DNA of 64,000 bases from Mucilaginibacter arboris (GTDB taxonomy: Bacteria > Bacteroidota > Bacteroidia > Sphingobacteriales > Sphingobacteriaceae), in NCBI RefSeq assembly GCF_009754915.1, contig NZ_WPIK01000007.1, positions 62,001 to 126,000 on the forward strand, given 5' to 3'. The translations under genes and the position numbers were made by a program. The notes under the pieces are model-generated. The model was not told the origin of the DNA, searched no databases, and was given only the letters and a program-made list of their open reading frames with translations. Below are positions 1 through 64,000 of the stretch, one piece after another (position 1 is the first letter of the stretch; each line of letters begins with the position of its first letter).

Positions 1-105
1 CCATCGCGTTATGCTTATGGTCCGTATGACCAGACAACAAATTTGAAAATACCGGGCAATTCGTGCCTCGATTTTGATATTACTTTATATAACGTTACCA
101 ATTAA
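1..105 (+). CDS. FKBP-type peptidyl-prolyl isomerase, C-terminal fragment (window edge)
   Basis: The first 34 codons of the window are the end of a gene whose start lies outside. The peptide begins PSRYAYGPY and ends with LDFDITLYNVTN. The SRYAYG stretch is the usual FKBP strand-turn motif (IPSxxAYG), and the final beta strand resembles the end of the next gene, so this is probably a tandem paralogue. FKBPs are proline isomerases that assist folding; in Bacteroidota such proteins are commonly lipoproteins on the periplasmic side of a membrane. The 16-base gap to the next gene suggests an operon. Confidence 0.75.
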   Translation, partial: PSRYAYGPYDQTTNLKIPGNSCLDFDITLYNVTN

Positions 106-121
106 AATTAAATAATTTATA

Positions 122-1030
122 ATGAAGCAATTTGCTTTCGCCTTTTTATCTGTACTTGTTTTAGCCATGTTTTCCTGCAAAAAGGATTATGAAAACATTG
201 TATCTTTCGATACCCAATCTATCCAAAACTATATTTCTGCCAATAACCTTACCATGAGCCAGGGCGACAGCGGAATTTATTATCAAATAATTAAACCTGG
301 CACAACAGGAAATTCACTTACTGATACCGACCAGATTTTTTATGCTTTTACTGTAAAAACGCTTGATGGAAAGTTCGTTTCTACCGATACAGTTTTAAAC
401 CGCGTCAGTAACTACGTTGGCGTAACCAGTACAACTTTACCCTACGGTTTGCAGTTTGGCATTAAAAAGTATTTACAGAAACGTAATGGCGTGATCCGCT
501 TAATAATTCCTTCTAAACAGGCTTATGGTGTAAATGGATACAAAAGTTCTGATGCGGTAATTAATATCCCGGGAAATGAATCACTGGATTATACGGTTTA
601 CCTTTATAATGTTAAAAACCAGTTGGCCTATGATACCATCCAGATCAGGAATTATATCAAAAAAAATAACCTCACCGGTTTTGCAAAAAGCCCTTCAGGC
701 TTATATTATAAAATTGTTGATCCGGGCTCTGGTGTAGATGCCGTTTACAGCACTTCTACCGTAACCATAACTTATACCAAACGCTTGCTCTTAAGCGGCA
801 CTGTAATAGAATCTAAGAGTTTAGATGCCGCAGCCCTTTCAACTTATATTTCAGGTTGGCAGGAGGGTTTACAATATTTAAATTCTGGTGGAAAAATACG
901 GTTGTTGATTCCTTCTGGATTAGCTTACGGTTCTGCAGCAGCATCAACAACGCCTGACACGCGTAATTACAATGTTCCTCCTAATTCTATTATGGATTTT
1001 GATGTAAACGTAACCGCTGTTACCAACTAA
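122..1030 (+). CDS. FKBP-type peptidyl-prolyl isomerase lipoprotein with two FKBP-like domains
   Basis: The 302-residue product starts with a lipoprotein signal (hydrophobic residues 4-17, then MFSC with the lipid-bearing Cys19), so it should be membrane anchored facing the periplasm. Two FKBP-like modules follow. The first ends around IIPSKQAYG (residues 128-136) and the second around LLIPSGLAYG (261-270), each followed by a final beta strand. FKBPs catalyse cis-trans isomerisation of prolyl bonds. The second module looks the more canonical; the first lacks several usual pocket residues and may be structural. Catalytic activity is inferred from the family. The stop codon lies 11 bases before a dispersed-motif copy at 1041. 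Confidence 0.8.
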   Translation: MKQFAFAFLSVLVLAMFSCKKDYENIVSFDTQSIQNYISANNLTMSQGDSGIYYQIIKPGTTGNSLTDTDQIFYAFTVKTLDGKFVSTDTVLNRVSNYVGVTSTTLPYGLQFGIKKYLQKRNGVIRLIIPSKQAYGVNGYKSSDAVINIPGNESLDYTVYLYNVKNQLAYDTIQIRNYIKKNNLTGFAKSPSGLYYKIVDPGSGVDAVYSTSTVTITYTKRLLLSGTVIESKSLDAAALSTYISGWQEGLQYLNSGGKIRLLIPSGLAYGSAAASTTPDTRNYNVPPNSIMDFDVNVTAVTN

Positions 1031-1040
1031 ATTTTTATGC

Positions 1041-1055
1041 CATAAAAGAAGCATC
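1041..1055 (+). repeat. Dispersed motif copy, convergent junction
   Basis: Exact 12-base core TAAAAGAAGCAT, between the ends of the convergent FKBP and photolyase genes. The preceding bases make a short TTTTATG/CATAAAA inverted repeat. Confidence 0.85.
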
Positions 1056-1064
1056 AGGAAACTA

Positions 1065-2375
1065 CTAATTGTTAAGCGCTTTTTTAAAAGCTGCCAGGCA
1101 TCGTTCCCTTGCTTTTTGATGATCTACAATTGGTGCCGGATATTTAAACGGGTCCAGATATTCGGGCACCCATTTTTTAATGTATTCAAATTTCGGGTCG
1201 AACCTTTTGGTTTGTGCAGCCGGACTAAATATCCTGAAAAAAGGGGCTGCATCCGTACCAGAACCTGCGGCCCATTGCCAACCGCCCACATTGCTGCTCA
1301 TATCGTAATCCAGTAGTTTACGGGCGAAGTAATGCTCGCCCCAGCGCCAATCGATCAGTAAATGTTTGGATAAAAAGCTCGCTGTTACCATTCGTAAACG
1401 GTTATGCATCCAGCCAATAGTATTTAATTGCCGCATTCCGGCATCTACCAACGGATAACCGGTTTTCCCTTTACACCAGGCTTCAAATTCCTGCTCGTTG
1501 TTTCGCCATTCAATCTTATCAAAATCCGATTTGTAAGAATGATCGATTGTTTGAGGAAAATGCCACAAGATCATTGCATAAAAATCCCGCCAGATTAACT
1601 CATTTAACCAGGTTTTTTCTTCGGATTGATTTGCTGCCGTTGCCAGTTCGCGGATACTTAACGTACCAAAACGCAAATGATGGCTGATGCGGGAAGTGCC
1701 TTGCAAAGCAGGAAAATCACGCGTTTTAGCATAATCTGCAATAACTGTTCTGTATTCTTTACCAGGAATTGGCAAAGTGCTAGTTTCAAAACCGATGGCT
1801 TGTAATGAAGGAAAATCCAGCTTAATTTTTAACAGGTTTTGTAAGTATTTTTCTACCGGATAAGCTTTCAGATAAAAATCATTCAGCTTCTCCTTCCATT
1901 TCCGCGAATAAGGCGTAAAAACAGTATAAGGCGTGCCGTCTGCTTTCATAATTTCATCACGGTCAAAAATAACCTGATCTTTATAGGTACAGAATTTGCT
2001 TCCTTTACCGGCTAAAAGTTGGCTGATTTCCTGGTCGCGCTGCCTGGCGTAAGGCTCATAATCTTGGTTGGTAAAAACAGTATCAACGTTGTACTCCTCT
2101 AAAATTTCAACCCATGCTTCTTTTGGCGAAGTATTTTTAATGAGGACAGAACTTTCCAAATCCTTCAGCTTCTGGTCCAGCTCAATTAAGGATTGATAAA
2201 TAAAAGTAACGCGTGCATCGTCTTTGTCTTCCAGTTTATCCAGGATTATGGTATCAAAAATAAACAAAGGCAAAACAGGTTTACCGCTTTTTAAGGCATG
2301 ATATAAGGCGGCATTATCATTCAGCCTTAAATCTCTTCTCAACCAAAAAATATTGATGCTTTGTTTATCGGGCAT
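1065..2375 (-). CDS. phrB: Deoxyribodipyrimidine photolyase (class I CPD type)
   Basis: A 436-residue cryptochrome/photolyase family protein. The N-terminal Rossmann-like antenna domain begins NIFWLRRDLRLNDNAAL (residues 8-24). The C-terminal FAD domain carries WRDFYAMILWHFP, GYPLVDAGMRQL, the GWMHNRLRM helix and NVGGWQWAAGSGTDA, which holds the tryptophan of the electron-transfer chain. This matches light-driven repair of cyclobutane pyrimidine dimers. Length is a little below the 470 residues of E. coli PhrB but no domain is missing. The start overlaps the end of the TIGR01777 gene by 11 bases, so the two are co-transcribed. Two TAAAAACAGTAT cores (1916, 2072) lie inside the frame. It is one of three photolyase/cryptochrome genes in the window. 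Confidence 0.92.
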   Translation of the reverse strand: MPDKQSINIFWLRRDLRLNDNAALYHALKSGKPVLPLFIFDTIILDKLEDKDDARVTFIYQSLIELDQKLKDLESSVLIKNTSPKEAWVEILEEYNVDTVFTNQDYEPYARQRDQEISQLLAGKGSKFCTYKDQVIFDRDEIMKADGTPYTVFTPYSRKWKEKLNDFYLKAYPVEKYLQNLLKIKLDFPSLQAIGFETSTLPIPGKEYRTVIADYAKTRDFPALQGTSRISHHLRFGTLSIRELATAANQSEEKTWLNELIWRDFYAMILWHFPQTIDHSYKSDFDKIEWRNNEQEFEAWCKGKTGYPLVDAGMRQLNTIGWMHNRLRMVTASFLSKHLLIDWRWGEHYFARKLLDYDMSSNVGGWQWAAGSGTDAAPFFRIFSPAAQTKRFDPKFEYIKKWVPEYLDPFKYPAPIVDHQKARERCLAAFKKALNN

Positions 2376-3270
2376 AAATTTCTTTTAATGCTTCTTTTAT
2401 CGTAGGAAATTTGAATGCAAAACCAGCTTGTTCTGTTTTTGCTGCCGAAACTTTTGTGCTGCCCAAAACAACTGTGCCCATCTCTCCAAAAAACAATTTT
2501 AACGCAAAAGCGGGTACTTTTGGCAGCCATAAAGGCCGGTGTAATTGTATAGCAGCAGTAATGGTAAGTTTTGCGTTGGTTACCGGATTAGGGGCAACCA
2601 TATTGTAAACGCCAGCTAAAGGATTTTCGATACCAAAAAGATAAAGATCGATGGTGTCTTGTAAATGGATCCATGGAACCCATTGTTTGCCAGAACCAAG
2701 CATTGCACCAAAACCAAGCTTAACAGGCAAAGCCAATTGTTTTAACGCGCCGCCTTCATCGGTTAAAACTACGCCGGTCCTGAATTTTAAAATTTCAAGC
2801 CCTAAAGTTTCGCCTTCATCCACAGCTTGTTCCCAATCTATACAACATTTTCCTAAAAAATCTCCTGCGGGAGAAGATTCTTCTGTCATTAGTTCATCGC
2901 CACGGTCACTGTAATAACCTGTTGCCGAAGCAGAAACAACTTTTCTTACTTGGTGCGGATGTTGTTTTAACAGCGTATAAATTAAGCGGATGGATTGGGT
3001 ACGGCTGTTGATGATTTCTTGTTTCCGCTCGTCCGTCCAGCGTTCATCAGCAACTCCTGCACCTGCTAAATGGACAATTATATCAACATTATTGATGCAG
3101 TTTTCATCAATCGTGCCTTTTTGTATATCCCATAAATAGGTTTTTACCTTCGGGATATGGTTTTCTTTCCGGCTTAAATGGCTAACGGTGTAACCTTTAT
3201 CCAGCAAAAGAGCCGTAAGGTGTTTGCCAACCAAACCGCTGCCGCCTGTAATTAATATGTGCCTGTCCAT
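2365..3270 (-). CDS. TIGR01777 family NAD(P)-binding epimerase-like protein
   Basis: An extended-SDR protein of about 301 residues. The N-terminus has the dinucleotide-binding glycine motif ITGGSGLVG and the C-terminal 50 residues resemble the DUF1731 domain that closes this family (YfcH/SulA-like). The substrate of this family is not established. I chose the ATG at 3270 over a TTG one codon upstream. The 3' end overlaps the start of the photolyase gene by 11 bases, and this linkage with photolyase genes recurs in Bacteroidota to my recollection. A dispersed motif (2387-2406) encodes part of the C-terminal IKEALKEI helix. Confidence 0.85.
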   Translation of the reverse strand: MDRHILITGGSGLVGKHLTALLLDKGYTVSHLSRKENHIPKVKTYLWDIQKGTIDENCINNVDIIVHLAGAGVADERWTDERKQEIINSRTQSIRLIYTLLKQHPHQVRKVVSASATGYYSDRGDELMTEESSPAGDFLGKCCIDWEQAVDEGETLGLEILKFRTGVVLTDEGGALKQLALPVKLGFGAMLGSGKQWVPWIHLQDTIDLYLFGIENPLAGVYNMVAPNPVTNAKLTITAAIQLHRPLWLPKVPAFALKLFFGEMGTVVLGSTKVSAAKTEQAGFAFKFPTIKEALKEIYAR

Positions 3271-3341
3271 CAACCTTAAACAACTTTTTTAAAAGTATTA
3301 AGTTTGATGATAAGCATGATTTGAGCAGCTTTGCAATTACA

Positions 3342-3357
3342 ATACTGTTTTTATGGA
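3342..3357 (-). repeat. Dispersed motif variant overlapping a start codon
   Basis: ATACTGTTTTTA (3342-3353), complement of the TAAAAACAGTAT form. Its last base is the first base of the ATG of the ferredoxin gene at 3353, in a divergent promoter region. Confidence 0.6.
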
Positions 3358-3667
3358 TAGAAAATACGAGAAGCATTTATTTATTTGTACCAACCAGCGG
3401 CCGGAAGGTGCACGGGTAAGCTGCGGCGAAGCGCATGGTTTGGCTTTGGTTGCTGCTTTTAAGAAAGCTATTTTACATAATGGCTTAACTACCGAAATAA
3501 GGACGCAGAGAACGGGTTGTATGGAAACCTGCGAGATGGGCCCATCAGTAGTGGTTTACCCGGAAGGCATCTTTTACGGGCATGTGCAACTATCAGACGT
3601 AGATGAAATTGTTTCTGAACACCTTATTAATAACCGGGTGGTAGAACGGTTAAAGCTCACTTTTTAG
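3353..3667 (+). CDS. Thioredoxin-like [2Fe-2S] ferredoxin
   Basis: A 104-residue protein with four cysteines spaced as in thioredoxin-fold [2Fe-2S] ferredoxins: Cys12 (HLFICTNQ), Cys24 (RVSCGE), Cys56 and Cys60 (TGCMETCEMGP). The later part, GPSVVVYPEGIFYGHV, is the usual strand-turn region of (2Fe-2S) ferredoxin domain proteins of this size. It should carry one [2Fe-2S] cluster and act as a cytoplasmic electron carrier; the partner is unknown. It is transcribed divergently from the TIGR01777/photolyase pair and stands alone. A motif copy lies 3 bases beyond the stop. Confidence 0.85.
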   Translation: MDRKYEKHLFICTNQRPEGARVSCGEAHGLALVAAFKKAILHNGLTTEIRTQRTGCMETCEMGPSVVVYPEGIFYGHVQLSDVDEIVSEHLINNRVVERLKLTF

Positions 3668-3670
3668 GCT

Positions 3671-3688
3671 GATACTTCTTTTATCAGG
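3671..3688 (-). repeat. Dispersed motif copy, convergent junction
   Basis: GATACTTCTTTTATCAG between the convergent ferredoxin and CBS genes. Read on the minus strand the flanks CTGAT/ATCAG are fully complementary around a nine-base core. Confidence 0.8.
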
Positions 3689-3702
3689 CAAAAAACCGAC
3701 TG

Positions 3703-4131
3703 TTAACTTGCAATGTAAGTTTCTAATTGTTGTATCGTTTGTTTCTGGTCTTCAATAACAAACTTTACAACATCGCCGATGGAGATCATCCCGATCACAT
3801 ATTTATTTTCCAGTACAGGTAAATGCCTGATCTTTTTATCAGTCATCATTTCCATGCAATAATCGATGGTATGGTTTGGAGAAAGTGTAAGTAAATCTGC
3901 GGTCATAATCTCACCAATCATCGTTTCTTTAGAAGATTTACCTTGCAAAATAAGCTTGCGGGCATAATCACGTTCGGTAAAAATACCAAGCAGTTCTTCC
4001 TTTTCCATTACCAGCAAAGCACTGATGTTTTTTTCCATCATTACCTGTAAGGCATCAAATACTGAAGTTGCTGCGGTTACCGAATAAACGTGGCGGCCTT
4101 TTTTTTCGAGGATCAAACTGATTTTTTTCAT
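3703..4131 (-). CDS. CBS-domain pair protein
   Basis: Two CBS motifs fill the protein: residues 10-65 (SVFDALQVMMEKNISALLVM, then GIFTERDYARKL) and residues 75-130 (IDYCMEMMTDKKIRHLPVLE, then GMISIGDVVKFV). CBS pairs bind adenine nucleotides and act as energy or redox sensors. Stand-alone proteins of about 142 residues with this layout are common and mostly uncharacterised. I prefer the ATG at 4131 (142 residues, MKKISLILEKK); an upstream ATG at 4215 would add 28 basic residues unlike the family. Confidence 0.82.
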   Translation of the reverse strand: MKKISLILEKKGRHVYSVTAATSVFDALQVMMEKNISALLVMEKEELLGIFTERDYARKLILQGKSSKETMIGEIMTADLLTLSPNHTIDYCMEMMTDKKIRHLPVLENKYVIGMISIGDVVKFVIEDQKQTIQQLETYIAS

Positions 4132-4255
4132 GGCGGTACGGGTTTGGCGTTTGGAAACTAAAGATAATAATTTCAATAAACGGAATTGGTGCTTTTGTAA
4201 CAAATTATTTAACATGTTTAAAAAAAGTTGTCCATAAAATTATTATGGAACAACA

Positions 4256-4273
4256 ATGCTTCTTTTAGCGCAT
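4256..4273 (-). repeat. Dispersed motif copy upstream of the CBS gene
   Basis: Exact core ATGCTTCTTTTA between the CBS gene and the terminator of the next minus-strand gene. Confidence 0.8.
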
Positions 4274-4307
4274 AAAAAAAGGACTGATTGTTAAACCAGC
4301 CCTTTTT
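4274..4307 (-). terminator. Rho-independent terminator
   Basis: On the minus strand AAAAAGGGCTG pairs with CAGTCCTTTTT (one G-U pair) around a ten-base loop, followed by a T run. It lies just after the small Lys/Met-rich protein gene that ends at 4330. Confidence 0.8.
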
Positions 4308-4329
4308 AGATCTTTAATGAAACAGAGAG

Positions 4330-4524
4330 TTACATTTTGCTTGTAGTATCTCTTTTCATTTTCATTTTTTTGCCTTTTTTCATTTTGCCCATTTTACCAT
4401 TTTTCATGGTATCTTGGCTCATTTTGGCAGGAGTACTTTTTACCGGAGCGGCGTTTACAGTTAAACAAGTAGCAACCATTATTGCACCTGCCATCATCAT
4501 TGATTTAAGAGCTGACATTTTCAT
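4330..4524 (-). CDS. Small secreted Lys/Met-rich protein
   Basis: A 64-residue product with an N-terminal signal peptide (hydrophobic segment about residues 8-23, probable cleavage after VNA near residue 25). The mature part of about 39 residues is very basic and methionine-rich: KMGKMKKGKKMKMK, then DTTSKM. I do not recognise a defined family. Similar short proteins of this composition occur in Pedobacter-like genomes, sometimes called MXKDX-repeat-like, but the repeat is not clear here. It has its own terminator (4274-4307). A role in the periplasm, for example binding metal or polyanions, is conceivable but unsupported. Confidence 0.7.
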   Translation of the reverse strand: MKMSALKSMMMAGAIMVATCLTVNAAPVKSTPAKMSQDTMKNGKMGKMKKGKKMKMKRDTTSKM

Positions 4525-4637
4525 AGTTTTGATTTTTTAGTTTTAGTTTACTATAAAACTAAAACATTTATTTAAAATTGTTATGCACCTTAAAAAAATA
4601 TTTTTAACTGGTACATAACTTAATACTTTATACTTTA

Positions 4638-5075
4638 ATGGAAAATTTTTTAGAAGCAGCTTATGCTGAGGCAGCAGCGGGTTATGCAGAAGGTGGAATA
4701 CCTATTGGTTCTGTATTGGTGCATCGGGGTAAAATTATTGGCCGCGGCCATAACCGAAGGGTTCAAAAGGGGAGCGCTATTTTACATGGCGAAATGGATG
4801 CTTTAGAAAATGCAGGCCGTTTACCTGCCGCTGTTTACCGCGAATGTGAATTATATACTACGCTTTCTCCTTGCCCCATGTGTTCGGGCACCATCTTATT
4901 ATACGGTATCCCCAAAGTGATCATCGGCGAAAACAAAACTTTTATGGGCGAAGAAGAACTGTTGCGTTCAAAAGGCGTACAAGTAAATGTTATGGATGAT
5001 GCAGCTTGTTACAACCTGATGCAGCAATTTATTAAAGATAAACCTGAATTATGGAATGAGGATATTGGCGTATAA
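4638..5075 (+). CDS. Cytosine deaminase, fungal FCY1-like
   Basis: A 145-residue zinc deaminase of the cytidine/deoxycytidylate superfamily. Zinc and catalytic residues are in HGEMD (His50, Glu52) and PCPMC (Cys79, Cys82). What sets it apart from the tRNA adenosine deaminase TadA is close likeness to yeast cytosine deaminase: LENAGR after the HGE motif, LSPCPMC, YGIPKVIIGEN, and a C-terminus ending QFIKDKPELWNEDIG, which parallels the yeast end (WFEDIG), as I remember that protein. The expected reaction is cytosine to uracil plus ammonia in pyrimidine salvage. It stands alone. Confusion with guanine deaminase is possible. Confidence 0.82.
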   Translation: MENFLEAAYAEAAAGYAEGGIPIGSVLVHRGKIIGRGHNRRVQKGSAILHGEMDALENAGRLPAAVYRECELYTTLSPCPMCSGTILLYGIPKVIIGENKTFMGEEELLRSKGVQVNVMDDAACYNLMQQFIKDKPELWNEDIGV

Positions 5076-5142
5076 AACTCTTTTTTCTGTATGATGTGTT
5101 TAACCTTTTAACTATTTAAATATTAATTCCGATACAGAAAAA

Positions 5143-5350
5143 ATGCTGACAGATGAACTACATCTCTTGCAAACGGTAGTTGAAGGTTCTCCAATAGCTA
5201 TGGCTTTATATTTTGGAATACAATTTTTCGGGATTAGGTTTAGGGTTGTACATTGCTGCAGAAATTATTGAAAGGCATGGCGGTAAAATTGGTGTAAACA
5301 GCGTTATAGGTAAGGGAAGTACCTTTTGGTTTACTTTACCAATTGATTAA
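5143..5350 (+). pseudogene. Remnant of a PAS sensor histidine kinase (internal deletion)
   Basis: From an ATG at 5143 the frame reads [23 protein letters not shown], a typical start of a PAS-domain kinase, then loses sense near 5212. In another frame, 5228-5350 encodes [19 protein letters not shown], then [14 protein letters not shown] and stop: the G2 box and end of a HATPase_c kinase domain. The whole middle (rest of PAS, His-containing DHp domain, N and G1 boxes) is absent, and the two parts are out of frame. I read it as one gene reduced by a large internal deletion between about 5212 and 5228. Confidence 0.8.
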
Positions 5351-5354
5351 AAAT

Positions 5355-5391
5355 GTCATGCTGTTTTTATGCCGATAAAAACAGTATGACA
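5355..5391. terminator. Hairpin from an inverted pair of dispersed-motif variants
   Basis: GTCATGCTGTTTTTAT and ATAAAAACAGTATGAC form a long stem (one G-T mismatch plus the central bases) with a very short loop. It lies after the kinase remnant and before the convergent glgB. It is made of one GCAT-type and one GTAT-type TAAAAACAG motif. Confidence 0.6.
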
Positions 5392-5451
5392 TATATTTTA
5401 TTCATTGTATCCAATACTTCAGCTGCAGGCTTTTTACCGCATCATTTTTAT

Positions 5452-5470
5452 GATGCTTCTTTTACCGGTG
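5452..5470 (-). repeat. Dispersed motif copy downstream of glgB
   Basis: GATGCTTCTTTTACCGG, 27 bases beyond the glgB stop codon and co-oriented with glgB when read on the minus strand. Confidence 0.85.
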
Positions 5471-5496
5471 TTTTTTATTTCTGATCAGTATTTTAT

Positions 5497-7455
5497 CTAC
5501 GCCACATACCAATCATAAGTATGCGAAAATTTAAGAACAATTAAAGCCAAAGGCGGTAAAGTAAGCGACAAAGAATGCGTTTTTCCATGCATAGGTATCG
5601 GTGCTGTTTCCAAAACCGTTTCATTTAAAACATTACTGCCGCCATAACTTAAATTATCAGAATTAAGTATCTCTGTGTAAAAGCCTAATTTAGGAACGCC
5701 AATACGGTAATTCTCCCTTACAACAGGTGTAAAGTTGGCAACGAACAGCAATTTGTCCTGCTCGTTTTTACCTTTTCTCATCCAGGATAATACGCTGTTT
5801 GTCTGGTCGTTCATCTCGATCCATTCAAAACCTTCGCCCGAATAATTATTTTCATAAAGCGCCGGATATTGCTTGTACAACTGGTTAAGCTGCCCAACCA
5901 GTTTCTGTATGCCCTGATGTTCCGGGTACTGGTTTTCATGCCAGTCTAAGCTAAAATCGTGCTGCCATTCGTGCTGTTGGGCAAACTCGCCGCCCATAAA
6001 AATTAATTTTGCTCCAGGATGTCCATACATATAACTAAATAGCAAACGCAGGTTGGCGAATTGCTGCCAGTGGTCGCCTGGCATTTTATTAATTAAAGAA
6101 TGCTTGCCATATACAACTTCATCATGCGAAAGCGGAAGGACAAATTTTTCTGAAAAGGCATAAACCAGGCTAAACGTTAACTGCCCATGGTGATAGCCGC
6201 GGTAAACAGGGTCAGTTTGAAAATAGCTTAAGGTATCGTGCATCCAGCCCATCATCCATTTCATATCAAAGCCCAAACCACCGTTTGCAATTGGATGGGT
6301 TACACCAGGCCATGAAGTTGATTCTTCTGCAATCGTCAATACATCAGGGTAGTAGCTATGTACGGTCTGGTTAAATTCTTTCAAAAACCCGATAGCTTCC
6401 AGGTTTTCCCGGCCGCCATATTCATTTGGTATCCATTCCCCTTCTTTACGCGAGTAATCTAAGTAAAGCATGGAGGCAACGGCATCAACCCGTAAACCAT
6501 CAATGTGATATTTATCCAGCCAATATAAGGCATTGGAAATCAGGAAAGCACGTACTTCATTACGGCAAAAGTTAAAAATAAGGCTTTTCCAGTCAGGATG
6601 GAAACCTTTACGCGGGTCTTCATATTCATACAAATGGGTGCCATCAAAATAACCCAAACCATGCTCGTCTGTAGGAAAATGAGAAGGAACCCAATCTAAA
6701 ATTACACCTATACCTGCTTCATGTAGTTTATCAATCAAAAACATAAAATCCTAAGGTGTACCAAAACGGCTGGACGGAGCAAAATATCCTGTAATCTGAT
6801 AACCCCAGGAGCCGTAAAAAGGATGCTCCATAATCGGCATAAATTCTACATGTGTAAAATTCATGTTTTTACAATAGAGCGGAAGTTCTGCCGCCATTTC
6901 CCTGTAAGTCATAAAGCGTATTTCATTTTCCGCTTCAATCACTTTGCGCCACGAACCTAAATGCACTTCATAAATAGAAAGTGGCTTGTTTAAAGGAACC
7001 AATTTTTGGCGATGCTGCATCCAGCTTTCGTCTGTCCAGATATAGTTTAAATCAGCAGTTATGGTAGCGGTATGCGGAGGAGTTTCCCAGTAAAAGGCAT
7101 ACGGGTCGCCTTTTTCAACCTGATAGCCGTTATTAGATTCGATAAAATATTTATAGAATTCGCCTGCATTAATACCAGGAATAAAGGCTTCCCAAATGCC
7201 AGAACTGTCCCATCTTAACTGTAGGGGATAGCTATAATGGTCCCAGTTGTTAAAGTTTCCTATTGCCGATACAAACTTTGCATTAGGTGCCCAAACAGCA
7301 AAATAGGTGCCGGCTTTGCCCAAATGTTCTACCTGATGCGACCCTAACTTGTTATATAAGTGATAATGTTTACCTGCTTTAAATAATTCAATATCAAAGT
7401 CGGAAAACAAAGAAAACCAGGATGCTGCCTCTTCGGTGTTTACTATTTCTTCCAT
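5497..7455 (-). pseudogene. glgB: 1,4-alpha-glucan branching enzyme, interrupted by an in-frame amber codon
   Basis: Two halves (7455-6751 and 6744-5497) together make a complete GlgB of about 652 residues. The N-terminal carbohydrate-binding module 48 is near residues 20-130, the GH13 barrel follows, and a C-terminal beta domain closes. Putative catalytic residues, all in the second half, are Asp324 (GLRVDAV), Glu377 (IAEES) and Asp445 (LSHDE). At 6751-6753 a TAG stands between RFGTP and DFMFLIDKL, where the family normally has Gln (CAG), and the frame is otherwise open on both sides. This is a single C-to-T change or a sequencing error. The enzyme would create alpha-1,6 branches in the glucan made by GlgE. 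Third gene of the operon, 10 bases after treS. Confidence 0.9.
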
Positions 7456-7465
7456 CTTCGTACAC

Positions 7466-10400
7466 TTAGCTGTTCTGTGGCTGAAGTTTCTCCAACCTGT
7501 TTTTCATCACGATAGATTTAATACCTCTTAATGGTACCGTTACCCAGTTTGGCCTGTTGTTAAGTTCGTAGTTAAGTTCGTAAACTGCTTTTTGCAGCAA
7601 AAAGGTTTGCATCAGTATTTCTAAATCCCCGCTTTGCTTTGGAACGAAACCTGAGCCTTCAACTGTTTTTAAATAAGATTTGATAAAGAAGCCCGACATG
7701 TAATGATACCATTGTTCTACATAAGGGATCAGTTTGCTGATGTCTTCCCCCCTGATCTGGTTATCCAAAAATAAACTGCCATAAGCGGCATAATGAAAAG
7801 AACGGATCATGCCAGCCACATCACGCAATGGGGAATATTTTAACCGTCTTTCGCTATAGCTTCGGGCAGGTTCACCTTCAAAATCCAATATCAAAAAGTC
7901 TTTTCCGGTAAATAAAACCTGTCCTAAGTGATAATCGCCATGAATGCGGATTTTGGTAACATCTATTTTCCGGCTGTAAATCTTCTTTAAAATAATTAAT
8001 ATTTCATCTTTCATCGCCAGCACTTCTTCGGCCTCTTTCCTTACGTTGTCCGGCAATTTCTTTATGTTTTTGCTTAAACTTTGGAAAGCTACCCTGACTA
8101 AGGATTGTAAGGAAGAAAACAGGGAGCGCTGGTAATGTAATGAATAATCTTCCGGCTTAAAGGCAGGATCTTCGTGTTCTGATGAAAGCGCCAGGTGTAA
8201 TTCGCCTGTTCGTTCGCCTAATATCCTTACCAGTTCTGCAACCGTTCCATCCAGTAAAACTTTTACGTTTTCCGGCAGCTTTTCATAAGCTACAGGTTCT
8301 GATATACTTCCTGCCAATGGTTCCGGGACCGGCATTGCTTCTGTACTTGAAAGCAGTTTTTCATTAAAGTCATCCAGCCTGTCCAGCATATAAGTCCAGC
8401 CGTCGCTATTGCTTTTTACCATTTCCTGCATCATGCCCAGAACCATAGTTTCATTGCCAAATTTCCATTCAATAGCCCCTATATAAGCAGGTATATTGCT
8501 AAAGTTAGCTTTTTCAGTTAAAAACCGGGTAATCTCTACATCCGGATTAATGGCACGGTCAACCTTACGGTAAATTTTAAGGTAAAAAGCACCGTCGTAA
8601 GTAATAGAGGTATTGCTTTGTTCTGCAGATAATACTTTAGGCTTAGTAATAGGGTTTTCCTGAATATGCGCTTTTAAAGCCTTAATGCCAGAAAATATAA
8701 GTTCAGTTTCCCCTTGCGAAACGATGTGGTTATTGCCCATATTGCTGATGATGGCCTGTTGCATATCCAATCCATATATCGCATCGTAGAGTATCCCTTC
8801 TTCGCCATTTACTTTAAGTTGGGCAATTACAGATTGAGGACAATTATTCTGCAATTTATTAGAGAGTTCGCCATTAGCAAAAGCAACTGGTAACTGATAC
8901 AAATCCGGTAAGCCATCTCTGTAAGAAACTTCCATTAGCAGAATGTAAATACTGTTTTCGGTTAATGGAATATGTGCCTGGTCTATAATCCGGATCGTTT
9001 CTAATCCTCTTCCTTTACCTCCAAACCAACGCAGGCGCATTAAATAACCGGGCAGTACATTGTTTTCGAGTTCATCCAAAACTTCCCTGCTCAGTAAGTC
9101 CCGCCATTTTTGTAGTTCGAACGACTGCAAGCGTTGCTCATTCTCCATTTCTGTATGTACTTTTTCTAATAAAAAAATCTGGCTGGCGTAAGCACTGAGT
9201 GTAAAAAAGTAAGGGGCATCTTCTTTTACAGCAGGAAAACGGTTGCGGCTAAGTATTTCAATCGGTACATAACCCTTATAAGCAGTTAAGTCTATTTCTG
9301 CAGGTTGTGTAAAACGGGAAAGATTAATGATAACCAGCATCGTCTGGTCTTCATACGTACGCGTAAAGGATAATACTTTTGCATTATCACTTTGTATAAA
9401 CTTCATGTCGCCACGGCTAAAAGCTTTGTACTTTTTACGGGTACTGATCACACGCTTCATCCACCATAACAGGGAAGAAGTGTTTTTGGATTGAAGTTCA
9501 ACATTTACAGATTCATAATGAAATTCCGGGTCCAGAATTAAGGGCAGGTATAAACGCTGCGGATTAGTTTCAGAAAAACCTGAGTTCCGACTGGAGTTCC
9601 ACTGCATTGGTGTACGCACGCCATCACGGTCGCCCAGATAAAAATTATCGCCCATGCCAATTTCATCACCATAATAAATTACTGGTGTTCCGGGAAGTGA
9701 GAACAGCATTATATTGAGCAACTCAATCTTTTTCCGGTTATTTTCCATTAAAGGGGCCAAGCGGTGCCTGATGCCTAAGTTTATCCGCGCTTTCGGGTCT
9801 TTTACATAAACTTTATACATGTAATCGCGCTCTTCGTCGGTTACCATTTCAAGTGTCAGCTCGTCGTGGTTACGCAGGAAAATAGCCCATTGGCAAGTTG
9901 TAGGTATTTCGGGAGTCTGGTCAAAAATATCAGTAATCGGATATCGGTCTTCCATTTGCAAAGCCATAAACATACGCGGCATTACGGGGAAATGGTAGTT
10001 CATCTGGCATTCATCGCCATTGCCAAAATAAGCAGCAGAATCTTCGGGCCACATATTTGCCTCTGCTAAAAGAAGTGTTCCCGGATGGCGGTCGTCAATA
10101 TATTTTCTGAGCTTTTTTAAAAAAGTATGGGTTTCAGGAAGGTTTTCGCAGTTAGTGCCATCTCTTTCAAAAAGATAAGGGACAGCATCCAGCCGGAAAC
10201 CATCAACACCCATTTTACACCAGTAATCCATAATCCGGAATACCTCTTCCTGAACCAAAGGGCTATCGTAATTTAAATCCGGCTGATGGTGAAAAAAACG
10301 GTGCCAGTAATACTGCTGTGCTACCGGGTCCCAGGTCCAGTTAGAAGCTTCGTAATCCTGGAAGATGATACGGGCATCTTTAAATTGTTTAGGATCATCT

Positions 10401-10816
10401 GTCCAAACATAATAGCTTCTTTTATCCGATCCTTTTGGTGATTTTCGTGCACGCTGAAACCAGGGGTGCTGATCGGAAGTGTGGTTAATTACCAGTTCGG
10501 TAATCACTTTTAAGCCTCTTTGATGTGCTTCTTTCAGTAGAAGTTTAAACTCCTTAATATCGCCATAAGAAGGGTTGATGTTATAATAGTCTGAAATATC
10601 ATAACCATCATCTCTTAATGGCGATGGATAGAACGGAAGCAGCCATATTGCTGTAACACCAAGGTCCTGAAGGTAGTCCAGCTTCTCCATTAATCCTTTA
10701 AAGTCGCCTATACCATCGCCATTTCCATCGCGGAATGCTTTGATATGGAGTTCGTAGATGATAGCATCTTTATACCAGTGTAATTTATCGTCAATCTGAT
10801 TTAGGTTCTCAGGCAT
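7466..10816 (-). CDS. treS: Trehalose synthase / maltokinase fusion
   Basis: A 1116-residue fusion. Residues 1 to about 550 are a GH13 trehalose synthase (maltose glucosyltransferase) with nucleophile Asp210 (GFRLDAV), acid/base Glu252 (LLAEAN) and Asp318 (NHDE). From about 570 onward is a maltokinase (Mak/Pep2-like) with a phosphotransferase-type HGDYHLGQV motif near residue 960 and ILDFEGEP after it. TreS converts trehalose to maltose and Mak phosphorylates maltose to maltose 1-phosphate, the GlgE substrate. The ATG at 10816 lies 4 bases after the glgE stop; a TTG at 10834 would overlap glgE and is less likely. Motif-like sequences fall in frame at 10411-10430. Confidence 0.93.
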   Translation of the reverse strand: MPENLNQIDDKLHWYKDAIIYELHIKAFRDGNGDGIGDFKGLMEKLDYLQDLGVTAIWLLPFYPSPLRDDGYDISDYYNINPSYGDIKEFKLLLKEAHQRGLKVITELVINHTSDQHPWFQRARKSPKGSDKRSYYVWTDDPKQFKDARIIFQDYEASNWTWDPVAQQYYWHRFFHHQPDLNYDSPLVQEEVFRIMDYWCKMGVDGFRLDAVPYLFERDGTNCENLPETHTFLKKLRKYIDDRHPGTLLLAEANMWPEDSAAYFGNGDECQMNYHFPVMPRMFMALQMEDRYPITDIFDQTPEIPTTCQWAIFLRNHDELTLEMVTDEERDYMYKVYVKDPKARINLGIRHRLAPLMENNRKKIELLNIMLFSLPGTPVIYYGDEIGMGDNFYLGDRDGVRTPMQWNSSRNSGFSETNPQRLYLPLILDPEFHYESVNVELQSKNTSSLLWWMKRVISTRKKYKAFSRGDMKFIQSDNAKVLSFTRTYEDQTMLVIINLSRFTQPAEIDLTAYKGYVPIEILSRNRFPAVKEDAPYFFTLSAYASQIFLLEKVHTEMENEQRLQSFELQKWRDLLSREVLDELENNVLPGYLMRLRWFGGKGRGLETIRIIDQAHIPLTENSIYILLMEVSYRDGLPDLYQLPVAFANGELSNKLQNNCPQSVIAQLKVNGEEGILYDAIYGLDMQQAIISNMGNNHIVSQGETELIFSGIKALKAHIQENPITKPKVLSAEQSNTSITYDGAFYLKIYRKVDRAINPDVEITRFLTEKANFSNIPAYIGAIEWKFGNETMVLGMMQEMVKSNSDGWTYMLDRLDDFNEKLLSSTEAMPVPEPLAGSISEPVAYEKLPENVKVLLDGTVAELVRILGERTGELHLALSSEHEDPAFKPEDYSLHYQRSLFSSLQSLVRVAFQSLSKNIKKLPDNVRKEAEEVLAMKDEILIILKKIYSRKIDVTKIRIHGDYHLGQVLFTGKDFLILDFEGEPARSYSERRLKYSPLRDVAGMIRSFHYAAYGSLFLDNQIRGEDISKLIPYVEQWYHYMSGFFIKSYLKTVEGSGFVPKQSGDLEILMQTFLLQKAVYELNYELNNRPNWVTVPLRGIKSIVMKNRLEKLQPQNS

Positions 10817-10820
10817 GGTT

Positions 10821-12770
10821 TTATAATTTTTCAACTTTAAAAATATGGGCAGGCATCAGGTATGGGTTTAATTCAACAAAGTTTAATTCTCCCCATGTGT
10901 ATTTGCTGCCGCTTAACAGATCTTTAACTACATAAGGCTCATCATAACCTATGTTTAATTTTGGCATCGGTATTTTAACCTGGGCACTTTGCATGTTAAA
11001 AACATCCAGGTTAACTACAATAATAAGGCTGTTGCCGGTAGCTGCATCCGTTTTTACGTAGCAAATAATCTGGTCATTAGTGGTTTCAGCAAAATCAATA
11101 TTCCAGGTAGAATGTAAAGCTGTATTTTCCTTTCGTATTTTGTTAACCCTGGTTATAATTTCGCCTATCCTGGTATATTGGGCCCAGTTCCAGTGTTTGA
11201 TCTCGTATTTTTCGTTATCCACATATTCTTCTTTTGTGCCATGTGGTTCATTGATGCCAAACTCGTAAACCGGGCCATAAAGGCCATAATTAGAAGAAAG
11301 CGTAGCTGCCAATATTAAACGAATGATATGGGCATTTTCTCCACCATTAATTAAAGCCGGCGGCAGAATATCAGGCGTATTAGGCCAGAAGTTAGGGCGG
11401 TAATAATAACGCATTTCGGTTTTCGTCAACTCCGTCATGTATTCTTCTATCTCTTTTTTGGTATTTCGCCAGGTAAAGTAAGTGTAGGATTGATTAAACC
11501 CTGCTTTCCCAAGCCTTTCCATTATGCGCGGGCGAGTGAAAGCTTCAGCTAAGAAAATAACTTCCGGCGTTTTTTTCCTTACTTCGCCAATCATCCATTG
11601 CCAGAAACGAAAAGCTTTGGTATGCGGGTTATCAATGCGAAAAACACGTATGCCTGCATCAACCCAAAAATCGATTACACTTTTTAGTTCTTTCCAAAGG
11701 TTTGCCCAATCATCCGTTTCAAAATTAAAGGGCAATATGTCTTCATATTTTTTGGGTGGGTTTTCAGCATACTGTACTGTTCCGTCTGGCCGCCATTTAA
11801 ACCATTGCGGATGTTCTTTTACATAAGGATGGTCTGGCGCGCATTGATAAGCAATATCCATTGCTATTTCTATATGGTGTTTAGATGCTTCTTTTATCAG
11901 TGCTTTAAAATCGCGCATGGTACCTAATTGCGGATGGATGGCTTTATGTCCACCTGTGCGGTTACCGATTGCCCAGGGCGAACCAGGATCATCAGGGCCG
12001 GCGGTAAGAGAATTATTTTTTCCTTTCCTGTTTACTTCGCCTATCGGATGGATGGGAGGGAAGTAAAGCACATCAAAACCCATTCTGGCTACTCGCGGCA
12101 GCAGCTTTATTACATCTTTGAATGTTCCATGTTTCCCAGGTTCTTCGGCTGTAGAGCGGGGAAATAATTCGTACCAGGTGCTAAAAGCTGCTTTTTTACG
12201 CTCAACTTCTATTTTATAGGTTACCGGAAATTCGGTTATTAATTCCTGATGGCGGCATTTGTATAGGGTAGCAGCAATGGCACCGCTTAAAGCAATAGCT
12301 ACGCCTTGTTCCGGGCTTTCTGCTTGTTTTAGCTGATCGGCCCAAGCCAGAAGCACCGCTTTATGATTTTCATTTTCGGCTGCTGCCTGTTCCAATAGTT
12401 CAACACCTATCTGTAACTCAACAGCAATATCCTGTCCGGCTTCATACTTTTTTTTCAGGCCTTTTTTCCAGGTGGTGTAATGATCTACCCAACCCTGTAT
12501 CCTGAACTCGTAAAAGCCCATTTTTTGTGCCTTAAAAACAGCATCCCAATGATCGTTTATCACAAAAACCATAGGTAACTCTGTCCAGGTTTGTTCGCTG
12601 TCGTGCTTTATAAAGGCACTTGCTGCAATTTCATCATGCCCATCGCAAAACACATCTGCCGAAAGTGTTACTTCTTCATTTAAAACTACTTTTGCGGGAA
12701 ACTTTCCTCCTTCTACACAGGGAAAAACATTGGTGATAATCACTCTCTTTTTGCCACTCGAATCAGTCAT
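10821..12770 (-). CDS. glgE: Alpha-1,4-glucan:maltose-1-phosphate maltosyltransferase
   Basis: A 649-residue GH13_3 enzyme. The N-terminal beta domain (residues 1-120) and helical insert (about 120-190) precede the catalytic barrel. The nucleophile is Asp380 in FRIDNPHTK and the acid/base Glu409 in FLAEAFTRP. GlgE transfers maltosyl units from alpha-maltose 1-phosphate to the non-reducing end of a linear alpha-glucan. As first gene of glgE-treS/mak-glgB it completes the trehalose-to-glucan route known from actinobacteria. It is probably cytoplasmic, since no signal peptide is seen. A dispersed motif (11884-11902) encodes the LIKEASKH segment. Confidence 0.94.
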   Translation of the reverse strand: MTDSSGKKRVIITNVFPCVEGGKFPAKVVLNEEVTLSADVFCDGHDEIAASAFIKHDSEQTWTELPMVFVINDHWDAVFKAQKMGFYEFRIQGWVDHYTTWKKGLKKKYEAGQDIAVELQIGVELLEQAAAENENHKAVLLAWADQLKQAESPEQGVAIALSGAIAATLYKCRHQELITEFPVTYKIEVERKKAAFSTWYELFPRSTAEEPGKHGTFKDVIKLLPRVARMGFDVLYFPPIHPIGEVNRKGKNNSLTAGPDDPGSPWAIGNRTGGHKAIHPQLGTMRDFKALIKEASKHHIEIAMDIAYQCAPDHPYVKEHPQWFKWRPDGTVQYAENPPKKYEDILPFNFETDDWANLWKELKSVIDFWVDAGIRVFRIDNPHTKAFRFWQWMIGEVRKKTPEVIFLAEAFTRPRIMERLGKAGFNQSYTYFTWRNTKKEIEEYMTELTKTEMRYYYRPNFWPNTPDILPPALINGGENAHIIRLILAATLSSNYGLYGPVYEFGINEPHGTKEEYVDNEKYEIKHWNWAQYTRIGEIITRVNKIRKENTALHSTWNIDFAETTNDQIICYVKTDAATGNSLIIVVNLDVFNMQSAQVKIPMPKLNIGYDEPYVVKDLLSGSKYTWGELNFVELNPYLMPAHIFKVEKL

Positions 12771-13394
12771 TAATTTTTATTTAAATGGTTTGCAGGATGC
12801 GTATAAATAAAGTTTTCTCTTTATACAAACGGTAACTTCTTTTATAGGTAAAAGTTTAAGCTAAATACAAAAATTAGCTTTTGAGATGGCGTGGCAGATA
12901 AAGGAGCAGTTTAAACTGCGGTAATAATAGGAAATTTATTTTCCCGGACTATAATTTCATTTGATGCTTGTTTAAGCTGAAAACGTGGTTGTTAGTCATG
13001 ATAAACTTACAGACGTTCCCTTTTTTCAGGCATTAACAATAGGTTCTACAACAGGCTGTTTTTTTAATTAGTAACAAAAAAAGGCTCTGTTTAACCAGGA
13101 TTATCTTTTTCTGAACAGTTAAATGATTAGGGAAAACATGAAAAATACATTTACTCAGGATACATTAATATTGACGGAATGCTTCTTTTACCGTATGTTT
13201 TTTGTTTTGTAATAACTACTAATTAATTTGTGTTTGATAAAACAAAACCATTATGAGAATTAGCTTTATTTACCGTTAGATCGAAGTTTTGTATAAGAAT
13301 AATGCTTTTTTTATCAGCATAAAAATAGTATTCCATAAAAACAATATTCTTTAATTGGTAGCCTAATAAATAGCTCTCATATCTTACTAAAACT
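12771..13394. other. Intergenic region upstream of glgE
   Basis: About 620 bases without a convincing gene. It should hold the glgE promoter, but I see no clean TAnnTTTG element. It contains a diverged motif (12831-12854), one exact motif (13179-13195) and a degenerate hairpin around 13297-13335 (AATGCTTTTTTTATC paired with ATAAAAATAGTATT) that looks like an eroded inverted motif pair. Confidence 0.6.
13179..13195 (-). repeat. Dispersed motif copy
   Basis: AATGCTTCTTTTACCGT, exact core, isolated within the glgE upstream region. Confidence 0.8.
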
Positions 13395-13431
13395 AAAAAC
13401 CCGCATTACCATCAGGGCAACGCGGGTTTTT
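13395..13431 (-). terminator. Rho-independent terminator of the efflux operon
   Basis: AAAACCCGC pairs with GCGGGTTTT around a loop, with a T run on the minus strand, 26 bases after the RND permease stop codon. Confidence 0.85.
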
Positions 13432-13436
13432 GTATG

Positions 13437-13454
13437 CTAAAAGAAGCATCGGTT
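13437..13454 (+). repeat. Dispersed motif copy at the RND permease 3' end
   Basis: TAAAAGAAGCATCGG between the terminator and the permease stop codon, here opposite to the gene's direction. Confidence 0.8.
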
Positions 13455-13456
13455 AA

Positions 13457-16400
13457 TTACACCTCAAGTGCTTCAAACTCCGGTTCTTTAACTTCTTTTT
13501 CTTTTTTGCCAAATAGCCGGTTTTTTAAATTTACCCGTATTAAATACATACAAGGAACCAATATCAGGGTAATGATTGTTGCAAAACCAAGACCAAAAAT
13601 CATGGTCCAGGCTAATGGCCCCCAAAAAGCTACGTTATCACCACCAAAGTGAATATGTGGTTCAAAATGGGTAAACAAGCCAACAAAATCAATATTAAAA
13701 CCAACTGCCAGTGGTATTAAACCTAAAATGGCGGCAGTTGCAGTTAGCAATACGGGCGTCATCCGGGTATGGCCAGCTTCAACAACTGCATCGTGTACAC
13801 TCGTGCCTTGCTCTATCAGCATATCTGTAAACTCAACCAGTAAGATTCCGTTTCGTACCACAACACCAGCTAATGCAATAATACCAACGCCAGTCATAAC
13901 AATAGCCATCGTCATCCCGAAAATACTTACACCAAGCAATACGCCGATAATACTAAAGAAAATCTCGCTGATGATGATAAATGTTTTACCGATGGAATTA
14001 AACTGTATCATCAAAATAATCAGGATTAAGCCGAAAGACGTTGCCAAAGCCCCTCCTAAAAAGGTAACTGCTTCCAATTGGTCTTCCTGACCGCCGCCCT
14101 GACGAATAATAACATTATCCGGCTTTTTAAAATTATTAATTGCCCTTAAAATATTGGCGTTTACTTCGTTTGCATTATAAGGTTTGATTACGTTTGACCC
14201 TAATGTTAACACCCTTCTTTGCTGTTTACGTTTGATATTACTGAAAGAATTGGTGTAACGGACATCTGTAAAAGCAGATAAAGGCACCTGACGGATTATA
14301 CCGCCCAGGCCCATATCGCGGTACGTAATTTTTAAATTTCGCAATTCATCAATATTGCTACGCTGGCTTTCTAATGCCCTTACTTTAATCTGATAATCAT
14401 CCTCTCTGGTATTCCGGAAATCGCCAGCTTTTGCCCCGAATACTGCCGTGCCTAATGCCTGGCTGATTTGTGCAGTATTAATGCCTTCCCGGTTTGCCCT
14501 TTCCCGGTCAATATCAAATACAATTTCAGGCTTGTCGCTTTGTACATCGGCAATCAGGTTTTCAATACCAGCAATATTTTGTTTTGCAAGGTAGCTTTTT
14601 AAGCGATTGCCCGTTCTAACAAGTGTATCCAGGTTATCGCCTATAATTTCAATGCTGATATCCTTTTGCACGGGTGGCCCAGATTGTTCCTGTGTTACAG
14701 AAATTTGAGCTCCGGGAACTATTCCTTGTACTGAATTTCGTATTTTAGTGATAACTTGTTTGGTATCCTTACCGTTGCGTTTGCCAAATTCTACAAATGC
14801 AACAGTTACTTTACCTTTGTTTTCGTAATCGCCCTGGTCTTCATCCTGCGGGTCGGTTACGCCTTTAGTTACATTTGATATGATGGAGGTTACAATATCC
14901 TTATCCGGCTCAACTGCTTTAGCTACGCGTTGCTCCAACTTTTTAGTTACCTCGTTGGTAGTAGCCTGATCGGTACCAATCGGAAGGGTAATATACACAT
15001 AAGCAAAGTTTGGATCGCCTGACGGAAAAAACTCAGGTGTTTTGCCCCTTACAACCATTAAAACTATAGCAAGTACGAACAAACCAAATGTACCTAAGAG
15101 AACGGTTACCGGCCTGTGGACAGCACGTTCCAGCCACTTTGCATACCATGCCTGAAAGCGCGGCCATACATTTTCCTGAAACCTGTCTATCACTTTTAAT
15201 AAGAAAAAATGGTTAAGCAGGTACAAAACAATTATAAATACCATAAAATTTCCAAAACCTACATTTATCCAATAACCAACTGCTGTAGCTATGGCCAAAT
15301 AAATAAGGGTGCGTTTTAGAGGTTTATCAAACTTTGGATGATCATGCTCTCCTTTTATGTGTGGTTTCATAAAATCAACCGCAAACACTGGGTTCATGAT
15401 ATAAGCTACCACTAAGGAAGCCAATAAGGTAATAATCAGTGTAATAGGCAAAAAGAACATAAAATGCCCGATCAAGCTATTCCAGAAAGCTAAAGGAACG
15501 AAAGGTGCCAGCGTTGTCATGGTGCCGGAAAACACGGGTAAAAACACTTCGCCTGCTGCTATTTTAGCTGCTTCTTTTATCGGTACTTTTCCGTTATCAA
15601 AAATACGGTGCGTGTTTTCAATAACCACTATGGCATCATCTACCACAATTCCCAGCGCAAGCAGGAAGGAGAACAGCACGATCATGTTTAACGTAAAGCC
15701 AATGGCCGGCATTACCAGGAATGCAATAAAACAAGATAACGGAACGGATAACGCCACAAAAATAGCGTTGGTAGTCCCCATGAAAAACATCAGGATAACG
15801 GTAACCAGTATAAAACCAATAACGATGGTGTTGATCAAATCATTAAGCGTTGTACGGGTTTTATCAGATTGGTCGCCGGTTACAGTAATATTTAACCCTT
15901 TTGGAAAAACCGTTTTTTGTTTTAATTTGATCAGCGCATTGATCTTGTCTGATGCCTGGATCAAATTCTCTCCGGCTCTTTTACTTACGTTTAAAGTAAT
16001 TACATTTTTGAATTTCGGGTTATCGTTGGTTTTTAACCTTGCGTAACTTTCCTGTTCTAAAAACGAATCTTTTATTTCGGCAATGTCCCGTAAGTAAACA
16101 GTTTGTCCTTTCGGGTTCCTAACAGACATTGCGGCAACTTCATCAGCATTTTTGAAATCCTGTTTGATATCTATGCTACGGCGAACGCCGTCTGTTTTAA
16201 TTGTACCTGCTGTTGTTAAAATATTTTCAGAACCGATAGCCTGAATAATATCGTTAAAGCTAACTTGTGCAGATGCCATCTTTTCAACATCCACATTCAC
16301 TTGAATTTCGGGCGTTAAGGCACCTACTTCATCAACTTTTGAGATTTCTTTATAACCCTCTATCTCGTCTTTTAAAATATCAGCATATTCTTTTAACCTT

Positions 16401-16879
16401 TTCAGATCGTAATCACCAGAAATATTAACATAAAGAATAGGAAGATCTGCAACGTTAATATCAGATACGGTAGGCTCTTTAAAGTTGTCATCGTTCTGCG
16501 GCAAATCCTGTTTAGCTTTATCTACGGCATCCTGTACATCAGTTTTGGCATCTTTTACATTAACATTAGCCTGAAATTCTGCAGTGATGATGGAAACATT
16601 TTGTACGGAGTTTGAAGTAACCTTTTTTAGCCCTTTCAGTGATTTTAACTGCTTCTCCAGTTGCCTGGTTACCAGGTTTTCCACGTTTTGCGGAGACTGG
16701 CCTGAAAATACTGTAGTAACGAAAATTTTGGGTACTGCAATATCCGGAAAGTTTTCTTTCGGCAGATTGTTGTAGCTAATCAGGCCAAGTACCGTGATCA
16801 AAAATATGAGCACATATATCGCTGTTTTATTATCTATTGCCCAACTGGATGGAGCAAATTCTTTTTTAAGATCTTTCAT
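13457..16879 (-). CDS. RND efflux permease (AcrB/MexF-like, HAE1 family)
   Basis: A 1140-residue inner-membrane proton/drug antiporter with the usual RND order: TM1 (about residues 22-40), first periplasmic porter domain, TM2-6, a cytoplasmic linker, TM7, second porter domain, TM8-12. The proton-relay acidic pair is visible in LGIVVDDAIVVIENT in TM4. Length exceeds the 1050 residues of AcrB, mainly through an insertion after TM6 (HIKGEHDHPKFDKP and extra hydrophobic segments). It works with the adaptor and TolC genes directly upstream. Substrate cannot be told from sequence. An in-frame motif copy lies at 15567-15586 (IKEAAK). Confidence 0.92.
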   Translation of the reverse strand: MKDLKKEFAPSSWAIDNKTAIYVLIFLITVLGLISYNNLPKENFPDIAVPKIFVTTVFSGQSPQNVENLVTRQLEKQLKSLKGLKKVTSNSVQNVSIITAEFQANVNVKDAKTDVQDAVDKAKQDLPQNDDNFKEPTVSDINVADLPILYVNISGDYDLKRLKEYADILKDEIEGYKEISKVDEVGALTPEIQVNVDVEKMASAQVSFNDIIQAIGSENILTTAGTIKTDGVRRSIDIKQDFKNADEVAAMSVRNPKGQTVYLRDIAEIKDSFLEQESYARLKTNDNPKFKNVITLNVSKRAGENLIQASDKINALIKLKQKTVFPKGLNITVTGDQSDKTRTTLNDLINTIVIGFILVTVILMFFMGTTNAIFVALSVPLSCFIAFLVMPAIGFTLNMIVLFSFLLALGIVVDDAIVVIENTHRIFDNGKVPIKEAAKIAAGEVFLPVFSGTMTTLAPFVPLAFWNSLIGHFMFFLPITLIITLLASLVVAYIMNPVFAVDFMKPHIKGEHDHPKFDKPLKRTLIYLAIATAVGYWINVGFGNFMVFIIVLYLLNHFFLLKVIDRFQENVWPRFQAWYAKWLERAVHRPVTVLLGTFGLFVLAIVLMVVRGKTPEFFPSGDPNFAYVYITLPIGTDQATTNEVTKKLEQRVAKAVEPDKDIVTSIISNVTKGVTDPQDEDQGDYENKGKVTVAFVEFGKRNGKDTKQVITKIRNSVQGIVPGAQISVTQEQSGPPVQKDISIEIIGDNLDTLVRTGNRLKSYLAKQNIAGIENLIADVQSDKPEIVFDIDRERANREGINTAQISQALGTAVFGAKAGDFRNTREDDYQIKVRALESQRSNIDELRNLKITYRDMGLGGIIRQVPLSAFTDVRYTNSFSNIKRKQQRRVLTLGSNVIKPYNANEVNANILRAINNFKKPDNVIIRQGGGQEDQLEAVTFLGGALATSFGLILIILMIQFNSIGKTFIIISEIFFSIIGVLLGVSIFGMTMAIVMTGVGIIALAGVVVRNGILLVEFTDMLIEQGTSVHDAVVEAGHTRMTPVLLTATAAILGLIPLAVGFNIDFVGLFTHFEPHIHFGGDNVAFWGPLAWTMIFGLGFATIITLILVPCMYLIRVNLKNRLFGKKEKEVKEPEFEALEV

Positions 16880-16903
16880 AGTTATGAGATCATTGATTAT
16901 ACA

Positions 16904-18007
16904 TTAAATTCCGGATTGTAAAACTTTGACTTTATCACCATCTTCAATATCTGCTGCGCCTGCGGTAATCAATTGATCTCCGGCATTTAATCCTGATAAT
17001 ATTTCTGACTGGCCTCCGTAAGTAGCTCCAACTTTTACGTTTTTACGTTTTGCTGTTCCGCTTTCGTTAATAAAAACATAATCACCGTCTTCTGATTTTT
17101 GGATCGCTTTTACCGGTATAACAATAGCTTTGGATTTGTTGTAATCGGCAATTTTTAATATCGCTGTCATATTCGGGCGGAGAGATTTACGTGAAGGTAA
17201 TTTAATTTCCACTGCAAAACTGCGTGATGTCGGGTCAATTGCTTTAGCTGCAAAAGTTACTTTAGTAACTAAAGAGTCATTAGCATCAGGTACTAAAATT
17301 TTAACATTATTACCTGTACCAACACTCGCAGCATAAGATTCCGGAACATCAGCCTTAACTTTTAAATTATCAGCATTTACAATTCGGATACCGGTAACAC
17401 CAGGTTGTGCAACTTGTCCCAATTTCAAATCCATCTGGTCAATAGTTCCATTAATAGGCGAAGTAATGCGGTACATACTTGCTTGCTGGCGTAAAGCAGC
17501 TAATTGTTTCTGGGCACTCTGCAAGTTGGTTTGTGCTTGTAAAAATTGTACTTCTGTACCTATTTTCTGGTCCCAAAGATTTTTTTGGCGCTGATATAAA
17601 GTATTTAGCAAAGCTATCTGGGCTTGTGCCTGTGCAATGTTTTGCTGTAAAACACTGTTATCCAATTGTACTAATACTTGCCCTTTTGATACATGCTGGC
17701 CAGGCTTTGCATTAATGGCAACAATTGTTCCGGAAGCTTGAGGATAAGCTGTAACGTTATCCTGCGCATCAATTTTACCTTGTATTTGTACATAATTGGT
17801 AAACTGGCCGGGTTTAACTTCCATTGTACTTACATCTGTTGATTTTGAGGAGTCTGCACCGGCAGTTTCAGATTGCAGCTTTGCAATTTTAGTGTTGAGT
17901 TTAGCTTGCTGCTTTTGCAAATCTGCCAATTCAGTTTTTTTGTCCTTCGGCTTAGAAGAACATGCTGCTAAAAACAGTAGTGGTGTTATGTATAATATTT
18001 TTTTCAT
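16904..18007 (-). CDS. RND efflux periplasmic adaptor lipoprotein (MFP)
   Basis: A 367-residue membrane-fusion protein. It begins with a lipoprotein signal (LLFLAACSS, Cys16) and a short coiled coil (residues 24-50), then the barrel/lipoyl half-motifs: AYPQASGTIVAINAKPGQHVSKGQVLVQLD (shown here only as landmarks, residues about 85-115) and the returning ITSPINGTID. A hairpin of helices lies between, and a beta-barrel and membrane-proximal domain follow. It bridges the RND permease and TolC in the periplasm. The permease starts 24 bases downstream and the TolC gene ends 28 bases upstream, so this is the middle gene of the operon. Confidence 0.92.
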   Translation of the reverse strand: MKKILYITPLLFLAACSSKPKDKKTELADLQKQQAKLNTKIAKLQSETAGADSSKSTDVSTMEVKPGQFTNYVQIQGKIDAQDNVTAYPQASGTIVAINAKPGQHVSKGQVLVQLDNSVLQQNIAQAQAQIALLNTLYQRQKNLWDQKIGTEVQFLQAQTNLQSAQKQLAALRQQASMYRITSPINGTIDQMDLKLGQVAQPGVTGIRIVNADNLKVKADVPESYAASVGTGNNVKILVPDANDSLVTKVTFAAKAIDPTSRSFAVEIKLPSRKSLRPNMTAILKIADYNKSKAIVIPVKAIQKSEDGDYVFINESGTAKRKNVKVGATYGGQSEILSGLNAGDQLITAGAADIEDGDKVKVLQSGI

Positions 18008-18035
18008 TTTGCTAATAATTGATTTAAGTAGATTT

Positions 18036-19379
18036 TTATTTAATTCTGCCGTAAGCCCTATCCAAATCCACTTTACTAACTAAAGCATCATAAAGTCCCT
18101 GGATATATTGATTATCGGCATCTTCAAGAGCCGTTTGTGCTTGTGTAACCTCGATACTTGAACCTACGCCCTGCTGGTATTTTATTTTTGAAACACGTAA
18201 TACCTCTTCTGCCAGTGTGCGGCTTTCTTTCTGATTGTTTAGCGTTTTTAAACCGTTAATATAAGTAACACTTGCCTGGTTTGCCTGTAAGTTTAAGGAG
18301 TTTTTAAGCTCATTCAAATCATTCTGTGATTTTAAATACGTAATTTTAGCCTGTTTAATCTGGTTTAAGCGTTGAAAGCCACTAAAAATAGGTACATTTA
18401 AAGTAAGGCCAATATAACTTGACGGGAAATAAGAATTGTATAATTGCCCAAATGAATTGTTTTGGTAAGAGGATGAAACATTTCCGTTTGCAGTTAATGA
18501 CGGATAATATTGCGAAATCCTGTTTTTGACATCCAAAGCATACAAATTCCTTTGTGTTTCCTGTAAGCCAAATTCAATACGGTTATGGTAAAAAGCTGTA
18601 TCAGTTGTAAACGCAGCAACATTGTTATCGAGGTTAACATCAGCTAATTTATCTACCAAAATTAAATTGTATTCTATAGGCATGCCCATTTGAAATTTTA
18701 GCAACTGATAATTTAATGCCAATAAACGAAGCGTATTTTCGCGCGTTGTCACCAAATTATTATACTGAACAGTAATACGGTCAACATCTATTTTTTCTAC
18801 AAACCCTTGCTTGTTTTGTGCAGTTGTTTGATCTAACTGTTGTTTAAGCTGGTTAATATTTGCATCTAACAACCTAATTTGCTCATTGCTTACCAATACC
18901 TGATAATAAGCTTTTGTTACATTTACATTCACATCAATTTTAGACCTGATATAATTGCGCGCTGATAATTCTTTATAGGTTTTTGATGCTTTTAAACCAA
19001 CTAAATAACTGCCGCTAAATAATATCTGGCTTGCATTAAGCGCTAAGGCCGAATTGTAATTAACACCAAACTTTACAGGAATGAAGGTTCCGGGCGCACC
19101 AAAAAACTCACCAGGAATAAGGGTTGTTGGTATTTTTAAATAATCGGTAAAAGTAGCAGAACCATTTATTTGAGGAAGGCCAATACCAATAGTTTCCTTA
19201 ACCCGGTATTCGGCACTTTTAACATCTAAGTTAGCGTTAACAACAGAATTTTGATGTTCATAAGCATAATTCACACAATCGGCTATGGTAAAATTAAAAG
19301 TTTGATTTGCAGGTTGCGGCTGAGAAAATGCCTTAAAGCCAGCCATTATACAAATCAACATTATTATTATTCGTTTCAT
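18036..19379 (-). CDS. TolC-family outer-membrane efflux protein
   Basis: A 447-residue protein with an N-terminal signal peptide (cleavage near AFSQ, about residue 19) and the duplicated OEP repeat. Each half has long amphipathic helices (ANLDVKSAEYRVKETIG; later YLKSQNDLNELKNSLNLQ) and beta-barrel segments. The second half ends with VEVTQAQTALEDADNQY-type helix sequence typical of TolC proteins. It should form the trimeric outer-membrane exit duct of the pump. First structural gene of the operon, 82 bases after the TetR gene. Confidence 0.92.
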   Translation of the reverse strand: MKRIIIMLICIMAGFKAFSQPQPANQTFNFTIADCVNYAYEHQNSVVNANLDVKSAEYRVKETIGIGLPQINGSATFTDYLKIPTTLIPGEFFGAPGTFIPVKFGVNYNSALALNASQILFSGSYLVGLKASKTYKELSARNYIRSKIDVNVNVTKAYYQVLVSNEQIRLLDANINQLKQQLDQTTAQNKQGFVEKIDVDRITVQYNNLVTTRENTLRLLALNYQLLKFQMGMPIEYNLILVDKLADVNLDNNVAAFTTDTAFYHNRIEFGLQETQRNLYALDVKNRISQYYPSLTANGNVSSSYQNNSFGQLYNSYFPSSYIGLTLNVPIFSGFQRLNQIKQAKITYLKSQNDLNELKNSLNLQANQASVTYINGLKTLNNQKESRTLAEEVLRVSKIKYQQGVGSSIEVTQAQTALEDADNQYIQGLYDALVSKVDLDRAYGRIK

Positions 19380-19461
19380 CTAAAGGTGATAGGTTTAGTT
19401 ACTTATTCGTATTAATTAGTAAAAAGTTCTTTCAGCAAATTATCCATGTCGGCATGATTTA

Positions 19462-20079
19462 TCAATCACTAACTATGTTTTTATATTGATCTAATAATTT
19501 ATGTCCTTTTAAGGTACAGATACCATAATTAAAATGTTCCAGCAACTGGTATTGAACTTTCCAGGTGCTAAACTCTGCAACAGGGAAAATAGAGGTGTTA
19601 AACCCCATTTCTACCTGGTTCACCCGCATTTTAGCTAAAATTTTAACATCTATATCAGGGCGTATAAAACCTTGTTCAATACCTTTGGTTAAAAGGTGCC
19701 CTAAAGTTTTTACCAAAACATCCGCCTTAAACTTTTGAAACTCGCTCCATGCGTCAGGATGATATTTTTGCATATCATGTATTACAATTGGATTAATCCT
19801 TGAAAATATCTCTTCAGAACATTTCATCATATTGATCATTTCCTCTATAACATTTGCTGAATTTTGCATGATAGATTTGATCTGGCACTCATCTTCTTCC
19901 AGTTTTTTCTTTACCAATGCAATTACCAGTTCATTTTTATCACTAAAAAAATGATAGATGGTTTTTTTTGACATGCCTAAATGTTTAGCTATATCATCCA
20001 TCGTTACACTTTTAATCCCTGCCTGTAAAAACAGTTCTTCGCCGCCCTGAATTATTCTTTCTGTTTGACCAATTGACAT
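19462..20079 (-). CDS. TetR-family regulator of the efflux operon
   Basis: A 205-residue TetR/AcrR protein. The N-terminal helix-turn-helix is clear (VTMDDIAKHLGMSKKTIYHFFSDK, about residues 24-47). The C-terminal helical part is the ligand and dimer domain. It is the first gene ahead of tolC-MFP-RND in the same direction, so autoregulation and control of the pump are likely, inferred from position. Two inverted repeats overlap and precede its start codon (20064-20090 and 20096-20123) and are candidate operators. Confidence 0.9.
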   Translation of the reverse strand: MSIGQTERIIQGGEELFLQAGIKSVTMDDIAKHLGMSKKTIYHFFSDKNELVIALVKKKLEEDECQIKSIMQNSANVIEEMINMMKCSEEIFSRINPIVIHDMQKYHPDAWSEFQKFKADVLVKTLGHLLTKGIEQGFIRPDIDVKILAKMRVNQVEMGFNTSIFPVAEFSTWKVQYQLLEHFNYGICTLKGHKLLDQYKNIVSD

Positions 20080-20090
20080 TTCGGGTCAAA
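20064..20090. promoter_or_regulatory. Candidate TetR operator over the start codon
   Basis: Perfect seven-base arms TTTGACC (20064-20070) and GGTCAAA (20084-20090), 13 bases apart, flank the tetR start codon. This is the usual size and position of an autoregulatory TetR site. No binding evidence. Confidence 0.4.
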
Positions 20091-20095
20091 ACTAA

Positions 20096-20123
20096 GGAAA
20101 CATTTTTAGGTTTTAAAGTTTCC
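20096..20123. promoter_or_regulatory. Candidate operator or promoter-proximal inverted repeat
   Basis: GGAAAC (20096-20101) and GTTTCC (20118-20123) form an inverted repeat upstream of the tetR start codon. It may be a second operator or part of the promoter. Confidence 0.35.
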
Positions 20124-20257
20124 AACGTAATTTACTTCCTGCTGACAGTTGCATTAAGCTACCCACAATTTTAAGGAACGGTCAGAAATAAAGGAACGTT
20201 TTTTAAATTAAAAGTATATTACTGCTTTGATGGCTGGAAGCAAATTATGTTACAGGT

Positions 20258-20875
20258 TTATAAAGATTTTAAACCGTTGAGAAGGATTTGAAGCAGCAGT
20301 TTTTTTTGTGTATAGATAACTTCCAACTGTTCTGCATCCGGGAAAAAGGTTGTTTTTTGCTTATGGGTAGAAGTGCCCACGGTCTCGAGCGATTTAAAAA
20401 TCAGTTGAATAAGCTGTTTCAAATCGTACTTTTTGGCAAAGGCTTCCCCTTCCTGTTTACGGTAAAGTTCGGTTAATAAACTTACTTCTGTTTCGTGCAC
20501 TTCCTGGATAACATTCCAGATCAGTTCCGGCAAATTTTGCTGGTTAAGCTTAATGTAGTCAAAAAAATTATAATGAGAAGAGATAGTTTGATGCATCTTT
20601 TGCAGGATAAAAAAGAATGCCTCATCTATGGTACTGCTTTTCTGTACTTTATGCTTTAAAGCTGTTAAATATTCGCCGGAAAGTTTACGGATAACACCTG
20701 CGTAAAGCCGACTTTTATCAGGAAAATAATAATATAAAAGCGCTTTAGACATCGATAAATCGCCGGCAATATCATTCATCGTGGTTTTAGAATAACCATA
20801 ATGCGAAAACCGCCGGTAAGCAGCATTCAGGATCTGATCTTTCTTGATTTCCTGCGGATCTGAAGAATTAGACAT
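20258..20875 (-). CDS. TetR-family transcriptional regulator
   Basis: A 205-residue TetR/AcrR protein with a good N-terminal helix-turn-helix (TTMNDIAGDLSMSKALLYYYFPDK, about residues 32-55). The C-terminal helices do not point to a ligand. It lies downstream of an ABC1-kinase gene (ends 20947), 71 bases away, with a motif copy between, and upstream of the efflux tetR. It could belong to either unit. A third TetR-type gene lies at 23255-23908, so three TetR-type genes fall within 4.5 kb. Confidence 0.88.
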   Translation of the reverse strand: MSNSSDPQEIKKDQILNAAYRRFSHYGYSKTTMNDIAGDLSMSKALLYYYFPDKSRLYAGVIRKLSGEYLTALKHKVQKSSTIDEAFFFILQKMHQTISSHYNFFDYIKLNQQNLPELIWNVIQEVHETEVSLLTELYRKQEGEAFAKKYDLKQLIQLIFKSLETVGTSTHKQKTTFFPDAEQLEVIYTQKKLLLQILLNGLKSL

Positions 20876-20922
20876 TAGCTAAACATAACTGTTTTATCAT
20901 TTTTCTTGCTTTGTATAATGTT

Positions 20923-20940
20923 GATGCTTCTTTTACCGGC
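20923..20940 (-). repeat. Dispersed motif copy
   Basis: GATGCTTCTTTTACCGGC, 6 bases after the ABC1-kinase stop codon and co-oriented with it. Confidence 0.85.
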
Positions 20941-20946
20941 AAAAAA

Positions 20947-22269
20947 TCAGTATTCCAGTAAAACATGTGGCCGGTAAGTATCGGTTTTAACTTCTGCTTT
21001 CAACTCGTGCAAAATGTTATATAAACCAAAATTGGTACGGTTAACATAAATAAAATGTTTCACGCCGCGGGCTTGTTTAAATTCTGGCATTTTTGCAATT
21101 TTCTCGCCAAAAGCATACAAACGGTCAAAGAAATCAGTTTTGCTAAAATCAAAACTGTCCGTCATATATGGTTTAGCAAAAAGTACGATCATCTCTTTAT
21201 AAGCCTGATAATAAAACTCGGTTTGCTGCGCATTATCATTGGGCAAAATCATTTCTAACTGACGGAAAGCTTTAATCGTTTCTTCTTTATTTTGAAGTAG
21301 ATCGGTAGAAGTCGTCGAAAAAAACGGATAATAAAAATCGTCTGGCATTTCTTTGATACAGCCAAAATCGATCACGCCCAATTTTCCTTCCGGCGTGATC
21401 ATAAAATTTCCCGGATGCGGATCAGCATGAACCGCGCGCAATTCGTGCTGCTGGAAATTATAAAAATCCCACAAAGCCTGCCCGATCAAATTCCTGGATC
21501 CCTGCGAAGGATTAGTTTGCAGATATTCCTTCAAATGCCTGCCTTCCAGCCAGCTCATGGTAATGATGCGTTTTTTAGAAAGTTCCGGGTAATAAGTCGG
21601 GAAAACAACGTTTTTCAAATCCTTGCAAGCTTCCGTAAACTCAATGGAACGGCGCACTTCCAGTTCATAATCGGTTTCTTCCAGCAAGCGTTCTTCCACT
21701 TCGCGCATGTAAATATCCAGTTCCTTTTCGCTCATTCCAAGTAAACGAAAAGCAAAAGGCTTGACCAGTTTCAAATCCGAAGAAATAGAATCGCCCACAC
21801 CCGGATATTGTATTTTTACCGCCAGCTTTTCCCCGTTCAATTCTGCCTCATGCACTTGTCCGATAGAAGCCGCATTGGTAGATTTTAAATTAAACCAATC
21901 ATAAATCTGCTCCGGCGATTTCCCGAAATACTTTCTAAAAGTCTGTACAATCAGCGGACCGGAAAGCGGCGGCGCATTATATTGCGATTGCGAAAACTTA
22001 TCTACATAAGCCGTAGGCAAAATATTTTTGTCCATGCTTAGCATTTGCGCCACTTTCAGCGCACTGCCTTTCAGTTCACTTAAAGATTCATAAATATCCG
22101 CCGCATTATCTTCATTCAACTCATCCTTGTTCATGCCTGGGTTGAATAACTTTTTAGAATAATGCTTTACGTAATTGCCGCCAATTTTAAAACCCGTTTT
22201 TACAAATCTGGCTGATCGTTGTACTTTGGATGTTGGTATGCTGTTCTGTTCTTTGTTTTCTTCGTTCAT
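20947..22269 (-). CDS. ABC1/UbiB-family atypical kinase (AarF type)
   Basis: A 440-residue member of the ABC1/UbiB protein-kinase-like family. The family signature is present: KxGQ-type motif (SELKGSALKVAQMLSM), the alanine-rich loop (TNAASIGQVHEA), VAIK-like AVKIQYPG, catalytic HADPHPGNF and metal-binding VIDFGC. Such proteins are ATPases linked to quinone or lipid metabolism in the membrane. I take the ATG at 22269 as start: sequence farther upstream stays open in frame but is repetitive, G+C-rich and not family-like. The start codon is part of a dispersed motif. A TetR gene upstream (23908) may be its regulator, now separated by a toxin-antitoxin pair. Confidence 0.88.
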   Translation of the reverse strand: MNEENKEQNSIPTSKVQRSARFVKTGFKIGGNYVKHYSKKLFNPGMNKDELNEDNAADIYESLSELKGSALKVAQMLSMDKNILPTAYVDKFSQSQYNAPPLSGPLIVQTFRKYFGKSPEQIYDWFNLKSTNAASIGQVHEAELNGEKLAVKIQYPGVGDSISSDLKLVKPFAFRLLGMSEKELDIYMREVEERLLEETDYELEVRRSIEFTEACKDLKNVVFPTYYPELSKKRIITMSWLEGRHLKEYLQTNPSQGSRNLIGQALWDFYNFQQHELRAVHADPHPGNFMITPEGKLGVIDFGCIKEMPDDFYYPFFSTTSTDLLQNKEETIKAFRQLEMILPNDNAQQTEFYYQAYKEMIVLFAKPYMTDSFDFSKTDFFDRLYAFGEKIAKMPEFKQARGVKHFIYVNRTNFGLYNILHELKAEVKTDTYRPHVLLEY

Positions 22270-22284
22270 GCTGTTTTTATCGGC
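22267..22284 (-). repeat. Dispersed motif variant that includes a start codon
   Basis: On the minus strand GCCGATAAAAACAGC runs directly into the ATG of the ABC1-kinase gene, so the motif's terminal CAT/ATG supplies the start codon. Confidence 0.75.
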
Positions 22285-22297
22285 AAATAATTGGTGT

Positions 22298-22440
22298 TGT
22301 TTAATACCGAGCGGAGAGGGGTGATCGAGGAGCGAAAAATCAACGGTTTTCGCTCGGCACTGTTCAATATCGAGCGGAGAGATCGAAGAGCATAAAATAA
22401 CGATCTTCGCTCCCCGCTCTTTTTTCTCCGCTCCGCGCAC
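22298..22440. repeat. Degenerate tandem G+C-rich repeat (63-base period)
   Basis: TGTTTAATACCGAGCGGAG (22298-) recurs 63 bases later as TGTTCAATATCGAGCGGAG (22361-). Each unit continues into a hairpin: GAGCGAAAA with TTTTCGCTC in the first, and GATCGAAGAGC with GATCTTCGCTC in the second. Composition is clearly more G+C-rich than the neighbours. Confidence 0.7.
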
Positions 22441-22450
22441 TTCTCTATTT

Positions 22451-22529
22451 GGGCGTGCCCATGCGGGCCGGGCTATCCGTTCCAAGTCCTCGCTTCGCTC
22501 CGGGCTTTCCGCTGCTATCCCTCACGCGG
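22451..22529. repeat. Bacteroidota-type G+C-rich interspersed repeat
   Basis: A block running from GGGCGTGCCCATGCGGGCC through TCCTCGCTTCGCTCCGGGC to CTATCCCTCACGCGG. From memory, near-identical blocks occur repeatedly in many flavobacterial and sphingobacterial genomes and are often mis-annotated as short proteins. It overlaps the 3' end of the small antitoxin-like gene, supplying its last codons and stop. Confidence 0.6.
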
Positions 22530-22757
22530 AGGATTAGACGCGGAGTTATCCTTAAGGGTATCTGAATTTAATTGTTCCAGATCTGTTTGATGTTCTTTTG
22601 CTTTATCCCAAACTTCTTGCGGAAGTAAACCTTTCTTGCTCTTAAAATATGCCAGTATTTGTTCTGAGTTCATATCTTGAATTTCTAAACTTATTTGATC
22701 GCGGATTTTTCGCAATTGGGCAACCATAGATTCGCCTTGCTGTGTTTCAGTCTTCAT
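22515..22757 (-). CDS. Antitoxin-like small protein paired with a PIN toxin
   Basis: An 80-residue charged helical protein (VAQLRKIRDQISLEIQDM, then SEQILAYFKSKKGLLP). Its start overlaps the end of the PIN gene by 11 bases, and short proteins with this RKIRDQIS/KxxMRDIRD-like start accompany PIN proteins of this type in Bacteroidota, so I infer the antitoxin. The C-terminal ten residues (SASNPPREG and the stop) come from the G+C-rich interspersed repeat, which suggests that repeat insertion replaced the native end. Confidence 0.6.
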   Translation of the reverse strand: MKTETQQGESMVAQLRKIRDQISLEIQDMNSEQILAYFKSKKGLLPQEVWDKAKEHQTDLEQLNSDTLKDNSASNPPREG

Positions 22758-23205
22758 ATTCTAAAATTTCTCTGGGTGATCTTATTTCCAAAATTTTGTG
22801 TCCGAATTTGGTATTAACAGAATTGTATCCGCGGATACGATTTACATTTACAATGTGCTTAAAATTCCAGCTAACCAAAATATCTGCATTGTTAAGCGTT
22901 GCCAAGGCGATATGATTACAATCAGAAATACTGGTTTTGCCTACTACTTTTTCTTCAATGTAAGCAATGGCTAAATCTGTGGCACTAATAGAATTTTCTA
23001 CAGTTTCAACTGACTCTTTAGGAAACTTGGCAAGAAGTTCTTTTACCCTTTCAGGAGCATCACGCAATTCTATACCAGTTAACTCAGAATAGATAACCTT
23101 ATACTTTCCTTCAATTATCCGGTCAAATAACATCTTCGTCCAAAGTTCAAACTCAGTATCAAAGTAACCGCCGAACACAGAAGTATCCAGATAAATTCTT
23201 TCCAT
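22747..23205 (-). CDS. PIN-domain protein, probable VapC-type toxin
   Basis: A 152-residue PIN protein that starts IYLDTSVFGGYFD with the first metal-binding Asp at residue 6. Other acidic residues expected in the active site are in the ELTGIELRDAP region and in TSISDCNHIALATLNNADILVSWNF, which is the usual second half of the fold. PIN toxins are Mg-dependent ribonucleases; the antitoxin-like gene overlaps its end. The pair sits between a TetR gene and the ABC1-kinase gene and may have inserted into a TetR-kinase unit. Function is inferred from fold and arrangement. Confidence 0.75.
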   Translation of the reverse strand: MERIYLDTSVFGGYFDTEFELWTKMLFDRIIEGKYKVIYSELTGIELRDAPERVKELLAKFPKESVETVENSISATDLAIAYIEEKVVGKTSISDCNHIALATLNNADILVSWNFKHIVNVNRIRGYNSVNTKFGHKILEIRSPREILEYED

Positions 23206-23254
23206 TTAATTTCGCTATCTATTCCGCTCTCCGCGCCAATATCCCCGCTCTTCC

Positions 23255-23908
23255 CTAAAACTTCATCTTCTCCCCAAATCCGCCGTTCTTCACCAAAAAC
23301 TTGCCGTAATCCAGCAAATTATCAACCGGCGAACGCTGGAAAAGATCAAAAGTAACATTCACGCCTTTTTCAATCGCTTCATCCGTTTTTTCAAAACCTT
23401 TGGATTCATCGTTCACCCAAAAATTTAAAACAAAACCAAACTGAATCCAAAGTGCATCTTTGTAACGGTTAGCCAGGAACTTGCGGTCGGCCAATTCACC
23501 GGTTTCTATGCCATCCTGCAAAATCTGTACACTAAAATTTTCAAATTCCTCTTTTAAACCTGCGTAAATTTTAGGCGTTCCCATACCTTTTGCGGCACGT
23601 TTGCTGCTAAAAACGGCGAAGCTTCTTTTACCCTTCAATAATTCGAAAAAGCTGTAGAAAAATGACAATGCTTTTTCGCGGGAAGTATATTGCGGCCAGA
23701 CTTCCTGCGTTTTAATTTCGGCGATGGTTTTTAAAGCCAAATCCGTCCAGATGCTTTGTTCCACGCCTTCAAACGAGCCGAAATGCTGGTAGAATTCCTC
23801 TTCGGAAAACTCATGTTTTTTAGCAAAAATGTAAACTGATTTAGGCTGTTCGCCTTCTGTCAATACGTAATCAATATAATCGTTCTGTATTTTTTCTGTT
23901 GAAGCCAT
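23255..23908 (-). CDS. TetR-like regulator with divergent DNA-binding domain
   Basis: A 217-residue protein with a TetR-like layout. Its N-terminal helix-turn-helix (VYIFAKKHEFSEEEFYQHFGS, about residues 24-44) keeps the EFYQHF recognition-helix pattern but lacks the usual TMDDIA block. The C-terminal helices (FFELLKGKRSFAVFSSK and following) match the C-terminal domain often seen beside ABC1-kinase genes in Bacteroidota, as I recall. A role in controlling the kinase is inferred from position. A partial motif lies at 23617-23634. Confidence 0.7.
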   Translation of the reverse strand: MASTEKIQNDYIDYVLTEGEQPKSVYIFAKKHEFSEEEFYQHFGSFEGVEQSIWTDLALKTIAEIKTQEVWPQYTSREKALSFFYSFFELLKGKRSFAVFSSKRAAKGMGTPKIYAGLKEEFENFSVQILQDGIETGELADRKFLANRYKDALWIQFGFVLNFWVNDESKGFEKTDEAIEKGVNVTFDLFQRSPVDNLLDYGKFLVKNGGFGEKMKF

Positions 23909-23917
23909 AATTTTTAT

Positions 23918-23935
23918 CGGATAAAAGAAGTATCT
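23918..23935 (+). repeat. Dispersed motif copy (GTAT form)
   Basis: CGGATAAAAGAAGTATCT, 9 bases upstream of the start codon of the TetR-like gene and opposite to it. Confidence 0.8.
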
Positions 23936-24030
23936 AATTCTGCTATTAAATTACGAAGTATTTTTAAGGTTGACCGCCGGTTCGTTAAGGTTTGATGTTA
24001 GGCTGACAAATAGTGCTTTACCTAAAAAAC

Positions 24031-24050
24031 ACCGGTAAAAGAAGCATCGG
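24031..24050 (+). repeat. Dispersed motif copy, full consensus
   Basis: ACCGGTAAAAGAAGCATCGG, a full 19-base match including the CCGGT/ATCGG flanks, 4 bases beyond the flavin reductase stop codon. Confidence 0.9.
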
Positions 24051-24054
24051 CCGT

Positions 24055-24705
24055 TTATTTAACGTTTAATTCTTCCGGAAATTTTTCTGGCTTGGCATAA
24101 CTTAAACGTGCCAGTTTTTTAGTTACATGATAGCTGTCTAAACCGGAAGCGGTAACAGAACCTGCTTTTTCCAGATCTACAAAGCCATCATCACTCACAA
24201 AACCTTCATCAACCTTAACCCATTTAATCTCGCCGATGATAATGCTGGTTTCGTTTAAAGTTACCGGCATAATTTCTTTCAGTTCCAAACCAATGGATAA
24301 AGAAGATTCTAAAATGTAAGGCGCTTTAAATCCATCCACATAACCTTCTGTAAAACCGCAATGTTTAAATTCAGAATCGCCGGAAGGATAACGCGCGCTT
24401 GCCTGATGTGCTTCTTTGTAAAAATCAGCAAGCACATTATTTAAAGTATAAAAACCAGTTGTTTTAATGTTTTTTAAAGTATCGTGCTGCGGGCCGGGCG
24501 GACGGGCAACCATACCAACCAGCGGCGGGTTTGCACCGAGATGAAAGATGGAACTAAAAACAGAAAGATTGGTGTTTCCAACTTCGTCAATCGTTCCCAG
24601 CAATTGCAAACTTTTAAAGCCGCCCAAACTGTTGATAAACATGGCGCGGTATTGCTTTTCCATCTGCATTAAGGCATCGTAAGTGTAAATTTTATTTTGG
24701 CTCAT
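24055..24705 (-). CDS. Flavin reductase-like FMN-binding protein
   Basis: A 216-residue split-barrel flavin-binding protein. The FMN-site region NLSVFSSIFHLGANPPLVGMV (about residues 45-65) and the HDTLKNIKTTGFYTLNNV segment are typical of the flavin reductase-like family. These proteins reduce or bind FMN/FAD using NAD(P)H. It is divergent from the DUF2256-cryptochrome cluster, whose enzymes need reduced FAD, so a supporting role is possible but only suggested by position. The ATG start is embedded in a motif copy. Confidence 0.85.
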   Translation of the reverse strand: MSQNKIYTYDALMQMEKQYRAMFINSLGGFKSLQLLGTIDEVGNTNLSVFSSIFHLGANPPLVGMVARPPGPQHDTLKNIKTTGFYTLNNVLADFYKEAHQASARYPSGDSEFKHCGFTEGYVDGFKAPYILESSLSIGLELKEIMPVTLNETSIIIGEIKWVKVDEGFVSDDGFVDLEKAGSVTASGLDSYHVTKKLARLSYAKPEKFPEELNVK

Positions 24706-24720
24706 GCTTCTTTTATCGGC
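24703..24720 (-). repeat. Dispersed motif copy that includes a start codon
   Basis: On the minus strand GCCGATAAAAGAAGCATG ends with the ATG of the flavin reductase gene. Confidence 0.85.
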
Positions 24721-24810
24721 TAAAACTTGTTAAGATGCTTGGGTAACATAAGTGGCTTTTCTTTGTTCATCTTTAACCCGATGATTCTTTCTGTCCAAGC
24801 AAGGTTAAAT

Positions 24811-24957
24811 ATGCCCGAAACTAAAAGATACACTAAATCTACGCTTCCTTCTAAAACCTGTGTGGTTTGTAAACGGCCTTTTGAATGGCGGAAAAAATGG
24901 GGGAAATGTTGGGAAGAAGTAAAATATTGCAGTGAGCGGTGCCGGAAAGCTAAATAA
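24811..24957 (+). CDS. DUF2256 small zinc-binding protein
   Basis: A 48-residue protein starting at the ATG at 24811. Cysteines 17 and 20 (KTCVVC) and 40 and 44 (YCSERC), with the conserved PFxWRKKW between, match DUF2256, a short putative zinc-ribbon family. The family often lies beside cryptochrome/photolyase genes, as here (57 bases ahead of cry-DASH). Function unknown. An ATG farther upstream at 24727 would add 28 residues that do not fit. Confidence 0.85.
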
Positions 24958-25014
24958 GCTTATGCAGAGAGTACCAAAAGCAATCATTTTATGCTTTATT
25001 TGTAATGATTATAA

Positions 25015-26472
25015 ATGATGAGCGGTAAAACGATTTTAGTTTGGTTTAGAAACGATTTGCGGATTAACGATAACGAGGTATTAACAGAAGCCGTTAATAA
25101 AGCGGATACTGTTTTGCCCGTTTATTGTTATGATCCTTTTTATTACCGCACTACTTCTTTTGGCACACAAAAAACGGGTAATTTTAGGGCAAGGTTTATC
25201 AATGAATCTGTTGCTGGCTTGCGTGAAGCATTACAGCAATTAGGCGGAAATCTCATTGTTCGTACTGGCGATCCGGCCATTATTATCCCGGAACTGGCGC
25301 AGCAATACCAGGTTTCAGAAGTTTACCATCACCGTGAAGTTGCTTTTGAGGAAACCAATATTTCATCAAAAGTTGAAGCAGCTTTGTGGAAACTGAAGCT
25401 GAACCTGAAGCATTTTATCGGCCATACCTTACACAACAAAGAAGATCTTCCGTTCCCGGTCAAAGATATTCCGGATGCGTTTACCACTTTCCGCAAAAAA
25501 GTAGAACGCGATAGTCAGGTGCGCCGTTGTGCCATCGCTCCCAAAAAAATAACAACGCCGGAAATAACAGATGCCGGAGAAATCCCAACTTTAGCAGAAT
25601 TAGGTTTAACAGAGCCTTTTGATGATGAACGTGCTGTAATGCGTTTTACCGGCGGCGAAGCCGAAGGTTTAAAAAGGCTGCATGGATTTATTTGGGAGAA
25701 AAACCTGCTAAAAACTTACAAAGCAAGCCACAATTTGGTTCTGGGCTCAGATTCTTCTACCAAAATGTCGCCTTGGTTGTCGATGGGCTGCGTTTCGCCA
25801 AGGCAAATTTTTTGGGAAGTGCAGCAATACGAAAAAGCACATGGCAGTAATGATTCTACACATGCCTTAATTTTGGAATTGCTTTGGCGCGATTATTACC
25901 GTTTTATGTTTAAAAAATACGGCAACCAGTTTTTCCAGAAAGCGGGTTTTAAAGGACAAGCGCCATTGGAAGCAGCCAACCAGGACGAGTTGCTGGAGAA
26001 ATGGAAAACCGGACAAACGGGCGTTCCTTTTATCGATGCCATCATGCGCGAAATGAACGCAACCGGCTATGCAAGTAACCGCGGACGGCAAAATGCAGCG
26101 AGCTTTTTGGTGAAAGATTTACAGGTTGACTGGACGCGGGGCGCTGCTTATTTTGAAGAAAAGCTGATTGATTATAGTCCGGCGAGTACCTGGGGAAACT
26201 GGGCTTCTATTGCGGGCGTTGGCAATGATGCGAAAGAAAGCCGTTTGTTAAACGTTATTAAACAAGCAGGTGAGGCTGATCCGAAAGGCCAGTTTGTAAA
26301 GCTTTGGGTGCCAGAATTAAGCGCGATTCCGGGAAAACAAATCCATACGCCTTTCTTTTTAACCCAAGAAGAATTGGCTGTTTATGGTATTCAATTAGGA
26401 AAAGATTATCCGGCCCCGATTATCCAGCCTAAATGGCAAAAATTATCAGATAAAAACGCAAGCATCTTTTAA
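25015..26472 (+). CDS. Cryptochrome DASH
   Basis: A 485-residue cryptochrome/photolyase of the DASH subfamily. The antenna domain begins ILVWFRNDLRINDNEVL. DASH-like features are FGTQKTGNFRARFI, the FTTFRKKVE segment and, in the FAD domain, ELLWRDYYRFMFKKYG, GVPFIDAIMREMNATGY, SNRGRQNAASFL and TWGNWASIAGVGND. These proteins bind FAD and methenyltetrahydrofolate and repair CPDs in single-stranded DNA. It probably forms one unit with DUF2256 and the next photolyase gene. Confidence 0.93.
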   Translation: MMSGKTILVWFRNDLRINDNEVLTEAVNKADTVLPVYCYDPFYYRTTSFGTQKTGNFRARFINESVAGLREALQQLGGNLIVRTGDPAIIIPELAQQYQVSEVYHHREVAFEETNISSKVEAALWKLKLNLKHFIGHTLHNKEDLPFPVKDIPDAFTTFRKKVERDSQVRRCAIAPKKITTPEITDAGEIPTLAELGLTEPFDDERAVMRFTGGEAEGLKRLHGFIWEKNLLKTYKASHNLVLGSDSSTKMSPWLSMGCVSPRQIFWEVQQYEKAHGSNDSTHALILELLWRDYYRFMFKKYGNQFFQKAGFKGQAPLEAANQDELLEKWKTGQTGVPFIDAIMREMNATGYASNRGRQNAASFLVKDLQVDWTRGAAYFEEKLIDYSPASTWGNWASIAGVGNDAKESRLLNVIKQAGEADPKGQFVKLWVPELSAIPGKQIHTPFFLTQEELAVYGIQLGKDYPAPIIQPKWQKLSDKNASIF

Positions 26473-26477
26473 AGCCC

Positions 26478-26495
26478 ATGCTTCTTTTATCAACT
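26478..26495 (-). repeat. Dispersed motif copy between two photolyase genes
   Basis: CATGCTTCTTTTATCAAC lies between cry-DASH and the next gene, opposite to both. Confidence 0.85.
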
Positions 26496-26500
26496 AAAAA

Positions 26501-28039
26501 TTGGTGAAAAAAACATTACGTTTAATTTTAGGCGACCAGCTAAACACTAACCATTCCTGGTTTCGGGAAACAAAACCGGAAACGGTTTATGTGTTGATGG
26601 AAATGATGCAGGAGCAAACTTATGTAAAGCACCATATCCAGAAAATCCTCGCTTTTTTTGCTGCGATGCGCAACTTTGCTTACCAGTTGCAAAAAGCTGG
26701 GCACGAGGTTATTTATCTTAAATTAAATGATCGGGAAAATGAGCAAACCTTAACAGGCAACCTTCAAAAAATCATCGATAAAAGAAGCATCCAACAGTTT
26801 GAATATTTGTTGCCTGATGAATACCGATTAGATCAGCAGTTAAAGTCCTTTTGTAAATCCTTAAATATTCAAACCAAAGCTTACGATACCGAACATTTTT
26901 TTACCTCGCGGGAAGAAGTTGGCGATTTTTTCTCCGGCAAAAAACAACTGATTATGGAGAGCTTTTACCGGCACATGCGTCAAAAGCACGATCTGTTGAT
27001 GAACGGAAACGAACCGGTTGGCGGTTTGTGGAATTATGATCCTGATAACAGAAACCGTTATGACAGCAAAGTTCCGTTGCCTGAATCTTTGAGTTTTAAT
27101 CACGATTTAGGTGAGATTAAAAAGATGATTGATGCTATGCAAGTTCCTTATTTTGGAAATGTAGAAGCCAAAAAAGTTGCCTTACCGCTTTCCAGAAAAG
27201 AAGGTTTAAAGCTGATCGATTACTTCTGTCAAAACCTGCTGCCGCACTTTGGCACTTATGAAGATGCAATGCTGCAAGAACATGCTTCACTTTTTCATTC
27301 CCGTTTATCTTTTGCCTTGAATGTTAAGTTAATCTCTCCAAAGGAAGTAGTCAATCAGGCAATTTCTTATTGGCAATACAATCAAAAACAAATCAGCTTG
27401 CCACAAATAGAAGGTTTTGTAAGGCAGATTTTAGGCTGGCGCGAATACATGCGGGGCTTGTACTGGAACAAAATGCCGGAATTTGCGGAGAAGAACTTTT
27501 TCAATCACCAGGCCAAACTACCGGAATGGTTTTGGACGGGAGAAACCAAAATGAATTGTTTAAAGCATTGTATCGGGCAATCACTCAACCTTGCTTGGGC
27601 GCATCATATTCAACGCTTAATGGTAATTGGTAATTTTGCTTTGCTTTCCGGCAGTAATCCGGATGAAGTTGATGCCTGGTATCTGGGCGTTTATATTGAT
27701 GCGATGCAATGGGTGCAATTACCAAATACACGCGGCATGAGCCAGTTTGCAGATGGCGGAATAGTTGGTACAAAACCTTACGTGGCTTCGGCAGCTTACA
27801 TCAACAAAATGAGTAATTACTGCGGAAGCTGTTTTTACGATAAAAATAAAAAGTACGGCGAAAAAGCTTGTCCATACAACAGTTTGTACTGGGATTTTTT
27901 CTTCAGAAATGAACATCTTTTGGCAGATAACCAGCGTTTAAAATTGATTTACGGAAATTTGCACCGCTTAAAACCGGAAGATTTGGAAAAGATTTTAGAG
28001 CAGGCGGAAACTTACAAAAAGCAGGTTGATGAGTTGTAA
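26501..28039 (+). CDS. FeS-containing (6-4) photolyase-like protein (PhrB/FeS-BCP type)
   Basis: A protein of about 511 residues of the deoxyribodipyrimidine photolyase-related group. The antenna domain starts TLRLILGDQLN. All four cysteines of the [4Fe-4S] cluster of the Agrobacterium enzyme appear with matching spacing: Cys353 (MNCLKHC), Cys441 and Cys444 (NYCGSCFYD) and Cys457 (ACPYN). The GWREYMRGLYW and NTRGMSQFADGG regions are also typical. These enzymes repair (6-4) photoproducts. There is no ATG at the start: TTG at 26501 or GTG at 26504 is used. An exact motif lies in frame at 26776-26791 (DKRSI). Confidence 0.92.
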   Translation: MVKKTLRLILGDQLNTNHSWFRETKPETVYVLMEMMQEQTYVKHHIQKILAFFAAMRNFAYQLQKAGHEVIYLKLNDRENEQTLTGNLQKIIDKRSIQQFEYLLPDEYRLDQQLKSFCKSLNIQTKAYDTEHFFTSREEVGDFFSGKKQLIMESFYRHMRQKHDLLMNGNEPVGGLWNYDPDNRNRYDSKVPLPESLSFNHDLGEIKKMIDAMQVPYFGNVEAKKVALPLSRKEGLKLIDYFCQNLLPHFGTYEDAMLQEHASLFHSRLSFALNVKLISPKEVVNQAISYWQYNQKQISLPQIEGFVRQILGWREYMRGLYWNKMPEFAEKNFFNHQAKLPEWFWTGETKMNCLKHCIGQSLNLAWAHHIQRLMVIGNFALLSGSNPDEVDAWYLGVYIDAMQWVQLPNTRGMSQFADGGIVGTKPYVASAAYINKMSNYCGSCFYDKNKKYGEKACPYNSLYWDFFFRNEHLLADNQRLKLIYGNLHRLKPEDLEKILEQAETYKKQVDEL

Positions 28040-28041
28040 TT

Positions 28042-28066
28042 TTTTAGGGTGATAAAAGAAGCATTG
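28042..28066 (+). repeat. Left 25-bp direct repeat of the toxin-antitoxin cassette, includes a dispersed motif
   Basis: TTTTAGGGT followed by GATAAAAGAAGCATTG. The same 25 bases recur without mismatch at 28736-28760, on the other side of the PIN/antitoxin pair. The copy lies just after the photolyase stop codon. Confidence 0.9.
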
Positions 28067-28081
28067 TAAAGCTCTCTTAAA

Positions 28082-28464
28082 TTACAGTTTTGCAGGATTA
28101 ACAATTCTTAATCCTGCAATAGCAAAAAAGTCTTTTTCATTATTAGTGATAAGTGTATAATCATAAGCTAAAGCTGTAGCAGCTATAATGGCATCCGGCG
28201 TTTTTATTTTTTTGCCTTTCGTACTTTTATGCAATAACGAATAACATCAGTTGTAATGGCTAAAATAGTACTGTCATCAATAAATTCATTTACTTTTTGT
28301 TCAATAGCAGTATTGGTATTCCAGCACAATGGTTCTATTTGTGTAATAACAGAAAGATTGGGAACGGCGTCTAAAACAGCATCCATAAATTGTATGCCTT
28401 CTTCAGAAAAGGAAGAAGAAAAATAATCGGAAACAGCATTGGTATCAATCAAATATTGCTCCAC
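28082..28464 (-). pseudogene. PIN-domain toxin with a frameshift in a poly-A tract
   Basis: The gene starts MEQYLIDTNAVSDYF, a VapC-type PIN start with the first Asp at residue 7, and runs to a TAA at 28204-28206. In the next frame the protein continues IKTPDAIIAATALAYDYTLI, then TNNEKDFFAIAGL and NPAKL and a stop at 28082. This is the second half of a PIN domain, with the active-site Asp after TP. The change falls at a run of seven A (T on the plus strand, 28207-28213): one more A would restore a full-length toxin of about 127 residues. It may be inactivated, phase-variable or a sequencing error. It overlaps the antitoxin gene by 16 bases. Confidence 0.8.
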
Positions 28465-28661
28465 TCGCTACGCATTTGTTGTATGTGTCCATTCAGTTTT
28501 TCGCCTTCTTCTTTGCTGATGATACCTCTGTACTTGTCGGATAGTTTGGTTTTTTCATCAAGCCTATTTTCTTCCAAAACTTTAATCAGGTTCAATTCTT
28601 CCAACTCACGTAAAAGCCCTGCTGCTTTTTGATTGGTCAATTGTATAAGCATAGTATCCAT
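28449..28661 (-). CDS. Antitoxin-like protein of the PIN cassette
   Basis: A 70-residue (or 67 from the internal ATG at 28652) charged helical protein: IQLTNQKAAGLLRELEELNLIKVL, then SDKYRGIISKEEGEKL. It precedes the PIN gene with a 16-base overlap, the usual antitoxin-toxin order. Similar short proteins with a NQKAxxLLxELExLxLIKV pattern accompany PIN toxins in Bacteroidota, as I recall. It probably binds the toxin and the operon promoter. The cassette is bounded by 25-bp direct repeats. Confidence 0.7.
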   Translation of the reverse strand: MDTMLIQLTNQKAAGLLRELEELNLIKVLEENRLDEKTKLSDKYRGIISKEEGEKLNGHIQQMRSEWSNI

Positions 28662-28735
28662 CTGTCTATAAATTAAAAGCTTTACCTAAATTACAGTTAT
28701 TTATATATAATAGATGCATAACGTTAGTCAATTAA

Positions 28736-28760
28736 TTTTAGGGTGATAAAAGAAGCATTG
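28736..28760 (+). repeat. Right 25-bp direct repeat of the toxin-antitoxin cassette, includes a dispersed motif
   Basis: Second perfect copy of the 25 bases found at 28042-28066, upstream of the antitoxin gene. Confidence 0.9.
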
Positions 28761-28873
28761 CCGATAGAAACATGTTTTATACTTATTTTAAAAAGGATTA
28801 AACCTAAATTTATTTATTTCAAATACAAAAAGTTAAACTTTTGGCCGGTATTATTTAAGCTACAAAAAATGGG

Positions 28874-28902
28874 TTTGTTTGTATTTTAAATTCTTACTTT
28901 TG
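28874..28902 (+). promoter_or_regulatory. Putative Bacteroidota promoter of sucA
   Basis: TACTTTTG (28895-28902) matches the -7 consensus TAnnTTTG, with TTTG 17 bases upstream (28874-28877). It is 25 bases before the sucA start codon. Confidence 0.55.
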
Positions 28903-28927
28903 TAGTGTTTCACTGATTGGATTTTCC

Positions 28928-31744
28928 ATGAATACTCTTTCATACCTAAATAACGCTAATGCAGCGTACATAGATTCACTTTATCAAAACTACCAGCAAG
29001 ACCCGGAATCGGTTGATTTTGGCTGGCAGAAGTTTTTTGAAGGCTTTGATTTCGGGCGTTCAGAACAAACAGCTGCAGCACAAACCGTTGGTGCAGCTCC
29101 TACAGATCAATCACATTTTTTAAAAGAAATCAACGTTTTAAACATGATCAACGGTTATCGTACCCGCGGTCATTTGTTTACTAAAACCAATCCCGTTCGC
29201 GAGCGACGGAAATACGTTCCGGGAAAAGAACTGGAAACATTCGGTTTAAGCGATGCTGATCTGGATACCGTTTTTAACGCAGGTGTTGAAGTAGGTTTAG
29301 GGCCTGCAAAACTAAGCGACATCCGCGATCTGCTGGAACAAACCTATTGCCAGTCTATCGGTGCAGAATATCGTTACCTGCGCGATCCGGATAAAATCAC
29401 CTGGTTTGAAGAACGGATGGAGAGAAGCCGCAACACGCCGCATTTCTCTCTGGAAGAAAAAAAACAACTGTTAAAAAAGCTGAATGAAGCTGTAGTTTTT
29501 GAAAGCTTTTTGGGAACAAAATTCCTCGGACAAAAACGTTTCTCCTTAGAAGGAGCAGAGTCTTTAATCCCGGCTTTGGATTCTGTTATCGAAAAAGGGT
29601 CGAAATTAGGGATCGAAGAATTTGTAATTGGCATGGCACATCGTGGCCGTTTGAATGTACTGGTCAACATCCTGCAAAAAACCTATAAAACTATTTTTTC
29701 TGAATTTGAAGGAAAAGGATTTGATGAAGAAGAACCTTTTAGCGGCGATGTAAAATACCATTTAGGTTATTCTACCGATGTAGAAACTTCTGACGGTAAA
29801 AAAGTACATTTAAGCCTTTGTCCGAACCCTTCGCATTTGGAAGCAGTTGATCCGGTAGTTGAAGGGTTAACACGTTCTAAAATCGATTTTAAATATGGTG
29901 GCGATGATAAAAAAATTGCGCCGATTTTAATTCATGGTGATGCTTCTGTTGCCGGCCAGGGAATTATATATGAGGTTTTGCAGATGTCGAAACTGGAAGG
30001 TTACCGTACGGGCGGAACAGTTCATTTAGTTATCAATAACCAAATTGGTTTCACTACCAATTATAAAGATGCCCGTTCCAGTACTTATTGTACCGATATT
30101 GCCAAAACTGTTTTATCGCCTGTTTTTCACGTAAATGGTGATGACGTTGAAGCCTTAACTTACGCTATTAATCTGGCAATGGAATATCGCCAGGCTTTCC
30201 ATAAAGATGTTTTTATTGATATTTTGTGCTATAGACGGTTTGGCCATAATGAATCCGACGAGCCAAAATTTACGCAGCCGCTTTTGTATAAAGCAATAGA
30301 AAGCCATCCGAACCCAAAAGAAATTTACAACCAGAAGCTGATAGCTGAAGGCAGCATAGATGCAGAACTGGCTAAGCAAATGGAAAAGGATTTCCGCGCC
30401 ATGCTGCAGGAAAAATTGAACGAATCTAAATCCGAAGAGAAGTTTTCGGAAGTAAAACCAGTATTTGCAGGCGCCTGGAAAGGTTTGCGTTTGGCTACGG
30501 ATAAAGATTTTCTGTCTTCTCCGGATACTGCAGTAAGTACAGAAGAATTTGAAACCATTGCTAAAAAAATAACAGCTTTACCGCAAGGAAAGCAGTTTTT
30601 TAAAAAGATTGAGAAATTGTTCCAGGACCGCCAAAAGATGGTAAACGAAACCAAAACTTTTGACTGGGCAATGGGCGAACTGATGGCATACGGTACTTTA
30701 TTAAACGAAGGCCACGTGGTCCGTTTAAGCGGAGAAGATGTAAAACGCGGTACATTCTCCCATCGCCATGCGGTTTTGACTTTAGAAGATTCTGAGGAAG
30801 AATATGTTCCGCTAAGAAATATTTCTGATCAGCAGGCAGCTTTTCATATCTATAATTCCCACCTTTCCGAATATGGTGTTTTAGGTTTTGATTATGGTTA
30901 TGCTTTGGCCAACCCAAATGCTTTAACCATTTGGGAAGCTCAATTTGGAGATTTTGCTAATGGTGCCCAAATTATTATCGACCAATATATTGCCAGTGCA
31001 GAAACAAAATGGCAGCGCGGAAACGGTTTGGTAATGTTATTGCCGCATGGTTATGAAGGTCAAGGGCCGGAACATTCATCTGCAAGGATAGAACGTTTTA
31101 TGGAGCTTTGTGCCGATAACAATATCCAGGTTGCCAATTGCACTACACCGGCAAACTTTTTTCATATTCTTCGCCGCCAGCTTGTGCATGAGTTCCGTAA
31201 ACCTTTGGTTGTTTTCACCCCCAAAAGTTTATTACGAAACCCTCAATGTATTTCCAACATTACTGATTTTACGGAAGGAAAATTTCACGAAGTAATTGAT
31301 GATAATTTTGTTGATGCAGCACAGATAAAAAGGGTTTTATTTTGCACCGGAAAAATTTATTACGATCTGCTGGAAAAACAGCAAACTGATCAGCGTAAAG
31401 ATGTTGCCATTGTTCGTGTAGAGCAATTGTATCCGACGCCGGTATTACAAATGCAAAAAATTAAAACTAAATACAACCAGGCAGAAAGTTGGGTTTGGGT
31501 ACAGGAAGAACCGGAAAATATGGGTGCATGGCCTTATTTATGCCGCAAGCTTCGCCATACAGAACTGGAACTGGAGGTTGTATCGCGTAAAGAAAGCAGC
31601 AGCACCGCAACAGGTTATGCCAAACAACACGCTGCACAACAGTTATATATTGTAGGCAAAGCTTTTGAAGCACCGGCCGGTAAAGCCGTAAAAAAAGAAG
31701 TAGAAGAAACAACAGCTGATATGGCGAATGCCGGAGCTGATTAA
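28928..31744 (+). CDS. sucA: 2-oxoglutarate dehydrogenase E1 component
   Basis: A 938-residue thiamine-diphosphate enzyme of the TCA cycle that decarboxylates 2-oxoglutarate and passes the succinyl group to the E2 lipoyl domain. The N-terminus (YIDSLYQNYQQDPESVD) is the E1 N-terminal helix motif. Substrate and cofactor regions are visible: VIGMAHRGRLNVL, HLSLCPNPSHLEAVDPVV, HGDASVAGQG and YRRFGHNESDEP. The C-terminal half has LPHGYEGQGPEHSSARIERF. Length is normal. sucB follows after 26 bases. Confidence 0.96.
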   Translation: MNTLSYLNNANAAYIDSLYQNYQQDPESVDFGWQKFFEGFDFGRSEQTAAAQTVGAAPTDQSHFLKEINVLNMINGYRTRGHLFTKTNPVRERRKYVPGKELETFGLSDADLDTVFNAGVEVGLGPAKLSDIRDLLEQTYCQSIGAEYRYLRDPDKITWFEERMERSRNTPHFSLEEKKQLLKKLNEAVVFESFLGTKFLGQKRFSLEGAESLIPALDSVIEKGSKLGIEEFVIGMAHRGRLNVLVNILQKTYKTIFSEFEGKGFDEEEPFSGDVKYHLGYSTDVETSDGKKVHLSLCPNPSHLEAVDPVVEGLTRSKIDFKYGGDDKKIAPILIHGDASVAGQGIIYEVLQMSKLEGYRTGGTVHLVINNQIGFTTNYKDARSSTYCTDIAKTVLSPVFHVNGDDVEALTYAINLAMEYRQAFHKDVFIDILCYRRFGHNESDEPKFTQPLLYKAIESHPNPKEIYNQKLIAEGSIDAELAKQMEKDFRAMLQEKLNESKSEEKFSEVKPVFAGAWKGLRLATDKDFLSSPDTAVSTEEFETIAKKITALPQGKQFFKKIEKLFQDRQKMVNETKTFDWAMGELMAYGTLLNEGHVVRLSGEDVKRGTFSHRHAVLTLEDSEEEYVPLRNISDQQAAFHIYNSHLSEYGVLGFDYGYALANPNALTIWEAQFGDFANGAQIIIDQYIASAETKWQRGNGLVMLLPHGYEGQGPEHSSARIERFMELCADNNIQVANCTTPANFFHILRRQLVHEFRKPLVVFTPKSLLRNPQCISNITDFTEGKFHEVIDDNFVDAAQIKRVLFCTGKIYYDLLEKQQTDQRKDVAIVRVEQLYPTPVLQMQKIKTKYNQAESWVWVQEEPENMGAWPYLCRKLRHTELELEVVSRKESSSTATGYAKQHAAQQLYIVGKAFEAPAGKAVKKEVEETTADMANAGAD

Positions 31745-31770
31745 ATCCTGAAATATAGTTTATAAAAAAT

Positions 31771-33366
31771 ATGAGTTTAGAGATCAAAGTTCCGCCGGTA
31801 GGCGAATCCATTTCTGAGGTTACCTTATCAAACTGGGTAAAAAACGATGGTGACCATGTAGAAATGGATGATGTTATTGCCGAGCTGGAATCAGACAAAG
31901 CTACCTTTGAATTAACAGCCGAAGCAGCAGGAACACTTAGAACTACTGCAAAAGAAGGTGATGTACTGGCTATTGGCGATGTTGTTTGCACCATTGAATC
32001 TGCTGATGCCGCTACAGCACCTGCAGAAAAAACGCCGGTAAAAGAAGCATCGGCAGAAACAAAACCAGTAAACACTGAACCGGCATCAGCAGAAGCTCCG
32101 AAAACAGTAACAGCATCTGCTGCACAGGAAATTGAGATCAAAATTCCGGCTGTTGGCGAATCAATACAGGAAGTTACCTTGACCCGCTGGATGAAAAAAG
32201 ACGGCGAACAGGTAGAAATGGACGAACCCATTGCCGAACTGGAATCAGACAAGGCAACGTTTGAACTGAATGCAGAAAGCGCCGGAACACTAACTACGAT
32301 TGCCCAGGAAGGTGATGTGGTAATGATTGGGGCGTTGGTTGGTAAGATTAAAGCTGGCGCAGGTGCACCTCAAACAGAAAAAACACCGGTAAAAGAAGTA
32401 GCAGAAAAAGCAGAAATTTCTGCCGGTTCCGGTGATCAGCCTAAAACTTATGCTTCTGGTGTTCCTTCGCCTGCAGCAGCGAAAATATTGGCTGAAAGAG
32501 GACTTGATCCGAAAAATATCAATGGTAACGGTGTTGGCGGAAGGATTACCAAAGAAGATGCACAGAAAGCGGAAGTTTCTAAACCGACAGCAAAAACTGA
32601 AAGTAAACCAGCTCCGGCTCCTGCAAAACCTGCTGCTCCTGCGCCTCAGCCTGTTGTTGCTGGCAGTCGCGGAGAACGCCGCGAAAAGATGTCTTCCTTG
32701 CGAAAAACAGTTGCTAAACGATTGGTTGCCGTAAAAAATGAAACAGCCATGCTGACTACTTTTAACGAAGTAGATATGCAGCCAATTATGGAATTGCGTT
32801 CCAAATACAAAGATAAATTCAAAGAAAAGCACCAGGTTGGTTTGGGCTTTATGTCCTTCTTTACAAAAGCAGTTACAGAAGCTTTGAAAGACTGGCCTGC
32901 AGTTGGTGCACGCATTGAAGGTGAGGAAGTAGTTTACAGCAATTTTGCTGATATTTCTATTGCTGTTTCTGCGCCAAAAGGCCTGGTTGTTCCAATTATC
33001 CGTAATGCAGACAGCATGAGCCTGGCAGAAATTGAAAAAGCAATTGTTGCCTTAGCCGGTAAAGCGCGTGAAAACAAGTTGACGATTGATGAAATGACAG
33101 GCGGAACTTTTACCATTACCAACGGTGGCGTTTTTGGTTCGATGTTATCTACGCCAATTATCAACTCGCCGCAATCTGCAATTTTAGGTATGCATAATAT
33201 TATTGAGCGGCCGGTGGCAGTAAACGGACAAGTGGTTATCCGCCCGATGATGTATCTGGCTTTATCATACGATCACCGGATTGTGGACGGCAGGGAATCG
33301 GTTAGTTTCTTAGTCCGCGTAAAACAATTATTAGAAGATCCGGCGAGATTACTGCTGGGGGTATAA
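31771..33366 (+). CDS. sucB: 2-oxoglutarate dehydrogenase E2, dihydrolipoyl succinyltransferase with two lipoyl domains
   Basis: A 531-residue E2. Two lipoyl domains are present: residues 2-77 (lipoyl Lys43 in ESDKATF) and 120-195 (Lys161 in the same motif). A peripheral subunit-binding domain follows (about 231-267, [15 protein letters not shown]), then the acyltransferase domain with catalytic DHRIVDG (His502, Asp506). Most SucB proteins have one lipoyl domain; here the domain and its linker are duplicated. Each linker has an in-frame dispersed motif, EKTPVKEAS (32034-32054) and EKTPVKEVA (32384-32402), so these two copies may come from the domain duplication. Confidence 0.95.
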
Positions 33367-33374
33367 AAATAGTT

Positions 33375-33390
33375 GATAAAAGAAGCATTG
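33375..33390 (+). repeat. Dispersed motif copy before the sucB terminator
   Basis: GATAAAAGAAGCATTG, 8 bases after the sucB stop codon and co-oriented. Confidence 0.85.
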
Positions 33391-33424
33391 AAAAAAGAGG
33401 CCTGCAAAATGCAGGTCTTTTTTT
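33391..33424 (+). terminator. Rho-independent terminator after sucB
   Basis: CCTGCA and TGCAGG pair around AAA, extended by A-T pairs and followed by seven T. Confidence 0.85.
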
Positions 33425-33580
33425 GTTTACACTGGTTAGATAATTAAACCTGGGCTTAATTTTTATTCTTCTATTGTTGCAATCGATTGTAATCAGAATA
33501 ATACTGTAAGTTTATCTGCTAAAGATTGTATAACAATTACTAAAAATGTCTAAATTGACACCCTCAAACCTAAGTTAAAA

Positions 33581-35266
33581 ATGAATAGACTTCAAACACC
33601 GGATTACGCTGTATTCGTAATTTATTTTTTAATCGTAGCCTTATACGGATGGTGGGTTTACCAACGTAAAAGAACTGCCGTTTCATCTTCTAAAGATTAT
33701 TTTCTTGCCGAAGGTTCCCTTACCTGGTGGGCCATCGGGTCCTCTTTAATTGCTTCCAATATTTCTGCTGAGCAATTTATCGGCATGAGCGGTTCTGGTT
33801 TTCAAATGGGCCTTGCTATTTCTTCGTATGAGTTTATGGCAGCTCTGACATTGGTTATTGTAGCTATCTTTTTTATTCCGGTTTACCTCAAAAATAAAAT
33901 TTTTACAATGCCCCAATTCCTTAACCAGCGCTACAATGGTACGGTTGCTATGATTATGGCTATCTTCTGGTTGTTGCTGTATATCGTGGTTAACTTAATG
34001 TCTATCCTTTATTTAGGCGCTTTGGCTATTAGCGGAATTTCCGGGTTTAGTGTAGTATTATGTATTGTTTTACTTGCTATCTTCTCGATCATCATTGCTT
34101 TAGGCGGGATGAAGGTTATCGGTTATACAGATGTTATCCAGGTTTTCTTTCTAATATTAGGTGGCTTGGTTGCATCTTATATCGCCTTAAACTTGGTAAG
34201 CGAAAAATCAGGGACAACCGGCGTTTTTAATGGCCTGAAGTTATTAACTACAAACGCAAACGATCACTTTCACATGATTTTTAAAAGGGATAATAAAAAT
34301 TATATGGATCTGCCGGGTTTAAGTGTTTTAATCGGCGGTATGTGGATTACCAATCTAAACTATTGGGGCTGTAACCAGTACATTACCCAACGAGCTTTGG
34401 GCGCTGATTTAAAAACAGCACGGGGCGGTTTGCTTTTTGCTGCTTTCCTTAAAATCTTAATGCCTGTTATTGTGGTTGTTCCCGGAATTGCAGCCTATGT
34501 GTTGTACCAAAAGGGGATGTTCCATACCGAAATGTTAACTTCAACTGGTGCTACCGATGTAAATAAGGCTTATCCTGCCATCCTGAATTTATTGCCAGTA
34601 GGGATGAAAGGTATTGCTTTTGCAGCCTTAACAGCAGCCATCGTTGCTTCGTTGGCTGGAAAAGTAAACAGTATTGCTACCATTTTCACATTAGATATTT
34701 ACAAAAAAGTGATCAGGCCAAATGCAAGTGAAACAAACTTAGTTAACCTTGGTAAAATTGCAGTAGTTGTATCTATGATTTTAGGTGTGATACTTTCTTT
34801 ACTGGTAGGGAATAATTTAATGGGCGAAGGCAAACAGGGTTTCCAGTATATTCAGGAATATACCGGGTTTGTTTCCCCCGGAATTTTGGCTATGTTTTTA
34901 ATGGGTTTTTTCTGGAAAAAAGCTACTTCAAACGCTGCTTTATTTGCAACTATCGGTGGGTTTGTCTTTTCCGTAATATTTAAGTTCTTGCCAAACTTTG
35001 CTGATCTAAGTTTTCTGGCTTCAACCGGATTCTCGAAAGCAAATGCACAAGGTATTTATGAAATCCCTTTCTTAGACCGGATGGGTTTCGTATTTATTAT
35101 TTGTATGATCGGGATGTACATCATTAGCATAATTGAAAACAGCAAAGGTTTAAGGCCAAATGCTTTAGAAGTGGATACCAAAATGTTCCGTGTTACACCT
35201 GCTTTTACCGCCGGAAGTTTAATTATCTGCGGATTGCTGGTTGCTATTTATTCGATTTTCTGGTAA
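33581..35266 (+). CDS. Sodium/solute symporter (SSS family, SGLT-like)
   Basis: A 561-residue membrane protein with about 14 hydrophobic segments. The family marks are visible: SKDYFLAEGSLTWWAIGSSLIASNISAEQ near the start (a sugar-transporter-like sodium-site region), the GGMKVIGYTDVIQVFFL helix, and WGCNQYITQRALGADLKTA. The last is typical of the galactose/glucose SGLT branch. It should import a sugar or related solute with Na+; the substrate cannot be named. It is a single gene with its own terminator. Confidence 0.88.
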   Translation: MNRLQTPDYAVFVIYFLIVALYGWWVYQRKRTAVSSSKDYFLAEGSLTWWAIGSSLIASNISAEQFIGMSGSGFQMGLAISSYEFMAALTLVIVAIFFIPVYLKNKIFTMPQFLNQRYNGTVAMIMAIFWLLLYIVVNLMSILYLGALAISGISGFSVVLCIVLLAIFSIIIALGGMKVIGYTDVIQVFFLILGGLVASYIALNLVSEKSGTTGVFNGLKLLTTNANDHFHMIFKRDNKNYMDLPGLSVLIGGMWITNLNYWGCNQYITQRALGADLKTARGGLLFAAFLKILMPVIVVVPGIAAYVLYQKGMFHTEMLTSTGATDVNKAYPAILNLLPVGMKGIAFAALTAAIVASLAGKVNSIATIFTLDIYKKVIRPNASETNLVNLGKIAVVVSMILGVILSLLVGNNLMGEGKQGFQYIQEYTGFVSPGILAMFLMGFFWKKATSNAALFATIGGFVFSVIFKFLPNFADLSFLASTGFSKANAQGIYEIPFLDRMGFVFIICMIGMYIISIIENSKGLRPNALEVDTKMFRVTPAFTAGSLIICGLLVAIYSIFW

Positions 35267-35290
35267 AAATTAATATAAATCAGAATTAAT

Positions 35291-35327
35291 AAAAACCTTC
35301 TGAAAATAATTTCAGAAGGTTTTTTTA
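35291..35327 (+). terminator. Rho-independent terminator after the symporter gene
   Basis: AAAAACCTTCTGAAA pairs with TTTCAGAAGGTTTTT around a short loop, with a T run. Confidence 0.9.
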
Positions 35328-35357
35328 CTTTTAATTGTAGCTTAACAAATTTATTTA

Positions 35358-35375
35358 CCGATAAAAGAAGCATTA
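35358..35375 (+). repeat. Dispersed motif copy upstream of the YoeB-type cassette
   Basis: CCGATAAAAGAAGCATTA, 34 bases before the antitoxin start codon. Confidence 0.85.
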
Positions 35376-35408
35376 GCAAGCGAAAAATAAAAATCATAAA
35401 TCTGAAAT

Positions 35409-35615
35409 ATGGAAATTTTAATCCTTCATCCTAAAAATAAAGAGCAACTGTCTGTTTTTAAAGCCTTGGCTAAAGCTTTAAAAGTGGATTTTGAAACAGA
35501 AAAAAGCCCTTATGACCCAAAGTTTGTGGCCAAGATTAAGCAATCCCAACAGGATTTGAAAGATGGAAAAGGGACGGTAATAACACTTGACGAATTGAAA
35601 GAACTATGCAAATAG
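35409..35615 (+). CDS. Antitoxin of a YoeB-type module (DUF2683-like)
   Basis: A 68-residue protein: MEILILHPKNKEQLSVFKALAKAL, then FETEKSPYDPKFVAKI and a charged tail (TLDELKELCK). The start resembles DUF2683-type antitoxins of Bacteroidota, which pair with YoeB/Txe toxins. The stop overlaps the toxin start by 10 bases, so the two are translationally coupled. Expected to neutralise the toxin through its C-terminal helix and to repress the operon. Confidence 0.8.
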   Translation: MEILILHPKNKEQLSVFKALAKALKVDFETEKSPYDPKFVAKIKQSQQDLKDGKGTVITLDELKELCK

Positions 35616-35863
35616 TCTTTCAACCCCAGGCTAAAGCAGATTTAGATTTTTGGGTTAAAAGCGGAAACAAATCAGTTTTAAAAAAAATAACACAATTGAT
35701 TGAAGCTATTTCCGAAGAACCATTTGAAGGGATTGGGAAACCAGAAATGCTTAAACATGATTTAACTGGATTATGGTCAAGAAGGATAAACTTAGAGCAT
35801 CGGCTTATTTATGAATTGCAAGATGAAAAAATAATTATACACTCTTTAAAAGGTCATTACTAA
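35606..35863 (+). CDS. YoeB/Txe-family mRNA interferase toxin
   Basis: An 85-residue RelE-fold toxin of normal length. Family landmarks are QAKADLDFWVKSG, EPFEGIGKPEML, LWSRRINLEHRLIYEL and the C-terminal GHY, which holds the catalytic His and Tyr of YoeB. It would cleave mRNA in the ribosomal A site. It appears intact and is preceded by its antitoxin with a 10-base overlap. Confidence 0.9.
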   Translation: MQIVFQPQAKADLDFWVKSGNKSVLKKITQLIEAISEEPFEGIGKPEMLKHDLTGLWSRRINLEHRLIYELQDEKIIIHSLKGHY

Positions 35864-35908
35864 TTAGTAGTAATTCTAAACAACTTACACTTTTTCTGCT
35901 TCAACTCC

Positions 35909-35916
35909 TATCTTTG
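35909..35916 (+). promoter_or_regulatory. Putative -7 promoter element of kdsA
   Basis: TATCTTTG fits TAnnTTTG and lies 24 bases before the kdsA start codon. The -33 partner is not clear. Confidence 0.4.
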
Positions 35917-35939
35917 GGCTTCATATTTAAATAAAGCCA

Positions 35940-36722
35940 ATGGATTTCAACCTCCTCCAAACCAAACCCTTTTTTATCGTCGGCCCGTGCGTAATGGAAA
36001 ACCGGGAACTGCTGTTTTTAGTGGCAGAAAAATTGGTTGCCATCCGCGAAAAGTTAGATGTAAACATCATTTTTAAATCTTCTTTTGATAAGGCCAACCG
36101 CACTTCGATCAAATCTTATCGCGGACCGGGAATAGAAAAAGGAATGGAATTGTTGCAAGCCGTAAAAGAGAATTTTGGTTTACCGGTAACTACCGATATT
36201 CACGAACCTTTTCAGGCTGCAGTTGCTGCCGAAGTAGTTGATATTTTACAGATTCCCGCTTTTTTATGCAGGCAAACAGATTTATTGGTTGCTGCTGCTC
36301 AAACCGGTAAAATTGTGAACATTAAAAAAGCGCAGTTTTTATCCGGTCAGGATATGTTCTACCCGGCACAAAAAGTGGTAGAAGCAGGCAATAACCAAAT
36401 CATTTTAACAGAACGCGGTAACTCTTTCGGCTATAACAATTTAGTGGTCGATTTCAGAAATATCGATGATATGAAAGCATTTGGTCATCCGGTTTGTATG
36501 GATTGCACGCATTCCGTACAAAGGCCGGGCGGGGCAGGGGGCAAAACTGGCGGCGACAGAAAGTTCGTACCATCTATGGCGCGCGCCGCAAAAGCTTTCG
36601 GTGCAAATGGCTATTTTATGGAAGCACATCCTGATCCGGACAATGCTTTAAGCGACGGGCCAAATATGCTTTATTTAGAAGATGTAGAAAATTTGATTAG
36701 CGAACTGGCCGATGGAAAGTAG
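35940..36722 (+). CDS. kdsA: 3-deoxy-8-phosphooctulonate synthase
   Basis: A 260-residue TIM-barrel enzyme that condenses arabinose 5-phosphate and phosphoenolpyruvate to KDO 8-phosphate for lipopolysaccharide. Family motifs: FFIVGPCVMEN, IFKSSFDKANRTS, KSYRGPGIEKG, VTTDIHEP, LCRQTDLL, MDCTHSVQRPGG and FMEAHPDP. The active-site PCVMEN stretch suggests the metal-independent or Cys-bearing type could be judged by alignment. It overlaps kdsD by 11 bases, which joins two successive steps of KDO supply. Confidence 0.95.
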   Translation: MDFNLLQTKPFFIVGPCVMENRELLFLVAEKLVAIREKLDVNIIFKSSFDKANRTSIKSYRGPGIEKGMELLQAVKENFGLPVTTDIHEPFQAAVAAEVVDILQIPAFLCRQTDLLVAAAQTGKIVNIKKAQFLSGQDMFYPAQKVVEAGNNQIILTERGNSFGYNNLVVDFRNIDDMKAFGHPVCMDCTHSVQRPGGAGGKTGGDRKFVPSMARAAKAFGANGYFMEAHPDPDNALSDGPNMLYLEDVENLISELADGK

Positions 36723-37659
36723 CAGGTTAGCAGTTGCCAAACGGGTATTTCAAACAGAAATAGAATCGTTACAACGCGTTGCCAATCATCTCAACGAAAC
36801 TTTTGAGCAAGCTGTAGAACTGATTTTAAATACCCAAGGCAAAGTAATTGTATGCGGAATCGGGAAATCGGGTTTGATCGGAAAAAAAATTGTTGCCACA
36901 CTTTCCAGTACCGGCACGCCAGCTTTTTTTTTGCATCCGAGCGAAGCTTTTCATGGCGATTTAGGGATTATCAGCAAAGAAGATGTAATTGTTTTGATTT
37001 CTTTTTCCGGAGAAACAGACGAAGTGCTTAAAGTAATCCCTTTTCTTAAATGGCATAAAAATCGAATCATCGCCATCACCGGAAACCCAAATTCTACTCT
37101 GGCCAGAAATGCCGATTGTTGCCTTAACTTAGTCATAACGCAGGAAGCTTGTCCTTTGCAGCTTGCACCAACTTCTTCAACTACAGCCATGCTGGTTTTA
37201 GGCGATGCTTTGGCTGTTGCTTTAATGGAAGCCCGGAATTTTATGCAGGAAGATTTTGCCCGCTTTCATCCGGGCGGAAGTTTGGGCCGAAAATTAGTAA
37301 CGCGGGTAAAAGGTTTAATGCGGACAGACAACCTGCCTTTTATCAAAGCTAATGCTTCTTTTACCGACCTGATTTTAAAGATGTCGGCAGGGCGTTTAGG
37401 TTTGGTAATTATTGGTGATGAAGAAAAGGCAGAAGGCATTATTACCGATGGCGACCTGCGTCGCGGATTGATGCGTTTCCCGGATACTTCTACTATTAAA
37501 ATTGCAGATATCTTCAACCCAAACCCGGTTATTATTGCCGAAAATGAATTTATCAGCGAAGCAGAAAACCTGATGATCCAGAAAAAGATCGCCACGGTTT
37601 TAGTTGGCGATGCAGAAAAAAGGGTGGTAAAAGGAGTATATCAGATCTATAACACCTGA
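36712..37659 (+). CDS. kdsD: Arabinose-5-phosphate isomerase (KpsF/GutQ family)
   Basis: A 315-residue protein with an N-terminal SIS domain (residues 30-180: [49 protein letters not shown]) and two C-terminal CBS motifs (from about 205). It converts ribulose 5-phosphate to arabinose 5-phosphate, the substrate of KdsA, whose gene overlaps it. A motif copy in antisense orientation lies in frame at 37351-37369 (NASFTDL). Confidence 0.94.
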
Positions 37660-37723
37660 TCCATCGGCCTTAATTACTGGTTTTTGCTTCGGTAAAATTG
37701 ATATATTTGCCCTCTCTCAATTC

Positions 37724-39052
37724 ATGATGCCCGATCTAAGCAGAACAAAACCCTATTCTATCTACCCAAAACCTGCCCGGGTTAAAATTGCTGTTATTGG
37801 TTTAGGTTACGTTGGCTTGCCGCTGGCAGTAGAATTTGCATCCAAATTTGAAGTAATTGGCTTTGATGTAAGTGTGAAAAGAATTGCCGGTTTACTTACC
37901 GGTTTTGATCGTACGCGCGAAGTAGAAGCCGAACGCCTGCAAGCTGTTCTTGCCCCAAACGGAAAGCTTTTTTGTACTTCGGAAGCAGAAAAAATAGCGG
38001 ATTGCAACGTGTTTATTATTGCGGTGCCCACGCCGACAGATCAGCATAACCGTCCGGATTTAAGGCTGATAAAAGAAGCAAGTGCATTGGTTGGGAAAGC
38101 TTTAAAAAAAGGCGACCTGGTGATTTATGAATCAACGGTTTATCCGGGTTTAACAGAAGGTGACTGCGTACCCGTTCTGGAAGCTGTTTCCGGTTTAAGG
38201 TTTAACCGGGATTTTTTTGCAGGTTATTCTCCAGAAAGGATCAATCCAGGCGATAAAGAACATACACTGGTCAACATCAAAAAGATCACTTCCGGCTCTA
38301 CGCCCGAAGCCGCTGCTTTTGTAAACGGACTTTATCTGGAAATTATTGAGGCAGGAACACATCTGGCGCCAAGCATTAAAGTAGCCGAAGCGGCAAAAGT
38401 GATCGAAAATTCGCAGCGCGATATCAATATTGCTTTTGTGAACGAACTTGCCAAAATTTTTAATTTAATGGGAATTGATACCGGCGAAGTTTTAGAAGCG
38501 GCCAGTACGAAATGGAATTTTTTAAAGTTCAAGCCAGGTTTGGTGGGCGGCCATTGTACGGGCATCGATCCGTATTATTTAGCACAAAAGGCACAGGAAG
38601 TAGGTTATCACCCCGAAATTATTTTAGCGGGGCGACGATTAAATGACGGGATGGGCGCGTATATTGCACTGGAAGTAATCAAATTAATGGTGAAAAAGGA
38701 TATTCCGGTTAAACAGGCTAAAGTTTTAATCCTTGGTTTTACGTTTAAGGAGAATTGTCCGGATGTCCGCAATACACGTGTGATTGATATTGTAAAGGTT
38801 TTTAACGAATTTGAAACGGAATTAACGGTTTACGATCCCTGGGCCGATCCGGAAGAAGTAAAGCAGGAATATGGCTTTGCAACTTTTAATCAGCCTGAAC
38901 AGTTAAAAAATAATTATGATGCTATTGTTCTTTCGGTGGCACATCAGGAATTTCAGGAGTTGGATTTAAACAGTTTAAAAAACCAGCAGCGCGCCATTAT
39001 TTATGATATAAAAGGAGCATTGAAAGCTGGCGAAGCAGATGGCCGGTTGTAA
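37724..39052 (+). CDS. Nucleotide-sugar dehydrogenase (VipA/TviB/WbpO-like)
   Basis: A 442-residue UDP-sugar dehydrogenase family protein. The NAD-binding motif is [14 protein letters not shown] (about residues 22-35). The middle domain has [11 protein letters not shown] and [21 protein letters not shown], and the catalytic cysteine lies in [12 protein letters not shown]. The C-terminal domain has [16 protein letters not shown]. The sequence is closest in style to dehydrogenases that oxidise UDP-N-acetylgalactosamine or -glucosamine to the uronic acid for capsule or O-antigen. With the next gene it suggests surface polysaccharide synthesis. An in-frame motif is at 38065-38083 (LIKEAS). Confidence 0.9.
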
Positions 39053-39125
39053 TTATTTTGCCCTTAAAATACTTTTCTGAAACTTTTTTACGCATAAACT
39101 CATACAAGCAACTGATACTTTATAC

Positions 39126-40181
39126 ATGAAAAAATTATTAGTAACAGGATCGTCAGGATTAATAGGTTCAGAAGTTTGTATCCATTTTGCTGATCTCGGC
39201 TGGGAAATCCACGGAATTGACAATAACCAGCGCGCTGTTTTTTTTGGTGCCAATGGCGATACGCGCTGGAACGAAAGCCGTTTAAAAAGCAGGATCAAAA
39301 GCTTTCATCACCATGAACTGGATATCCGTGACCGCAATGGCGTGATCGGATTGATCAGCACTGTAAAACCTGATGCCATCGTTCATACTGCTGCGCAACC
39401 CAGCCACGATCGTGCTGCCGATATTCCTTTTGATGATTTTGATACGAATGCGGTCGGTACTTTTAACCTGTTGGAAGCTACGCGGAGATATAATACCGAA
39501 GTCCCGTTCGTGCACATGTCAACCAACAAGGTTTATGGTGATGCACCGAACGAAATTGAAATGGCAGAACTGGAAAAGCGCTGGGATTACGCTGATCAGA
39601 ATTATGAACACGGCATTGCCGAAAACTTCAGAATAGATCAAACCAAACATTCTTTATTTGGCGCTTCTAAAGTTTCGGCAGATATTTCTGTGCAGGAATA
39701 CGGCCGTTATTTTAATATGCCAACTGCTTGTTTACGTGGCGGTTGCTTGACCGGGCCAAACCATACAGGTGTAGAACTGCATGGCTTTTTAAGTTATCTG
39801 ATTAAATGTAATCTCGAAGGAAAACCTTATACTGTTTTTGGTTATAAAGGCAAACAGGTGCGCGATAATATCCACTCTTTTGATGTAGCCCGTTTTATTG
39901 AAGAATTTATCAAAGCGCCGCGTGTAGCAGAAGTTTATAATTTAGGCGGAGGGAAAGAGAATACTTGTTCTATCCTGGAAGCTTTCGATATCATTTCAGG
40001 TATCAGCGGAAAAGAAATGAAATACACTTACAGCGAAACCAACCGCATTGGCGATCATATTTGCTATTACAGCGATTTACGGAAAATGCAGTCGCATTAT
40101 CCGAATTGGGGGATTACAAAATCCTTGGAAACAGTTTTCCAGGAGATTTATCAATCCTGGATCGAGCGGAATAAAAAGTAA
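39126..40181 (+). CDS. NAD-dependent epimerase, CDP-paratose 2-epimerase-like
   Basis: A 351-residue extended SDR. The glycine motif is [14 protein letters not shown] at the start. [20 protein letters not shown] and [21 protein letters not shown] follow the pattern of CDP-tyvelose/CDP-paratose 2-epimerase, including the STNKVYGD and [13 protein letters not shown] blocks. It would epimerise a nucleotide-activated sugar, probably for O-antigen or glycan synthesis. No other CDP-dideoxyhexose genes are nearby, so the exact substrate remains open. Confidence 0.82.
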
Positions 40182-40243
40182 CATTGCATTTTTTGCTGCT
40201 TTTATCAACAAATAAATATTGTTTCTGTTAATAAACCTCAACA

Positions 40244-40312
40244 GAGAAAGAAGATTAGTATATATTTTTTTAGTAGTAAAAGGATAATTATATTTACAAT
40301 CTTTTCTTTCTC
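40244..40312. promoter_or_regulatory. Inverted repeat around the presumed promoter of the lipocalin gene
   Basis: GAGAAAGAAGATT (40244-40256) is mirrored by AATCTTTTCTTTCTC (40298-40312) with two extra bases. Between them lies TATATTTA, close to a TAnnTTTG -7 element. The arms could form a leader hairpin or be a regulator site. Confidence 0.4.
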
Positions 40313-40334
40313 AACCTAAAACAAAATATTTATT

Positions 40335-40829
40335 ATGAAAAAATCATTATTAATAGCAGTAACTGCTCTGATGATCAGCTTTGCTTTTTCGGCTTGTTCA
40401 AGTCTTAAAAAGAACCCTAATGCTATTTCCCGAGGAAAAATTTCTGGAAAGTGGGGAATAACTGCCGTTTCTTTACAAGGATTGCTTCCACAAAATGTAC
40501 AATCTGTATTTGGTTTTGCGCCCTATAAATGTTTCGAAAACAGTACCTGGGAATTAACCAATAGCGGAAATGGTAATTTTTTAATTAACAACGATGCAAC
40601 CGGTTGTCCGGTTGGCACGAAACAGAACATTTACTGGTCATTTTCTTCGGGTGCAAACGGGGCAGAATTTCAGTTGAAAAAATTAGCAGAGAATCAAAAG
40701 CCTAAAGATGTAGCAGAAGGTTACCGTTTATTAGTTACAGCTAATACAGGTAATACCATGACTATAAAATCGCCAGTTGAATACGGAGGAAAAACCGGCT
40801 ACGTGGTTTACAGTTTTGTAAGGCAATAA
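40335..40829 (+). CDS. Lipocalin-like lipoprotein
   Basis: A 164-residue lipoprotein (signal with ISFAFSACSS, lipid-bearing Cys21). The mature part, KISGKWGITAVSLQGLLP, then FENSTWELTNSGNGNFLI, is a small beta-rich domain like the lipocalin/META-like lipoproteins common in Pedobacter, in which a GxW near the start of the barrel is typical. It probably sits on the outer or inner membrane facing the periplasm. Ligand unknown. Its 3' end is followed by a strong bidirectional hairpin. Confidence 0.78.
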   Translation: MKKSLLIAVTALMISFAFSACSSLKKNPNAISRGKISGKWGITAVSLQGLLPQNVQSVFGFAPYKCFENSTWELTNSGNGNFLINNDATGCPVGTKQNIYWSFSSGANGAEFQLKKLAENQKPKDVAEGYRLLVTANTGNTMTIKSPVEYGGKTGYVVYSFVRQ

Positions 40830-40853
40830 TTATAGTTATAAGTTTTTATTAAA

Positions 40854-40894
40854 CCGATACTGTTTTTATCAAGATAAAAACAGTATCGGTTTTT
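40854..40894. terminator. Bidirectional terminator made of two inverted motif variants
   Basis: CCGATACTGTTTTTATC (40854-40870) and GATAAAAACAGTATCGG (40873-40889) are perfect reverse complements, 17 bp, with only two bases between, followed by TTTTTT. It lies between the convergent lipocalin and TonB-receptor genes. Confidence 0.9.
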
Positions 40895-40897
40895 TGT

Positions 40898-42952
40898 TTA
40901 AAACTGAACTTGAATGCCAGCAAACCAATTACGAAGTGGTGCAGCATTATAATATCTTAATCCAACTGCATTTAAATCATTACCTAAACTATAATGCTGA
41001 TTTAGTAAATTATCAATTCCAGCATAAATGTTTAAGTTAGTTTTTTTGCTGAGGTTTTTGTTCCAGCCAACTTTAGTTTGTATCAAATGGTAAGCGTTTG
41101 CAAAAGCTGTATTGGCATCATCAAGCGGAAGTTTTGCAGTATAATTGTGCTGTAAAAAGAAGTAGAACCGGGCAGGGAACGTTGCATTTAACTGGCTGAC
41201 TGATACTGTTGCCGGAACACCTGTTAATTTATTTCCCGAATAATTTGCGCTTGCATTGAAATAATCGCGGAAACGGAACCTGCTTAAAGTTAAGCTGTTG
41301 CTAATTGTTAAACTCCTGACAAAATCATTTGCATTTGCAGGGATGATCTGGAAAATTACCGAAGTTTCTATTCCTGCCTGGTTTGTTCCGCCGGCATTCA
41401 AATAATATTCTGTTCCGTTATCATTTAACCTACGCACAATTGCGTTGTTTAAGCGGTAATAAAAAACAGCAGCATCTATATTAAAACGTGCGTTTGTACT
41501 TTGCTTTCTGAAACCGGTTTCGTAATTCCAGCCTTTTTCTGCCTGTAAATTATTATTGATGATGTTACTGGTTGGCCTTACTTCTGCTGTTGCAGGTGTA
41601 GAATAACCGCGGCTAACAGTTGCGCGCCAGGCAAAATTGTTGGTTACTTGGTAAGATAAGGCAACCCTCGGCATCAGTACAGGTTTGAAATGATTATTAC
41701 CGGCTGAGGCAGCAACATCAGTAAAGTTGTAACTATAATTGTTTAAACTGAGCGCAGTTTCAGCATGAATTTTTTTGATAATCGTTGCAGCAAAGCGCGT
41801 AAAATAAAAGCTTTGTTTGCTGAGGATATGGCTTGAAGCCTGTAAACTACCACGCACACCTTTATTGTTATCGTAATTGTTGATGTCAGATTTGGTTTGC
41901 TGCATTTCTGTTCCCAAATCCCATTTCCAGTCTAATTGATTATGCTGTTTGCTGCTTAGTTCCAAATAACTTCTTAAACCAATTGTGTTTTCTAATCTTA
42001 CTTCTTCATTGGTAATAAAAGGGTTATCAAAATTGGTGTGCATACCGTAAACAGCAATAACATGTTTAAGGTTAGGCAGATAAAAAGACTCGTTAGCAAC
42101 ACCGCCAAAAACAGTTTTATTGTAAACTGCTGCATGCTGCTCTATGGCCCCGGGCGAAGTTGCAGTTGCAGGCCGTGCTGCCTGCGGGTTTTGCAGAAAC
42201 TCGGGCAGCGTTAAACCGCCTGGCGTTTGGTAATCTATGTCAGTATAAAAAAATAAAGCTTTTAATTGTCCGTTTGCAGCATAAGTCCAGGTATCAGCAG
42301 CTTGTATAAACTTCCGTTTTAAAGCACTGTTTTGCCGGTAACCATTCGATTGTTGCCAGCTTTGGCTGATGTTGAGCTGGTTATTTTTAGATGCTTCTTT
42401 TACCGCTATATTTTCGCGATAGCTGTTGTAAGAGCCAGCATCAAACCCAACAGAAGCTGTACTTTCCTGCTGATGGCTGCCAAAAGGATCGATCAAAACC
42501 ACACCGTTGGAATTAGCGCCGTATAAACTTCCATCCGGGCCACGCAAAACAGTAATGTTTTGTATCGCACTTAAATCAAGCAGGTTGAGGTAAGTATTTC
42601 CGCCAGCATCCGTTAACGGAAATTCATCCATGTAAATCTTCACATTTCTCACTCCAAAAGGCGAACGCAATAAACTTCCACGAATAGAAAGTCGATAACT
42701 TCCAGGCGAACGTTCTTCCATCCGTACGCCCGGTACTGTATTTACTGCCGGAACGAGCGAAAAACCGGATTGCATTTGCAGTTGCGGCAAATTAATTGTA
42801 CCAACTGCTGCCGGAACAGTTAAAAGCGGTTGCTGGGTTAAATAAGCTTTTATAACTACTTCCTGCAGTTTTTTTAACGTGTCTGTTTGTTGTGCAGAGG
42901 TACGCTGAAATGATAGGGAAGCAATTAAAAAAAAAGTAATTGTTTTATACAT
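40898..42952 (-). CDS. TonB-dependent outer-membrane receptor
   Basis: A 684-residue receptor with a signal peptide (cleavage near TSAQ, about residue 20). The TonB box region LQEVVIKAY and plug domain follow (IRGSLLRSPFGVRNVKIYMD, TVLRGPDGSLYG). The rest is a 22-strand-type beta barrel ending in WFAGIQVQF, with the usual C-terminal aromatic. The size and the LQEVVIKA box resemble siderophore or heme receptors more than SusC, and no SusD gene is near. Ligand unknown. Motif copy 42390-42407 lies in frame (AVKEASKN). Confidence 0.9.
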   Translation of the reverse strand: MYKTITFFLIASLSFQRTSAQQTDTLKKLQEVVIKAYLTQQPLLTVPAAVGTINLPQLQMQSGFSLVPAVNTVPGVRMEERSPGSYRLSIRGSLLRSPFGVRNVKIYMDEFPLTDAGGNTYLNLLDLSAIQNITVLRGPDGSLYGANSNGVVLIDPFGSHQQESTASVGFDAGSYNSYRENIAVKEASKNNQLNISQSWQQSNGYRQNSALKRKFIQAADTWTYAANGQLKALFFYTDIDYQTPGGLTLPEFLQNPQAARPATATSPGAIEQHAAVYNKTVFGGVANESFYLPNLKHVIAVYGMHTNFDNPFITNEEVRLENTIGLRSYLELSSKQHNQLDWKWDLGTEMQQTKSDINNYDNNKGVRGSLQASSHILSKQSFYFTRFAATIIKKIHAETALSLNNYSYNFTDVAASAGNNHFKPVLMPRVALSYQVTNNFAWRATVSRGYSTPATAEVRPTSNIINNNLQAEKGWNYETGFRKQSTNARFNIDAAVFYYRLNNAIVRRLNDNGTEYYLNAGGTNQAGIETSVIFQIIPANANDFVRSLTISNSLTLSRFRFRDYFNASANYSGNKLTGVPATVSVSQLNATFPARFYFFLQHNYTAKLPLDDANTAFANAYHLIQTKVGWNKNLSKKTNLNIYAGIDNLLNQHYSLGNDLNAVGLRYYNAAPLRNWFAGIQVQF

Positions 42953-43021
42953 CGAATTGATTGGGGAAAGCAGAAATAATTAATGGGGAACGGCGGGGCT
43001 AAGAATGGTATAAAGGTAGTG

Positions 43022-43039
43022 ATATGCTTCTTTTACAGC
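43022..43039 (-). repeat. Dispersed motif copy, divergent region
   Basis: ATATGCTTCTTTTACAGC between the start codons of the TonB receptor and LysR genes. Confidence 0.8.
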
Positions 43040-43082
43040 ACAAAAATTAGATTCGGAAAAATTAATCATTATTTTAGACGCA

Positions 43083-43979
43083 ATGGCTGATTTTAGATTA
43101 GAAGTTTTTTATACTGTTGCCAAGCGATTGAGTTTTACTAAAGCTGCTACAGAACTATTTATTACGCAACCTGCCATTACCAAACATATTCGTGAACTGG
43201 AAGAACAATATAAAACTAAATTGTTTGAGCGGAACGGTAATAAAATTAAGCTAAGTTTAACAGGGGAATTGCTTCTTAAACATACTGAAGATATTTTTGC
43301 TGTTTACCGCCGCATTGATTTTGATTTGCATGATTTAACACAGCACAACCAGGGTTTGTTAAGAATGGGCGCAAGTACAACGATTGCCCAATATGTAATT
43401 GCGCCCCTATTAGCAGGTTTTAAGGAGAAATTTGCAGCTATACAACTTAGTTTAATTAACGGAAATACAGAACAGATTGAAAAAGCACTGTTAGCCAGAG
43501 AAATAGAATTAGGTTTGATTGAAGGCCGCTCCAAAAACCAGGAAATTAGTTACCATGAATTTATTAAAGATGAAATTGTACTGGTTTGCAGCAAAAATCA
43601 TCCCTGGGCAAAAAAAGCATCGATAAAAACAGCATCATTAAAAGAAGTTCGTCTTGTTTTGAGAGAACAAGGTTCAGGAACGTTGGAAGTAATTGATTAT
43701 GCTTTTAAAAGTTTAGGTTTAAGCATCGCTGATTTGAATGTCGAAATCCATCTGGGTAATGCAGAAACCATTAAATCATATCTTTTACATACCAATTGTA
43801 TGGCTTTTTTATCTGTTCACGCTGTTGCTAAAGAGTTGCAAAACGGAGAGTTACGCATAATAGATGTAGAAGGTTTAACTATAGAACGAAAGTTTTATAT
43901 GATCCGTTTGCAGGGAAAAGCAGAAGGTTTAGTAGAAATATTTATGCGTTTTGCCAAGCATTATCATAACTTAAAGTAA
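43083..43979 (+). CDS. LysR-family regulator of the YeiH-type transporter
   Basis: A 298-residue LysR protein. The N-terminal winged helix is typical: LEVFYTVAKRLSFTKAATEL, then ITQPAITKHIRELE. The C-terminal periplasmic-binding-protein-like domain (from about residue 90) includes GTLEVIDYAF. In enterobacteria the LysR regulator YeiE lies beside yeiH, and the same LysR-YeiH order is seen here with a 71-base gap, so it probably controls that gene. A close TAAAAACAGCAT motif lies in frame at 43621-43636. Confidence 0.88.
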   Translation: MADFRLEVFYTVAKRLSFTKAATELFITQPAITKHIRELEEQYKTKLFERNGNKIKLSLTGELLLKHTEDIFAVYRRIDFDLHDLTQHNQGLLRMGASTTIAQYVIAPLLAGFKEKFAAIQLSLINGNTEQIEKALLAREIELGLIEGRSKNQEISYHEFIKDEIVLVCSKNHPWAKKASIKTASLKEVRLVLREQGSGTLEVIDYAFKSLGLSIADLNVEIHLGNAETIKSYLLHTNCMAFLSVHAVAKELQNGELRIIDVEGLTIERKFYMIRLQGKAEGLVEIFMRFAKHYHNLK

Positions 43980-44050
43980 TGGCAGATTAAAATTAGCAAC
44001 TTGTCCGGCTTGTGCTGTCTGTTCATCTTTGTTCAACAAAACAAAGAAAA

Positions 44051-45025
44051 ATGGAAGCTGTAAATTTCACAAATCATAACTCTTCTCCTATAAATATAAG
44101 TTTACGAAGCAGAAAAATTATATTTCTTGTCGCCGCCGCTTTTTGTTTCGCGCCTTTTATGTCGCCACCGTTGGCTTTGGTTTTAGGTTTGATTATTGCC
44201 CAAACTATTAAGCATCCATATCTTCACCTTAATCATCAGGCAACAAACCTATTACTTAAAGTATCGGTAGTAGGATTAGGTTTCGGCATGAATATTTTCA
44301 GTGCGATGCAAGCCGGAAGGGAAGGTGTTTTATTTACCATTGTTTCTATTTTTAGCGTATTAGCGTTAGGTGCTTTCGTGGGAAGATGGATGAAAATTGA
44401 TAAAAAAACATCTTTTCTTATTTCTGCTGGTACAGCAATTTGTGGTGGAAGTGCAATCGCAGCCCTTTCTCCGGTAATGAAAGCCGAAGAAAAGCAAATT
44501 TCTGTAGCGTTAGGAACTGTTTTTATCCTCAATTCTATTGCCTTGTTTATTTTCCCGATGATTGGCCATGCCCTGCATCTTTCACAAACCCAATTTGGTT
44601 TATGGTGCGCCATTGCCATTCATGATACCAGTTCTGTAGTTGGTGCAGCAAGTAAATATGGCCCAATTGCTTTGCAAGTGGCAACAACAGTTAAATTAGC
44701 GCGTGCTTTATGGATTATTCCGGTAGCTTTTGGTACAGCTTTTTTGTTCAAAACTGATAAAACCAAAGTTGCTGTTCCTTATTTTATCGGTTTATTCATT
44801 CTTGCCATGATTGCAAATACTTACCTGCCTTTTATAAATACTTTGACTCCATATATTGTTGGAACCGCTAAAACTGGTTTAACACTTACCTTGTTTTTAA
44901 TTGGTTCCGGTTTATCTTTTAAGGTGATAAAAGCAGTAGGCACAAAGCCTTTGTTGCAAGGTGTATTTTTATGGGCGATTATATCAATCGGAGCGCTTTG
45001 GGCAATAATCGGATTGGCAAAGTAA
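44051..45025 (+). CDS. YeiH/UPF0324-family putative anion exporter
   Basis: A 324-residue membrane protein with about ten hydrophobic segments. The family marks GLGFGMNIFSAMQAGREG, SAGTAICGGSAIAAL and HDTSSVVGAASKYG are clear. The family (UPF0324, PSE) is listed as putative sulfate or sulfur-compound exporter; its substrate in Bacteroidota is not known. The ATG at 44051 is preferred over one at 44012 that would add 13 residues overlapping nothing family-like. It follows the LysR gene and is probably its target. Confidence 0.87.
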   Translation: MEAVNFTNHNSSPINISLRSRKIIFLVAAAFCFAPFMSPPLALVLGLIIAQTIKHPYLHLNHQATNLLLKVSVVGLGFGMNIFSAMQAGREGVLFTIVSIFSVLALGAFVGRWMKIDKKTSFLISAGTAICGGSAIAALSPVMKAEEKQISVALGTVFILNSIALFIFPMIGHALHLSQTQFGLWCAIAIHDTSSVVGAASKYGPIALQVATTVKLARALWIIPVAFGTAFLFKTDKTKVAVPYFIGLFILAMIANTYLPFINTLTPYIVGTAKTGLTLTLFLIGSGLSFKVIKAVGTKPLLQGVFLWAIISIGALWAIIGLAK

Positions 45026-45115
45026 CCCTGAATAAATCAAGCTAACGAATAATCTGTATGAAGTCAATCAAAAAGGCAGAATGTGAGTTTAGTAAAAAAA
45101 ATATTATTCTCATCA

Positions 45116-46180
45116 ATGGAAATTTTTAAATGTACGCATTGCAGTCAAATTATTTATTTTGAAAATACCAGTTGCGTTCAATGTGGTTATCCGTTGGGTT
45201 TTGAAGCGAAAGATTTGAAACTATATCCGCTTGTTTTTGCCGGAGATAAAACTTACACCATTTATAATCAAACAAAACAAAAATATCGTTACTGCCTTAA
45301 CTATCAGTACGGTGTTTGCAACTGGCTGGTAAAAGAAGACAGCGAAACACCTTATTGCCAGGCTTGCAACTTAAACAGTACCATTCCAAATTTAAATCAG
45401 CCCGAAGCAAAAGCACATTGGCGTGTTATCGAAAATGCAAAGCACCGTTTAGTGTACAGTTTGTTAAAGATGGGGCTTCCTTTAATAAGTAAAAAAAATG
45501 ACGAAGAAAAAGGGTTAACATTTGATTTTTTAGCAGATTTAAAAGGGAAACCACGTGTTTTAACAGGCCACGATAATGGTTTGATCACCTTAAATATTAT
45601 AGAAGCAGATGATGTGGAACGCGAAAAATCGCGTAAAGCAATGATGGAACCCTATCGTACTTTACTTGGCCATTTCAGGCATGAAGTTGGACATTATTAT
45701 TGGGACAGGCTGATCGATAACTCTGTTTATTTACAAGAATTCAGGCAATTGTTTGGTGATGACCGTGAAGATTACGGCGAAGCTTTGCAAAAGCATTATA
45801 ATCAAGGCCCTCCTGCTGATTGGAACGAACATTTCATCAGTTCTTACGCAAGTTCTCATGCCTGGGAAGATTGGGCAGAAACCTGGGCACACTACCTGCA
45901 TATTATGGATACGCTGCAAACCAGTTCTTCTTTTGGTTTAAGTGTGCATCCGCAAATTGCAAAATCAGCAGATCATTTAGATGTAGATGTAAAGCAAGAT
46001 CCTTATGAGATTGCTGATTTTACCAAAATTATTGCTACCTGGTTGCCAGTAAGTTTTGCCATGAACAGCATTAACCGAAGTATGGGCAATAGAGATTTAT
46101 ATCCGTTTATAATTACACCTGTTGTAGTAGAAAAGCTAAGCTTTATACACAAGGTTTGTTACCAAAGCCGGCGGCCTTAA
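45116..46180 (+). CDS. Putative zinc-binding metallopeptidase with zinc-ribbon N-terminus
   Basis: A 354-residue cytoplasmic protein. The N-terminus has a zinc ribbon (CTHC at residues 6-9 and CVQCG at 20-23), a second Cys set (Cys60, Cys68, Cys81, Cys84), and then a peptidase region with HEVGH at residues 189-193 followed by YYWDRL. This matches the putative zinc-binding metallopeptidase family (Peptidase_Mx, PF15887). The downstream AWEDWAETWAHYLHI segment holds a likely third zinc ligand. Its substrate is unknown. The start ATG at 45116 is preferred to a GTG at 45083. Confidence 0.82.
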   Translation: MEIFKCTHCSQIIYFENTSCVQCGYPLGFEAKDLKLYPLVFAGDKTYTIYNQTKQKYRYCLNYQYGVCNWLVKEDSETPYCQACNLNSTIPNLNQPEAKAHWRVIENAKHRLVYSLLKMGLPLISKKNDEEKGLTFDFLADLKGKPRVLTGHDNGLITLNIIEADDVEREKSRKAMMEPYRTLLGHFRHEVGHYYWDRLIDNSVYLQEFRQLFGDDREDYGEALQKHYNQGPPADWNEHFISSYASSHAWEDWAETWAHYLHIMDTLQTSSSFGLSVHPQIAKSADHLDVDVKQDPYEIADFTKIIATWLPVSFAMNSINRSMGNRDLYPFIITPVVVEKLSFIHKVCYQSRRP

Positions 46181-46190
46181 ATTTTTTGCA

Positions 46191-46234
46191 GATAAAAGAA
46201 GCATCAGGTTTTTTGCTGATGCTTCTTTTATCAG
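46191..46234. terminator. Bidirectional hairpin made of two inverted dispersed motifs
   Basis: GATAAAAGAAGCATCAG (46191-46207) and CTGATGCTTCTTTTATC (46216-46232) are perfect reverse complements of 17 bp with an eight-base T-rich loop, between the convergent metallopeptidase and udk genes. The udk stop codon (46231-46233) lies within the right motif. Confidence 0.88.
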
Positions 46235-46869
46235 TTTAAAACTGTATCTCTAATTTCTTTAGAAATATCTCTGGTAATACGGATAATATCTTCTGCAACC
46301 TGTGTATTGTTGATCACAATTTTATGGCAATGATGCTTGTGCGGAAGCAAAAACTCTTTGTAAGCCGGCAATACATGATTAATCCATTTATAGTTTACAT
46401 CTTCTGCAGAATAGCCTCTTTCTATCAAATCGCGCTTTAAACGGCGGTGTAAAGCAACTTCTTCTTCCGTATCAATAAAAATCTTTAAATCCAGCATTTC
46501 TGCAATTGCCTTAAAATGCAGGATAAATAAACCCTCTATAATAATTATTGGTGCCGATTTAATTTCCAGGATTTTTGGAACAGCAGAAGCATTATTAAAC
46601 GTGTATTCTTTTTTATAAACTGTTTCGTGGTTTAACAGCTTTTTCGCATCGGCTATAAAAGCAGCTTCGTCAATGGTAGTTGGCAGATCAAAATTATATA
46701 GTTTATTTTCTTCTGCTGTCATTCCTGCTGCAACCGGAATATAGTAATCGTCCTGAGAGATCAAACACACTTCATCTTTAGAAAAATGTTCTAAAAAGCA
46801 GTTTAGAAAAAAGGTTTTGCCAGATCCGCTGCCACCGGCAATACCAATTACAAAAGGTTTATTGTTCAT
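46231..46869 (-). CDS. udk: Uridine kinase
   Basis: A 212-residue P-loop kinase with GGSGSGKT at residues 12-19, SQDDYYIP after the first domain, FDLPTTIDEAAF and IIIIEGLFIL, and a lid region with HRRLKRDLIERG. It phosphorylates uridine and cytidine to the monophosphates in pyrimidine salvage. Its start overlaps the end of the LysM gene by 11 bases, so it belongs to the same unit. The stop codon is part of the motif hairpin. Confidence 0.92.
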   Translation of the reverse strand: MNNKPFVIGIAGGSGSGKTFFLNCFLEHFSKDEVCLISQDDYYIPVAAGMTAEENKLYNFDLPTTIDEAAFIADAKKLLNHETVYKKEYTFNNASAVPKILEIKSAPIIIIEGLFILHFKAIAEMLDLKIFIDTEEEVALHRRLKRDLIERGYSAEDVNYKWINHVLPAYKEFLLPHKHHCHKIVINNTQVAEDIIRITRDISKEIRDTVLN

Positions 46870-47833
46870 TCGTGTTCGGACTGCCGTAACTTAAATTTAC
46901 ATAAAAACGTTTATCTAACGCCCCTAAAGATTCGGCAACATCTTTAGTCATCACCACAATAGCGTCTTTATTGGTTTCGTTCTCTGTAAAACTGCCCACA
47001 ACTTTAGCAAAAGTAGTTTTGTTGGTCATCGGGTTGGTAATTTTAATAATTGTTCCAACCGGTGCAGTACGGTGCAATACATATTTCTTTTTAGGGTCCA
47101 GGTTTGGGTCGTTAATCCAAACGGCCGTTCCTTTTTCGTTTTTTTCTGTTAACCCGTAACGGTTATTTGGCAAACGGCGGTTACCGGAGGAGCTGTCTGA
47201 TGCAGTGGTAACACGTGTAGAATCTCTTTTTAGTGTACGGTCTTTTGGTTCCGTCATCACCGTTTCTGCTGGTGCCGTTATTACGGGCGCTGCTGCAGGT
47301 TGCGGTTCTTCGCGTTTGATGCGTAATATTTGCCCCGCATTTAAATTATTACTTTTTAAACTGTTCCAGTTAATAATATCATCAACTTTAACTTGGAAAC
47401 GCCTGGAAATAGCATAAAGCGTTTCTCCGGCTGATACTTTATACTGTGTGTATTCCGGCTGGTCTGCATTAGTATTTACTGCTGCAGCAGTTGTGGTAAC
47501 TTCTGTGGTAGTGGTTTTGGTGTAAGATGGATTTACCGGCGATGCTGTTTTTACCGGTGAAGAATTTGATACAAAAGCCCGTTCGGTTGGTACTTTAATA
47601 ATAGCGCCAATCTGCATTTTTGCATTGTTGTTATAATCCATCACTGCTTTCGGCCTAACGTTGTAACGCCTTGCAATGGAGTAATAATTATCTTTTGGGT
47701 CGAGTTTATGCAGAATGATCATCTTGCCATTCTGATTTTCGATACCAACAGAATCAGCTAAAGGATGTGCAAAAAGAGGGTTGCAAAGACTGAAAAACGA
47801 TAGCACAGTGGCTAAGTATTTAATTTTTAACAT
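46859..47833 (-). CDS. LysM peptidoglycan-binding protein with a double-psi-like C-terminus
   Basis: A 324-residue secreted protein. Signal peptide residues 1-22 (cleavage near LFA). Two LysM domains follow: about residues 40-82 (NYYSIARRYNV, IIKVP) and 132-175 (ETLYAISRRFQV, QILRIK). A low-complexity linker leads to a C-terminal domain (KKYVLHRTAPVGTIIKITNP, AKVVGSF) that resembles the RlpA/DPBB fold. It probably binds peptidoglycan in the periplasm. An in-frame motif variant is at 47541-47559 (PVKTASPV). Confidence 0.85.
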   Translation of the reverse strand: MLKIKYLATVLSFFSLCNPLFAHPLADSVGIENQNGKMIILHKLDPKDNYYSIARRYNVRPKAVMDYNNNAKMQIGAIIKVPTERAFVSNSSPVKTASPVNPSYTKTTTTEVTTTAAAVNTNADQPEYTQYKVSAGETLYAISRRFQVKVDDIINWNSLKSNNLNAGQILRIKREEPQPAAAPVITAPAETVMTEPKDRTLKRDSTRVTTASDSSSGNRRLPNNRYGLTEKNEKGTAVWINDPNLDPKKKYVLHRTAPVGTIIKITNPMTNKTTFAKVVGSFTENETNKDAIVVMTKDVAESLGALDKRFYVNLSYGSPNTNEQ

Positions 47834-47848
47834 GTTTATAATTCCTGT

Positions 47849-48607
47849 TTAAAGGTTCAAAACTTTAAGGTTAATTTTATTTTTTAGATAAACGAGATGA
47901 TTTTTTATCAGTACAAACGCTTCGGGTTGTAACTTTTGTATGTTTTCGTTCAATAAATCGTGATATATTAGGGTATCATTTTCGATAATAAAAAGCTGTT
48001 GTACCAAATATCCGTTATTTTTGGAGTGCAAAGATATAATTAAGTACGAATTGTAATTTAAACAACATACATCGCCAGTTATTGTCCCGGTAATTAAAGC
48101 AGCAATATTTTCTGGCAGTAAACGAAGCATAAAAGGATATTGAACCGGTTCTACATCATCCTGCTGGTTCTTAATATCGGTTAAGGCGTTCCCTGTTTTA
48201 TAATCAAGCAACACATTCCGCTTCGTTTGAAAACGCTGGTCGGCAGCTACGATGCCTTCCTTTGTAAATGTTTCCAGTACCAGGTTGTAATCTGCCCAAA
48301 CCTGTTTCCCGGTTAACCCATTTAAAGCAATAATGCCTTTGTGTTCCGGGCTTTGGCCGGATTTATAACCGTATAAAAAGAGTATCCCTTTCCGGCCGCC
48401 ATCCATACCAACCAGCCATTTTTCTTCCGGAACCAGTTCAAGAAAATTCACCTGCCCGGTTTTTATATTAAACGAAGAAAAACCGGTTGATTGGTTTTCA
48501 GCACTTCTGGTTTCTATATAAAGTAAATCATTTGCTGCATCACTTTCTAATTTCCAGATCAAGCTGGAAAAAGTATGATCAACAACTGGGTTTAATTTTA
48601 CTGACAT
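47849..48607 (-). CDS. DUF4905-like protein
   Basis: A 252-residue soluble protein without signal peptide or membrane segment. It contains repeated beta-strand-rich stretches such as LYIETRSAENQSTGFSSFN, IIALNGLTGKQVWAD and LLDYKTGNALTD, reminiscent of one or two PQQ-like beta-propeller blades. I recall this layout as DUF4905 of Pedobacter-like genomes; the function is unknown. It is 15 bases upstream of the LysM gene, so it is likely co-transcribed with LysM-udk. Confidence 0.65.
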   Translation of the reverse strand: MSVKLNPVVDHTFSSLIWKLESDAANDLLYIETRSAENQSTGFSSFNIKTGQVNFLELVPEEKWLVGMDGGRKGILFLYGYKSGQSPEHKGIIALNGLTGKQVWADYNLVLETFTKEGIVAADQRFQTKRNVLLDYKTGNALTDIKNQQDDVEPVQYPFMLRLLPENIAALITGTITGDVCCLNYNSYLIISLHSKNNGYLVQQLFIIENDTLIYHDLLNENIQKLQPEAFVLIKNHLVYLKNKINLKVLNL

Positions 48608-48639
48608 TTGTTTGCAAAGTAGGGGATAAAACTTGGGTT

Positions 48640-48675
48640 AACACCGATCAAAACAATACTTAGTTTAACGGTGTT
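48640..48675. promoter_or_regulatory. Inverted repeat in the divergent DUF4905/dps region
   Basis: AACACCG (48640-48646) and CGGTGTT (48669-48675) lie 22 bases apart upstream of dps. They could be an operator (for example for a redox-responsive regulator) or a leader hairpin. Confidence 0.35.
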
Positions 48676-48700
48676 GGTGATAAAAAACATTAAATTAATT

Positions 48701-49180
48701 ATGGAAGCGGAAGCAATAAGCCTGGAAGAAAATAAAGTTAAACCCGTAGTAGATCATTTAAACGATTTGCTTGCAAATTATCATATTCATTATCAAAAAA
48801 TTAGAGGTTGCCATTGGAATGTTAAAGGCCACAACTTCTTTACATTACATGTAAAATTTGAAGAATTATACACAACTGCTTTAACTACAATTGATGAACT
48901 AGCAGAACGTATTTTAACGTTAGGAAAACCGCCTTACAGCACTTTTAATGATTATATTAAAACTTCTAAGATAAAAGAAGTAAATACAATTGGAATGCCC
49001 GAAGATGCTATGGTGAAAGCTTTGGTTGATGATATGGCCGTTTTAATTGAAATGGAACGCGAAATATTAGAAATAACAGATAACGCAGAAGACCAGGGAA
49101 CAAATGATATGGTGAACGGGTTTATGCAATACAAAGAGAAAAATACCTGGATGCTGCGTTCATTTATCAATCAGGACTGA
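48701..49180 (+). CDS. dps: Dps-family DNA-binding ferritin-like protein
   Basis: A 159-residue Dps protein. Ferroxidase-site residues are recognisable in GCHWNVKGHNFFTLHVKFEELYT (His, Asp/Glu pattern) and ELAERIL. Dps assembles into a dodecamer that stores iron and protects DNA from peroxide. I chose the ATG at 48701; one ten codons upstream is less likely. An in-frame motif-like run is at 48968-48985. Promoter region 48608-48700 holds an inverted repeat. Confidence 0.92.
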   Translation: MEAEAISLEENKVKPVVDHLNDLLANYHIHYQKIRGCHWNVKGHNFFTLHVKFEELYTTALTTIDELAERILTLGKPPYSTFNDYIKTSKIKEVNTIGMPEDAMVKALVDDMAVLIEMEREILEITDNAEDQGTNDMVNGFMQYKEKNTWMLRSFINQD

Positions 49181-49246
49181 GATCGGTTGTAAGTTAAGGG
49201 TTGCAGGTTGCCGGTTTTTGAATAATGCCGACAAATCATATTCCCT

Positions 49247-49327
49247 AATACTTCTTTTATCAATAAAAAACCTTATTTGTTAATAGCAAACGAGGTTTTT
49301 GATTTTATGCTGATAAAAGAAGCATTA
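49247..49327. terminator. Nested hairpin: inverted dispersed motifs around a second stem-loop
   Basis: TAATACTTCTTTTATCA (from 49246) and TGATAAAAGAAGCATTA (49311-49327) are reverse complements with one mismatch (A-C, or G-U in one RNA). Between them AAAAACC and GGTTTTT form a second stem. It separates the convergent dps and ubiD genes, and the ubiD stop codon (49325-49327) is inside the right motif. Confidence 0.8.
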
Positions 49328-51235
49328 TTCTGAAACCACGGCTCCGCCTTTGTAAAGTTGCTTCTGGTATTTTAACGAAGGTGATTTGATCAGCTCGCCT
49401 AAACCTAAACGCGGCCACATTTCATCAACTTTTTCAATTACTTCGGTTGTGTTTGCCAGGATGTTTGGCCAGTCGCGTTCAAAACCGTCCAGTTCTTTGG
49501 TTTTTCTGGTTCCGTCAAAACCAATATGAGAAAGGCTTTGATTGTTTTTTGCCTTAACAACAAAAGCATCCCGTTTTGGGTCGATATTATTGGCAAAGCG
49601 CCAAACGGCATCAGCCGTATCAGAAATATCAATTGTATGGTCGAGATAAAGCACAATTTTAACTTCGTCCAGCAAACCTTGTTTAAACAGGTTTTGGTTA
49701 AGTTCTTCGATCTGGTCAGGTTTTGTTTTTTCTACGGAGATAAAAATCAGCGAAATCCCTAATTGAAGCAAAGAATCATTCATGTCCGTAATAGCAGGAT
49801 TTTGAATTTTAATGGCTTCCTTGTTTATGGCTGATGCTGTTTTTATCGATACTTTTTCTTCGTTTGTTCTTAATTCTTCCGGATGTTTTTTGGTTGCATC
49901 GATTCCCATTTTCCCGCCAAAAGCAGCTTTAGAACAGGAGTGGTCCAGCACATCCATCGGACCGGAAGTGAAAATAAAATCCTGCTGCGGGTCAACATTT
50001 TCAGAAATGTATTTTGCAACTGCTGCGTTATCCTGAATGTTAACATCGCCATCAACCACCACAATCATTTTGGTGAACATCATTTGTCCGGCGCCCCAAA
50101 GTGAGTTCATCACTTTCATCGCTTGTCCGGGATAATCTTTTCTGATCTTAACAATTGCCAAATTATGGAATACGCCTTCCATTGGTAAAACCATATCTAC
50201 AATTTCCGGCACCATCGTCATTTTAATAGGAGCGAGGAAAATACGTTCGGTTGCTTTACCAATCCAGGCATCTTCCTGCGGCGGAATGCCAACAATCGTG
50301 GCCGGGTAAACCGCATTTTTACGATGTGTAATAGCGGTGATATGAAAACGCGGGTACCAATCGGCTAAGGAATAATAACCGGTATGATCTCCAAACGGAC
50401 CTTCCCAGATGTAATCTTCTTCCGGGTCAACATAACCTTCGATAATAAAATCTGCATCCGCCGGAACTTGTACATCCTGGGTTAAACATTGTACCAGTTC
50501 TACTTTTTTCTTTCTGAGAAAACCGGCTAACATATACTCATCAATTCCATCAGGCAAGGGGGCGGTTGCAGCATAAGTATAAACCGGGTCTCCGCCTAAA
50601 GCAACGGCAACCGGCATTTTTTTGCCCAACTTTTTATATTCCTGGAAATGGCGTGCAGAAACTTTGTGTTTATGCCAGTGCATTCCGGTTAGTTGCGGTT
50701 CAAAAACCTGCATCCGGTACATGCCCACATTGCGGATTCCGGTTAAAGGATCCTTGGTATGGATAACCGGAAGTGTAACAAACGGGCCGCCATCTTCCGG
50801 CCAGCAGGTTAAAACCGGCAGTTTGGTCATATCGGGGTTTTGCATGACCACTTCCTGGCAGGTGCCTTTCCCCGAAATGGTTTTCGGCATCCAGGAGGAA
50901 ATCTGTCCTAACTTCGGCAACATTTTCAATTTATCTAAAATGGTGTCTTTTGGCCCGGTCAGGGTTTTAAACAAGCTTTCAATTTCTTTAGAAATATCGT
51001 CCATTTCTTCCACGCCTAAAGCCATGCACATGCGTTTATAATTTCCCATGGAATTGATCAGCACAGGAAAATCATAGCCAGTATTTTCAAACAGCAAAGC
51101 AGGGCCATATTGCTTAGAAACACGGTCGGTTATTTCGGTTATTTCTAATTTCGGATCAACTTTTTCTTTGATCCGTACCAGTTCGCCGGCTTTTTCAAGC
51201 GTATCTATAAAATGTTGCAGGTTTTTGTAAGCCAT
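49325..51235 (-). CDS. UbiD-family (menaquinone-type) decarboxylase
   Basis: A 636-residue prenylated-FMN-dependent decarboxylase of the UbiD family. Landmarks: LLFENTGYDFPVLINSMG near the start, WPEDGGPFVTLPVIHTKDP, WEGPFGDHTGYYS (holding a catalytic Glu and Arg/Glu-type residues), GIPPQEDAWIGKATERIFL and GSLWGAGQ-like VMNSLWGAGQ. The length exceeds E. coli UbiD (497) and fits the longer group annotated as menaquinone biosynthesis decarboxylase. A UbiX-type partner is not in the window. Motif at 49830-49851 (SIKTASA) lies in frame. Confidence 0.9.
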   Translation of the reverse strand: MAYKNLQHFIDTLEKAGELVRIKEKVDPKLEITEITDRVSKQYGPALLFENTGYDFPVLINSMGNYKRMCMALGVEEMDDISKEIESLFKTLTGPKDTILDKLKMLPKLGQISSWMPKTISGKGTCQEVVMQNPDMTKLPVLTCWPEDGGPFVTLPVIHTKDPLTGIRNVGMYRMQVFEPQLTGMHWHKHKVSARHFQEYKKLGKKMPVAVALGGDPVYTYAATAPLPDGIDEYMLAGFLRKKKVELVQCLTQDVQVPADADFIIEGYVDPEEDYIWEGPFGDHTGYYSLADWYPRFHITAITHRKNAVYPATIVGIPPQEDAWIGKATERIFLAPIKMTMVPEIVDMVLPMEGVFHNLAIVKIRKDYPGQAMKVMNSLWGAGQMMFTKMIVVVDGDVNIQDNAAVAKYISENVDPQQDFIFTSGPMDVLDHSCSKAAFGGKMGIDATKKHPEELRTNEEKVSIKTASAINKEAIKIQNPAITDMNDSLLQLGISLIFISVEKTKPDQIEELNQNLFKQGLLDEVKIVLYLDHTIDISDTADAVWRFANNIDPKRDAFVVKAKNNQSLSHIGFDGTRKTKELDGFERDWPNILANTTEVIEKVDEMWPRLGLGELIKSPSLKYQKQLYKGGAVVSE

Positions 51236-51269
51236 AATATTTCGTACAGCTAAGGTCTTGTTAATTCCT

Positions 51270-51286
51270 GATACTTCTTTTACCGC
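51270..51286 (-). repeat. Dispersed motif copy (GTAT form)
   Basis: GATACTTCTTTTACCGC between the ubiD start and the FadL-like gene's terminator. Confidence 0.8.
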
Positions 51287-51290
51287 ATAA

Positions 51291-51320
51291 AAAAAGCCGC
51301 TGTTTTTTACAGCGGCTTTA
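51291..51320 (-). terminator. Rho-independent terminator of the FadL-like gene
   Basis: AAAGCCGCTGT and ACAGCGGCTTT pair perfectly around a T-rich loop, with a T run on the minus strand, 24 bases after the FadL-like stop codon. Confidence 0.9.
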
Positions 51321-51343
51321 CATTTATGAAAAATCTTCTTTCT

Positions 51344-52849
51344 TTAAAAACGCATACCTAAAGTAAGGAAGGCATTGTTGTAAGTGTTTTTAAGGTTAGC
51401 CCCCGGACTTAAAACAGTGTTATAAGCCGGATCAAGTTCGTAAGGATAAACGGTAGTGTTGTGCATCACATATTGATAAGTTGCATCAATATAATATTTA
51501 CCAAAACGATAACCTATACCTGCACTGCTAGTTTTTACCGGGCTACCAATACCAACTTCGGGGTTACCCTGGTAATTAAAACCTCCTCTTATAAAGAAAT
51601 CTTCTAATTTAGCTTCTGCGCCGATACGAGCATTTACAGTAGATTTGTAAAGGCGTGCCAAATCAAAGTTATCTTGAGAGGCATCATAATCACCACTACT
51701 CAACTTCATTCCTTTGTAATCGACATATTCAACATCGCCGGAAATAAAGCCATATTTACCTATAAACACAGCCACTCCGCCACTTGCTTTTAACGGCGTA
51801 CGCAAATTATAAGTAGTTAAATAAGGTTGATTGCCAGTGCTGTTAAGATAAGCTGGAGGGTCTTGTGCATAAAGTGTTTGTAAAGCTTCGGCGTAGTTAT
51901 CAGAAATAGTCATCCAGGTTGGCGTGGTAAAAGAAGCGCCAATACGGACAGCTTCAACCGGTTTATAAATAAAGCCAACTTTAGCATTGAAGCCTGTACC
52001 AATGGAAGATTGATCCTGGTAGTATTGAGAATTATAGCCGGAATTAGTTGCCACATTGTTAATTAATATAGAAGCAGTGCCAGTTTCATTAAAAGTTCTG
52101 CTTGTGTTATACCTCAAACTGGTAATACCAATACCAAAACCTAAATATAATTTGTTGCTGTAATTAGCACCACCAGCTAAACTAAATTCTGATTGTCCTC
52201 CGCTGGTAACACTGCTGTTGGCCTGATTGGTTGCAGAAACCACATTAGACTGAAATCTGTTAGGAGTATTATAAAAATCAATCAAAGATTGATTATACGC
52301 CCAAGCTTGTAACGTGCCATCAGTAATCCCAGCCCCTCCATTAGCAGCATTGTCTATATTAGCATATTGTGCATATGAATTAGCAATTGAACTGCTGGGA
52401 TTGGTACCTGCATAGGTTTCTGTTCTATAAAAATTATTAGTACGGTTATAAGATGCACCCAAATTAAAACTTAGCCAGCCTTTGGTTTTATCGCGTCCAC
52501 GCGGTGTACTTAGCCGGTTGTAAAAAACCACAGAAGCATTATTTAAATTAACATGGTTGTTGGTACTATTACTGTTTTGTCCAAAATAATTTGATTGTAC
52601 ATTCGAATTATTATACTCAGGAGTTATACTTAGTTCTGATTTAGTGAAAAAACCAATACCGGCAGGGTTTCCGCTCACAGAACTTAAGTCTCCACCTACT
52701 GCGGTAGAAGCACCGCCAATGGCTTTAATACGGGAGGTAGCACCGGTTTGTGTTTGTGAAAAGCGATAAGCATCTCCACTATATTGTGCATAGGAAACCT
52801 GAGAGGCCACTACTATAGCGACCCCTGTTAAGGCATATTTTAAATTCAT
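51344..52849 (-). CDS. FadL/OmpP1-like outer-membrane protein
   Basis: A 501-residue beta-barrel protein with a signal peptide (cleavage near SYAQ, about residue 21). The N-terminus after the signal, AYRFSQTQTGATSRIKAIGGASTAVGGDLSSVSGNPAGIGFF, cannot be shown in full here but its GNPAG segment near residue 60 is the OmpP1/FadL family landmark. The C-terminus ends in NAFLTLGMRF with the aromatic terminal residue needed for barrel insertion. It probably transports hydrophobic compounds. It forms a unit with the Tyr/Ser/Pro-rich lipoprotein just upstream (37 bases). An in-frame motif-like run is at 51925-51943. Confidence 0.87.
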   Translation of the reverse strand: MNLKYALTGVAIVVASQVSYAQYSGDAYRFSQTQTGATSRIKAIGGASTAVGGDLSSVSGNPAGIGFFTKSELSITPEYNNSNVQSNYFGQNSNSTNNHVNLNNASVVFYNRLSTPRGRDKTKGWLSFNLGASYNRTNNFYRTETYAGTNPSSSIANSYAQYANIDNAANGGAGITDGTLQAWAYNQSLIDFYNTPNRFQSNVVSATNQANSSVTSGGQSEFSLAGGANYSNKLYLGFGIGITSLRYNTSRTFNETGTASILINNVATNSGYNSQYYQDQSSIGTGFNAKVGFIYKPVEAVRIGASFTTPTWMTISDNYAEALQTLYAQDPPAYLNSTGNQPYLTTYNLRTPLKASGGVAVFIGKYGFISGDVEYVDYKGMKLSSGDYDASQDNFDLARLYKSTVNARIGAEAKLEDFFIRGGFNYQGNPEVGIGSPVKTSSAGIGYRFGKYYIDATYQYVMHNTTVYPYELDPAYNTVLSPGANLKNTYNNAFLTLGMRF

Positions 52850-52886
52850 ATAATTTTATAAATATAAAAGAGAAAGGTGTATTTTT

Positions 52887-53606
52887 TTATCCTCTTCCAG
52901 GACGTGAACTGCTAACACGACCGCCACCGCCACCGCTAAAACCACCGCCGCCACCTATAGAAGAGGGTGCAGAATAAGTTGGCAAAGAATTTTGAGGAAT
53001 ATTCTGGGTAGCAGGACGCTGACTATATCCACTACCATTATAAGTTCTTGCGCCAGCATTAGTTACAGAACTTCTTGTTGTAATGCCATTGGTCAATGAT
53101 CCGCGATAAGTAGCGTTTGGATTACCATTACCTCTGTATGGCCTTCCTCCATAAGTGCTTATGGTTGTACCATAAGCAGAATATAAACCACCATAGCCAC
53201 CATAACCGTATAATCCTGTTCCATAAATAGAATAAGGTGAATAAATGGAATAAGGAGAGTAAAAAGAGTATGGGGAATATAATGAGCCTAACCCATAGCC
53301 CAGCCCTAAACCTAAACCTAAACCAGCAGCTCCATAGTAGCTATAAGGAGAATATAAATAGCTATCATAAGCAAACGGCGAGTAATAGTTAAAACGGTTG
53401 ATACGGGAAGCGTAGTTATCGTAATACCCATCATTGTTGTTATAACGGTTACTGTTGGCATATTCTACCTGGTCACCTGCTTTTGCTTTAGAAAAATACA
53501 CATCGTCGTTGTAATCTTTTTGCTGTGCAGCATATTTGGTAGTTGTACAAGCTCCCAATACTACCGCACTCATTATGACAATACCTTTTAAGATCTTCGT
53601 TTTCAT
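52887..53606 (-). CDS. Lipoprotein rich in Tyr, Ser, Pro and Gly
   Basis: A 239-residue lipoprotein (LGACTTT, lipid-bearing Cys20). The middle has YSPYS-type repeats (SLYSPYSFYSPYSIYSPYS), and later GLGLGLGYGLG and GGYGG runs. The C-terminus is glycine-rich (GGGGGFSGGGGGR). No catalytic domain is seen. Composition suggests a disordered or amyloid-like surface-associated protein, though that is inference. It precedes the FadL-like gene in one unit; this pairing is common in Pedobacter-like genomes to my recollection. Confidence 0.78.
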   Translation of the reverse strand: MKTKILKGIVIMSAVVLGACTTTKYAAQQKDYNDDVYFSKAKAGDQVEYANSNRYNNNDGYYDNYASRINRFNYYSPFAYDSYLYSPYSYYGAAGLGLGLGLGYGLGSLYSPYSFYSPYSIYSPYSIYGTGLYGYGGYGGLYSAYGTTISTYGGRPYRGNGNPNATYRGSLTNGITTRSSVTNAGARTYNGSGYSQRPATQNIPQNSLPTYSAPSSIGGGGGFSGGGGGRVSSSRPGRG

Positions 53607-53652
53607 TGTGTTAGTGTAATTAATTGTAAAAGTTTATTTTACTATAAATTTA

Positions 53653-53660
53653 TAGATTTG
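53653..53660 (+). promoter_or_regulatory. Putative -7 promoter element of proS
   Basis: TAGATTTG matches TAnnTTTG, 47 bases upstream of the proS start codon. Confidence 0.5.
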
Positions 53661-53707
53661 GATGTAAAATCAAAACAAATTATTTCAGTCAAAATTCATT
53701 CCATTTT

Positions 53708-55180
53708 ATGAGTATTAGTATTATTAGTAAAGACGAAGATTATTCGCAATGGTTTAATGAATTAGTAATAAAATCTGATTTAGCTGAACATTCTGCTGTA
53801 CGAGGTTGCATGGTGATCAAACCTTACGGTTATTCCATCTGGGAAAAGATGCAGGCAGCCCTGGATAAGATGTTTAAAGATACCGGCCATAGTAATGCTT
53901 ATTTCCCTTTATTCATTCCAAAATCATTTTTTTCTAAAGAAGCCAGCCATGTAGAAGGCTTTGCCAAAGAATGCGCTGTTGTAACACACTATCGTCTTAA
54001 AAACGATGCAGAGGGCAATATTGTTGTAGATGAAGAAGCAAAATTGGAAGAAGAATTAATTGTACGTCCAACATCAGAAACAATCATCTGGAATACTTAC
54101 CGCGGTTGGATCCAATCATACCGGGACCTGCCTTTATTAATCAATCAATGGGCAAACGTAGTACGCTGGGAAATGCGCACGCGCCTATTTTTACGCACTA
54201 CAGAATTTTTATGGCAGGAAGGCCACACGGCACATGCAACTGCAGAAGAAGCTATTGCAGAAACAGAACAAATGCTGGATGTTTATGCCGATTTTGCAGA
54301 AAACTGGCTGGCATTACCAGTTGTGAAAGGAAAAAAAACAGCTAACGAACGTTTTGCAGGTGCTTTGGATACTTATTGTATTGAGGCATTGATGCAGGAC
54401 GGAAAAGCTTTACAAGCAGGAACTTCCCACTTCCTGGGGCAAAACTTTGCCAAAGCTTTCGATGTGAAATTTACCAGTAAAGAAGGCAAACTGGATTATG
54501 TTTGGGCAACTTCCTGGGGCGTTTCTACCCGGTTAATGGGCGCATTGATTATGGCACATTCTGATGATTCCGGCCTGGTCATTCCGCCTAAATTAGCACC
54601 GGTACAGGTTGTTGCTGTTCCGATTTACAAGCACGATGAAGAATTGCAGAACATAACCGCTTTTGTAAAAGGGTTAACCAAAGATTTACGTGCAAAAAAT
54701 ATCAGCATAAAATTTGATGACCGGGACACCCAACGCCCGGGTTTTAAATTTGCCGAATACGAATTGAAAGGCGTTCCTTTACGGGTGGCTATCGGTAGCC
54801 GTGATATGAAGAACGGAACGGTAGAATTAGCCCGCCGGGATACCAAAACCAAAGAAACGGTTCCGCAGGAAGGTTTAGCAGAACGTATTGAAAGTTTACT
54901 GGAAGAAATCCAGCAGAACATTTATCAGAAAGCTTTAAAATTCCGTGATGAAAACATTACACCTGTTGATACTTACGATGAGTTTAAACGTTTATTAGAC
55001 GAAAAACCGGGTTTCCTGTCTGCCCATTGGGATGGTACCAGCGAAACCGAACAGCGCATCAAAGAAGAAACTAAAGCAACTATCCGTTGCATTCCTTTAA
55101 ATAATCCGCAGGAAGAAGGCAAATGCATCCTTACCGGAAAACCATCAACCCAAAGAGTGTTATTTGCACGGGCATATTAA
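53708..55180 (+). CDS. proS: Prolyl-tRNA synthetase (short, archaeal/eukaryotic-like type)
   Basis: A 490-residue class II synthetase. Length and order fit the short archaeal-type ProS that Bacteroidota use: no editing insert, catalytic core near residues 20-280 (motif 2 region [21 protein letters not shown], motif 3 region [18 protein letters not shown]), anticodon-binding domain (about 290-380) and the zinc-binding-like C-terminal domain with [16 protein letters not shown] at the end. It charges tRNA-Pro. Confidence 0.95.
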
Positions 55181-55203
55181 TTGGTTGTTAGTGGTGAGTT
55201 GCC

Positions 55204-55285
55204 AGTTGTCTGTTTATGCTTCTTTTATAGGTATAAAGTTGACACTGAACTTACAACCTGAACTGACAACCCGCAACAGACAACT
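55204..55285. repeat. Inverted repeat in the leader of the PLP-enzyme gene, with a dispersed motif
   Basis: AGTTGTCTGTT (55204-55214) and AACAGACAACT (55275-55285) are perfect reverse complements 60 bases apart. A motif copy TATGCTTCTTTTATAGG lies at 55215-55231. The block also has GTTGCCAGTTG-type low-complexity sequence common in Bacteroidota intergenic DNA. No known riboswitch is recognised. Confidence 0.55.
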
Positions 55286-55297
55286 TAAAACTGAAAC

Positions 55298-56437
55298 ATG
55301 AAATTCGGAACAAAAGCCATACATGCAGGCCAGGGGCCTGATCCAACAACTGGTGCCGTAATGACACCTATTTACCAGACTTCCACTTACTGGCAAAAAT
55401 CGCCAGGAGATAACAAAGGTTACGAGTATTCGCGCGGTACAAACCCAACCCGTAAAGCCTTAGAAGATTGTTTGGCTGCGCTGGAAAACGGCAAATTTGG
55501 GTTGGCTTTTTCGAGCGGAATGGGCGCAACGGATGCGGTAATGAAAATGCTCCGGCCGGGAGATGAAGTGATAACCGGAAATGACCTTTACGGTGGTTCT
55601 TATCGCATGTTTACTAAATTGTATGCTCCTTTTGGTATCAAATTTCATTTTATTGATTTTTCTGACCCTGAAAATATCAGACAATACATCAACGAAAACA
55701 CCAGGTTGATCTGGGTAGAAACGCCAACCAATCCAACGATGCAGATTGTTGATCTATCAGCAGTAGCTAAAATAGCAAAAGAAAATAAGCTTCTTTTAGC
55801 GGTTGATAATACGTTTGCATCGCCGTACCTGCAAACACCTTTGGATTTAGGTGCCGATATTGTAATGCATTCTGTTACTAAATATTTGGGCGGGCATTCT
55901 GATGTTGTAATGGGCGCGTTGATTATGAATGATGAAAAACTGTATAAAGATTTGTTTTTCATTTACAACGCAACCGGTGCAACGCCTGGCCCACAAGATA
56001 GTTTTTTGGTTTTGCGCGGAATTAAAACCTTGCACCTGCGGATGAAAGCGCATTGTGAAAACGGAAGACAAATTGCTGCTTTCCTCAAAGGCCATCCAAA
56101 GGCTGACAAAGTTTACTGGCCGGGTTTTCCCGATCATCCCAACCATGAAATTGCTAAAAAGCAAATGCGCGATTTTGGCGGCATGATTTCTTTCACCCTG
56201 AAAGACGCATCGCTGGAAGAAACTTTTCGTGTAGCTTCTTCTTTTAAGGTTTTTACTTTGGCAGAATCTTTAGGCGGCGTAGAATCTTTGGTCAACCATC
56301 CCGTAACCATGACCCATGCTTCCATTCCAAAGGCTGATCGTGATAAAGTTGGCGTAACGGATAATTTGCTGCGGTTAAGCGTTGGCGTAGAGGATGTGGA
56401 AGATTTGCTGGAAGATTTGAAGCAGGCGCTAAGTTAA
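55298..56437 (+). CDS. Cystathionine gamma-synthase/lyase (PLP-dependent Cys/Met metabolism enzyme)
   Basis: A 379-residue PLP enzyme of the trans-sulfuration family. Landmarks: TPIYQTSTY, YEYSRGTNPTRKALE, FSSGMGATDAV, VETPTNPTM, AVDNTFASPYLQTPLDLGAD, and the Schiff-base lysine Lys195 in HSVTKYLGGHSD. It would carry out gamma-replacement or gamma-elimination on homoserine derivatives or cystathionine. Synthase (MetB) and lyase (Mgl/CTH) cannot be separated with certainty by eye. Confidence 0.9.
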   Translation: MKFGTKAIHAGQGPDPTTGAVMTPIYQTSTYWQKSPGDNKGYEYSRGTNPTRKALEDCLAALENGKFGLAFSSGMGATDAVMKMLRPGDEVITGNDLYGGSYRMFTKLYAPFGIKFHFIDFSDPENIRQYINENTRLIWVETPTNPTMQIVDLSAVAKIAKENKLLLAVDNTFASPYLQTPLDLGADIVMHSVTKYLGGHSDVVMGALIMNDEKLYKDLFFIYNATGATPGPQDSFLVLRGIKTLHLRMKAHCENGRQIAAFLKGHPKADKVYWPGFPDHPNHEIAKKQMRDFGGMISFTLKDASLEETFRVASSFKVFTLAESLGGVESLVNHPVTMTHASIPKADRDKVGVTDNLLRLSVGVEDVEDLLEDLKQALS

Positions 56438-56746
56438 AGATGTACTTGTTTAAAATTTTCCAATTAGCAATTAGTTCATGCTTCTTTTACCGGGTAAATC
56501 TTAGCGTAGGTTTACGTTAGAAAGACGATGCTTTTGAAATAATTGATGCTATTGACATAAACAATAATTATGATCAGATATAAATTTATTTGAAGTCATT
56601 TAAATTAGATGAGAAAAATAATTTAATCTTTAATTTATATAACTGATCCCTTTTGCCTTTCAAAATTGTATGTAATTACAGTGCCGGGGGCAATAGGATA
56701 TATTTTATAATTGTAATATTTATACCGGTAAAAACAGCATCAAAAT
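56438..56746. other. Convergent intergenic region, A+T-rich
   Basis: About 309 bases between two convergent genes. It holds two dispersed motifs, 56478-56495 (CATGCTTCTTTTACCGGG) and 56724-56741 (ACCGGTAAAAACAGCATC), the first on the minus and the second on the plus orientation. I see no gene or clear terminator otherwise. Confidence 0.7.
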
Positions 56747-58666
56747 TTAAACAAACTCCCAGGCACTTTGATAAGCATTTCGCTGCTCGGCATAAGTAAT
56801 AAAATCTGCATAAAAAGTAAGCTTGGTTAACGTTGCGCTATCACCAATTACCACTAACTTTTTCCGGGCGCGTGTCATGGCTACATTCATTCTTCGTATG
56901 TCTGCCAAAAAACCAATTTCTCCTGTAGTATTGCTTCTCGTCAGGCTGATGTAAACCATGTCGCGTTCCTGTCCCTGAAAACTGTCAATGGTATTTACAG
57001 AAATCCGGCTTTCATACTTTTGTAGTTCAGGCGAATCTTTGAATTTTTCTTTCAGCAACTCAACCTGGGCTTTATAAGGGGAAATAATCGCAATAGAAGG
57101 AAAGTTCTCTGCGGAATAATACGTTTCCAGTTCCGCAACTAATTGTGTTAAATGTTTAAATAAAAATGCAGCTTCTTCCGGATTGGTGGTGCTTGTTCCT
57201 TCCAGTTTTTCATCAAAACCACAACCAGCAGTATCTATAAAATTGAGCGGTGTATCTTCCGAAAATAATAACCGGTGTGCTACCGAAACATTTGCTTTTA
57301 ATTTATCCTGATAAAATACTGTTGAAGGATAAGCCATGATGGCTTCATTCATCCGGTACTGTTCTTCGAGTAATATAACCGCTTCCGGATGCAAAGCAAC
57401 GCATTTCTCTAATAAAGTTGTACTTAAACCTTTCCGGGCTGCCTCGCTTGATTTAACTGTCGGAGGCAGCTGACAATGATCTCCGGCTAAAACCACTTTT
57501 CTGACTTTTAAAATGGGTATCCAGCAGGTAGGTTCCAACGCTTGTCCGGCTTCGTCAATTACAACCGTATTAAATTTAAGATTACGGACGGTATAATGAT
57601 TGGCGCCAACTAAAGTGGCGGTAATTACTTGCGCTTTGCTCACCAGATCATCTAAAATATATTGCTCTGTTTTATCAACTTCTTTCATAATCTGGTGGGC
57701 TTCCTGAAAAAGTGCTTTGCGCTGGTCACGTTCGGCTTTGCCAAAATTACGCTTGTATTGGTGCGCCATGTTTTTATATTCGCTGGCCTGCTTTTTCAGT
57801 TTTTTAACCTCTTTCATCAGGCCATGTTCCGCCATTTTGCTGTCGGTTGTCAACGCCGTCAACTTTTCCGAAACACGCGCAGGATTACCAACACGAAGTA
57901 CATTTAAGCCTTCATCTGCTAATTTTTCGCTAAGCAGGTCAACTGCCGTATTGCTTGGTGCTACCACCAATATTTGCTGCTCTTGTGCGATCAAAGCTTT
58001 AATAGCCTGTACCAAAGTTGTGGTTTTGCCAGTTCCCGGCGGACCATGAACAATAGCCAGATTTTCTGCGGAAAGTATTTTATGAACCGCTTGCTGCTGC
58101 GAAAAATTTAAGGAAGGCAAATTAACCGAAGCAGTTTCAGTGTTAAAAACAGGTGCTTTTTCTCCGGTTAAAACTTGAATTAAATTTCCTTCTGCCGGTT
58201 TTTCGCTTAATGCTGATGCCAGTTTAATGGCATTCTGCATTTCATCGTAACTGTTGTCATCAAACAATAAATCGATCCCTAACCTGCCTTGCCGTGTCCA
58301 GTCTTGTAATTCATCCGTACGTAAAGTAATTTTGAGCCGGTTTCCTCCCTGATAAGCAACGGTACCGGCAACGCGGTCATTTTTAGGGTCATGATTGGAA
58401 AATAAAGCTGCGGAAGCACCAAAACGAAACTGATGCACCAAATCCTGATGCGTTGTGCGTTCTACTTCTACCGTTACATAATCTCCCCGGCTTAATTCTG
58501 ATCCTTTGATCGCAACCGGATACCAGGTAATGCCGTTTGCCCTTCGCTCTGCTGCAGATAAGGTTTCTGTTAATTGCTGATAAGTCTTCCGGTCTTCTTC
58601 CCGCTCAATCCGCAGTAACTCCAGCAGGTTTTTAAAATAATCCACGCACAAAGGTAGCAGCTTCAT
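56747..58666 (-). CDS. SF1B DNA/RNA helicase (IGHMBP2/UPF1-like)
   Basis: A 639-residue superfamily 1 helicase. The N-terminal part (residues 1-180) resembles the 1B beta-barrel region of IGHMBP2. Motif I is GPPGTGKTT at residues 208-216, motif II VIDEAGQALEP, and the C-terminal RecA domain holds EEQYRMNEAIMAYPS, NTIDSFQGQERDMVYISLTRSN and RRMNVAMTRARKKLVVIGD. It should unwind nucleic acids 5' to 3', though the biological role in bacteria is uncertain. Confidence 0.9.
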   Translation of the reverse strand: MKLLPLCVDYFKNLLELLRIEREEDRKTYQQLTETLSAAERRANGITWYPVAIKGSELSRGDYVTVEVERTTHQDLVHQFRFGASAALFSNHDPKNDRVAGTVAYQGGNRLKITLRTDELQDWTRQGRLGIDLLFDDNSYDEMQNAIKLASALSEKPAEGNLIQVLTGEKAPVFNTETASVNLPSLNFSQQQAVHKILSAENLAIVHGPPGTGKTTTLVQAIKALIAQEQQILVVAPSNTAVDLLSEKLADEGLNVLRVGNPARVSEKLTALTTDSKMAEHGLMKEVKKLKKQASEYKNMAHQYKRNFGKAERDQRKALFQEAHQIMKEVDKTEQYILDDLVSKAQVITATLVGANHYTVRNLKFNTVVIDEAGQALEPTCWIPILKVRKVVLAGDHCQLPPTVKSSEAARKGLSTTLLEKCVALHPEAVILLEEQYRMNEAIMAYPSTVFYQDKLKANVSVAHRLLFSEDTPLNFIDTAGCGFDEKLEGTSTTNPEEAAFLFKHLTQLVAELETYYSAENFPSIAIISPYKAQVELLKEKFKDSPELQKYESRISVNTIDSFQGQERDMVYISLTRSNTTGEIGFLADIRRMNVAMTRARKKLVVIGDSATLTKLTFYADFITYAEQRNAYQSAWEFV

Positions 58667-58676
58667 CCAGAAAAAA

Positions 58677-58697
58677 GGCCGGTAAAAACAGCATCGG
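58677..58697 (+). repeat. Dispersed motif variant between the helicase and DUF3037 genes
   Basis: GGCCGGTAAAAACAGCATCGG, a full TAAAAACAG variant with CCGGT/ATCGG flanks, 8 bases from the DUF3037 stop codon. Confidence 0.85.
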
Positions 58698-58705
58698 AAT
58701 TATAG

Positions 58706-59086
58706 CTAAAGAACTAATTGCTCATGCAGGCGGACAAGCATTTCCTGTGGATTTGCACATAAACCCGGATGGACCCTGGAAGACTGTACCACCGTACTTC
58801 GCATTGCGGTTAACCAGCGAAAACGCGAAGCCGCATCCAGCAAACCAATCGGCCCGCCCTGCTTGCCGCCCAGACAAATTTTTTCGAAGGAATAAAGATG
58901 TTCTTTCAATTCCTCCAGATCCAGATCCGCAGCAAAAGCACGAATGCGCTCTTCGTTTAAAGTAACCTGGCATTGCAAAAACTTTTGCTTTGCGCAGTAC
59001 AAAATCACGCCTACATTTAGAAATTCTTCCCGTTCCACCCTTGGCACAACGCGAATTACGGCATACTCAAATAAGTGATCTTGCAT
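58706..59086 (-). CDS. DUF3037 protein paired with a HipA-like kinase
   Basis: A 126-residue protein matching DUF3037: EYAVIRVVPRVEREEFLNVGVILY near the start and the LGLLDAASRFRWLTAMRST-like IGLLDAASRFRWLTAMRST stretch. Function unknown. Its start overlaps the end of the HipA-like gene by 20 bases, so the two are probably translated together; the same pair recurs in other bacteria from memory. Confidence 0.82.
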   Translation of the reverse strand: MQDHLFEYAVIRVVPRVEREEFLNVGVILYCAKQKFLQCQVTLNEERIRAFAADLDLEELKEHLYSFEKICLGGKQGGPIGLLDAASRFRWLTAMRSTVVQSSRVHPGLCANPQEMLVRLHEQLVL

Positions 59087-59858
59087 GCTGTGCTTCTTTT
59101 ACAAAAATTGCCGAATTGGCTACTCTCAGTTCTAAAAAACGGGCATAAACCTGTCTGCGTTCCGCGGCCAGTTCTTCTGTGTTTACGGTTAACCATTCGT
59201 CAGGAATTAAATCAACGACAGACTGAATACGTTCAGGAGTCAGTATTGCCCGAAATTGCGCATCAACTGCTTCCAATTCACTTGCCTGCGGCAGTAAAAC
59301 ATGGTCTTTTATCAATACAAACGGCCTCAACGCCTGCTCTTCCCAATTTTGCCAGGAATGATGAAAGTAGAGTGATGCACCGTGATCAATCAGCCATAAG
59401 TCCCGGTGCCAAATGAGCATGTTGGTGTTGCGCGCCGTCCTATCCATATTGGTTAGCAAACAATCCAGCCAAACAATTTGTGAAGCTAATTTTGGATCGA
59501 CAGTAGTAACCAGCGGATCAAACGTAATAGCGCCGGAAAGATAGTGAAGTGCCAGGTTAAGCCCAACGCTGAATTTAAGCAAATCCTGTATTTCCTCGTC
59601 GGGTTCGGTGCGGCCAAAAGCTTCATCCAGGTTAGCAAAAACCAATTCCGGTACTTTAAAACCTAATAGGCGCGCTATTTCTCCGCCAATTAATTCGGCA
59701 ATTAAAGCTTTTACACCCTGACCGGCGCCACGGAATTTCAATACATATAAAAAGCCGTCGTCTGCTTCTGCAATTGCCGGGAGCGAACCGCCTTCCCGCA
59801 AAGGCGTAACATAACGGGTTACGTTAACGGTTCGGAGTTCGGGTGGATGGTTAATCAT
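59067..59858 (-). CDS. HipA-like kinase domain protein
   Basis: A 263-residue protein of the HipA-like (HipA_2) group. Visible elements: VLKFRGAGQGVKALIAELIGG, with the Lys of the ATP site; WLDCLLTNMDRTARNTNML, which holds the catalytic Asp and Asn loop; and LIDHGASLYFHHSW, with the metal-binding Asp. It is shorter than E. coli HipA (440 residues) and has no HipB partner; the adjacent DUF3037 gene is the companion. Substrate is not known. Confidence 0.82.
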   Translation of the reverse strand: MINHPPELRTVNVTRYVTPLREGGSLPAIAEADDGFLYVLKFRGAGQGVKALIAELIGGEIARLLGFKVPELVFANLDEAFGRTEPDEEIQDLLKFSVGLNLALHYLSGAITFDPLVTTVDPKLASQIVWLDCLLTNMDRTARNTNMLIWHRDLWLIDHGASLYFHHSWQNWEEQALRPFVLIKDHVLLPQASELEAVDAQFRAILTPERIQSVVDLIPDEWLTVNTEELAAERRQVYARFLELRVANSAIFVKEAQHARSLI

Positions 59859-60049
59859 TAGCTATAAATTCTATTTGTAGAAAATGCATTTATCAAATTA
59901 CTTAACACAGAATCAAATTTCCCATCAAACTTCTGGTTTATAGACTCCTTTGTCCCTATCAACCTTTCATAAATAGGATTTTCAAATATTCCCTGCCCAT
60001 CTATCATTTGTTTTGATGCCAGGTTAGATGCAAAAACATCTTTTATCTT
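59858..60049 (-). pseudogene. Remnant of the C-terminal end of a restriction-type gene
   Basis: A 63-codon open stretch without a plausible start codon encodes VFASNLASKQMIDGQG, IFENPIYERLIGTKE and LSNLINAFSTNRIYS, then a stop that overlaps the HipA-like start. It is directly after the HsdR N-terminal fragment in the same direction but in another frame. The likely meaning is the tail of the same gene after an internal deletion. I cannot confirm the family from this sequence alone. Confidence 0.5.
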
Positions 60050-60070
60050 TTAGAATAATAATCTGTTCGT

Positions 60071-60322
60071 CTATAAAGTTGTGGGTGTGTATGTATGATA
60101 GATAGTTTTTTCTATCACCGCCAATACTTCACCGTTCAAATCTTGCAATACAATATCCGGCCGTATATTTTTTAAGGTAGGATAATCCTGTTTTAAGTTT
60201 TCGGGGATATCATAAATCTGTTGATACAACAAAGTGTCGCCAACTTTCCAGCCATATTCACTTACTAAACGTTGAATAATGGGTAAATCAGTAGAAGTTG
60301 CTTCGTTAATTTTTTTAGCCAT
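60071..60322 (-). pseudogene. Type I restriction HsdR, N-terminal fragment
   Basis: An 83-residue frame beginning MAKKINEATSTDLPIIQRLVSEYG and running to RPDIVLQDLNGEVLAVIE, the start of the HsdR nuclease domain (the PD and E of a PD-(D/E)xK site). Then the sequence turns to unrelated KTIYHTYTPTTL and stops. A full HsdR has roughly 800-1100 residues, so almost all of it, including the translocase motor, is missing. The deletion joint lies near 60108. The start overlaps the YhcG-type nuclease gene by 8 bases. Confidence 0.75.
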
Positions 60323-61367
60323 TATTCTGATCAGCATTTTGGATTAACCTATTTTTTGCCCTTTCGATAGACTGATGAAGTTTGGTTTCTAATAATTTCT
60401 TTTCGGGCAATTCTGTAAGATAATCCGCAACTCGGATGTTGCTTTTTTCCAATTGCATCAACTCTACATGCTCTTCATTTTTATGTGTGCAAAGTATTAA
60501 GCCAATTGGTGGATTTTCACCTGCTACTTTTTCGTATTTTTCTAACCAGCGTAAATACAGTTCTACCTGGCCTTTATCTGCTGCGGTAAACTTGCCGATT
60601 TTTAATTCTATTGCTACTAAGCATTTTAACCTTCGATGGTAAAAAAGCAAATCAATATAGTAATCTTCATTGTCAATAGTAATGCGTTTTTGCCTTGCCA
60701 TAAAAGCAAAATCACTACCTAACTCAACAATAAATTCCTGTAATTCGGCCAGGACTGCCGATTCTAAATCTTTTTCGGAAAAATTGTTTTTTAAACCTAA
60801 GAAATCTAAAAAGTAAGGGTCTTTAAATACCAAATCCGGGCTTAGTTTTGCTTCGTTTTTTAATGCCTCAATATCATTTATTATTGTTTCTTCCGGTCTT
60901 TTGCTTATCGCAGTCCTTTCAAAAAGCATAGAATTAATTCGGTTTTCAAGAGTTCTTGTACTCCACTTTTCCATACGGCACATCTCGATATAAAAATTCC
61001 GTTTTATGGGATTATCCATATAAATAAGCATTCTCAAATGAGTCCAGCTAAATTCTATACGCAGTGCGTATACAATTTGCTCGTCAGGGAAAACAGTTGC
61101 AAACTGCATACATTGCCTCAATTGTTTCTCTCCCCAGCCTCTTCCATAATCTTCGGTTAATTGCTGTGCCAATGATCGTACAATCTGTTTGCCGTATTCT
61201 GCCCTTTCATTGCCTAATATTTCATCATTGATACGTTTGCCCACATGCCAATACAACAAAGTAATTTCGGCATTTACAGTTACTGCCACATTTTGCCGGC
61301 TTTGCGCAATAAGCTGTTTTAGCTCATTTCCTAATTGCAGGCCAGTGCTTTCTATTTTATTATCCAA
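60315..61367 (-). CDS. YhcG-type PD-(D/E)xK nuclease (DUF1016)
   Basis: A 350-residue protein with an N-terminal DUF1016 helical domain (VTVNAEITLLYWHVGKRIND, YGKQIVRSLAQQL, GWGEKQLRQCMQF) and a C-terminal nuclease domain: DLLFYHRRLKCLVAIELKIG (catalytic Asp, Glu and Lys), then KGQVELYLRWLEKYE. It often lies within type I restriction loci, as here, but its function is not established. The start overlaps the HsdM-HsdS chimera by 8 bases. Confidence 0.88.
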   Translation of the reverse strand: MDNKIESTGLQLGNELKQLIAQSRQNVAVTVNAEITLLYWHVGKRINDEILGNERAEYGKQIVRSLAQQLTEDYGRGWGEKQLRQCMQFATVFPDEQIVYALRIEFSWTHLRMLIYMDNPIKRNFYIEMCRMEKWSTRTLENRINSMLFERTAISKRPEETIINDIEALKNEAKLSPDLVFKDPYFLDFLGLKNNFSEKDLESAVLAELQEFIVELGSDFAFMARQKRITIDNEDYYIDLLFYHRRLKCLVAIELKIGKFTAADKGQVELYLRWLEKYEKVAGENPPIGLILCTHKNEEHVELMQLEKSNIRVADYLTELPEKKLLETKLHQSIERAKNRLIQNADQNNG

Positions 61368-63087
61368 CTTCTTCTGCCTCCATTGCTACAGGTTCTACCG
61401 TTTCAATGCCCCAAACATCTGCTAATATTTTATTAATTTTCTTTTCTGCATCGACTTTCATTTTGCTAATCCCATTTAATATTTGCAGTTGAGAATTTAG
61501 CTCTAAAATAATTTGACGTTGGGAATCAATATCAGTAATCGGAATTTTGAGTTTTCTTATTTGATCAAAATTTAGTCCTTGTCTTGATGAACCTATTTGA
61601 AGCTTATCAATCTGACTTTGTAAATTAGGAGTATCCAAAACAGAGGATAAATACTCTGGTAATAATGTTTTATTTGTTCTTAAAATAGCAACGTGTTGGT
61701 TAACATTTGCCTCTAAATCTTCATACATTACAGCACTTCTTCCAGTTGAAGCACCAGTGATATTTAAAAACACGTCGCTTTTTTTGACTTGTGTTCTTTT
61801 CATTTTTGCATGAACTTCTTTAGAAATTAATACAGCATCAGAAAAATCTAAAACACCGTTAGCATCAATATAAACATTTGAGCCACCAAGAGGAGTTGCA
61901 CAGCTTGAAACAAATAATAAGTGTTTGTCAAGTTCTGAAAAAGGTAAATTTGTAAAAACCGTTTCATCGATCCCCCAATTTTTTAATACTTTTTCAGCTC
62001 CTTCAATTATCGCTTTTTGCTTTTCGATTTGTGCAACAATAGCTTTTTGTTCATTAATAGAAGGCAAAGGAATTTCCCAAGATTTCATATCTTCAAACTT
62101 AAAGTTTATTCTTACACCGCCATTAGCTTTATCATTTACATAACCTAAAAAGCCTTTACTTTTAAAAAGCGCATCCAAATATTTTGGATTAAGTTCATCT
62201 TCTTTACAAGCGAAAACAATATATGCACCGCTTATGATTTGATTGTCGTAATCATTCGTATTTAAACCAATGCTACCTACATTTATTCTGTAAGGGTTGC
62301 AGCAAAACTCATTTTTAGCTACTACAAAATAGCTTTGGTTCGTTTCTTCTGCTTGCAGTTTTTCATTTAAGAAAATTCCAACCTCGTTGCTTACTCCAAG
62401 AACTTCATAATTTACATCAGAATTTTGGGAAGGTTTAACTTTATGTTCATTCAATATCAAATAGTCTTTCAACTTAACCATTGGATATTTTGCACCACTT
62501 TTCAATACTTCTTTTATCACATAAATTTCTTTATGTTCTGCAATGAAATCAATAGGTACATCGCCCAGCAAATCTGTTTTTAATAAACGTAATTCTTCAA
62601 TATCGTTTGCTACAATGCTTATTACTTCGCCAAGATTTCCGGTATTTACGTTATTGGTAAAGTTTGAATTATTGAAAACTTCCTCGATTAAAACTAATTG
62701 GTCTTGTACTTTTTGTGGTAAATTTCCTTCAAATACTTGTCTCGCAATGTGCTGAATGCTTGAATAAAATGGAAAGAAGTTATCGTTAAGTTCAGATAAA
62801 ATTTGTTCGTTAGAAACGGTTGGTAAATAAGAAAATAAACGGTTTTCATTTGTTTCTTCTACTCCTGTTTTTGGGTTTTTCCAAATATTATCTTTAGAGA
62901 AAAGCTTTCGAAGTGGCTTAAACTCATCGTCCTGCTTTATTTTAGTTTCAAAAATTTTTAGAAGAAGTAATTCGATTATATATTCTACCCGTTGTGCTGG
63001 TGTTCCTGCCGGACGAAGTTTATTATGCAGCTTTTTTAAAGCGTTATTAGTTTTATTATCTGCGTAATGTACTGTTGATCGTCCCAT
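61360..63087 (-). CDS. HsdM N-terminus fused to HsdS, methyltransferase domain missing
   Basis: A 575-residue chimera. Residues 1-176 are the HsdM N-terminal helical domain (LRPAGTPAQRVEYIIELLLLK; NLGEVISIVANDIEELRLL, ending LLGD), normally followed by the SAM-binding N6-adenine methylase domain. That domain, with its NPPF/Y motif, is absent. Instead, from about residue 200, two HsdS target-recognition domains follow (VKLKDYLILNEHKVKP; PLPSINEQKAIVAQIEKQK; later KLKIPITDIDSQRQIILEL). The joint lies at about 62490-62562, next to a GTAT-type motif (62503-62520). It could be a deletion product or an unusual specificity subunit. Without HsdM it should not methylate alone. Confidence 0.8.
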   Translation of the reverse strand: MGRSTVHYADNKTNNALKKLHNKLRPAGTPAQRVEYIIELLLLKIFETKIKQDDEFKPLRKLFSKDNIWKNPKTGVEETNENRLFSYLPTVSNEQILSELNDNFFPFYSSIQHIARQVFEGNLPQKVQDQLVLIEEVFNNSNFTNNVNTGNLGEVISIVANDIEELRLLKTDLLGDVPIDFIAEHKEIYVIKEVLKSGAKYPMVKLKDYLILNEHKVKPSQNSDVNYEVLGVSNEVGIFLNEKLQAEETNQSYFVVAKNEFCCNPYRINVGSIGLNTNDYDNQIISGAYIVFACKEDELNPKYLDALFKSKGFLGYVNDKANGGVRINFKFEDMKSWEIPLPSINEQKAIVAQIEKQKAIIEGAEKVLKNWGIDETVFTNLPFSELDKHLLFVSSCATPLGGSNVYIDANGVLDFSDAVLISKEVHAKMKRTQVKKSDVFLNITGASTGRSAVMYEDLEANVNQHVAILRTNKTLLPEYLSSVLDTPNLQSQIDKLQIGSSRQGLNFDQIRKLKIPITDIDSQRQIILELNSQLQILNGISKMKVDAEKKINKILADVWGIETVEPVAMEAEEVG

Positions 63088-63235
63088 AATTTATAGAGAT
63101 CGAAGTTAATAATATAACAGAATTTTATGAGACGGTTTTGATATCTATTTTGTATTATATCGCATGATCAGCTTGTTAACAATAGGCAATGTCCGATTAA
63201 AATAATTACCAATTGTAATAAGTGAACCAATTTAC

Positions 63236-64000
63236 CTAAAAACCCAACCCATACCTAACCGATCTTCCTGCTCCTTCCACAACCAAAGCGCCAATTTCAT
63301 ACAAGTACTGCAAATCGCGCGTTGCTGTAGCTTTAGAAGCACCAGTTATTGCCATATATTTTTTTGCAGTCATTCCGCCTTCAAATCCTTCTGCTCCTTT
63401 ATCAAGCATTTTATTAACCGCTTTTAGCTGCCGGTCGTTCAATTGATTTTTATATTGCTCAAAATACCGGGCTTTTTTTAAAGAGAATTGAACCATTAAT
63501 TTGGCATCCACTTGTGCTTCCAGCGTAACCGTAGCAAAATATTTTATCCAGTCGGTAATCTCTAAGGTACACTGGGCTTTTTTCAGTTCTTCGTAATACG
63601 CTTTTTTGTTTTTCTCTATGGTTTTAGAAAGGCTAAGCATAACAGGCCTTTTTAAGGATTGCGACAAAGCTTTTTCTGCTATTGCGCGGCCAATCCGGCC
63701 ATTACCATCTTTAAAAGGATGAATGGATTCAAAATACAAATGGGCAACAGCAGATTTTAATAGCGCCTGGGCAACATCTCCTTCTGTTTCAGAAGCAGCA
63801 AGATTAAACCAAGTCAAAAATTTTTCCATTTGACTGGGCACTTTTGAGGAAGGAGGCGCTTCAAAGTGAACCGTTTCGCTACTATAAGCACCGGAAACCA
63901 CTTGCATAGTTGCTGTCCCTTTCCGCCATTCCCCGGCTTTTATATGGCTTGAGCCTGTCATCAAAAATTTGTGCCATTGTTTTAGCATTGCTGTACTTAA
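63236..64000 (-). CDS. Fic-family protein, N-terminus outside the window
   Basis: The frame is open to the window edge, so at least part of the N-terminus is missing. The Fic core is visible with HPFKDGNGRIGR about 35 codons-scale into the visible domain (motif His90 to Arg101 counted from the first internal ATG at 63988). Fic enzymes transfer AMP or related groups to hydroxyls of target proteins. The C-terminus is a winged helix (MTAKKYMAITGASKATATRDL, YGLGF end), as in DNA-binding Fic proteins of the DUF4172-type group. It may act as a regulator or as part of the adjoining defence-like cluster. Confidence 0.85.
   Translation of the reverse strand, partial: LSTAMLKQWHKFLMTGSSHIKAGEWRKGTATMQVVSGAYSSETVHFEAPPSSKVPSQMEKFLTWFNLAASETEGDVAQALLKSAVAHLYFESIHPFKDGNGRIGRAIAEKALSQSLKRPVMLSLSKTIEKNKKAYYEELKKAQCTLEITDWIKYFATVTLEAQVDAKLMVQFSLKKARYFEQYKNQLNDRQLKAVNKMLDKGAEGFEGGMTAKKYMAITGASKATATRDLQYLYEIGALVVEGAGRSVRYGLGF

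Follow-up and report, generated by a model that had tools for sequence, protein, structure and literature searches.

A highly iterated, genus-restricted motif as a candidate DNA uptake sequence in Bacteroidota

The window, a stretch of 64,000 nucleotides of Mucilaginibacter arboris DNA, harbors 46 copies of a short motif between positions 1043 and 62516, several of which overlap or adjoin the ends of genes encoding an ABC1 kinase, a flavin reductase, a ferredoxin-like protein (for which all Pfam matches are below the cut-off), Udk and UbiD. The motif follows the consensus YGR-TAAAA(GA or AC)AGYAT and consists of a non-palindromic core, occurring in two mostly exclusive forms that differ in a coupled dinucleotide (GA or AC at core positions 6-7), and a single A/T tract on its 5′ side, one helical turn upstream of the core. 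A preliminary description of this DNA had located the overlaps with gene ends correctly overall, while the registers of several copies needed correction. An AC-form copy on the minus strand (22268-22279) shares its last AT with the ATG of the ABC1 kinase gene (22269-22267), and a GA-form copy on the same strand (24704-24715) does so in the same register with the ATG of the flavin reductase gene. A final ATG of the motif had been thought to supply both start codons; the AT is indeed common to motif and codon, but the G lies outside the core. At the ABC1 kinase site, motif and ATG also occur together in the two congeners compared, G001 (AC form) and G002 (GA form).

The remaining overlaps are smaller. 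In a minus-strand copy at 3342-3353, the first core base lies opposite the A of the start codon of the ferredoxin-like gene, as it also does in G002; the overlap is of one base, and the copy, previously regarded as a variant, is a full antisense member of the AC form rather than a degraded one. The udk stop codon (TGA, 46233-46231), formerly placed inside a copy, adjoins the core at 46219-46230 (minus strand), supplying the YGA of the extended motif, and an inverted-pair partner of this copy lies on the plus strand at 46193-46204, across a 14-bp gap. The ubiD stop codon does overlap a plus-strand copy (49314-49325), but has only one base in common with its core, and this copy is absent from the aligned G001 site. 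Beyond the ABC1 kinase stop codon lies a minus-strand copy (20924-20935) that is of the AC form at the aligned G001 site, and directly past the flavin reductase stop codon a plus-strand copy (24036-24047), each of the three species having the motif close to this stop.

Further copies lie both within and outside genes. Inverted pairs in -/+ arrangement with a 6-bp gap are located at 5358-5387 (cores 5358-5369 and 5376-5387) and 40857-40886 (cores 40857-40868 and 40875-40886), the latter being kept in G001 and G002. A copy within a photolyase-related gene (26779-26790, plus strand) is of the GA form in G001 and the AC form in G002, and an AC-form copy within ubiD (49834-49845, minus strand) is of the GA form in G001. 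Among other gene-internal copies, those at 2072-2083 (plus), 37352-37363 (minus) and 42391-42402 (minus) are kept in both congeners, as is a further copy at 1043-1054 (plus), while a gene-internal copy at 32039-32050 (plus) is kept in G001 and degraded in G002. The copy at 13438-13449 (plus) is kept in G002 and carries one mismatch in G001, that at 23922-23933 (plus) is kept in G001 and lost in G002, that at 26478-26489 (minus) is kept in G002, and those at 49248-49259 and 51271-51282 (both minus) are kept in G001. The other cores start at 1916, 2388, 3672, 4256, 5453, 11885, 12533, 13179, 28053, 28747, 33377, 35362, 43024, 43624, 47542, 55216, 56478, 56729, 58683, 59090 and 62505, as well as at 34410, where the A/T tract is missing and the match is probably due to chance.

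The preliminary description had proposed that the motif is positioned with respect to gene boundaries. Overlaps were counted in four samples (contig C1, the window, and one stretch each of G001 and G002), in which genes were called with a simple in-house script, such that individual start codons are predictions. On contig C1, 11 starts and 18 stops are overlapped, against 3.85 and 3.35 expected for uniform placement. Motif density on this contig is, however, 11 times higher outside genes than inside, and once this non-coding preference is allowed for, 12.99 starts and 12.06 stops are expected and the large excess over uniform chance vanishes. On the same basis, 3 starts and 1 stop are overlapped in the window (2.43 and 2.37 expected), 4 and 4 in the G001 stretch (4.46 and 4.47) and 3 and 1 in the G002 stretch (2.50 and 2.40), giving 21 starts against 22.4 and 24 stops against 21.3 over the four samples. 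Overlapping copies occur in either orientation, and gene-internal copies show the two-part motif in almost as complete a form as those elsewhere. The start and stop overlaps are thus a by-product of the mainly intergenic placement of the motif, and no adjustment to boundaries is needed. The overlaps fall in registers in which codon and motif have letters in common. A rough letter-sharing model predicts 7.0 overlaps in the main start register, where 12 are seen, and 2.3 and 6.4 in two others, where 5 and 16 are seen, such that these three of the five registers may hold an excess of about two-fold over this model. The model takes no account of what altering a codon costs, and therefore predicts too many overlaps in the two registers that reach into genes (30.3 and 51.3, against 5 and 8 seen).

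An effect of the motif on translation initiation had also been suggested. Among 35 motif-free ABC1 kinase orthologs shown, from 79 loci fetched, the start positions of which were read manually from the alignment listing, the ATG occupies the same alignment column in 12; in 13 it lies one codon further out, in eight it lies one to four codons further in, and two are longer still. The suggestion consequently fails for this gene, the ATG being at the same place in many relatives that lack the motif. For the flavin reductase such an effect is possible, the start differing from that of G001 and G002, where the ATG lies four codons further in and the motif is missing; in the window species, AAA occupies the position of the congeners' start codon, and the ATG shared with the motif is the outermost start of the reading frame. 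The upstream DNA is, however, unlike between the species, and a rearrangement would therefore be a sufficient cause of the shift. That copies are placed so as to create or adjust start and stop codons is accordingly very improbable, even given the unusual flavin reductase start and the possible excess in letter-sharing registers, since the overlap numbers are those expected from intergenic preference and the ABC1 kinase start is unaltered in many relatives that lack the motif.

Genome-wide, the motif is present in approximately 3,000 copies, or about 750 per Mb. The exact word TAAAAGAAGCAT has 1,947 matches, 965 and 982 on the two strands, against one for the reversed control word, and the full pattern occurs 349 times in the 461 kb sampled, against two to five times in five order-3 simulations. 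Most one-base variants are nearly missing. In single copies, the A/T share at positions -9 to -7 is 95-97% within genes and 99-100% outside. Such a density, within as well as between genes, would suit a Chi-like recombination hot-spot or other replication-oriented signal. Taking GC skew as a proxy for replication direction, however, no orientation bias is observed on contig C1 (144 plus, 159 minus) and only a slight one with respect to gene direction (120 along, 89 against), while neither strand skew nor even spacing gives a signal, the spacing being near random (CV 0.98). This reading, which is further disfavored by the absence of the repeat from relatives, is improbable.

The density on contig C1 is highest between convergent genes (4.7 per kb, compared to 3.5 for tandem and 2.6 for divergent intergenic regions), and inverted pairs could form hairpins, as might be expected of a transcription terminator or RNA-level signal at gene ends. 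The gaps in such pairs are of 6 bp in 10 of 23 -/+ arrangements and of 10-15 bp in 11 of 16 +/- arrangements. Nevertheless, 408 of the 511 copies classified have no second copy starting within 80 bp, both orientations are present at starts and at stops, and 134 of the 303 copies on contig C1 are gene-internal, with the A/T tract included; a role in termination is likewise improbable. The high copy number, together with the restriction to a single lineage, could also point to a mobile or insertion-type repeat of the REP or MITE kind. There is, however, little conserved sequence past about -17 and +20 of the motif, and gaps within the motif are found in just 9 of 130 aligned ordered comparisons (six directions summed), the remainder being intact or substituted; this already disfavored origin can be regarded as the least probable of all.

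The word TAAAAGAAGCAT occurs in 1,118 to 2,114 copies in each of the three genomes of the genus examined and in at most ten copies in each of 198 other genomes of the family. The preliminary description's alternative of a recent gain can therefore be upheld at the level of the genus, where the motif is abundant, being near absent from the other genomes of the family examined. At aligned sites, the motif is kept in 106 of 135 ordered comparisons and lost in 29, compared to 70 of 887 control words that are identical, and 14 of the 106 kept sites switch between the GA and AC forms. This conservation applies to those copies that can be aligned, as about half of the window copies lack an alignment (23/46 to G001, 27/46 to G002). 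The one conjugative element examined contains three copies in 53.5 kb and none in the 41 kb harboring the relaxase, TraM, TraG and coupling protein genes; such scarcity in a newcomer is expected of any slowly gained motif.

An excess of copies in either orientation, within genes as well as between them, with an A/T tract at helical spacing and characteristic spacing of inverted pairs, is the pattern found for uptake sequences. On the strength of this analysis, we consider it somewhat more probable than not that the motif functions as the DNA uptake, or self-recognition, sequence of the genus, similar to the USS of Haemophilus. At the cell surface or in the periplasm, a receptor for double-stranded DNA would read both the core TAAAA(GA/AC)AGYAT and the A/T tract situated one helical turn upstream of it, and fragments bearing the motif would be taken up preferentially. 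The imported DNA would then cross the inner membrane via ComEC, and DprA would assist its recombination. Copies would accumulate over time in either orientation, mostly where they are cheapest, between genes, since alleles bearing the motif would be re-imported more often than those free of it. The motif with its two-part shape, its abundance, its restriction to one genus among those examined, its constraint between species and its scarcity in one conjugative element are observed, as are the competence proteins described below, while the receptor, the bias in uptake and the drive are inferred.

ComEC, DprA and a ComEA-like HhH protein are present in all three genomes of the genus. As ComEC is near universal, being found in 35 of the 37 genomes searched, its presence is weak evidence, and the set as a whole does not discriminate between the readings. 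For the pilus motor, no match to the secretion/pilus ATPase family PF00437 exceeds the cut-off in the three genomes of the genus, and eight of the 37 searched have one that does. All USS and DUS systems known to us use type IV pili, and the lack of a motor match would be in keeping with a role unrelated to uptake, in which the motif is the binding site of an abundant, sequence-specific chromosome-organizing or global DNA-binding protein of the genus, selected at many places. The site is two-part, strand-neutral and of a double-strand type, is constrained between species and strongly prefers non-coding DNA, all of which would fit such a protein. Conversely, near several stop codons the position or the orientation of the copies varies from one species to another, there is no tie to the replication strand and at most a slight one to gene direction, and we know of no chromosome protein with some 3,000 strict 12-bp sites. 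A binding site of this kind is therefore unlikely, while deserving more weight than the other alternatives.

Dispersed 10-mers were furthermore sought in pieces of approximately 20 kb. As a control, the motif ranked first among the words in 27 of 29 pieces from the genus (L006 and L011 being missed). In 59 other loci 18 kb or more in length, from the 79 fetched, no word occurred in more than six places, although four of these (L037, L041, L058 and L088) scored as high as the genus pieces, at the locus level only, from words in four to six places. The high score of L153 appeared to derive from repeated coding sequence. Among 20 pieces from 20 other genomes, a single one, from G040 of another family, was upheld genome-wide, with the unrelated dispersed motif GGTCAGADCC. 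It is conceivable, and we suggest it tentatively, that Bacteroidota evolved their own DNA uptake watermarks, which in this genus would operate without type IV pili through a receptor reading a two-part site with a core of two interchangeable forms, and that unrelated dialects (TAAAA[GA/AC]AGYAT here and GGTCAGADCC in G040) arose independently in two or more families of this class.

To our knowledge, the only bacteria with known genomic uptake sequences are Pasteurellaceae and Neisseriaceae, and both of these families have type IV pili. In the literature covered, mostly non-subscription papers, nothing was found on such a motif in Bacteroidota, the context coming from Riemerella and the known families of uptake sequences alone. 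The motif is as such a strong candidate for an uptake sequence in another phylum, in a lineage with motif-free relatives and with no match to the usual pilus motor over the cut-off. It may provide an independent case for how uptake-sequence systems begin, whether with drive or receptor first, and a way towards identifying the surface DNA receptor of Bacteroidota. If the proposal is correct, placing the motif on donor DNA would furthermore be a tool for transforming these bacteria.

Other highly iterated short sequences include HIP1 of cyanobacteria, Chi sites and REP/BIME elements. The motif differs from HIP1 in that its core is not a palindrome, from Chi in that it shows no strand bias on contig C1, and from REP in lacking a long conserved repeat. 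We know of no A/T tract in the DUS of Neisseriaceae, which sets these apart from the motif. The DUS receptor is described as ComP, a type IV minor pilin. DUS resemble the motif in their thousands of copies, in having a dialect per lineage and in forming inverted pairs (PMC3630211). The two DUS dialects of the Simonsiella muelleri genome are one base apart (PMC3630211), whereas the two forms here differ in a coupled dinucleotide. Conjugative elements have also been identified through DUS distributions (PMC7371117).

Natural transformation in Riemerella, of the same phylum, is a further parallel, ComEC, DprA and an HhH protein being present here. Riemerella columbina prefers its own DNA, the k-mers given for Riemerella consist of A/T-rich runs, and no uptake sequence was established there (PMC7965970). 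A surface protein with a DUF5689 domain is essential for transformation in Riemerella (PMC8459023). In this genus DUF5689 has no match in any of the three genomes, and such a protein was rejected as the receptor.

The USS of H. influenzae and other Pasteurellaceae differ from the motif in their core, whereas the single 5′ A/T tract and the two mostly exclusive core forms are particular to the latter, as are a host belonging to Bacteroidota, the lack of a pilus ATPase over the cut-off and an uptake role that is, from the sequence, a candidate one. They are, however, similarly composed of a short strict core with one or more A/T tracts, are likewise lineage-specific, and reach approximately 1,000 copies per Mb, compared to about 750 for the motif (PMC7811141). 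USS also form inverted pairs with fixed spacing in the -/+ and +/- arrangements, at 0-3 and 10-14 bp in H. influenzae (PMC7811141), as does the motif described here.

The pattern TAAAA(GA|AC)AG(C|T)A(T|C) is found in 349 copies in contig C1 of the same genome (396,822 bases) and the window combined, the sample used for pattern counts, while five order-3 simulations yield 2, 3, 4, 2 and 5 copies. In this sample TAAAAGAAGCAT is present 193 times. Among its single-base variants, the one with T for C at position 10 has 39 copies, those altered at position 12 have 8-21 each and the one with A at position 6 has 14, with at most six copies of each remaining variant, and core positions 6-7 are coupled (GA: 193; AC: 52; AA: 14; GC: 1). 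Genome-wide, 965 and 982 copies of TAAAAGAAGCAT are carried on the two strands (reversed control: 0 and 1), along with 374 and 340 copies of TAAAAACAGYAT, and scaling from 349 copies in 461 kb to 4.16 Mb gives an estimate of about 3,100 copies of the full pattern in this genome. The core is preceded by YGR (-2 to 0) and, further out, by an A/T tract (-11 to -6; 97-98% A/T at -9 to -7). The tract sits about 11 bp from the TAAAA run, a distance of one helical turn, and there is little conservation past -17 and +20. Single copies retain 95-97% A/T at -9 to -7 inside genes (coding background: 60%) and 99-100% outside genes (background: 69%). The flank is the same for copies with GA or AC at positions 6-7, which points to a single putative reader for both forms.

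The two-part motif is strict and private to one lineage. The three genus genomes contain 1,947, 2,114 and 1,118 copies of TAAAAGAAGCAT, while the other 57 of 60 genomes contain 0-9; in an even draw of 201 family genomes from a larger group, only these three have high counts, the remaining 198 having at most ten. Within the best 80 of 233 named-relative loci, one from an uncultured Mucilaginibacter sp. (L024), which corresponds to the congener G001, has 16 pattern matches, L037 has one match, with the full word, and the others have at most one, so that the motif-bearing lineage sits beside Mucilaginibacter within the Sphingobacteriaceae. Other words, such as AGCGGAGTCG, GTCACTGCGA/GTCATTGCGA and CTTAATTTCA, recur at 4-6 sites per 21 kb of the Pedobacter and Mucilaginibacter loci L037, L041, L058 and L088, these counts being local to the loci.

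Twenty other genomes were sampled by a single 20-kb piece each, and one piece, that of G040, a genome from another family (loci L151 and L169-L179), yielded a second dispersed motif, GGTCAGAACC. It is present in 457 copies across this 3.1 Mb genome (reversed control: 1) and in at most 15 in each of 59 other genomes. Over 240 kb the word reads GGTCAGADCC (position 8: 36 G, 35 T, 33 A, 2 C), with weaker TTY and RAA flanks derived from 33 copies (extended form: TTYGGTCAGADCCRAA), and is unrelated to the genus motif. This suggests, short of proof, a repeated origin of such marks within the class.

Both strands of C1 carry the motif about equally (144 plus, 159 minus), and no relation between motif strand and GC skew is visible on this contig. 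Called genes make up 89.7% of C1 and hold 134 of the 303 copies, an average of about 0.38 copies per kb of genic and 4.1 per kb of other sequence; across four samples, 120 in-gene copies run along the gene direction and 89 against it. Pairs at most 60 bp apart are mostly inverted (23 -/+ and 16 +/-; tandem: 4 and 5). Exactly 6 bp separates the cores in 10/23 -/+ pairs, an arrangement in which the TTTTA of each core may double as the A/T tract of its partner, and 11/16 +/- pairs have a 10-15 bp gap. Spacings of 0-3 and 10-14 bp have been reported for uptake signal sequence (USS) pairs of H. influenzae (PMC7811141).

A preliminary description had proposed that the motif supplies start and stop codons and that its position is adjusted to gene boundaries. 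The coordinates on which this relied are correct, with two core bases common to the ATG only in the ABC1-kinase (22267-22269) and flavin-reductase (24703-24705) genes on the minus strand; the ferredoxin start (3353) and ubiD stop (49325) each have one base in common with the core, while the udk stop (46231) adjoins it. Pfam backs the names ABC1 kinase, flavin reductase, PRK/uridine kinase and UbiD; the "ferredoxin" gene matches only Suc_Fer-like and DUF1636, both below cut-off. The adjustment itself finds no support, as copies in the window, C1 and stretches of the congeners G001 and G002 overlap 21 starts and 24 stops, against 22.4 and 21.3 expected if the copies in contact with non-coding DNA are shuffled over every position of that kind. 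Counted as codon-motif pairs, whose sums differ slightly from these totals, the final AT of the motif is that of the ATG in 12 cases, with 5 and 5 in the antisense registers, while the core TAA is the stop in 8, the antisense core lies at its last A in 16 and the core ends on its first base in 2. For the start registers, a rough letter-sharing model that ignores coding cost predicts 7.0, 2.3 and 30.3; its values for the first two of the stop registers are 51.3 and 6.4. Three registers exceed the model about two-fold and two fall far below it.

Orthologue starts, proposed as a check on the claim, were compared: in 35 out-of-genus ABC1-kinase loci among the 36 listed of 80, the ATG is in the window's column in 12 and one codon further out in 13. 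In G001 (AC form) and G002 (GA form) the ABC1-kinase ATG carries the motif at the same place. Repeated G-rich words (ccgagcggagag, tcgagcggagag) are found upstream of this gene at 22300-22430. The flavin-reductase start in the window (24690-24730), with its ATG in the motif, lies four codons further upstream than in either congener (MSQNKIYTYD; G001: MIYNYD; G002: MIYTHD); the window codon aligned to their ATG is AAA, and the upstream DNA is unlike that of either. G002 agrees with the window at the start of the ferredoxin-like gene, to which no match was found in the G001 stretch.

The motif is retained between species yet turning over. The window is largely syntenic with G001 and G002 (71-85% identity per block), and the motif is retained at 106/135 gapless aligned copies, these being ordered comparisons among three species in which one site may be counted repeatedly; among control 12-base words taken 45-90 bases away 70/887 are identical, identity being demanded of the control while the motif may vary at its degenerate positions. 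Retention extends to 36/53 copies inside genes and 70/82 others, identity at -11 to -7 is also raised (0.89-0.93), and 14/106 retained copies are in the other form, a switch that takes two substitutions. Of the 46 window copies, 23 lack an alignment to G001 and 27 to G002. A copy lies near the ABC1-kinase and flavin-reductase stops in all three species, shifted or in the other form; at the udk stop the G001 copy is further on and antisense to the window's, and G001 has none at the place of the ubiD stop. A 223-base direct repeat (31780-32356; 71% identical units, 354 bases apart) lies within one gene, with a motif (32039) or near-motif (32373-32401) after each unit.

The motif is scarce in one conjugative element, examined at 25,001-78,466 of contig C8 (L137-L139). 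This region encodes a relaxase, TraM, TraG, a coupling protein, ArdC and a DNA polymerase III alpha subunit, with a type I restriction system and AbiEii towards its lower end. Its 53,466 bases contain three copies, all of them within the restriction genes (35.0-37.6 kb). The remaining 41 kb or so to the contig end contain none, against about 31 predicted from the density in C1 and the window; 10-21 copies were counted in each of six 20-kb control stretches. The main rival reading, in which this element, strand-neutral and of double-stranded type, would serve a chromosome protein as its binding site throughout the genome, is in our view rather unlikely. We consider it reasonably probable that the motif works like an uptake sequence.

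ComEC is encoded in all three genus genomes (35 of 37 genomes searched), as are DprA and a protein carrying a pair of helix-hairpin-helix stretches (306 amino acids in the window's genome). The latter resembles, by domain, the periplasmic helix-hairpin-helix protein described as required in Riemerella (PMC8459023). No genus protein matches DUF5689 (11/37 searched genomes do) or exceeds the cut-off for the ATPase family PF00437, for which 8/37 searched genomes have a match, that in G040 being strong. R. columbina favours its own DNA, but the k-mers given for it are A/T-rich runs (PMC7965970). Among the known kinds of short sequence that are iterated many times, the genus motif agrees with the USS of Haemophilus and the DNA uptake sequence (DUS) of Neisseria in the sequence features tested, an agreement that underlies the reading as an uptake sequence, but it fails the single pilus feature tested. 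It is not assigned to the USS/DUS family.
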